Assembly: GCA_031257375.1 (NCBI GenBank)
Contig: JAIROU010000146.1
Coordinates: 1-32,659, forward strand
Source: Bifidobacteriaceae bacterium
Lineage (GTDB): Bacteria; Actinomycetota; Actinomycetes; Actinomycetales; WQXJ01
Direction of reading: 5' to 3'
DNA: 32,659 nt
The number at the start of each line of letters is the position of its first letter. Position 1 is the first letter of the stretch. The translations under genes were made by a program, and so were the position numbers. Below, in pieces: positions 1-32,659 of the stretch. The notes beneath the pieces are model-generated. The model saw only the letters and a program-made list of their open reading frames with translations, was not told where the DNA came from and made no database searches.

Positions 1-2
1 AG

Positions 3-3000
3 ACGCCGGACGCGGCGCTGCCGGTCAAATACCCGGAGATCTTCGCCCCCGACGCCGACCTTGGCGGGCTGACCCCGCTGGCGGCGGCGCGCGCCGCCGA
101 CCGCGCGGCCAGGCACGAGCTGTGGTTCACCGAGCAGGTCGACGCGGCCGTGGCGGCGGTCACCGGCGAGACCAAGCTCGACGACCTGATGTCGGCCGCC
201 GAAGACCAGATCGCCGCCGGGCGGGAACTGGCCCTGCCCGCCGAGCTGGTCTCATTCGACGACCAGATCGCCGCGTTGCAGCGGACCTTGTGGCAGCGGA
301 TCACCAAGCCGATCCCCGGCGAAAACGCCGTTAGCACATTCGACCGCTGGATGAGCGAAAACCTGGTCACCGGGGAAGCCGGCCAACCCGGCGCCTGGGC
401 GATAGACATCGACAACGTGGCCCGCCTGTCCGGGCAAAACAGTTACGCCGTGGCAACCGACTTGGCCGAGTACCTGTCCGAATCGACGCCACCCGACGTG
501 CCTCTAAGCTCCCGGCTGTTGGGCGAGGACGCGCGGCGGGCGACCTGGCTGGACCGGATGGTCAAGTTCGACCCCGCCACCGCCCAGCCGGTGGACTTGG
601 ACCAGGCCGTGGACGACGTGGTGAGCTTTGACCAGGCCGTGGACGACATGTCCGGCGCGGCGTTCCCCGTGCGATCCCTGGTCGCCTTGGGGATTCGGGA
701 CACTTTGGAAACCCACGGCGTGGGCGACATCGCCATCGAGGTGGACCAAGCCGGCGTCCTCCAATGGAGCGGGACCAGAACTGTCGTCAACACCGCCGGC
801 GCCAAACCCGTCTCCCAGCGAATAATCGGCCAGATCGGCAAAATCCACCCAATGGGCGCGCTGGGCGAGGTTTACCGCACCAGTTTGCTGACCGGCGACA
901 CCGAGATGATCGTGCCCGGCCACACCGTCAACGTGGCCGGGGGTCCAGGCTCCTTCTACGAGCGGATGCGGCTGACCTCATACGCCGACCAAATCACGCA
1001 GGCGGCGCGCATCCAAGTGGCGGAAGACCTGTTGGGCGCCAAATATCACGACGGCGCCCACCGGGTCGACTCGTCTTCGGCTCTGACCAGGGTTTTGACC
1101 AGCCAATACGATGTGCGCCTGCCCGGAAATTACTTGGAATCCGTCCAAGGGGACGCGGCAGAACTGGCGCGCCGCGAAATCGTGGTGGGCGAATACGCCC
1201 GCCGGGTCAGAATGCCGGACACGGTGGCCGACAGTTTCACCGAGGTGTGGCGGGCCTCCTACGAGGGCGAGTCCCGCCAGGCGGCGTCGCGCTGCCGGAC
1301 GACTTTCACCGACCTGGGGATGCGCACCCCAGCCATTTTGGACGCCAGGGGCGAAGGCGGCGTGTTCGACGGAGATTTCACCAACGACTCCGACCCAGGG
1401 CGGTTGCGGCTGCTGGCGGCGGCGGCCGACGTGGACGGGTATGGCCGGGTTTTGGTCAACGCCGAGCGGGCCGGCGAGATGGTCGCCGCCGGTTTCAAAC
1501 CGACCGACTCCAACCTGGTGAAATTGTTCGGCGCGAACATCTCGCGGAACGCCATGGACCGCCGTCGGATGGCGAAAGCCAACGCGCTGAGCGCCAACCG
1601 GCAAACCGAGCCCGTCCACGCCGCCCAGATCGCTCTGCGCGGCTGGACCATGGAAGACGGTTTTGTCGTCTCGCGCCAGTTCGCCGAGGCCAACGGCGTG
1701 CCCGACCCCGAAACCGGTTTGACGCGGCCTTTGACGGTGGGCGACAAACTGAGCGACAACCACGGCAACAAGGGCGTCATCGCCTATGTGACCCAGATGG
1801 AGGCCGACCGCGACGACTATGTTGAAGCCCTGTTCGCGGCCAACCCCGAGCTGGGCGTGGTGTACTCGCCGCTCAGCCCGCTCAGCCGTTTCAACGGCAG
1901 CCTCATCCATGAGGCGGCTGGCAGAGAAGTCCGCCCGTTGACGCTGCCCGACGGCCAGCAACCGGCCAGCCCGGCGGCGGCGCCGACCATGGCCCCGCTG
2001 CGGTTCATCGTCTCCCACATGACGGTGGATGTCGGGACCAGGGCTTACGGCGACGATTACGAGGCCGCCGAGCCCGGCGACATGTCGCCCGCCGAGCAGG
2101 CCACCCGTCCGGCGGCGCTGTTTTCCGCCGCCACATCCAAGCCCGTCAGCGTCGGGCGGTCGTTTTCCGCCCAAGCCGGCTGGGTGCTGTCGGCCAAAGG
2201 CGCGGACAAGATCGCCGCCGAACTGTTCGCGGACAAAGGCGTCGCGCTGTCCAGGGCCGCCGAATACCTTCAAATGGTCGGCGTGTCGCTCAAAACGGAC
2301 GGCTCGCTGGCGCTGATCGACGCCGACGCGCTGGCCGGGTTGGGCGACCAGGAGATCGCCCAGGCGCGCGGCGGGCGCAGAGCCGTCGACCCGTTGGACG
2401 GCGCGAGCTTCGCCGAGGCGTTCGGCCAATACGGCGGCGACATGATCGTTCCCGCCGGATGGGATCTGGAGTTCCCCGCCGCGCCCGTCCGCGAGGGCGA
2501 GCGGCCGCCTGAGGCCAGGCATTTGGCCCGCCTGGCCGACGGGCGCCAACTGCTGCCCGTTTTGCCCGCCAGCCTGCGGGTCGGCCGGAACGGCATGGCC
2601 CACGAGTACTCGGAGAAATACCAGATCATTTTCGAGCAGATCCAAGCCCACGCCGAGGCCGAGCATTTGGACGACCCGCAAAGGCGGGCCGCCGTCCAAT
2701 CACTGGCGCTGGGCCGGGCGCGCGGGTCTTGGAACACGTTGGCCAATCTGGCGCTCAGCCGCGAGATCGCCTCCCGGCACGGGATTTTCCGCCGAGACCT
2801 GCTCGGCGCCACGCCGGCCCACTCGGCCAACGCCGTGTGGTCGGCCGACCCCAGGCTGGATTTGGACGAGATCGCGGTCGGGCCGGGGTTGGCCGCCTCG
2901 CTCGGGCTGGCGGACCACCGCGAAACCGACGGCGACGGGCCGGACCAGCGGGTGCTGATCTTCCGCGACCCGGTGCAGCACGACGGCGGCGTGCGGTACA

Positions 3001-5432
3001 TGAAAGTCCGCGTGGACCCAGCCGTCAAAGGGGTGCGCATCAACCCGGTGATGGTCAAATCGTTCGACGGCGACTTCGACGGCGACACGGTTGGTTTGAT
3101 CCGCTTGGACTCCCAAGAGGCGTTCGAGCAGGCGGTGGAGCAATTCGATGTCTTGGCCAACCTGTTGGACCGGCGCGGCGAGACGACCATGGGGTTGGCT
3201 GGCCAAACCGAGCAGGTGGTCAACCCGTTGAACCTGCACACCGACGCCGACCTGGCCATCGGCGAGCAACTGGCTGGCGCGGGCTTGGCCCAGGAGCGCG
3301 AGCAAATCAATTTTTCGCTGTGGGCGGGGCAAATCGACGGCGCCGAAGGCTTGCGGCGCTTGAACCAGTGGGCTCACGCGGCTTTGGCCAACGCCGACGC
3401 CCGGCTCGGTCTGCGTTTCGACGATTTGGGGGTCTATTTGGAGTCGGTCAAAGCCGTCAACGTGGACACCGGGGCGAAAGGCAACCTGGACAAGCTGGCC
3501 GTTTTCACCCAGTACGCCCAACTCGGCTCGCCGCTCGTGTCAGAGGCCATGTCGCGAAAGTCGCTCCAAGCCGGCCAAATGTGGGGCTCGAACATAATCA
3601 AGGCGGGTCTCCATGCTGGCCACATCGCCGACGAGGGCGTCAATGTCGCCCTCGTGGTCAAAAAAGCCGTCGGCTTGGCCGGGGTCAAACAGTATCAAAG
3701 CGCACGGGCGTTGCGCGGCGAAGGCCCAGAGGCGATGACAGCCGTCTTGGGGCTGTCGGCCGCCGTCAACCAAGGGCTGCTGCAAGCCAAACACGACCCG
3801 GTGCAAGCCATGGACTTGTTCACCGATGTGCAAACAGCGGTGTCGATACTGTGGGACGGCGACATCCCCGCCCGTCTGGGGGAGGGCCGGTGGTTCGCGG
3901 CCAACGGGAGCGGGGAAGGGCGCTCCCCGGTCACGGCGGACGAGTGGGTCGAGGCGGCCCAGATGATTTTCAACGACCGGATGGGGTTGAGGGTTTCCGC
4001 CCAGATGATCCGGCAGGTGGCGGACACGTTGGCAATCGGCGGCGACATGGGCTCGATCACCGCCGCAAACGGCGCCCCGCTGGACATGATCGCCTACGTG
4101 GAAGGTGCCAAAGCCAAACCGCTCTCCGTGATGGGGCCGCTGCTCCACATCGCCGCCAAAGGCGGGAACCTTTACGACGGCCCCCACGCCATGTTCGCGC
4201 CGAAAGCCATCCGCCAAGCTCAAAACCTGGGCCAAGAAGCCGAGGCGCTGGTCGACGCGACCGCTCAGGCCGACAACCCCCGCCGAGCCGACGAGGGGCG
4301 CCGCTACAACGACGCCGAGGCCAGGCGGGCCGAGCGCGAGAAGCTGTTCAACCCGGCCGAGCCGGAGGCCGTCACTTTTGAGCTGGTGGAGATGCCGGAC
4401 GGCTCGACCCGCATGAGGGCGGTCAACATCGAGGGCGTCGAGCCCGACACGCTTGGCGGGGTGGTGGGCGAAGGCGTCAAAGTGGCGCACGACGGGTCGT
4501 GGATCGGATTTGACGCCCAAGTGACCGGCCATTCGATTTTGGAGTGCAACGCCTGGGTGGTTGACACCGCGCAAGTTCATGCCTCCCACCTGGTCAACAG
4601 CTATGTGGAAGGCCAAGCCCGCGTCGTGGACTCCAAGCTGTGCGCCGTCTACGCGGGCGACAACGCCCATTTGTGGCGTGTGGTCGCGCCCACCGGGAGC
4701 GGCAAAGTCATGTTCAGCGACAGTTCCAGGACAAGCATGGTTTCCATCGACCGGTCCAAGGGCGATGTCGAAGTGTTCGGCAAAGCCGACATTTCCGGGC
4801 GGATGCATGGGATGGACAGCCGGCGGAACCCGGTTCGCGTCATCGGCGCGGGCGAGTACGGCGAGGTAGGCAGCGCGCCCACCCACGAGATCAAAGACGG
4901 CCGCATGGTCGCCATCGACATCCCCGGCGTGGAGGCGGGGACAATCGGCGCCAAAGTGTTTGGCGACAGCACCATCGCGCAGGACGGCTCGTGGGCCGAT
5001 GAAAACTCGGCGCTGGTGAGCAGTCGTCTGTCTGAGAGCCAGGTCGCCCGCAGTTTCATCGCCGAGTCCAATCTGACACGCTCCCGCGTGCAAGACTCCG
5101 TGGTGAACCAGTCTGCGTTGTGGAATTGGCAAGCCGTCAGGGTGCAAATCGACGAGTGCGTGTTGGAAGTCGGCGAATCATTTGGCGAAGGTCGCAACCA
5201 GCACGCTTTGCGCCAAATCCGCACCACGGGCAGGCATGGAATATCGGTGGCGAACAGCGAGATCGAGCGGTTGGAGCTAGACGCCAGCGCCGGGCCTGTG
5301 GCGTTGAACGGGGTGAAAGCCAGCACCCCAACCAGTTTGGGCGCCGGGGAGTGGACTGACGCCGCCGTCCGTCAAACAATCGGTCAAGGCAGTCCGGCGG
5401 CCCAGCCGGCGGCGGCGGCGCTGAGCGTCTGA
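3..5432 (+). CDS. Single-polypeptide (fused beta/beta'-like) multisubunit-type RNA polymerase with beta-helix-like C-terminal tail; 5' end truncated by window edge
   Basis: The frame is open from nt 3 (TPDAALPVKYPEIFAPDADL...) to TGA at 5430-5432; the track start at 150 is an internal GTG. beta motifs: GWTMEDGFVVS, VGDKLSDNHGNKGVIAYV, YSPLSPLSRFNGSLIHE. beta' motif: VRINPVMVKSFDGDFDGDTVGLIRLDSQEAFEQA (compare NADFDGDQMAVH). Confidence 0.9.
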   Translation, partial: TPDAALPVKYPEIFAPDADLGGLTPLAAARAADRAARHELWFTEQVDAAVAAVTGETKLDDLMSAAEDQIAAGRELALPAELVSFDDQIAALQRTLWQRITKPIPGENAVSTFDRWMSENLVTGEAGQPGAWAIDIDNVARLSGQNSYAVATDLAEYLSESTPPDVPLSSRLLGEDARRATWLDRMVKFDPATAQPVDLDQAVDDVVSFDQAVDDMSGAAFPVRSLVALGIRDTLETHGVGDIAIEVDQAGVLQWSGTRTVVNTAGAKPVSQRIIGQIGKIHPMGALGEVYRTSLLTGDTEMIVPGHTVNVAGGPGSFYERMRLTSYADQITQAARIQVAEDLLGAKYHDGAHRVDSSSALTRVLTSQYDVRLPGNYLESVQGDAAELARREIVVGEYARRVRMPDTVADSFTEVWRASYEGESRQAASRCRTTFTDLGMRTPAILDARGEGGVFDGDFTNDSDPGRLRLLAAAADVDGYGRVLVNAERAGEMVAAGFKPTDSNLVKLFGANISRNAMDRRRMAKANALSANRQTEPVHAAQIALRGWTMEDGFVVSRQFAEANGVPDPETGLTRPLTVGDKLSDNHGNKGVIAYVTQMEADRDDYVEALFAANPELGVVYSPLSPLSRFNGSLIHEAAGREVRPLTLPDGQQPASPAAAPTMAPLRFIVSHMTVDVGTRAYGDDYEAAEPGDMSPAEQATRPAALFSAATSKPVSVGRSFSAQAGWVLSAKGADKIAAELFADKGVALSRAAEYLQMVGVSLKTDGSLALIDADALAGLGDQEIAQARGGRRAVDPLDGASFAEAFGQYGGDMIVPAGWDLEFPAAPVREGERPPEARHLARLADGRQLLPVLPASLRVGRNGMAHEYSEKYQIIFEQIQAHAEAEHLDDPQRRAAVQSLALGRARGSWNTLANLALSREIASRHGIFRRDLLGATPAHSANAVWSADPRLDLDEIAVGPGLAASLGLADHRETDGDGPDQRVLIFRDPVQHDGGVRYMKVRVDPAVKGVRINPVMVKSFDGDFDGDTVGLIRLDSQEAFEQAVEQFDVLANLLDRRGETTMGLAGQTEQVVNPLNLHTDADLAIGEQLAGAGLAQEREQINFSLWAGQIDGAEGLRRLNQWAHAALANADARLGLRFDDLGVYLESVKAVNVDTGAKGNLDKLAVFTQYAQLGSPLVSEAMSRKSLQAGQMWGSNIIKAGLHAGHIADEGVNVALVVKKAVGLAGVKQYQSARALRGEGPEAMTAVLGLSAAVNQGLLQAKHDPVQAMDLFTDVQTAVSILWDGDIPARLGEGRWFAANGSGEGRSPVTADEWVEAAQMIFNDRMGLRVSAQMIRQVADTLAIGGDMGSITAANGAPLDMIAYVEGAKAKPLSVMGPLLHIAAKGGNLYDGPHAMFAPKAIRQAQNLGQEAEALVDATAQADNPRRADEGRRYNDAEARRAEREKLFNPAEPEAVTFELVEMPDGSTRMRAVNIEGVEPDTLGGVVGEGVKVAHDGSWIGFDAQVTGHSILECNAWVVDTAQVHASHLVNSYVEGQARVVDSKLCAVYAGDNAHLWRVVAPTGSGKVMFSDSSRTSMVSIDRSKGDVEVFGKADISGRMHGMDSRRNPVRVIGAGEYGEVGSAPTHEIKDGRMVAIDIPGVEAGTIGAKVFGDSTIAQDGSWADENSALVSSRLSESQVARSFIAESNLTRSRVQDSVVNQSALWNWQAVRVQIDECVLEVGESFGEGRNQHALRQIRTTGRHGISVANSEIERLELDASAGPVALNGVKASTPTSLGAGEWTDAAVRQTIGQGSPAAQPAAAALSV

Positions 5433-5438
5433 GAGCAA

Positions 5439-5479
5439 AAACCCCCCTGGGCGGCGCCAAGCGCCGCCCAGGGGGGTTT
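5439..5479. terminator. Bidirectional intrinsic terminator between convergent genes
   Basis: Perfect 19-bp inverted repeat AAACCCCCCTGGGCGGCGC-CAA-GCGCCGCCCAGGGGGGTTT located between the stop codons of the RNAP and UvrD-like genes. Confidence 0.85.
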
Positions 5480-5482
5480 CCA

Positions 5483-8209
5483 CTACTCGAACAGGTGGGC
5501 GTATTTCTCAGCCGCAGCCTTGAAAGCGGCCTCATCCGCGTTCGGGTTGTGGGCCAACACCTCCAGACGCACCCGGTCAGCCAGAATTCGCCGCCAAGCC
5601 GTTTGGATCTGCTGGTTCGACCCGACCGTGATGATCATCGTTTGATGCCTGGCCCTGGTCAAAGCGACGTAGTACAACCGGATAGCCTCCTGGGAGTTCA
5701 ACCGGTCGGTGTCGACCACCACCACGGTGGCGTCAAACTCCAAGCCTTTGGCCGAGTGGATGGTGCCCGCCGACAGTTGGGCGTGATCGGTTTTGCGCTG
5801 CCCGTTCATGCGCGACAGGTTGGCCGAACGCTTCCGGTTGATCGACGCCTCGAACTGGAGGACGCTGCCCGTGAACACCGTCAACGCCGTCTCACGGGCG
5901 TCCGGGTAACGCAGGTCGGACTCGACCGGCAGACCGCCGATGACAGTTTTCAACAACGGGGCGTTCGCCAACCACCAGTCTTGCGCCGCTTTGAACGTGG
6001 TCGGATCGTCGGTCAGCGAGGCTGTCACCGGCGAGCCGGCCAGCGACGGGACGTTTGACGGGTCGACCACCCCGGCCAAAGCCGAGAAGTACAGCGGCCA
6101 CAAGTGCGGGTCGCCGCTTTTCGCGACCTGGCCCCAAGCACTCGACACCAGCACCCAAGACAAACCGGTGAACGCCTTGCCTCTGGCCGAGGTCAAATTG
6201 GCGGCCTCCACCCCCAACTGGTCGGCGATGTGGGCGGTCAGATTGGTCGAGACCCGGCCGGTCGGCGTCAACACGCCAACCGTCCAATCTTTCCCCAACC
6301 ACCGCCGCACCAGGGCCTCAACCCCAAAACCGTAAATGGCTTCCTCAACCCTTTGGCGGCACAGCCTGAACCAGGTGGTCTCGGCGTCGACCAGCCGCAC
6401 ATTGGCGGCGAACTCGGCCGGGCTGGAAACCCGCAAATTGTCGGACAGCAGCGAGATGTTGGTCACATTGGTGGCCGACGCCTGCTCCAGAAACACGTTC
6501 CCCACGTCCAAGATGTCCTGGTTGGACCGGTAGTTGGTGGTCAGGCTCACCGTTTTCGCCGTCTGGGACGACGCCAACGACACCAGCGCGTCAGGGCTTG
6601 CCCCGCGAAACTGGTACAGGTTTTGCGACGGGTCGCCGATGATGAACAAGTTCATCCCGGCCGCCAGCGCCGCCCGCAATGTGACATCAAGCTCGACGGT
6701 GGAGGTGTCTTGCGCCTCGTCCACCATCAGAAACCTCACCCCGGCGAACGTTTTGGCCAACGCGCCGGGGTTGGCGGTGATGATGTGCTCGACCAGCGGC
6801 GCGATCATGTCAAGGGTGATCAGCTCGACCAAGTTCACGATTTCGACGATCTTAGAAGGGTGGTCCAGAATCAGCGACCGCAAATCTTCGATCCGGGCGG
6901 GGTCGACCGAGAACCGGCTGGTCGCCCGGACGGCCGCCATCAACGTGACATAGACCGACTCCAGATGGGCCGGCACTTTAGGCCGGTGGATCGCCAAAGC
7001 GTTGAGCAACTGCGCGGGCTCGACAATATTGGCTTTGGCGATATGGTTGCGCACCACGTTCATCAGCATGGCGGCGAACGTGGTGGTTTTCACCGGTGTG
7101 TGAGCCCGGCCCACCATCGCGTCCACGGCGGCGTTGGTGAACGACATGACCGCGACCTGCTCCGGCGACACGCCGCATTTGACCAACGCGGCGATGCGGG
7201 CCGCCATGGTGGAGGTCTTGCCCGACCCGGCGCCCGCCACCACCATGGTCAGCGGCCCCGGCTCGCAGATGGCCGCCCACTGCTGGTCGGAGACCAGCAA
7301 GCCTTCTGAGCGCAGTTCGGCCCTGAGCGCTTGGGGGTCGGCTTGGCCGATCGGGTTGGCGGCCATCTGGCCGGCGGTGATCGCCTGGCTCAAAGCGTCC
7401 AATGTGGCGGTCAAACCCAGGCGGGCCGACTTGGCTTGCAACAGTTTGCGGGCGTCCTCGGGGATGCCGCAAACCATCATCCGCCGATAGACCCGCGACC
7501 AGGCGCTGGTGGTCGAACCAGACCGGTCCATGGCCTCCAGCGCGTCGACGATCTGCCGCGTGATCGGTTGCGAAATATGATTGCCCGCCGCCATCTGGCC
7601 GAGCAAGCCGAGCAAGTTGCAGACATGGCGCTCAAGCAGGGAAACCTTGGCTTGGTCGTCGGCCGCGTCGGTCAGGTCGGTCGCCCAATCGGCCAAAACC
7701 TGGGCGATGGGGTAGCCGTCCGGCCGCCCCGCCTCCAAATGGTCGACGACGTTTTTCGGCAAGAAACGCTTGATCTCGCTGAACCCCCCAACACGGCGGT
7801 CAAACTTCGCCCCGCGACGGCCGACCGACCAGACGATCCCGACTTTGACCGCGGTCCTGTTGGTCATCGTGTCGGTGTGGGATTGGATGACCGCCCTCAC
7901 AGGCACAACGGCGGTGTCGTCGACCAACATGCCGGCGCCCGCCAGCACGTCGAAATCGCCAGCCACCGACTCCGGGATCAGCGGCACAATCCGAAACTTG
8001 TCCTCAGCGGTGTAAACGCTGATCGGCAACCGGGCGGCTTGGTCGAAGTCAGGCGGGGCGACCTCCAAAGCGGCGGCCGGGACGATGTTGAGACGACCGG
8101 TGGGCTTGCCGGGGGCGCCGGTCAAATCAGGATGAAACCAGGTCGCCCTGGCCGGCGGTTTGACCGTGGACAAAACTGCGGACGACAAGTCGTCAAGGTT
8201 GATTGGCAT
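5483..8209 (-). CDS. UvrD/PcrA-like superfamily 1 DNA helicase
   Basis: 908 aa. Motifs: VVAGAGSGKTSTMAARIAAL (I), FLMVDEAQDTS (II), FIIGDPSQNLYQFRGA (III), TTNYRSNQDIL (IV), TIHSAKGLEFDATVVV (V), LYYVALTRARH (VI). SD AGGAG upstream of ATG. Confidence 0.93.
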   Translation of the reverse strand: MPINLDDLSSAVLSTVKPPARATWFHPDLTGAPGKPTGRLNIVPAAALEVAPPDFDQAARLPISVYTAEDKFRIVPLIPESVAGDFDVLAGAGMLVDDTAVVPVRAVIQSHTDTMTNRTAVKVGIVWSVGRRGAKFDRRVGGFSEIKRFLPKNVVDHLEAGRPDGYPIAQVLADWATDLTDAADDQAKVSLLERHVCNLLGLLGQMAAGNHISQPITRQIVDALEAMDRSGSTTSAWSRVYRRMMVCGIPEDARKLLQAKSARLGLTATLDALSQAITAGQMAANPIGQADPQALRAELRSEGLLVSDQQWAAICEPGPLTMVVAGAGSGKTSTMAARIAALVKCGVSPEQVAVMSFTNAAVDAMVGRAHTPVKTTTFAAMLMNVVRNHIAKANIVEPAQLLNALAIHRPKVPAHLESVYVTLMAAVRATSRFSVDPARIEDLRSLILDHPSKIVEIVNLVELITLDMIAPLVEHIITANPGALAKTFAGVRFLMVDEAQDTSTVELDVTLRAALAAGMNLFIIGDPSQNLYQFRGASPDALVSLASSQTAKTVSLTTNYRSNQDILDVGNVFLEQASATNVTNISLLSDNLRVSSPAEFAANVRLVDAETTWFRLCRQRVEEAIYGFGVEALVRRWLGKDWTVGVLTPTGRVSTNLTAHIADQLGVEAANLTSARGKAFTGLSWVLVSSAWGQVAKSGDPHLWPLYFSALAGVVDPSNVPSLAGSPVTASLTDDPTTFKAAQDWWLANAPLLKTVIGGLPVESDLRYPDARETALTVFTGSVLQFEASINRKRSANLSRMNGQRKTDHAQLSAGTIHSAKGLEFDATVVVVDTDRLNSQEAIRLYYVALTRARHQTMIITVGSNQQIQTAWRRILADRVRLEVLAHNPNADEAAFKAAAEKYAHLFE

Positions 8210-8226
8210 AACGGCTCCTATCAGGA

Positions 8227-10164
8227 TCAGGGCAATGCGGCCAAAGCCGCCACCGCGGCCTGCTGGGCGCGGCGGCGGGCGGCGATGCGCCCAGGGCGGG
8301 CGCCCAACGCCGGGTTGAAAGTTTCATCGACCAGGGCGTCCAACTCGGCCTGGGGCAGCGCGCGGTCGATCGCATCGGCCAGGCGGGGCGACGCTTTGAC
8401 GGCGCCGTCGACCAGCTCGGTGTAATGCGCGGCGATGATTTGCGCCAAATGCTCGCGGGTCAGCGCCGCGAACGCCACCAGATGCTCGAACCGGCCGATC
8501 AGCTCCGACGGGAACTCGTTCTCCAAGGCGGCGATCATCGAGCCGCGAGACACGGCCCGCGGGCTGTTTCCGGCGGTGAAACCGACTGGGCGCAAAACGG
8601 TGGTCGCAAGCCTTGAGCCGGCGTTGGTGGTGGCGATGACGATGGCGTGGGAGAAATCCACCACCTTGCCCATGGCGGTGCGCAGATGGCCCTCATCCAA
8701 CACCGACAGGAACAGCTTGTGGATTTGCGGGTGGGCTTTGTCGAACTCGTCCAGCAAAACCACCCTGGTCGGGTTGGCGTCCAAAACGTCGAACGGCAGC
8801 TCGGCCGCCGAGTTGGACCCGATATAGCCTGGGCCAGACCCGACCAGCTTCGAGACATCGTGCTCGTGGGCGTACTCCGACATGTTCAACACGATCGGGT
8901 TCTCGCCGGTCAGATGGCGCGACAGCACCTTGGTCGCCTCGGTTTTGCCGACGCCAGACGGCCCCATCAGCATCCAGGTGGCCGGTTTGCGGTCGTCTGA
9001 GACGCCAAGGTTGACCGACATGAGCGCCACAGCCTGGCTGATCTGATCGATCGCGTCATCTTGGCCGACCAGCCGGTCTTTGAGCTGGGCGGCCAAAGTC
9101 GCCCTCGACGCGGTGGCGATGCCGCGCGAATTGCCGGACACCAAGCGGTGGGCCACCTCGCGCAGCCGCCCCACCGTGATCGGCAGCGGCCCCGCCCGCA
9201 ACGCCGCCACATCCGCGGTCAAATTGGCGGCGGCGCAAGCCGTGTAGTAGTTGACGATCGTGTCGGCCAAAGTCTGGTCCAACAACGTCAACGCCGAATC
9301 AGGCCGATGCTGGTCGGCCCGACGCATCGCGTCGGACACCGCCACCACCTGCTCGACCAAAGCGTCGTCCACAGAGGTCAAACCGCCGTGGTGGGCCACC
9401 AGGCGCGGCGCCGCCTCGCGCAAGATGGCGACAGTCTGGCCGGGGGTCAACTCGTCGACCTGCAACGTGGAAAACCGGCGCGTGAACGCCGGGTCGGCCG
9501 TCAAAGCCTTCAACTCGCCAACCGTGGTCGCCCCGATGACGGCGATGTCGCCACGCGCCAACGCCGGCTTCAAGATTTGGGCGATCTTCGAGTACATCGG
9601 CGACGTGTCGCCCGACAGTTGGTGGATCTCGTCGATGAAAATGATGGCCGCGTTGTCCGGGTCGGCCGCGAACTCGATGGCCCGCAGCACTTTGGCCTCC
9701 AACTGGCCGACCAGGGAGCAACCGGCCACCAAGGCGGCCAGTGGCAACTCGAAAATGGTTTTAAACGCCAACGCGGCGGGCACGCGCGGATCGCCGTCGG
9801 CTATCATCGCCGCCAACGCCTCGACCACCCGCGTCTTGCCGACGCCGGCCGGCCCCACCAACAGCGGGTTCGGCTTCCAACGCCGGGTCAGCACCGCCAT
9901 CACCTGGCGGATCAAACCGTCGCGGAACAAAGTCTGCCCGGTGGTGCGGGCGAACTTCTCGTTGTAGTCGATCAGAATGTCCAGCTCGTCGCTCCCGTCC
10001 GGGTTGAAGCCCGGCGGCGGGGCGAACGGGCCGCCCCCAGCCTGGGCGAGAATGCTCGCCACCGCCTGGGCGTTCGCGCCAGACCCCGCCGCCCCGCCGG
10101 CGCCGGGATTGCCGGGATCGTCGTCAGCCGGGTCGGCGGGGTTGGTGAAATCGGTCAAAGGCAT
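8227..10164 (-). CDS. ClpA/ClpB-like AAA+ ATPase with two nucleotide-binding domains
   Basis: 645 aa. LLVGPAGVGKTRVVEALA, IIFIDEIHQLSGD, then second AAA: MLMGPSGVGKTEATKVLSRHL, RVVLLDEFDKAHPQIHKLFLSVLDEGHLR. SD AAGGAG. Confidence 0.9.
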   Translation of the reverse strand: MPLTDFTNPADPADDDPGNPGAGGAAGSGANAQAVASILAQAGGGPFAPPPGFNPDGSDELDILIDYNEKFARTTGQTLFRDGLIRQVMAVLTRRWKPNPLLVGPAGVGKTRVVEALAAMIADGDPRVPAALAFKTIFELPLAALVAGCSLVGQLEAKVLRAIEFAADPDNAAIIFIDEIHQLSGDTSPMYSKIAQILKPALARGDIAVIGATTVGELKALTADPAFTRRFSTLQVDELTPGQTVAILREAAPRLVAHHGGLTSVDDALVEQVVAVSDAMRRADQHRPDSALTLLDQTLADTIVNYYTACAAANLTADVAALRAGPLPITVGRLREVAHRLVSGNSRGIATASRATLAAQLKDRLVGQDDAIDQISQAVALMSVNLGVSDDRKPATWMLMGPSGVGKTEATKVLSRHLTGENPIVLNMSEYAHEHDVSKLVGSGPGYIGSNSAAELPFDVLDANPTRVVLLDEFDKAHPQIHKLFLSVLDEGHLRTAMGKVVDFSHAIVIATTNAGSRLATTVLRPVGFTAGNSPRAVSRGSMIAALENEFPSELIGRFEHLVAFAALTREHLAQIIAAHYTELVDGAVKASPRLADAIDRALPQAELDALVDETFNPALGARPGRIAARRRAQQAAVAALAALP

Positions 10165-10209
10165 GGGGTGCTCCTTGCGTCGAAAGGTGGATTGGATTGG
10201 CGGGGGCGC

Positions 10210-11901
10210 TCATCGCATGGCGATGAAACGGCTCCCGATCGTCGGCTCAACAGCCAGGCAGGCTGTGGCAAACTTTTTGGCGTTGGCGCAGATCCTGTGC
10301 CAAGGCATGTTCGTCGCCGGAAGGTAGTACAGCGATTTGGGGTGCGGGCCGTCGCCGACCGCCGGAGTCCACTCGAAATCGGTCACCATGATGTTGATCC
10401 GCTTGCGGCGGGTTTTCGAGGCGTTGATGTGCGTCCACACCTGGGCGAAATCGGTTCCGCCAGTCACCTTGGGCAGCTTGGAGATGGCCCGCCACATCTG
10501 CGCGGGGCGCATCTTCGAGGTTGGGACGCACGCCTCCTGCGAAAGCTGGCGGCTGAACGACGAGACGTACAAATCGACATCGAGCCGCTTGGCGATGGCG
10601 ATGACCGCTTGGACAGCCGCCCGGTAGTCGCCTTCAGACATCGAGCCCGAGGTGTCGATGTAGATGTGCAAGTCGGGCAGATAGTCAACCCGCTGGGTTT
10701 GGCCTGGGACGTTGTGGTTCAACGGGTCGCGGCGCGAAGCCCTGGTGAACGACGTGCGCCTGGTCTTGGTCAGATTGCGCGAGACCGCCACCGACTTGGC
10801 GTGGCCGATCAATGAGATCGCCGCCGCCACCATGTTGGCCTTGGACGGCGCCTGCTTGGCGAACTTGATTTTGGCGGCTTTCGCCACCCGGTCGCCGCGC
10901 AGGTGCAAAGATTGGACCGCCAAAATGCGCTGCTGGTCGCGCGCCTGGGCCACCAAGCCGCCGATGTCTTTGAACGACAGCACCGTCGGCTTGTTCAACA
11001 TATTGGCCAGCAAGCGCCAATCCTCGGCCACAGTCGCCGGGTCGGCGTGGACTGTGGTGTCCAGGCACAAAATCGTGACAACCGTCGGCGTGATCATCTG
11101 CCCCAACCGGGTCGGGATCACATGCGTCCCGCCGGCGCCGGTCAGCGCCTCGGTGGCGATGCGCGCGAAACCCAGCGGGGTCAGATCGTCGAACAGGTTG
11201 TTGCGCAGCGCCACCGCCTCGATGGTGGAGCGCGGGGCCAATTTGAGGCTGGCCAACGCCTCCAGCTTGTCGGCCACCTCGGCGTCCAGCCAAGGCATGG
11301 CGGCGATTTCGGCCCTGATCTTGTCCCGCACGCGGTCGAACGCCTCCCAGGTGTCCACTGTCACAACCAGCGTGTTGACACTGGAGGCGACCGTGAACGC
11401 CAATGCCGCCGACAGCTTGTCGACCCCCTCCCGCAAGTCGGCGGCACTGGTCGCGCCCAAAATCGACGCGGCCCCGTCGAACACGTCGGCCATGGTGTAG
11501 ATGACGCGCGAATCGGGCAGCCCCGACGGCAGCCCCCACCGCAGCCGGCCCGCCGCCTGAACGGCCGGCGCGGCGTCGAACTGGGACGAGGCGCCCGTGT
11601 CCAGCGGGCGGTAGTTGGCCAGCGTGGCGGCGCCCAGCTCCAACATGATCTCGTTCGGCTCCACATCGACCAGCCGGGCGCCGCGGGTCAAACCGAGCGC
11701 CCGACCGGCCAAGTCGGCGATCTGGTCGGCGTCCAAAACCTCGCCCGCGTCGGTTGAGATCGCCGCCGGGGCGCCGGGCGCGAGCGGCCTGGTGATCGGG
11801 GCGACCACCAGGTCGCGCAAACGCTGGTCGACATCCCAGTCCAAGGCCGCGTCAAACCCCAAGACCGGCAGCGGGCCGGGAAGCTGGTTGGACACTCGCA
11901 T
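10210..11901 (-). CDS. VWA-domain (CobT-like) protein
   Basis: 563 aa. MIDAS-type DLHIYIDTSGSMSEGDYRAAVQAVIAIAKRLDVDLYVSSFS near the C-terminus; adjacent to a MoxR-like gene. Confidence 0.8.
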   Translation of the reverse strand: MRVSNQLPGPLPVLGFDAALDWDVDQRLRDLVVAPITRPLAPGAPAAISTDAGEVLDADQIADLAGRALGLTRGARLVDVEPNEIMLELGAATLANYRPLDTGASSQFDAAPAVQAAGRLRWGLPSGLPDSRVIYTMADVFDGAASILGATSAADLREGVDKLSAALAFTVASSVNTLVVTVDTWEAFDRVRDKIRAEIAAMPWLDAEVADKLEALASLKLAPRSTIEAVALRNNLFDDLTPLGFARIATEALTGAGGTHVIPTRLGQMITPTVVTILCLDTTVHADPATVAEDWRLLANMLNKPTVLSFKDIGGLVAQARDQQRILAVQSLHLRGDRVAKAAKIKFAKQAPSKANMVAAAISLIGHAKSVAVSRNLTKTRRTSFTRASRRDPLNHNVPGQTQRVDYLPDLHIYIDTSGSMSEGDYRAAVQAVIAIAKRLDVDLYVSSFSRQLSQEACVPTSKMRPAQMWRAISKLPKVTGGTDFAQVWTHINASKTRRKRINIMVTDFEWTPAVGDGPHPKSLYYLPATNMPWHRICANAKKFATACLAVEPTIGSRFIAMR

Positions 11902-11917
11902 GATTGGCCACCGCCTC

Positions 11918-13120
11918 TCAGGTCAAAGTTTGGGCGACGTTGACAAACTGCGCCAACTGCTCGCTGGGGTGGGCCGCCAGCGCGCTCTCCACCGTCGCGA
12001 TGTGCTCGGGCAAGATTTGGCTGTTGGTCAGCGCGGAGATCATCTGCCGCAAATCGACTTCGACGCCGTTCGCCAGAATCGCGGTCACCAGCCGCGAATC
12101 GACATCGTTTCTGGTCATGGCGAAAGCCAGCACCTGGCCGCGCTCGGCGGAAGACAAGCTCCCAAGCAGCTTTTCGCGGGCGGTGTTGGTGGCGGCGGCC
12201 ATGATGTCGTCCCAAGTGTCCGGCTGCGGGATGATCGGGGTGGTCGGCGCGCCGGCCGTCCCGGCGGCCTTGTTCATCTGCGCGATGATGTCCTCGTAGA
12301 CGGCGGTGGCGAACTCGGTCTTGCCCAAGTGCCCTTGGACTGCGGCGCCCAGCACCGTGACATCGCCCGAGGCGACCGTGGTCGCCATGGCGGTGAGCGC
12401 GCCAGCCTTGCTGGCGGCTTGCAGCCAGCGGTTGAAAGCGTCGATGGTGCGGGGCGTGGTGATCTGGCGGACAGTGTGAACTTGGTCGCCCACGTAATCC
12501 GAGTCGTCGAATTCGATCTCGGGCGCCTCGAACACATGGTCCGCCTGGGTGCGCAAAGCCTTGGCGATCGACGGGTGCAGCCCCGCGTCGCAAGCGTCCA
12601 AATAGGATTTCAGCACAGCGGCGTCCGCCTCCACATGGTAAATGCTGAAACGCGACACGGAGGCGTCGTCGAACGCCGCCACATTGCCGGAGTCGTTGCC
12701 CGCCACGATCAGCCGCAAGTTGTCGGGCAGCTTCTTGGTGCCGATGCGGCGCAACAGCACCAGCGACAGCAAAGCCGACTGCACGTCGCCGGGGCAGCGG
12801 GTGATCTCGTCCAAAAACAAGATCGGCCGCTCGTCCGGGTGGTCGGCGGCGTAATCAGCCGCCGTGGCGATATCCACGTGCGGGTAGAAGACCTGCGTGT
12901 AATCGGCGCCGCCGGCCACCGACACCAAACGGGCGCCAGTCAGATCCTCTTTGACGGCCAGCAGGTTCGCGGCCAAGGTGAAGGCGCGGGTCCCCAGTTC
13001 GGCCGCCAACGCCTCGATGAAAGACGACTTGCCGACACCGGGCGGGCCGATCAACGCGGGAACCGCGCCGGTGGCGAGATCAAGGGTTAGAACATCTTTG
13101 AGATGCTGGTCGAAAAACAT
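11918..13120 (-). CDS. MoxR-like AAA+ ATPase
   Basis: ALIGPPGVGKSSFIEALAAEL, RPILFLDEITRCPGDVQSALLSLV. Preferred start MFFDQHLKDVLTL at 13120, with GGAGG upstream; the track start at 13186 looks over-extended. Confidence 0.88.
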   Translation of the reverse strand: MFFDQHLKDVLTLDLATGAVPALIGPPGVGKSSFIEALAAELGTRAFTLAANLLAVKEDLTGARLVSVAGGADYTQVFYPHVDIATAADYAADHPDERPILFLDEITRCPGDVQSALLSLVLLRRIGTKKLPDNLRLIVAGNDSGNVAAFDDASVSRFSIYHVEADAAVLKSYLDACDAGLHPSIAKALRTQADHVFEAPEIEFDDSDYVGDQVHTVRQITTPRTIDAFNRWLQAASKAGALTAMATTVASGDVTVLGAAVQGHLGKTEFATAVYEDIIAQMNKAAGTAGAPTTPIIPQPDTWDDIMAAATNTAREKLLGSLSSAERGQVLAFAMTRNDVDSRLVTAILANGVEVDLRQMISALTNSQILPEHIATVESALAAHPSEQLAQFVNVAQTLT

Positions 13121-13219
13121 GGATGGGTGCCTCCGCAAAAGGTCGGGGATGTGGATAGGGGGTCGACCTGGGCCGCCACCCGCCAAGGACGGCGGACGGC
13201 GGCCCAGGTCGCGCCGCGC

Positions 13220-13900
13220 TCAGTCCCAGCCGCTGGAGGCGGCCGTCGCCGGGGCGGTCGGGGCGGCCGGGGTTGCGCCGTCGCCCCACGGGTCGCCCAG
13301 CGCGGACGGGGCCGGCTCGGGGGCGGGCTCGGCCGGAGCCGGCTCGACAACCGTCAAGCCCAGCCCGCGCAGAGTCTCGACCGCCGACCCGATGGTTTGC
13401 GGCTCGAAGAACTTGGCCTGGTCCATGACCAGAACCGCGTCCAGGCCGACGCCGTTCGACTGGTTCTTCTCCGAGTAGAAGACTGTGAACACCAGTCGCA
13501 CCCGCAGGCCGGAGTCCAGCTCCCGGTCGTCCTCGATGGGCGCGAACTGCGAGTGGCCCAAGAACTGGTAGCGGCTGGGCGGGAAGTTGGCCACGGCGTC
13601 GAAGCTGAAACCGGTGCGCCCGGCGTTCTTGCCCGTCTTGTGGGCGAAAAAGCGCTCGGCGATGTACTGCTCTTCCAGCGAGGGGACCGCGCCGAGTTGG
13701 ACGACCTTCGGGTCCAGCACCGAAATCGTGTAGTACGGCTCGGTGGTGGGGTAGCGCTGCCCCGCCTGGCGGTTGGAGGCGACCCGCTTGGCGAGGTCCT
13801 CGCCCTCGTAACGGGTGACCAGGCGCGAGAACGCCAAGACGCCTTCGACCACCATGGTGGCCTTTGGCGTCAACTGGTCCGATTTGAATTGATGTGCCAT
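13220..13900 (-). CDS. Hypothetical protein, possibly ssDNA-binding-like
   Basis: 226 aa. Globular N-terminal part, then an Ala/Pro-rich linker and acidic/aromatic tail (...DPWGDGATPAAPTAPATAASSGWD), an SSB-like organisation; context of replication/repair genes. Confidence 0.6.
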   Translation of the reverse strand: MAHQFKSDQLTPKATMVVEGVLAFSRLVTRYEGEDLAKRVASNRQAGQRYPTTEPYYTISVLDPKVVQLGAVPSLEEQYIAERFFAHKTGKNAGRTGFSFDAVANFPPSRYQFLGHSQFAPIEDDRELDSGLRVRLVFTVFYSEKNQSNGVGLDAVLVMDQAKFFEPQTIGSAVETLRGLGLTVVEPAPAEPAPEPAPSALGDPWGDGATPAAPTAPATAASSGWD

Positions 13901-13959
13901 AGTGCTATGGGCCTTTCTGTGGGAGTTCCCACCTCAATGAAGAAAAGATCAAACCCAGG

Positions 13960-14739
13960 ATGAGCAGACCTTGTGTGTACAACGAGTTCGACTCGTTGAT
14001 CGCGCGCCCGGTGTTCACCGCCGAGCATCTGGGGATCAGCGCCCCGGCGGTGTTCGACCCGACATGCCCGATGTGCCGCGCGGCGTCCCCCGGCACGGCG
14101 AGGCCGGCGGGGTCGAAGGCGCAGCAAGCCGTCCACCGGCTGGCCGACATCAAGCTGATGGCGGCCACCATCGAGGCGGCGACCGACCAAGGCTCCCCGA
14201 TGGCCCGCGATTTCGCCGAAGAGCGCCTTTGGGCGCACACCCAGGCCCTCAAACACGAGCCGGAGTTGGCGCCGCTGGGCGAGCTTCTGCTGGCGTTGAC
14301 CACCAGCCCGGATGGTGAAACCCACCTCTACCAGTCCAGGTCGGGCCAAGCCCGCTGGGCTTTGACACGGGTGGCGGACATGCTCCAAGAGCGCCGCCAC
14401 GCCAGGCACGCGCCCCACGGCGGCTTCGACCCGACGGCGGGCGACGGGCGTTGGCTCGCCGCCTACCGCCACATCGTGGCCACCGGCCTGTGGGCCGGAC
14501 CCAGCCGCCGCCGGATCGCCCAGGCGCTGGCCGAGGCCGACCACCGCCCCCGACCGCCAGACCACACGGCCGCCGAGCTGGCCTGCTACGCCACACAGCC
14601 GGTTTGGGCTGTGGACGCCACCTCGCGCGGGGTGGTGGAGGCCGCCAACAACATGATGCGAAGCATCGTCCAGATGGTTGTCACCAGGGCCTGCGTCTTT
14701 AGCGACGGCGCTTGTTGGAGGCGCCCGCCACAGAGTTGA
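13960..14739 (+). CDS. Hypothetical protein with CPMC motif
   Basis: 259 aa ORF (MSRPCVYNEFDSLIARPVFTAEHLG...FDPTCPMCRAA) divergent from the 13900 gene and overlapping the 3' end of the SNF2-like gene tail to tail. Confidence 0.55.
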   Translation: MSRPCVYNEFDSLIARPVFTAEHLGISAPAVFDPTCPMCRAASPGTARPAGSKAQQAVHRLADIKLMAATIEAATDQGSPMARDFAEERLWAHTQALKHEPELAPLGELLLALTTSPDGETHLYQSRSGQARWALTRVADMLQERRHARHAPHGGFDPTAGDGRWLAAYRHIVATGLWAGPSRRRIAQALAEADHRPRPPDHTAAELACYATQPVWAVDATSRGVVEAANNMMRSIVQMVVTRACVFSDGACWRRPPQS

Positions 14740-16219
14740 TCTGCGCCTGGGTGTAGGCGACGGCCGCCGCCAGCAACTCGCCTTGCGAGGCGAGCTTGGT
14801 TTTCAACCGCGGATGCAACGCCATGTCGATCGTGTCCTGGCAGACCAGCAACGTGATCTCAACCTGGCCCGGCTGGCCCAACCGGGCCAGGCGGCCATTG
14901 GTTTGCGAAAAATGCTCAGAGCTGTCCGGCAAAGTGAACCACACCAGGTGGCGGCCGCCTTGCTGAAGGTTGAGGCCGCGGCCCGACGAGGCCGGTTGGA
15001 CCAGCATGACCGGTATCGACCTGGCGTTCCAGCGGTCCACCATGGCGGGCGAGCCGTCGAACACCTCGGCCCGAATGCCCGCGCCAGCCAGCCGCTCGGG
15101 TATCCGGGCCGAATCCGACCGGAACCGGTAAGCCACCAGCACCGGGGTGTCGGCCTGCTTGACGATCTCGGCCAGAGCCTCGATTTTGGCGTCGTGGACC
15201 GAGATGTAGTCCCGCTCCCGGCTCGACGGGTCAGACCCGATCGGATAACAGGTGCCGGACGCCAGTTGCAGCAGCCGGGCGCGCAAGATGGCGGCGTTGT
15301 CCGCCGTGATCACCTCCCCGGCCAGCTCGACGACCAGGTCGCGCTTCAACTTCTCGTAAAAGCCTCGGGCCGCCGGCGGGATCGACACAAACCGGCGGCG
15401 GACGACCGGCGGCTTGGCGCTCACAGGGACATCCACCGACATCGCCAGATGGGCGCAAGCCCGGTGGATTTGCCCGAGCGCCCCAGGGACCGGCTCCCAT
15501 TTGACCGGCCGCCTGCCGCCATGGCCGTCGGGGATGGTTTGGGCGACATAGAAAAACCGGTCGCGGAAAGCGGTGAACCGCCTCCCCAGCGCGGCCCCGC
15601 CGTCAAGCAGGAACACCTGGCTCCACAAGTCGGCGATGTTTTGCGGCGTTGGGCTGCCGGTCAATTGGATCATGCGGCTGATCTGGTCGCGCACCTTGAA
15701 CAAGGCTTTGACGCGCTCGGCGCGGGGGTTTTTGAAATCCTGCGCCTCATCGACCACCACCGTCGGAAACGGCCAAGGCGACGACCGCTTGGCCTGCTGC
15801 CAACGCCCCACCAGCGCCACCACCTGATCGCGGGACGCCAGCCAAACGGCGGGCGGCGTCGACGGGTCGAACGCGGCGTCAAACTCGGCGTCGCGGGCCT
15901 GGGGCGCCAAACGCTTGCCAAAACGCTTCGAGGCCGGGTCCAGCACTGTGACAAACGAGCGCAGGTTGGCCGTGATGCCCCATTTCGCCAATTCGGACGG
16001 CCACGAGTTGGCCGACACCTGCAAAGGCGCGATGATCAACGTGTGCCCCGGCGGCCGGAGAAGTTTCAACGCCGCCAAAGCGACGCGCGTCTTGGCGCCG
16101 CCGATAGCCACCCAGATCGCAGCTTTCGGATGGGTCAAAATGAAATCCAAGGCTTGGACCTGGTGGTCGAGCATCCCCGCCGTCAACTTGTCGCGCACGG
16201 CGGGGACACCCCCTCTCAC
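14699..16219 (-). CDS. SNF2/SF2-like helicase (phage type)
   Basis: IWVAIGGAKTRVALAALKLL (Walker A-like), TLIIAPLQVSANSWPSEL, TVVVDEAQDFKNP, MIQLTGSPTPQNIADLWSQVFLLD, C-terminal MLVQPASSGRGLNLQQGG...SQTNGRLARLGQPG. Probable GTG start at 16219 overlapping the upstream stop (GTGA); ORF extends to 16234. Confidence 0.87.
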   Translation of the reverse strand: MRGGVPAVRDKLTAGMLDHQVQALDFILTHPKAAIWVAIGGAKTRVALAALKLLRPPGHTLIIAPLQVSANSWPSELAKWGITANLRSFVTVLDPASKRFGKRLAPQARDAEFDAAFDPSTPPAVWLASRDQVVALVGRWQQAKRSSPWPFPTVVVDEAQDFKNPRAERVKALFKVRDQISRMIQLTGSPTPQNIADLWSQVFLLDGGAALGRRFTAFRDRFFYVAQTIPDGHGGRRPVKWEPVPGALGQIHRACAHLAMSVDVPVSAKPPVVRRRFVSIPPAARGFYEKLKRDLVVELAGEVITADNAAILRARLLQLASGTCYPIGSDPSSRERDYISVHDAKIEALAEIVKQADTPVLVAYRFRSDSARIPERLAGAGIRAEVFDGSPAMVDRWNARSIPVMLVQPASSGRGLNLQQGGRHLVWFTLPDSSEHFSQTNGRLARLGQPGQVEITLLVCQDTIDMALHPRLKTKLASQGELLAAAVAYTQAQINSVAGASNKRRR

Positions 16220-16590
16220 CCCAGTTGGGGGCACGTCACATCCATCACACCCATCGTGTAGGCGATGGCGGTCTGCACCAGTTCGGCGTTGCGCGGGTTC
16301 AAGCCAGTCAAATCGGCCAGCGATATCGGGCGGTTCGCGTCCAGCAGCGACGCCGCCACGCTGACGATCTTCTGCTTCTCGGCGGGGAAAAACCTGATCG
16401 GCCCCAACAGCTTGGACACGTCGATATCCACCCGCGGCTCAGGCGGTTGGCCGTCAACTTGAATCCAAGGGGCGTCCGGGTAGATCACCTCTTTGCCCAA
16501 CGCGGAGATCAGCAGGTTGTACGCCGCGTGCTCGGCCTGATTGTGGTGCTTGGACCACAGCAGCAAGGATTCCAACTCCACCTGTCTCAC
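16216..16590 (-). CDS. Hypothetical protein
   Basis: Start inferred at GTG 16590 (VRQVELESLLLWSKHHNQAEHAAYNLL...), overlapping the upstream gene's TGA at 16587-16589 (GTGA); ORF in track extends to 17010 in antisense-like sequence. Confidence 0.65.
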   Translation of the reverse strand: MRQVELESLLLWSKHHNQAEHAAYNLLISALGKEVIYPDAPWIQVDGQPPEPRVDIDVSKLLGPIRFFPAEKQKIVSVAASLLDANRPISLADLTGLNPRNAELVQTAIAYTMGVMDVTCPQLG

Positions 16591-18050
16591 GTGCCCGCCC
16601 CCAAAGCGTCGAGCGGCGACACGTCCAATTCGATGGCCACGGCCTTGATCTGGTCGACCATCTCCAACACCGACTGGGCGATGAACACTTGCCTCACCCA
16701 TGGCGGCAGCACTTGGAAAAGCTCGCCATCCACCAGTTCGGCCAAAGGCCGGGTGGCGACAAAAGCCGGATCGCTGTCGATCACCGCCAAGACGACCGGC
16801 GAAACTGGCGGGGGCTTGACCCAAGGGCCTTCCTTGAGCTTGACAGCCACCTGGTAGTCGGACGCGGTGACGCGCTTGACCAGCGAGCCCGCGACAGCCG
16901 TCTTGACGCCTGGAAGCCTGCCCGCCAAAGCGGCTCGACGCATCTCGTCGATCACCCGCCCCACCTCGGGGCCGATCATGGCGGACGAGGGGTCCGGGCC
17001 AACCACGCAATGCTCGATCGCCCAGGCCGCCAGCGGGTTTTGCGCCGCCCGGCGGATCACCTCTTGAGACGAGTCGGGCTCAGAGCCGTCAGGCGCGGAG
17101 GCGACAGGCTCGGGCAGGTCTGAGATCGCCGGGGCGGCGGGCGCCTCAACTTGGCCGCGAGCCGGGATGATCAAATCCAGGCCTGGGGCGGTCGGGGCCG
17201 GAACAGGCGCGGCCGGCGGGGCCGCTTGGGCGGTCGGCGCGGCCGGCTGTGCTTGCCGGACTGCGGCAACCGTGTCAAGCTCGGCGGTGTCGCCGGCCTC
17301 CCACGGGGCCGGGCCGTCCAGGCCGGGGCCAAACGGGTGGGGCGCCGCGGGCTCTTGAACCTCTTGAACCGCCGGCTCTTGAAGTTGCGCGGGTTCGGCG
17401 GGCTCGGGCTCTTGAGGCTGCGCGGGTTCGACGGGCTCTTGAACCTCTTGAACCGCGGTTTGATTCAGCTTTTGCCTCAAACCGGTGGAAACCTGTTCCG
17501 CCATCGTGGCCGAAATGAACTCCGAGCCGCGCACCGGCGGGTTTTTCAGCGCCAAAGCGATGTTGCCGACAGCGGACTTGGGGTCGAGGGCGGCCACCAG
17601 ACGCTTGTCATCGGCGTAAAACGCCCCGCCGCAGTCTTCGACAGCCAGAATGAACGGCTCGTACTCGGCGGGCGCCCAAAAGCGCCGTTTCGCCGACGGG
17701 TCGACGAACAGCGACACATGTTGGCCGTCCTCCAGCAGGCCGCTCAAGCCCGTGAAAACGACCCGGCTCATCGCCGGGTTGATTTCCATCAGACCTTTAA
17801 CCCGCTCGGTCTTGACGTGCGGGCGGGCGCCGACCGGTTTCACCTTCAACGCCGAGACCGTGTAGATCCTGTCCCCATCCATTGACATCAGCGATTTGAC
17901 GGCGGCCGACGTGGTGAGCAACTGCCAAAAGCTGATGTCCGCGCGCACGGCGATGTGGCGATTCGTGATGATGTCCCCCACACACATCAGAACCATGTCA
18001 ACGCGCTTGGTCGAATTGGGGAACAATTCGACGAGAGTCTTTTTATTCAC
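16587..18050 (-). CDS. Hypothetical protein with low-complexity Q/E/P/A linker
   Basis: About 487 aa. Start likely GTG 18050 (VNKKTLVELFPNSTKRVDMV) after GGAGG; ORF opens to 18065. Central linker QEVQEPVEPAQPQEPEPAEPAQLQEPAVQEVQEP. Confidence 0.7.
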   Translation of the reverse strand: MNKKTLVELFPNSTKRVDMVLMCVGDIITNRHIAVRADISFWQLLTTSAAVKSLMSMDGDRIYTVSALKVKPVGARPHVKTERVKGLMEINPAMSRVVFTGLSGLLEDGQHVSLFVDPSAKRRFWAPAEYEPFILAVEDCGGAFYADDKRLVAALDPKSAVGNIALALKNPPVRGSEFISATMAEQVSTGLRQKLNQTAVQEVQEPVEPAQPQEPEPAEPAQLQEPAVQEVQEPAAPHPFGPGLDGPAPWEAGDTAELDTVAAVRQAQPAAPTAQAAPPAAPVPAPTAPGLDLIIPARGQVEAPAAPAISDLPEPVASAPDGSEPDSSQEVIRRAAQNPLAAWAIEHCVVGPDPSSAMIGPEVGRVIDEMRRAALAGRLPGVKTAVAGSLVKRVTASDYQVAVKLKEGPWVKPPPVSPVVLAVIDSDPAFVATRPLAELVDGELFQVLPPWVRQVFIAQSVLEMVDQIKAVAIELDVSPLDALGAGT

Positions 18051-18366
18051 TGGGTTTTCCTCCACTCATTCCACCTGTGCGCGCGTCAGCGCACAGTTTT
18101 TCAACAAAAACATCGACACTGCTTCGAGAATCCAAAACCAAGGCCTCGCCGCCCGCTTTGACAATCTGCTCCAACCGGACACGTTGAAGTTTGGCGAGTT
18201 TGCGGCCCGCGGCTTTCGTCTCGACGAAAACTGTGCGGCCATTCAACACGACCACCCGGTCGGGCACGCCGCTGGTGGCCGGGGATGAAAACTTCCAGCA
18301 AAGACCGCCAGCGGCCCTCACTTGGCGCACCAAGTATCCTTCGACACGAGACTCAGGCTTGCCCAT
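18043..18366 (-). CDS. VRR-NUC domain nuclease
   Basis: 107 aa. ESRVEGYLVRQVRAAGGLCWKFSSPATSGVPDRVVVLNGRTVFVETKAAGRKLAKLQ: typical E..., GVPDRVV, FVEtKA VRR-NUC core. Confidence 0.9.
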   Translation of the reverse strand: MGKPESRVEGYLVRQVRAAGGLCWKFSSPATSGVPDRVVVLNGRTVFVETKAAGRKLAKLQRVRLEQIVKAGGEALVLDSRSSVDVFVEKLCADARTGGMSGGKPSE

Positions 18367-18760
18367 GGGTTCCCCCGTCAGAGTCTTGCAGCGGCCATAT
18401 CGGCATTATCTGGATGAAAAACAAGTTGTCGTCATCGCCATCGACGCTCAAGGAATATGGTTCTTCGATAAACCCAAACGGGTCGATCAGTTTCTCGTCG
18501 TTCAACTGCCCGACGACAAACCCGATGGCCTCATCGGCGAAAACCTCGCCGGCCCCGGTCAAATCTTCGACCGCTGACCGCGCTGATTGCAAATCATCGC
18601 ACAACACGCAGACCAGCGCGCCATCGTCTGCCCGGTTGCCGACCACGAGCAATGCGACCTCGGCGTCGAACCAGCCCGGCTCGTCGTTTCGGCGGCGCTG
18701 GAAGCTGACATTCGTGATAGTGGTTTTCGGGCCGCCGTCTTGTCTCCACGTCAAGCGCAT
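18353..18760 (-). CDS. Hypothetical protein
   Basis: Start MRLTWRQDGG at 18760 preceded by GGGAGG; ends in acidic ...GDDDNLFFIQIMPIWPLQDSDGG. Confidence 0.6.
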   Translation of the reverse strand: MRLTWRQDGGPKTTITNVSFQRRRNDEPGWFDAEVALLVVGNRADDGALVCVLCDDLQSARSAVEDLTGAGEVFADEAIGFVVGQLNDEKLIDPFGFIEEPYSLSVDGDDDNLFFIQIMPIWPLQDSDGGTHGQA

Positions 18761-18761
18761 T

Positions 18762-19145
18762 TCAACGTCCTCCCAAACCTTCTTCGCAGGCGCCCGCGAA
18801 AAGAACGTGGCAATCCCGGCACACATAGTCCTCGTCCAGCATGAACGACGACTTGCAGAACACGCAGCTCACAAGCGCCCCCCGCGACGCATCGCCCATG
18901 GCGGTCAACTTGGCGGCGGCAGTCAGGTGGCAGACGCTCAACCTGGGCCTGGCGGGCCGCGCATCGCAGACGAAGCCGTCCGCGGGCAGCCACCGGCCAG
19001 CTCTGGGCGCCGACTTGGCCCGGTTCGCATCACCGCTCACAGCAAGTAGAACGAACGGGCCGTTGGCAAGTTTTCGACGCCTGACCCCACCCCAGGCGGG
19101 GGCGCTTGCGCACCAGGCGCCAGCTCGCGGCCGGGCCGCGGTCAA
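18762..19145 (-). CDS. Small zinc-ribbon-like protein (start uncertain)
   Basis: C-terminal CVFCKSSFMLDEDYVCRDCHVLFAGAC; start could be TTG 19145 (overlapping the upstream stop) or internal ATG 18899. Confidence 0.5.
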   Translation of the reverse strand: MTAARPRAGAWCASAPAWGGVRRRKLANGPFVLLAVSGDANRAKSAPRAGRWLPADGFVCDARPARPRLSVCHLTAAAKLTAMGDASRGALVSCVFCKSSFMLDEDYVCRDCHVLFAGACEEGLGGR

Positions 19146-19354
19146 CGGGGAATCCTCTCACCGGGCGGCCCAACGGCCGCGAGCGGCGCGAGAACGATCA
19201 ACGCCAAAAGCCCGACCATCGTCACGCCATCCACCGGGTGGGATGGTCTCAGACAGACATCCAAAAGCAGGCCGACCAAGACGGCGAGCAAGAGGATCAA
19301 AGAAACCCATTGGCGGCGGCACGGATAGCTCCGCGTCTCAGCGAACACGGTCAC
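19142..19354 (-). CDS. Small membrane protein
   Basis: Start GTG 19354 in GTGA overlap with the upstream stop; two hydrophobic segments (WVSLILLLAVLVGLLLDVCL; MVGLLALIVLAPLAAV). Confidence 0.5.
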   Translation of the reverse strand: MTVFAETRSYPCRRQWVSLILLLAVLVGLLLDVCLRPSHPVDGVTMVGLLALIVLAPLAAVGPPGERIPR

Positions 19355-19914
19355 GAAAGCTCGTTCGCGATGTGGAGCAATCGACGCGCGATAGCCACCA
19401 CACCGTCCCAACCGGCCGCATTAAAGTCGGTGGTCAAATCTTTGACCTGGTGCCACGACCCGACCGACATATTGCGCGCGCGGTCGAAAACTTCGACCAG
19501 GGCGTAAACAGGGCGGTCGTCGTCCGGAGTGACATCCAAATCGAACGTGAGACCAGCCATGTTCAGCGCGTGAGCCACCTCTCGGACGCACCGGTCAAAC
19601 TCGCGGTCCCAAACCAAAGGCTCGCTCTGCTCGTCCAGCGAGTCGGGGTCCAACATCTCAAACGACGCCTCGTCAGATTCGATCGCGGCAAACAATTTGC
19701 GGCGGATTTCGGTGTCAGACACAACGGCCGGCGTTATCACTTCCTCCACCGACACAACCCGCCACGAGTCGGCGTCTGGAAACATCGAAATGTCGCAAGC
19801 CTCGGCCAGCGAGTCGGCTTGAACTACTTGTGTTTTGCGAAAAACACCTTTCATGCCGCGCGGCGCGCGCGGTTCGCCGCCGGTCTTTTCCAAGACCACA
19901 CGGTATCCGAACAT
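19351..19914 (-). CDS. Hypothetical protein
   Basis: MFGYRVVLEKTGGEPRAPRGMKGVFRKTQ..., start at 19914 after AGAAAGG. Confidence 0.65.
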   Translation of the reverse strand: MFGYRVVLEKTGGEPRAPRGMKGVFRKTQVVQADSLAEACDISMFPDADSWRVVSVEEVITPAVVSDTEIRRKLFAAIESDEASFEMLDPDSLDEQSEPLVWDREFDRCVREVAHALNMAGLTFDLDVTPDDDRPVYALVEVFDRARNMSVGSWHQVKDLTTDFNAAGWDGVVAIARRLLHIANELS

Positions 19915-20015
19915 AAAGATCAACCTTTCTCTCAGTTGACAGTCAAAATCATCTGGGCCAGATCGCCCAGATAACGAACAGCTTTGCTGCGAAACTTCGC
20001 CGAGTCGGGCCGGCA

Positions 20016-20222
20016 TCACTGCGGCAGTCTCGTTCGCAGCCATTTCCCCGACCCCGCGTCGAGCTTTTCAACGACCCGCAAAGCGAAGTCGAGTTCGTCT
20101 GCGCTCACGCTCCCGGCTTGCATCAATTCCACAGCCGGCCCTGCGCCCAGCTTGGCCAACCCGATCAACGCCCGAAACTCATCCGCGGTCAACTCGATCA
20201 CAACCCGCTCATCCGCCATCAT
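20016..20222 (-). CDS. Small hypothetical protein
   Basis: MMADERVVIELTADEFRALIGLAKLGAGPAVELMQAG...; SD-like GGAAAGGG. Confidence 0.55.
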   Translation of the reverse strand: MMADERVVIELTADEFRALIGLAKLGAGPAVELMQAGSVSADELDFALRVVEKLDAGSGKWLRTRLPQ

Positions 20223-20248
20223 CAAACCCTTTCCAATCGGATGCGCTC

Positions 20249-20890
20249 TCAAACATCGGCCACCAGGCCTGGAGGGTGTTTGCCTTGCCGAATGCTCACA
20301 GCGCGAACGCTTGTGACGCGCTCGGCCCCGCCGTCGCCAAAGGCGGCCTGATGCTGGCGCCTGGCCTGATCCCGGCTGTCAGCCCGCCAGCGGCGTGTCG
20401 CGGTCGGGGTCTCAACCTCGTAGACGGGATCGAGGGAGGCCACGGCCCAGCGCAGGCGTTTGACCGCGGAGTCAAGCCCGAGCCGCGAGGCCAGCTCGAT
20501 CTTGGCCTCCATCTCGTCCACGGTGGCCGAATCGGGCCACATGTCGTTTGACACGTCGAGGTCGAGCACCGGCAGCATCGGCTCGTTTTGCACCACACCG
20601 TTTTCGACCAGCGTGTAAAAATCGCCCGACGGGTTGACCAGATCTTGATGGGCGGCCAGGTCGCATCCGGCGGAACGCGCCACGGCTTGGACCGCCGCCG
20701 CCAAGGTGGCCAATTGGCCGCCCACGACCTGGGTCATCCGGTCGAAGCAGGCGGCGCAAACCGGGGCGCCGACCCGGCTTGGCGCGACCTGGGCGCCGCA
20801 CCAAGCCGGACGGCCGGGCAAAAACTCGTTCTCGCACGGCAGATGCCGAACAGGCGAATCAGGGGGCGGGCTTTCACCGATCGGCGTCAT
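20249..20890 (-). CDS. Hypothetical protein, probably translationally coupled to the tandem core-binding gene
   Basis: ATG 20890 overlaps the TGA of the upstream gene (ATGA). C-terminal LRWAVASLDPVYEVETPTATRRWRADSRDQARRQHQAAFGDG shared with the pseudogene at 31133-31671. Confidence 0.7.
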   Translation of the reverse strand: MTPIGESPPPDSPVRHLPCENEFLPGRPAWCGAQVAPSRVGAPVCAACFDRMTQVVGGQLATLAAAVQAVARSAGCDLAAHQDLVNPSGDFYTLVENGVVQNEPMLPVLDLDVSNDMWPDSATVDEMEAKIELASRLGLDSAVKRLRWAVASLDPVYEVETPTATRRWRADSRDQARRQHQAAFGDGGAERVTSVRAVSIRQGKHPPGLVADV

Positions 20891-22455
20891 AGTGTTCCCC
20901 CTCCGACAATCTCCAAGCAACGCGCGACATCATCCAGCCGATAGAGCTTGATCCGGTCGGGGCCGTAGGCGCCAACCGGTCGCAGATCCCGCCAAGCCTC
21001 GCCGATAGAAACCAGCCTTGGCGCGTCAAATGCCGCCTCGTCGCACCAAGGGCAATTCTTGGCCGGGCCAGGCTCAGCCGGGACGCGCCCGGCAAAGTCG
21101 TCCAACGGGCTGGCCTCGATGCGACCGGCGTTCACAGCCCAGTTGAAAAAGCGCCTTACCGCCGTGTCCTCTTGCCCGGTGGCATGGGCGGCGCACTCAT
21201 CGCTGGTCAACCAGGCGCGCAAATCATCACCGGTCAAACTCCAAGGCGAGCGGCCGGGGAAAAAGTCGCGCAACGGGTTGAGTTTCATCCGATAGCAGTT
21301 CACCGTGGCGACAGACAAACCTTCGACCACTATGGCGTTAGACCAGGCCCTAACCGGCTCGGCCCAAAAATCCCGGCTTTTAGGCGGGCGTTTGGCCGGG
21401 CCGTGTTTGACCGGGGCGTCCAACGGGCTGACTTCGATCTGGCCGGTGTCCACGCCCCAATCGAAGAAGCGCTTCAAGGCGATCTCTATCGGGGCGCTGT
21501 TGGTGACGCTGTTGTCTCTGGCCAACCAGGCGCGCAAATCATCATCGGTCAAACTCCAAGGCGAACGGTTGGCGAAAAACTTGCGCAACGAGCTCAAGCA
21601 TCCCCGATAGGTGCGGATCGTGGAAACCGACAAACCCTCGTCGAACATGGCGTCAGACCAAGCCCTGGCCGACTCAATCCAAAGATTGCCGTTTTTGGAC
21701 CGGCGCTTGGCCGAGCGTTTGGCGGGCCTGATCTGGACCTTGGTCGACTTGGCTTTCGGCTTGGCCGGTTCAGCCGGTTTGGCCGAAGGTCCGGCCGAGA
21801 ATTCAAGCGGATTAGAATCGGTTCGGCCTGCGGCCACAGCCCAGTTGAAAAAACGCCGCATCAACCAGCGCATCCGTTTGCGGTGCTCGTCAGACCAAGT
21901 GGTCGCCTCAAACCAGGCGTCCAACTCGGCGGCGGTCAAATCCCACGGGGAGCGCTCGGGGAAACTTTTCCGCAGCAGGCTGAACGACTGCTCGTAGCAA
22001 CGCATGGAGGCGGCGGACAAACCCCGCCCGCCCAGATGCGCCAGCCAATCCGCGATTGGTTTGGCCCAAAGGTCGCTTGGCGCCGGGTTCAACGCCACCC
22101 GCACATCGACGCTGACCGACGCGGTTTGCCGCCGCGGGGCGGCGGGCCGGGCGCGAAAGCCGGAGTTCGGCGCCGCCGGGTTGGACGCGACCAAAGCCTT
22201 GTCCGCCGCCCATCTGTAGAAATGGTCTAACGCTATGCGCGAGTCGACCGCCTGGGCGCCGCCCAGTTCAGCGAGATGGCGGTCGATGTCGCCGTCGGTG
22301 ATCGACCACGGCGAGCGTTGCGCGAACGCGCGGGAGAAACGGTTGAGACAATCCTGGTAGATCAGCAGAAGCTGAGCGCCAAGATTGCCGCGATAAGCCG
22401 ACGACCATTCGGCTATCGCGTTCGCCCATTCCAATGAGCCCAATGTTTTGGGCAT
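20887..22455 (-). CDS. Protein of four tandem tyrosine-recombinase core-binding (SAM-like/XerC-D N-terminal type) domains, no catalytic domain
   Basis: Start MPKTLGSLEWANAIAEW at 22455 with perfect AAAGGAGG. Four units such as GLSVSTIRTYRGCLSSLRKFFANRSPWSLTDDDLRAWL...IALKRFFDWGVDTGQIEVSPLD. No R...HxxR...Y catalytic signature follows; short CPWC-containing C-terminus. Confidence 0.85.
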   Translation of the reverse strand: MPKTLGSLEWANAIAEWSSAYRGNLGAQLLLIYQDCLNRFSRAFAQRSPWSITDGDIDRHLAELGGAQAVDSRIALDHFYRWAADKALVASNPAAPNSGFRARPAAPRRQTASVSVDVRVALNPAPSDLWAKPIADWLAHLGGRGLSAASMRCYEQSFSLLRKSFPERSPWDLTAAELDAWFEATTWSDEHRKRMRWLMRRFFNWAVAAGRTDSNPLEFSAGPSAKPAEPAKPKAKSTKVQIRPAKRSAKRRSKNGNLWIESARAWSDAMFDEGLSVSTIRTYRGCLSSLRKFFANRSPWSLTDDDLRAWLARDNSVTNSAPIEIALKRFFDWGVDTGQIEVSPLDAPVKHGPAKRPPKSRDFWAEPVRAWSNAIVVEGLSVATVNCYRMKLNPLRDFFPGRSPWSLTGDDLRAWLTSDECAAHATGQEDTAVRRFFNWAVNAGRIEASPLDDFAGRVPAEPGPAKNCPWCDEAAFDAPRLVSIGEAWRDLRPVGAYGPDRIKLYRLDDVARCLEIVGGGTL

Positions 22456-22475
22456 GGTTTCCTCCTTTGTGATAG

Positions 22476-22577
22476 ATAAACCTTGCAATCGTCGACCTGA
22501 AAGGGCATGGTTTGGCATCGCCGACCCGAATTTGATCCATTTATGCCGGGGCGGTTTAGCTGGTAATTGACGAATTG
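22476..22577 (+). repeat. Leader-like copy A preceding array block 1
   Basis: ATAAACCTTGCAATCGTCGACCTGAAAGG..GGTTTGGCATCGCCGACCCGAATTTGATCCATTTATGCCGGGG aligns with copy B at 22857-22973. Confidence 0.75.
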
Positions 22578-23199
22578 TTGGACATTTGGCTCCCTGCCCA
22601 CTGGGCCACACCGATTGTTGTGAGACGATTACGACTTGAAATTGGACATTTGGCTCCCTGTCCACTGGGCCACACTTTCTCCACAATCTCAAAGAGTGGC
22701 AGTTGGATATTTGACGCCCTGCCCACCGGGCCATACCTCAATCTTTCCCAAAGGAATGCTGGTTGGACACTTGGCACCCTGCCCACTGGGCCACGCTGAC
22801 ATTAAATTGGACATTTGGCGTCCTGCCCACTGGACTACACCGATTGTTGTGAGACGGTAAACCTTGCAGTCATCAATTGGAAAGGATGTGGTTCGACGTT
22901 GCCGACACGAACTTGATCTATTTACACCGGGGTGTCGCTTTGATCAGCCGTTTAGCTCGCGATCGATCAGTTATTGGACATTTGGCACCCTGCCCACTGG
23001 GCCACACTTGACCACGCGATCCACAATCAGCTTCACGTTGGACACTTGGTTCCCTGTCCACTGGGCCACACCAACATAGGCTTATCACGTTCCTGGTCGA
23101 ATTGGACATTTGGTTCCCTGTCCACTGGGCCACACCTGACCACGCGACCTATGTCAATCCAAGGTTGGACATTTGGTTCCCTGTCCACTGGGCCACACT
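22578..23199 (+). CRISPR. CRISPR-like array: nine degenerate 35-bp direct repeats in two blocks (five, then four)
   Basis: Units at 22578, 22642, 22703, 22763, 22807, 22974, 23038, 23102, 23165; consensus TTGGACATTTGGCTCCCTGYCCACTGGGCCACACY. Intervals mostly 25-29 bp (exceptions 9 bp and the 132-bp interval holding leader B). Lies on the Cas12m-like gene side of the locus. Repeats are imperfect and no cas1/cas2 is seen, so the CRISPR assignment is not certain. Confidence 0.6.
22857..22973 (+). repeat. Leader-like copy B preceding array block 2
   Basis: GTAAACCTTGCAGTCATCAATTGGAAAGG..GGTTCGACGTTGCCGACACGAACTTGATCTATTTACACCGGGG, clearly homologous to copy A. Confidence 0.75.
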
Positions 23200-23223
23200 T
23201 CGGCCTCCACGCAGCCCACACCC

Positions 23224-24474
23224 TTATATTGGGCATTTGGCGCCCTTGCGCCAGTTCGCGACTTTTTGTTCGAACGCCCAAGGCGAGGGCGGGCAGCCGG
23301 GCGCGTTCTTAGCCACGACTTTGGCGACCTCGGCCATCGTTTCCGCGCGCAATTCGTATGCGTGGCCGAGGCCGAGAGTGAGGGCGTCAATGATGTTGTC
23401 GATGTTTTGCCAAGTCCACAGGTGCCCGAAGGCGGCGGGGATGAGCGCGGCTTTGCCATCGTTCCACTCGCCCAGCCAACCCCCGGCGCTGGTCCAGCGC
23501 CAGACGAATCGGCCGTCGGTCAAGACTTCGACTTGACGGGCCAAAGAATCCCAATCGGAGTCTTCTAGAACCTCGAACATGAACTTGCGCCGGGAGTGCA
23601 ACATCAATGAGGCCGCGGCTTTGGCCGTGCTCTGATGGATTTGGACGGTCGCGGGGCCGAGCCGATGGCCGTAGCTGAGCGTCTTGGCGTCCCGGTCGAA
23701 CCAGGCGTTGGTCTCGTTCGCCAGCAGTTTCAGCGCGGCTCTGACGCGCGATTCCTCGGTGTTAGGGGTCGTCACTACGGCGCAGCGCATGACCTGGCCG
23801 CGTGGCGGGTTGATGGTCACGACCCAAGTGGTCTGCTCTGGAGTCGGCGGCGGATTCTCACGCCAGGCTGGGACCATTTGGACGAACTGCTCTGGACTAT
23901 CGGGACAGCCAAGGCCGCCCTCGGCCAAGCGGGCGACCACCGCCGCCGCTCGGCCCGGCGCAGATTTGAAGCGCCCCCAAGCCAGACGGCGGATCTGGCA
24001 AACTCCCCACAGGTGGCCGAAAATGGCGGGGACGAGCGCCCAGCCGTCTCGTCCAGTCCATCCGCCGCCGCTGTTCCACTCCCAGGCGAACTCGCCCGGC
24101 CCGCGCAACTCTTCAACCGCAAGGGCCAGTTCCGCCCAAGTCGGCTCATCGAGCGTTTTCAAACGGCAACCGTCCATCTTGAAGAATGCGGTCTCGTTGA
24201 TCAACGTGGCCGCGGCTGGGCCGGGGAGGGCTCTGGGGTACAAACCCCCGAAATAGTTGTCATTTCGGTCTCGGACTTCGTTCCAAGAGTCGAAGCTGGC
24301 GCGTGGGTCACATGTCAAGGCGCGGGCGGCGGCCAACTCGCCGGGGCGGCGGTCGGGCCAAGCGGATTGAACGGCCCACTCGTTTTTCGAGAAAGGGCCG
24401 ATGCGCAGCTCGGTCAAATCTTGATAATGACGGCGAGTGAACAAAGAGTAAGCGCAAATATGTTGGTCAGACAT
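23224..24474 (-). CDS. Hypothetical protein with two Trp-rich internal repeats, between cas12m-like gene and array
   Basis: Start MSDQHICAYSLFTRRHYQ at 24474 after GGAG. Repeats: GEFAWEWNSGGGWTGRDGWALVPAIFGHLWGVCQI and GRFVWRWTSAGGWLGEWNDGKAALIPAAFGHLWTWQNI. Confidence 0.75.
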   Translation of the reverse strand: MSDQHICAYSLFTRRHYQDLTELRIGPFSKNEWAVQSAWPDRRPGELAAARALTCDPRASFDSWNEVRDRNDNYFGGLYPRALPGPAAATLINETAFFKMDGCRLKTLDEPTWAELALAVEELRGPGEFAWEWNSGGGWTGRDGWALVPAIFGHLWGVCQIRRLAWGRFKSAPGRAAAVVARLAEGGLGCPDSPEQFVQMVPAWRENPPPTPEQTTWVVTINPPRGQVMRCAVVTTPNTEESRVRAALKLLANETNAWFDRDAKTLSYGHRLGPATVQIHQSTAKAAASLMLHSRRKFMFEVLEDSDWDSLARQVEVLTDGRFVWRWTSAGGWLGEWNDGKAALIPAAFGHLWTWQNIDNIIDALTLGLGHAYELRAETMAEVAKVVAKNAPGCPPSPWAFEQKVANWRKGAKCPI

Positions 24475-24572
24475 TTTTCTCCATCTCGGGCACTCGGTCG
24501 GGCTTTGGCCAACACCTCGACCGTGGTCTCGTTCAGCGCGCGCCAAGTGGAACGAGGCTTTGATCGCCCGGT

Positions 24573-26492
24573 TCACGATGTCGCGGCCAGTTTTCGGCTC
24601 AAATGGGCCAAGGCGTTTTCCCCTTGGTCGTAGCGCTGGCCGCAGCCGTCGCATTCGACGACGCGATTCCACGAACGCCCATCGGCGGGGTTGACGACGC
24701 CGCAAGCGATATGCCGCCGGGTCGAATGGGCTGAGTCCAAATTCACCACGGCGACACCTTCGCGGGCGCAAGCCTGGGCGATGGCCAGGCGCAGCGAGCC
24801 CGACGCCGCCAACATCCGCTGCGACGACGCTTGGTCTTCGACCGCGGCGGGCACGTCGTGATCGGTTGACGAGCCGGGCTTGCGCTCGGCGACGCCCGCT
24901 AAATCCAAGTCGACCAAGCCGACGCGCCCGGCCTGCCGGGCGAACATGGCGGCGATGTTGCGATATGCCCACTCGCGGCGCAGCACGGCGCGACGGCGGG
25001 TCAACGCCTCGCGCGTGTGAAGCCGGCGATGGTTGTCCGCCCAGTTGGCAAGGTTTTCGACCAGATCGGAAGCGTCAGGCGGGGGGTTTTCCGCCCAGGC
25101 CTGAGCCAAGCGGATGAGCCGGTTTGGGTTTTTCCACCCGGCAACGCGAACGGCGGTCAAGGTGGCTTCGTCGCGGCTGGTCGGATCGGTGATCGTGTCA
25201 ACTTCTTTGAGCCATTCGACCAAACCAGCCAACACGGCGTTGAAAGCCAAATCCATGCGTGAGCGCATCCGGTCGGCCGCGGCGAACCGGTCAAGCAGCG
25301 CTTTCGGCAAAACAACAATTCCAGCGGTCTTGTTCCGGTCAACCAGCATGTACTCGCGCAAATTGTCCGGCACCTCGATCGGGCTGGTCGACGACCATTG
25401 GGCGACCCCGTTGGAGTTTCGCCGGCCGGCCTGGGCCAAAGCCTCGCCTTCTTTGCGCCAAGTCCAGCGCACAACCACGTCTGGCCCGCCATCGACCGGT
25501 TCGGGGTCGGGCAGTCGGGCGGTGACGTGGATCACAGCTTTGGTCTTCGAGCCGTAACGGCGCACGGTCAGTTTGGCGCCTGTGATCTCAGCCTCAAGCG
25601 GCAGCATGCGGTGGGCTTGGACTGGTATCTCCAACACGCCCTGGCCGGCGGTGGCATGGCCTTTGACGCCCCCGATTCGCATGCGGACAGGCAAGCGCCC
25701 GGCTTGGCGGCGCTGCGATGGCGTCATTCGCTCCCAGACGGCCGGATCGGTCCAAGGCATTGAGAAGGTGTTGCGGTGGGGGCCGTTCGCCTCGCCCACG
25801 GCCGATGGCGAACGCGGGGCCTTGGCCAAGGTCGGCCTGACCTCGACGGCCAGAGTGCCCTCGCCGGTGTAGCGATGATGGCGGAACTGGGGCCAGCGCG
25901 GTTTGGGCTGGCTCCCTTTGACCGGCGCCTTGGCCAGCTCGCGGCGGGCTTTGGCGATTCGCTTGGCAGCCGCCTCGTGGTGGGTTTTCACCTCGTGAAA
26001 AGTTCCCCAGTACAAGTAGATGGTCCGGCCGTCGCGATCAACCACGCCCTGCTGGCAATATTTGCCGTACAAAGCCTTTTGGGCGTCGTAAAACTCTTGA
26101 TTGAGGGCCGCGAACTGATCGGCGGCGATGGCGTAAACCCGCTTCTTCTCATCGCTCAGATCGCGGCGCAGCCGTCGCAGATCGGCTTCGGCGGTTTTGA
26201 GGACGGCCACCTCGGGTCCGCTGGCCCGGTTTGACCGCGTTCTCACTTTCAACGCTTTCACATCGTCTTCGGCTTTCACCTTGGCCGCGAGGGCGATCGC
26301 CAAATCGGCCTCAACCGCGGCGACGGCGGGATAAGACGACCAAACCGCTTTCACAGCCGCCTCATAGGCCAGTGTTTGCGAAACCAAGTCCTCGCGCAGG
26401 TTGTGGGCCAGCCACAGTTGGTCGGTCACCGCCTTGGGCAGGCGGCGCGACCATTTGTGGTGAACGCCGAGCGTCTCAACGATAACAGCCAT
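24573..26492 (-). CDS. cas12m: Cas12m-like (type V-M, formerly V-U1) CRISPR effector
   Basis: 639 aa from ATG 26492. MAVIVETLGVHHKWSRRLPKAVTDQLWLAHNLREDLVSQTLAYEAAVKAVWSSYP strongly resembles the recalled N-terminus of Mycolicibacterium Cas12m; also RHHRYTGEGTLAVEV, WTDPAVWERMTPSQRRQAGRLPVRMR, CGVVNPADGRSWNRVVECDGCGQRYDQGENALAHL (zinc-ribbon plus RuvC-III). Confidence 0.87.
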   Translation of the reverse strand: MAVIVETLGVHHKWSRRLPKAVTDQLWLAHNLREDLVSQTLAYEAAVKAVWSSYPAVAAVEADLAIALAAKVKAEDDVKALKVRTRSNRASGPEVAVLKTAEADLRRLRRDLSDEKKRVYAIAADQFAALNQEFYDAQKALYGKYCQQGVVDRDGRTIYLYWGTFHEVKTHHEAAAKRIAKARRELAKAPVKGSQPKPRWPQFRHHRYTGEGTLAVEVRPTLAKAPRSPSAVGEANGPHRNTFSMPWTDPAVWERMTPSQRRQAGRLPVRMRIGGVKGHATAGQGVLEIPVQAHRMLPLEAEITGAKLTVRRYGSKTKAVIHVTARLPDPEPVDGGPDVVVRWTWRKEGEALAQAGRRNSNGVAQWSSTSPIEVPDNLREYMLVDRNKTAGIVVLPKALLDRFAAADRMRSRMDLAFNAVLAGLVEWLKEVDTITDPTSRDEATLTAVRVAGWKNPNRLIRLAQAWAENPPPDASDLVENLANWADNHRRLHTREALTRRRAVLRREWAYRNIAAMFARQAGRVGLVDLDLAGVAERKPGSSTDHDVPAAVEDQASSQRMLAASGSLRLAIAQACAREGVAVVNLDSAHSTRRHIACGVVNPADGRSWNRVVECDGCGQRYDQGENALAHLSRKLAATS

Positions 26493-26560
26493 GGGGACGA
26501 CCTTTCTGATCGGGAAGGCAAGTTGGATCAAAGATGATTGGCATGGTCGCGGTCGAAGGT

Positions 26561-27118
26561 TTATCGGCGTTTCAACCGTCGGTTTGCCTTGGCGAGTCGA
26601 GTGGCGGCCCAATCCGCGCCTTCCAACCAAGGCTCGATTTCGAAACCGAAACACTCCGTCGGCGGCTCACCGTCCACACAGAGCATGATCTTGTCGGGGT
26701 CTGAAGGATGCGACCGCGCGTGGATCGGCAAGCCGTCGGCCTCAAGGTTTTCCACGAGCCACAGCGCGTCAACAGCTCTGCCCCTAGGCGCCGATGGTGT
26801 GGCCGAACTGTCTTTTTCAAGTTCGGCCGCACCGTTTGCGCCAGTCGCGAGGCGCGCTTGATGTTTAAACGCGCGAGCGACAAAAAACCACACGAGACCG
26901 GTCAAGGCGAACATTGCCACGAAGCTGACACCTAATCGGGCGAGCAACGGCTCCAAACGCTCCAGGAAGGCTGGTCCGTCCCAGCCAGACCCGTCGGCGG
27001 CGGGCTTGAATGTGACGGCCAAAAAGATGACTCCGACCGGTATCAGGCTGACCAGAACAATGGCCAACGTGTTGGGGATGTGGGCGGTGTTGAACCGCTT
27101 GTCGGATGTGGTTGGCAT
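26561..27118 (-). CDS. Hypothetical membrane protein
   Basis: MPTTSDKRFNTAHIPNTLAIVLVSLIPVGVIFLAVTF..., second hydrophobic segment FVAMFALTGLVWFFVARAF; SD AAAGGAG. Confidence 0.65.
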   Translation of the reverse strand: MPTTSDKRFNTAHIPNTLAIVLVSLIPVGVIFLAVTFKPAADGSGWDGPAFLERLEPLLARLGVSFVAMFALTGLVWFFVARAFKHQARLATGANGAAELEKDSSATPSAPRGRAVDALWLVENLEADGLPIHARSHPSDPDKIMLCVDGEPPTECFGFEIEPWLEGADWAATRLAKANRRLKRR

Positions 27119-27187
27119 GGTCGACTCCTTTGTGCGGGTGGTTGATGGTCCAAACTCATAACGCACAGGCTGGGGACACGATGTGGG

Positions 27188-27925
27188 TCAGTCCCAATCG
27201 ATCAAGGTCTTAGCCTTGTCCCAATCTTTGGCGAAACTTTTGGCGACCATTGCGGCGGCTTGGCGCACCGCGTCACGCGCATCTTGCGAAAGCTCGGGAT
27301 CGGTGGGGGTGGTGGTGCGCGGGTCGACCACGACGATATACGGTGCTTTGGGGCTCGCGTCTGTCGGCTCGACATCCCAAGACTCTGAAGGCCGCCAATG
27401 CGAGTTGGGCAGCCAGTGACCAATGTTGTGTCCTATCCAAGACGAGCCGCGGGTCAAAAGTTGCGGTGCGACGCGAGCAATCAACTTCAACGCCTCGCCT
27501 TGGGTCGGGGAGACCCAGCGATGACTTTGCTCGGCCAGAAGCATCACCTCTTGGGGGTCGCTGGGGCCGAAAAAGTCGGGCAGCGCCGCCAACAGGTCGC
27601 CGATTTCCATCAGATTTGTCCCGCGATCCGACGAAAAGATCGGGTGTTCCAAGCCTGGGCGAAAATCAACGCTGGTGGGGGAGCACCATCTGGTGTGAGC
27701 ATCAGCGATCACGTCGCCATCAACGTTATGGAGCCGATCTGGCGTCATGCTCGGGTCGCAATGGCATCGGGGAGCGAAAGAAATGAGGCGGGCGTGGGGG
27801 CTATAGGTCAACGCCTCAACCGTCAGCCGGGCCAAACTGGCGCGGACGAGTTCGAACTCGGCATGTTGAACAGCTTCAGCAGCCTCTCGGACAAGTCTGT
27901 CAAGTTCATTTTGGTCTATGGCCAT
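27188..27925 (-). CDS. Hypothetical protein
   Basis: 245 aa, SD GAAAGGA; no recognised family. Confidence 0.6.
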   Translation of the reverse strand: MAIDQNELDRLVREAAEAVQHAEFELVRASLARLTVEALTYSPHARLISFAPRCHCDPSMTPDRLHNVDGDVIADAHTRWCSPTSVDFRPGLEHPIFSSDRGTNLMEIGDLLAALPDFFGPSDPQEVMLLAEQSHRWVSPTQGEALKLIARVAPQLLTRGSSWIGHNIGHWLPNSHWRPSESWDVEPTDASPKAPYIVVVDPRTTTPTDPELSQDARDAVRQAAAMVAKSFAKDWDKAKTLIDWD

Positions 27926-27965
27926 GATTGGTTCCTTTCAAGGTCGGGTTTCGAGGGTCATTCGT

Positions 27966-28241
27966 CTACCACGTCGCGTCGTGGAAGATTTCTGACAAGA
28001 ACTGCTCAGGGGTCTCGTGGTCAAGGTCGTATTGCGCCGCGACAACATCGGCCAAGGTGTCGTCCGGATGGTCGAGTAGATGAACCACGGCGTTGACCAT
28101 CAAATTCACCAGGTCGGTCGCCAAATCTTTGATCAGCGGCATGGCGCGCGGCTCAACCAGGTCGGCGGCGCGGTTGAGCGCGTCCAACACTTCATCGTCG
28201 CTGTATTGGGCGGGTTGCGGCTTGTCTGAAATCTGTCCCAT
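27966..28241 (-). CDS. Hypothetical protein
   Basis: 91 aa acidic protein, SD GGAGAA. Confidence 0.6.
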   Translation of the reverse strand: MGQISDKPQPAQYSDDEVLDALNRAADLVEPRAMPLIKDLATDLVNLMVNAVVHLLDHPDDTLADVVAAQYDLDHETPEQFLSEIFHDATW

Positions 28242-28278
28242 CAGAGTTCTCCAATCAGTCGTGTCGATGTCCGCGACC

Positions 28279-28563
28279 TCATTGGGCGCGGCGGTCTCGG
28301 AGCAAGGCTTCGCGCTCGTTAACGGTTAGCCCGCCCCAAATGCCGTGAACCTCATTGGCGGTCAAGGCGTAGTCCAAGCAGTCTGAGCAGACCGGGCAGT
28401 GGGCGCAAACCGTTTTGGCGTCGAACGGTTGGCCGCCAGGCTCGGGGAAGAAAATCTCAGGATCGGTTTGGGCGCACACCGCGCTGTCCCGCCACGTCTC
28501 GGCCAAGTCGATTGGGAAAGCGGTTGCGACGTGGGTCAGGCGGGCGCCGCGTTGAGACGGCAT
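28279..28563 (-). CDS. WhiB-like Fe-S regulatory protein
   Basis: WRDSAVCAQTDPEIFFPEPGG...VCAHCPVCSDCLDYALTANEVHGIWGGLTVNERE: four-Cys pattern and G[VI]WGG motif. Confidence 0.93.
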   Translation of the reverse strand: MPSQRGARLTHVATAFPIDLAETWRDSAVCAQTDPEIFFPEPGGQPFDAKTVCAHCPVCSDCLDYALTANEVHGIWGGLTVNEREALLRDRRAQ

Positions 28564-28983
28564 CAGACTGCCGCCTTGAGACGGGCGTCGGCGACCAAGA
28601 CTTCGACCAGATCCATGTCGTCGCCGGTCTCGGGGTCGATCAAAGTGCCGCATTCGGTGATGTCAGACACCGGCTGGTGGAAGATTTCCCCAGCCGGGCT
28701 TCGATAGACCAAGGTGATGTCGCCCAGCGGGAAGCTGGTTTGGGCCAACCGGGCTTGCTCAAAACCGGAGTCTTGGGCGTCGGCCCGCCCGTCGTCCCAG
28801 TCGTCTTCGATCCGGTCAAGCATCGGGCCGAGATAGCTGTCCCACAGCTCGTCTTCGTTCCCCAGGTCGCGGACCATCGCCGCCGCCCGGCGGGCGCCCC
28901 GGTCGTCCATGACATCGGCGACAGCCTCCACCAATGACGACCCTTCGGTCAGCGGTGGGTTGATAGAGATTTGCATTGCCATG
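28563..28983 (-). CDS. Hypothetical protein upstream of and coupled to WhiB
   Basis: MAMQISINPPLTEGSSLVEAVADVMDD..., TGA overlaps the WhiB ATG (TGATG). Confidence 0.6.
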
Positions 28984-29014
28984 CCATGACCCCCCAAGGC
29001 TCCATCTTTTTCGC

Positions 29015-29049
29015 AAAAAGGCCCCCAGTGCCCGTCTGGCACTGGGGGC
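29015..29049 (-). terminator. Intrinsic terminator
   Basis: Perfect 12-bp stem GCCCCCAGTGCC/GGCACTGGGGGC with 5-nt loop, followed on the minus strand by CTTTTTG. Confidence 0.8.
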
Positions 29050-29107
29050 TGTATTCTGTTGTTCACTCTTGTTCTGTTTTATGCCCGCCAGGGCAAATCT
29101 GTCAGTT

Positions 29108-30088
29108 TTATCCGATCTCAAGCCCCGAGCCGGCCAAGCCGACGGCCGGCGCCGGGGATGTTTTCGCAAACTCGGGCGACATCAAAGGCGCCCGCGATGG
29201 CCTGACCGGCGGGTTGGGCGCCCGCCCCGACGGCGGAATAGTCGATGACGATTCGGGGAACCGCGGCCTGGAGACGAGAATCGCTTGGCGCGCGACATAT
29301 CCCGGATCGCCAAGCGAGGCCTCCTGGAACGGCTGGTCGCCATCGTGGAACAACTTATTGATCCCGCGCATCGCAGCCGCTGCCGCAGGTATTAGCTGCG
29401 GTCTTTTGGCGGTCGCCAGTTGGGTGATGTCTCTCGCCCAAGACTTGGCTTGGGCCAAACGCTGGCGGGTTCGCGGGGTCGCGTCTTTTGGATGATCGAT
29501 CGCGGCCAAATGGCGGGCCGCGTAGGCGATGCGCGGCTCGTCGTGAAGCTGTTCAGCCATCTTGGCCAAACGTTTGGCCAAATAGGGGTTTGGCTCTTTC
29601 GCGACGCCTCGTATGGAAGCGCTGTCAGGGTTTGAAGCGCCACCGTGCATGGAAAACCACTGACGAAAACTGCGATCATTGGTCGCGAACAAGGTTTGCG
29701 GTTGTGCGTCGCGCAAGTTCAAGACATAGCTGGCAACGCCCATGTCCTCGAAGTCTGTCGCCCCGTCGGCGTTGAAAGGGGGGCTGGCGAACCACCGTCT
29801 TGGGCCGTCTTGGTCAACAGCCAAATCAAGGCCGAGCAACTCGTCGACAGTCGAGTCAACTTTGCCAGAGCTTAGCCCCCATCGTTTGGTCAAAACATGG
29901 CGAAATGTCTCCAACATGGTTTCAGAGACGCGGATGTCGGCTGTTTGCGCGGTCGACAACAAGCGTCGAGCCCCCCGAATGGCCTCCATGTCGTGCCTAA
30001 GAATCACACCATCGTGCGTTACCCATTTCGGCAGAGAGACCGCCGAAATCAGAATGTTGACGTCGACGACTATTGGCGGGCCGGCCAT
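29108..30088 (-). CDS. PIN-domain protein (VapC-like fold)
   Basis: N-terminal PPIVVDVNILISAV and DFEDMGVASYVLNLRDAQPQTLFATNDRSFRQW match PIN acidic-residue pattern; start at ATG 30088. Confidence 0.7.
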   Translation of the reverse strand: MAGPPIVVDVNILISAVSLPKWVTHDGVILRHDMEAIRGARRLLSTAQTADIRVSETMLETFRHVLTKRWGLSSGKVDSTVDELLGLDLAVDQDGPRRWFASPPFNADGATDFEDMGVASYVLNLRDAQPQTLFATNDRSFRQWFSMHGGASNPDSASIRGVAKEPNPYLAKRLAKMAEQLHDEPRIAYAARHLAAIDHPKDATPRTRQRLAQAKSWARDITQLATAKRPQLIPAAAAAMRGINKLFHDGDQPFQEASLGDPGYVARQAILVSRPRFPESSSTIPPSGRAPNPPVRPSRAPLMSPEFAKTSPAPAVGLAGSGLEIG

Positions 30089-30879
30089 GGCTCGTCCCAA
30101 TCCAATTGGCCATCGCAATTGCAGAAGTCATCATTTGCCCGCAAAAGAAGTTGATGAATCTGCCCGCGAGTTTTTCCGCTAAAAACGGTCTCGTCCACAG
30201 CCGACGCGGCGAGATATTTCTCGACTATTCTCGCCTGCTGAGCCGATGTGAGTTCCACGTAGAAGTAGTCTGCGAAATGGATATTGTCTGTGAACTCGTG
30301 CGGCCAGTCGACAGGCTGTTTCGCGAAGTGGGCCGCAAACCAATCGTCAGGGTCAACTGGCTCTTCGGGGTAGAAGCGGTCGACAGTGCCGGTGAGGCCG
30401 CCTTGGTAGGCGGCGCCGGCCTCGTCCAAGCGTCGGGTTTGATCTCGGACGCGACCCTCAAGATCAGTCCGCCCACCCGTTTGGCCAAGCCTGCCGTGGT
30501 AGTAGAGCCAAGGGAGGGTTGGATCGCGGGGGACATCGATTTCGGCCAGACGGCCGTCTCGGACGGTGGCCAGCTTGCCGCATTCCCGAATCCGGGGATC
30601 GGTTTGGCAGACGCTCAACTGGTAGTCGGGTGGAAGCTCGACGCCAACATCTTGGAACGCCGCCAGGCGGCTGAGGCCGTGGCGGCTGATCCCAGTGCCC
30701 GCGATGGCCGGCAACTCGTCGCCGACGCGCCACAGCTCGCCAGCGTGGTCGAAGGCGTTGACCTGCCAAAAGGTCGCGTCCCCGTTGGCGGCGAACAGGT
30801 CGTGGCGGCCCTGGGCGTCACGCGCCCGCCGGTAGGCGTCAACAGAATTTTTCCCGTGGGGGAACGGATTGGCTTGCAT
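30070..30879 (-). CDS. Hypothetical protein overlapping PIN-domain gene
   Basis: 269 aa, MQANPFPHGKNSVDAYRRARDAQGRHDLFAANGDATFWQVNAFDHAGELWRVGDE...; 3' end overlaps the PIN gene start. Confidence 0.6.
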   Translation of the reverse strand: MQANPFPHGKNSVDAYRRARDAQGRHDLFAANGDATFWQVNAFDHAGELWRVGDELPAIAGTGISRHGLSRLAAFQDVGVELPPDYQLSVCQTDPRIRECGKLATVRDGRLAEIDVPRDPTLPWLYYHGRLGQTGGRTDLEGRVRDQTRRLDEAGAAYQGGLTGTVDRFYPEEPVDPDDWFAAHFAKQPVDWPHEFTDNIHFADYFYVELTSAQQARIVEKYLAASAVDETVFSGKTRGQIHQLLLRANDDFCNCDGQLDWDEPWPARQ

Positions 30880-31132
30880 GGGTGATCCTTTGCTGGGTGT
30901 TACACAAGTCGATCTTGGCGTCGCACGCCAACTCTGTCCAGGCGGTGTCTCCCCGAACCGGGGCGCGGGTGGCCGTCCGCCAGCGAGCCGCGCGCGACTG
31001 TTTTACATGTTGACAACGAGCGGCGACCCGGCAAGAGGCAATGGGTTGTCTCGACTTGGATGGTCCTGATGCGAGGCAAAACAAAAACCGGCGTCTTGAC
31101 TCCCGCCTGAAGGAAGGGGCTTGTGGCGCAAA

Positions 31133-31671
31133 TCACGGTCGCGATGGGTTTCCCCGGTCGCCGTCCTCATCCAATACGGCCTCGGCGGACGCTTCGCCCG
31201 TCGCTTGCTCTGTTTTCGACGGCGTGTCGGCCCAAATCTCGATGGCTTCAACCTTGTCAACCCGCTCGTTCGGATCGCCGCCGCCAAAGGCGTTCCAATG
31301 CTGCTCAAGGGCGTGGCGGGCGTTGTCGGCCCGCTAGCGGCGCTTGCCCGACGGCGTGGCGACCTCGTAGACCGGCTCAAGATCGGCTATGGCCCGCCGC
31401 AAGCAATCGGCGGTTACGCCAAGCCCAGCTCCAACTCGGCTCGGGCGATCCAGGCCGGCAGATCGCCGTCGGCCAGATCTCGCCGCACGGCTCGGACGGC
31501 GTACTCTGGCCGGCCAGCCCGGCCCGCCGCCACCAGCAGGTCTTCCAGCGGCGCGGCTCGCACCATTTCGATGTCCTCGGCGGTGACTCGGGGCTGGAGG
31601 TCGACGGCATAGACGGCGTAGAGCGCGTCGGCCAGGACGCGCAATTGGGCGCGGGTCAGCGAGGTTGGCAT
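31133..31671 (-). pseudogene. Decayed paralog of the 20249-20890 gene (frameshift plus in-frame TAG)
   Basis: Start ATG 31671 with AGGAGG; frame stops at TAA 31414-31416. The -1 frame continues LGVTADCLRRAIADLEPVYEVATPSGKRR*RADNARHALEQHWNAFGGGDP..., with TAG (31334-31336) at the position of Trp TGG in the intact copy. Confidence 0.7.
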
Positions 31672-31808
31672 ATTGGGCCTCCTAGTCGATGGTGTTGGCG
31701 GCGCGGCAGCGCCGGTTTGGCGATTTGGAACACACCTCTGGGCAATCGATTTGCGCCAGTCATCGCGAACTCCCCCCGCACTCGGGGCAGACGGGGCCAT
31801 CAATAAAT

Positions 31809-31848
31809 GGCGAGGGGACTCCAACCTTCAGATTGGAGGGGAATCGCC
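31809..31848. other. Hairpin upstream of tnpB
   Basis: GGCGAggggaCTCCAAccttcagaTTGGAGgggaaTCGCC: two complementary arms separated by symmetric internal loops. Confidence 0.55.
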
Positions 31849-31916
31849 GTGCGCTGTTTCGATTTTGGTGTTCGTTAACACTAGAAGCGAACATCTTCCA
31901 GCCTCAAAGGTTCTAC

Positions 31917-32659
31917 ATGACCGTGACCAGCCGTTTCAACTACCGGGCGTATCCCGACAAGGGGCAGTGCCAAGCGCTTGCCCGCCTGTTCGGCTGCGTG
32001 AGGGTGGTTTACAACGACTTCGTGGCCGCCCGCCGCGCGGCTCACAGCGCGAAGCAGCCGATCCCATCGGCCAACGACCTTTGCAAACGTCTCATAACCG
32101 ACGCCAAGAAGACGCCTGAGCGGGCTTGGCTGGCTGAAGTGTCGGTCACACCAGTGCAGCAAGCGGCCAGGCACGCCCAGGGCGCCCATGCGCGGTTCTA
32201 CAGTTATCTGAAAGCGCGGCGCGAGTTCAACGCCAAAATCAAAGTCGGGCTGTTGCCGAAAGACGCCAAACCGCCTCGGAGAGTCGGCCGCCCGGTGTTC
32301 AAAACCCGCAGCGGGCGGCAATCCGCGGAGTTCACCCGCTCAGCCCGGTTCCAAGTCAGACATCCAGACGGTTGCAAGTGGGGTTGGGTTCGGCTGCCGA
32401 AGATCGGCTGGGTCAAGTTTCGCTGGACTCGCGACTTGCCGTCGGACCCGTCGAGTGTGGTGGTCATCGGCAACCCGGACGGGTCTTACGAGGTCAGTTT
32501 CGCAGTGGACGCCCCGATCCCGGACGCCCCCGCGCCAATTCACCAAGCCACGGGGATCGATCTGGGGCATCGGGTTTTGGCCGCCGCGGTCTCAAGCGAC
32601 GGGACCCGCCGGGCGCACCCCAACCCCAAGGCGTTGGACAAGGCGCGGCGGCGTTTGAG
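31917..32659 (+). CDS. tnpB: TnpB-like RNA-guided nuclease (IS200/IS605 or IS607 family), 3' truncated by window edge
   Basis: Not in the ORF track because no stop is reached. MTVTSRFNYRAYPDKGQCQALARLFGCVRVVYNDFVAARR...; RuvC-I ATGIDLGHRVLAAAVSSDGT. Confidence 0.88.
   Translation, partial: MTVTSRFNYRAYPDKGQCQALARLFGCVRVVYNDFVAARRAAHSAKQPIPSANDLCKRLITDAKKTPERAWLAEVSVTPVQQAARHAQGAHARFYSYLKARREFNAKIKVGLLPKDAKPPRRVGRPVFKTRSGRQSAEFTRSARFQVRHPDGCKWGWVRLPKIGWVKFRWTRDLPSDPSSVVVIGNPDGSYEVSFAVDAPIPDAPAPIHQATGIDLGHRVLAAAVSSDGTRRAHPNPKALDKARRRL

Follow-up and report, generated by a model that had tools for sequence, protein, structure and literature searches.

What can a protein do that is built from four core-binding (CB) domains of tyrosine recombinases and has no catalytic domain, and does a place beside a CRISPR array bear on that role? 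The question is raised by a 522-amino-acid (aa) protein encoded on a contig of 32,659 nucleotides (JAIROU010000146.1; its whole length is the window analyzed here) from a Bifidobacteriaceae bacterium, one example from a fragmented genome of 491 contigs. The four-CB architecture without a catalytic domain is genuine and unusual. On analogy with known systems, we read the protein, at a probability of roughly 0.48, as a non-catalytic derivative of a tandem-CB recombinase that would serve a mobile element as its regulator or as an accessory that bridges DNA.

The CB gene, its units and its neighbors are located in Table 1. A longer mechanical open reading frame extending to 22734 is mere read-back through the repeats. 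The Pfam family PF02899 (Phage_int_SAM_1) matched the 522-aa protein with an E value of 1.5e-21 and the longer frame in four stretches with 3.6e-21, a score on the CB protein that is far beyond chance. Pairwise identity among the four units ranges from 26 to 51%, with units 3 and 4 the closest. An AlphaFold model of unit 4, computed from an alignment of 52 units, is a helical bundle for which Foldseek returned XerD as the best match, with the CB domains of lambda Int, XerA and phage Brujita Int also near the top (TM 0.63–0.77, probability about 1.0, E values only 0.03–0.2). The top 34 matches were all recombinase-type CB domains, and the modest E values (0.03 and above) are explained by the small size of the 94-residue bundle. 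By unit-profile sequence match, the nearest solved structure was the integrase of mycobacteriophage Brujita (PDB 5vfz, E 2.3e-10). None of the four units has lost the core signature residues (alignment columns W6, P47, F80, W83 and P94), which fits folded domains, and the whole-protein model shows four confident helical bundles with disordered linkers between them and no fixed overall shape (pTM 0.37). Profile and fold together bear out the proposal of the earlier note that the units are four tandem CB (SAM-like) domains of the tyrosine-recombinase (integrase) family.

Table 1 Features of the CB gene and its surroundings in the window.
Feature	Position	Strand	Remarks
Gene 2, 213 aa	20249..20890	−	Start overlaps CB-gene stop (ATGA)
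CDS of four-CB protein, 522 aa	20887..22455	−	ATG 22455, TGA 20887-20889
Tail, 68 aa (aa 455-522)	20890..21093	−	CPWC and weakly predicted helix-hairpin-helix
CB unit 4 (aa 361-454)	21094..21375	−	AlphaFold pLDDT 94; XerD TM 0.77; net charge −3
CB unit 3 (aa 256-348)	21412..21690	−	51% identity with unit 4; net charge −3
Linker 2-3 (aa 221-255)	21691..21795	−	Disorder predicted; net charge +11
CB unit 2 (aa 127-220)	21796..22077	−	Only unit basic at most relative-basic columns; net charge +1
CB unit 1 (aa 5-96)	22168..22443	−	Most divergent; outside the units 2-4 group in tree; net charge −2
Shine-Dalgarno GGAGGA, 5' of CB-gene ATG	22460..22465	−	Identified by sequence
Element A, intergenic/5' UTR region of CB gene	22477..22576	−	Homologous to element B
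Type V-M CRISPR arrays A (5 repeats) and B (4 repeats)	22577..23198	−	Probable crRNA strand minus
Element B, second copy, between arrays B and A	22858..22972	−
cas12m	24573..26654	−	PDLC00930 E 2.2e-121; 37% identity to Gordonia otitidis cas12m locus

That no catalytic domain follows the units, as had also been claimed, was confirmed at the level of both protein and contig. Thirty-one catalytic domains from relatives were combined in a profile; it had no match in any of the six reading frames of the window (best E 0.88) and did not align with the 68-aa tail, while PF00589 had no match on the contig compared to 16 places elsewhere in the genome. The R-K-H-R-H/W-Y domain that characterizes a tyrosine recombinase is absent from the CB protein and from its contig. 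A hidden or frameshifted catalytic domain 3' of the units was ruled out, as nothing there matched the catalytic profile. The tail (CPWC...LVSIGEAW...YGPDRIKLYRLDDV) gave no family match in a Pfam search of the 522-aa protein, and its helix-hairpin-helix prediction is of low confidence; by eye it is like GAY.GLRR..I..L...DV, a possible catalytic remnant to which the catalytic profile gives no support.

Relatives were sought with unit profiles in 296 order-level and 395 class-level genomes. Integrases with a single CB domain were numerous, and 11 further proteins had two (nine proteins) or three (two proteins) CB domains; all 11 of these actinobacterial integrases retain a catalytic domain of about 170–200 aa. 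No four-CB orthologue appeared in the same searches, and no orthologue of the whole protein was found in 197 order-level genomes, plasmids, phages or viral contigs, the sole match in the plasmid, phage and viral-contig searches being the integrase CB domain of Gordonia phage EricDab (34% over 88 aa). CB reiteration is not itself new, being an existing trait of the integrase family, and two sequential CB domains have been published only for RitA (PMC8138268). The earlier statement that a four-fold reiteration of only the DNA-clamping half is undescribed holds in part: reiteration as such has precedents, and four copies without the enzyme are an extreme that among the genomes searched was seen only in this protein. 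The integrases that combine three CB domains with a catalytic domain go beyond the two-CB case in print, and they point to CB reiteration being commoner among actinobacterial integrases than reported. At one locus, a two-CB integrase directly adjoins another recombinase with a third 2.4 kb off, an arrangement that recalls recombinase-in-trio elements; the genome of the CB gene also has a tandem of three tyrosine recombinases (G000:C252:1885-4298) that resembles such an element.

In a tree of units built on 91 columns, units 2–4 formed one clade (99/95) and unit 1 stood apart on a very long branch, with little else resolved. The dN/dS ratio between units 3 and 4 is 0.75, which is weak evidence of purifying selection, and the other unit pairs are near saturation. 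This ratio would fit a relic, a drifting gene left when a deletion deprived a tandem-CB recombinase of its catalytic domain, with a protein that may be made and has no selected function. The same reading is favored by the singleness of the example, by the loss of conserved basic residues in three units, and by CB-only frames elsewhere, of which L017 and L109 are frameshifted integrase copies (L109 has catalytic pieces after the CB part, in other frames) and a piece of L012 is likewise a fragment. Against it, 522 codons have stayed open behind a good Shine–Dalgarno sequence, the stop overlaps gene 2 through ATGA, the core residues are intact in every unit, no trace of a catalytic domain lies 3' of the units, and simple decay does not explain the rise to four copies. 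We consider a relic unlikely, at a somewhat higher probability than the other alternatives.

Residues that would touch DNA were assigned by alignment with relatives and lambda Int. Units 1, 3 and 4 are net negative and unit 2 barely positive (Table 1), compared to a mean net charge of +3.6 in 48 relatives. Seven columns hold a basic residue in most relatives; there, units 1, 2, 3 and 4 keep 2, 5, 1 and 2 basic residues, whereas relatives average 4.4–5.5 by group; the corresponding Mann–Whitney p values of 0.001 and 0.004 are indicative only, as related units were counted as independent. At columns 71/74, where lambda Int by alignment has K and R, unit 2 has K/R, unit 1 has V/R, and units 3 and 4 have A/G and E/D. 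All four units have Tyr at column 30, a basic position in relatives; this says little alone since lambda Int has Tyr there too, as do Xer proteins. The linkers carry net charges of +4, +11 (between units 2 and 3) and +4, and the protein has a pI of 9.4. Judged from sequence, unit 2 and the +11 linker are likely DNA contacts. This pattern of charges and basic residues makes a symmetric four-fold DNA clamp unlikely, and one or two predicted DNA-holding points combined with other modules more likely.

The same charges bear on a second alternative, in which CB bundles that no longer bind DNA serve as a scaffold, a series of docking sites for another element protein or for a partner recombinase. 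Three net-negative units, set against the positive mean of the relatives, together with a preserved hydrophobic core, agree with such a protein-interaction role, while the basic unit 2 and linkers, the chief reputation of CB domains as DNA-binding modules and the lack of a partner recombinase on the contig speak against it; we regard a pure scaffold as quite improbable.

The neighborhood on the other side of the gene start raises the question of a CRISPR role. Single repeats fold no better than shuffles, so the orientation of the arrays rests on likeness to other cas12m repeats and on the position of a matching 3' stem. In global alignments, the 35-nt repeats resemble the repeat of a mycobacterial cas12m locus when both are read on the same relative strand, a similarity reached by 12 of 5000 shuffles (790 of 5000 for the opposite strand); against the Gordonia repeat alone, the orientation signal is weak (221 of 5000). 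A 6-bp stem lies 2 nt from the repeat 3' end, a position shared with the repeat of Gordonia otitidis. The crRNA strand is thus most likely the minus strand, co-directional with cas12m, and the minus-strand order is gene X, array B, element B, array A, element A and CB gene. Read in this direction, the supposed leaders would lie 3' of their arrays. Element A amounts to no more than the CB gene's own 5' region; element B is placed between the arrays and could still serve array A. Type V-M systems are enriched on plasmids and work by binding, not cutting (PMC11656645, PMC11013384), which explains how one could share a mobile element with recombinase-type genes.

Several features of the arrays may be recorded here. 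The 16-bp sequence CGATTGTTGTGAGACG (plus strand) occurs at 22612-22627 and 22841-22856, next to the initial repeat in array A and next to the repeat beside element B. This recurrence suggests that the second element/array block is a product of duplication. One of the spacers measures only 9 nt, and two spacers in array B (23008-23164) end alike on the crRNA strand, in GGATCGCGTGGTCAA and GGTCGCGTGGTCAG, with no source found; searches of plasmids and phages with spacers and arrays gave nothing credible. Consensus searches found no promoters in elements A and B, and Rfam had no match over 18–32.7 kb. Gene X (23224-24633, minus strand), between the arrays and cas12m, has no family match and contains two copies of a module of about 110 aa (38% identical, E 4e-16). 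Its 3' end (...RKGAKCPI-stop, 23224-23246, minus strand) overlaps a degenerate repeat; there, AAGGGCGCCAAATGCCCAAT is similar to the 3' portion of the 35-nt repeat, and a spacer-length gap separates it from the next repeat.

The earlier note had placed the gene start about 20 bp from an array leader and proposed a multivalent array- or leader-binding protein. The distance is right, as 21 bp separate the ATG from element A (at 22477), and the label of leader is doubtful in view of the minus-strand reading. A protein binding CRISPR repeats or leader, for type V-M regulation or spacer acquisition, could draw on this proximity to an element duplicated beside both arrays, on nine direct repeats that could suit a multi-domain binder, on the lack of a recognized adaptation gene among the proteins scanned, and on MrpR, which binds a repeated element (PMC10516654). 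The comparative evidence goes the other way. No CB-unit match was found in nine other cas12m neighborhoods (mycobacteria and Gordonia, up to 10 kb each side), so the conserved linkage that would mark a type V-M accessory or adaptation protein was seen in 0 of 9, and on two mapped plasmids the nearest PF02899 match lay about 15 kb from cas12m. Array orientation places the proposed leaders on the 3' side, the element next to the gene is that gene's own 5' region, three of the four units have lost the conserved basic residues, and the linkage was seen once. On the refuting condition set in the earlier note, homologs that are never associated with such arrays, the array idea fails at the nine loci, though the homologs found include no true four-unit one. 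We therefore think an array or leader binder improbable; the position of the CB gene beside the CRISPR array looks coincidental rather than functional and illustrates how a one-off position can hint at a link without comparative backing. A further version, in which the multiplied, enzyme-stripped CB module would form a multivalent DNA-bridging protein, recognize the adjacent reiterated CRISPR or element DNA and control a mobile type V-M system without its own adaptation genes, is very improbable indeed.

The wider surroundings present a mobile-element picture. The CB gene heads a minus-strand run of mobile-element-type genes that continues with gene 2 and small genes without an assigned family. 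GC content drops near 18 kb, with values of about 0.66 before and about 0.61 after, the C-terminal motif of gene 2 recurs at 31235-31447 (minus strand), a WhiB gene lies at 28279-28653, and an IS605 OrfB runs from 31689 to the contig end. Neither a tRNA nor a recombinase is present on the contig. An operon at 5483-16234 (minus strand) with a UvrD-type helicase, AAA/VWA/MoxR-like proteins and an SNF2-type helicase has the look of a possible defence island.

Within this setting, the preferred reading of a DNA-bridging accessory or regulator would run as follows. The origin would be a tyrosine recombinase with tandem CB domains on a mobile element, an ancestor made plausible by the 11 relatives with two or three CB domains and a catalytic domain. 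The CB half would have multiplied to four, with units 2–4 arising by in-situ duplication, and the catalytic half would have been lost or swapped for a short unrelated tail, leaving a protein that cannot recombine DNA. What remains would most likely be a flexible, bead-on-string DNA-binding accessory that grips DNA through unit 2 and the strongly basic linkers, while the less basic units 1, 3 and 4 may hold partners, other copies of the CB protein, or DNA more weakly. The outcome would be bridging of sites on the element and, by analogy to MrpR/YopR, probably regulation of its own minus-strand gene cluster or help in recombination or maintenance of the element. The architecture, the fold, the missing catalytic domain, the residue loss and the gene arrangement are observed; DNA binding, bridging and regulation are roles we infer.

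Among known systems, the integrases of Brujita (PDB 5vfz) and EricDab differ from the CB protein in having a single CB domain and an active catalytic domain. The tandem-CB actinobacterial integrases share with it the CB family by profile, the reiteration and the bacterial class, and differ in their own catalytic domain, in having at most three CB domains and in their mostly basic units. RitA of recombinase-in-trio (RIT) elements also carries sequential CB domains in one protein (PMC8138268), two of them with a catalytic domain and within a trio, unlike the four here with no catalytic domain and no other recombinase on the contig. Tfp (SE) and GinC (GInt elements) are recombinase-like proteins with a CB region from which the RHRY residues are missing; they are encoded beside active recombinases in a conserved four-gene module (PMC10214605) that is absent from the CB-gene contig by PF00589 search. 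SroF of Phi3T (PDB 9rd5; Foldseek TM 0.64 to unit 4) and MrpR/YopR of SPbeta are, like the CB protein, mobile-element proteins with a recombinase-type CB fold. MrpR is the strongest published parallel: it retains the tyrosine-recombinase fold, has lost recombinase function and has become the master repressor of SPbeta (PMC10516654), a DNA-binding regulator whose CB domain, as in the CB protein, comes without the recombinase residues. MrpR differs in having one CB domain, no tandem units and a degenerate catalytic-domain fold, to which the 68-aa tail, with no alignment to the catalytic profile, offers no counterpart. Tyrosine recombinases are thus known to lose catalysis and become regulators, and the CB protein, if our reading is true, would be a more extreme case, with the catalytic half gone and the DNA-gripping half present four times.
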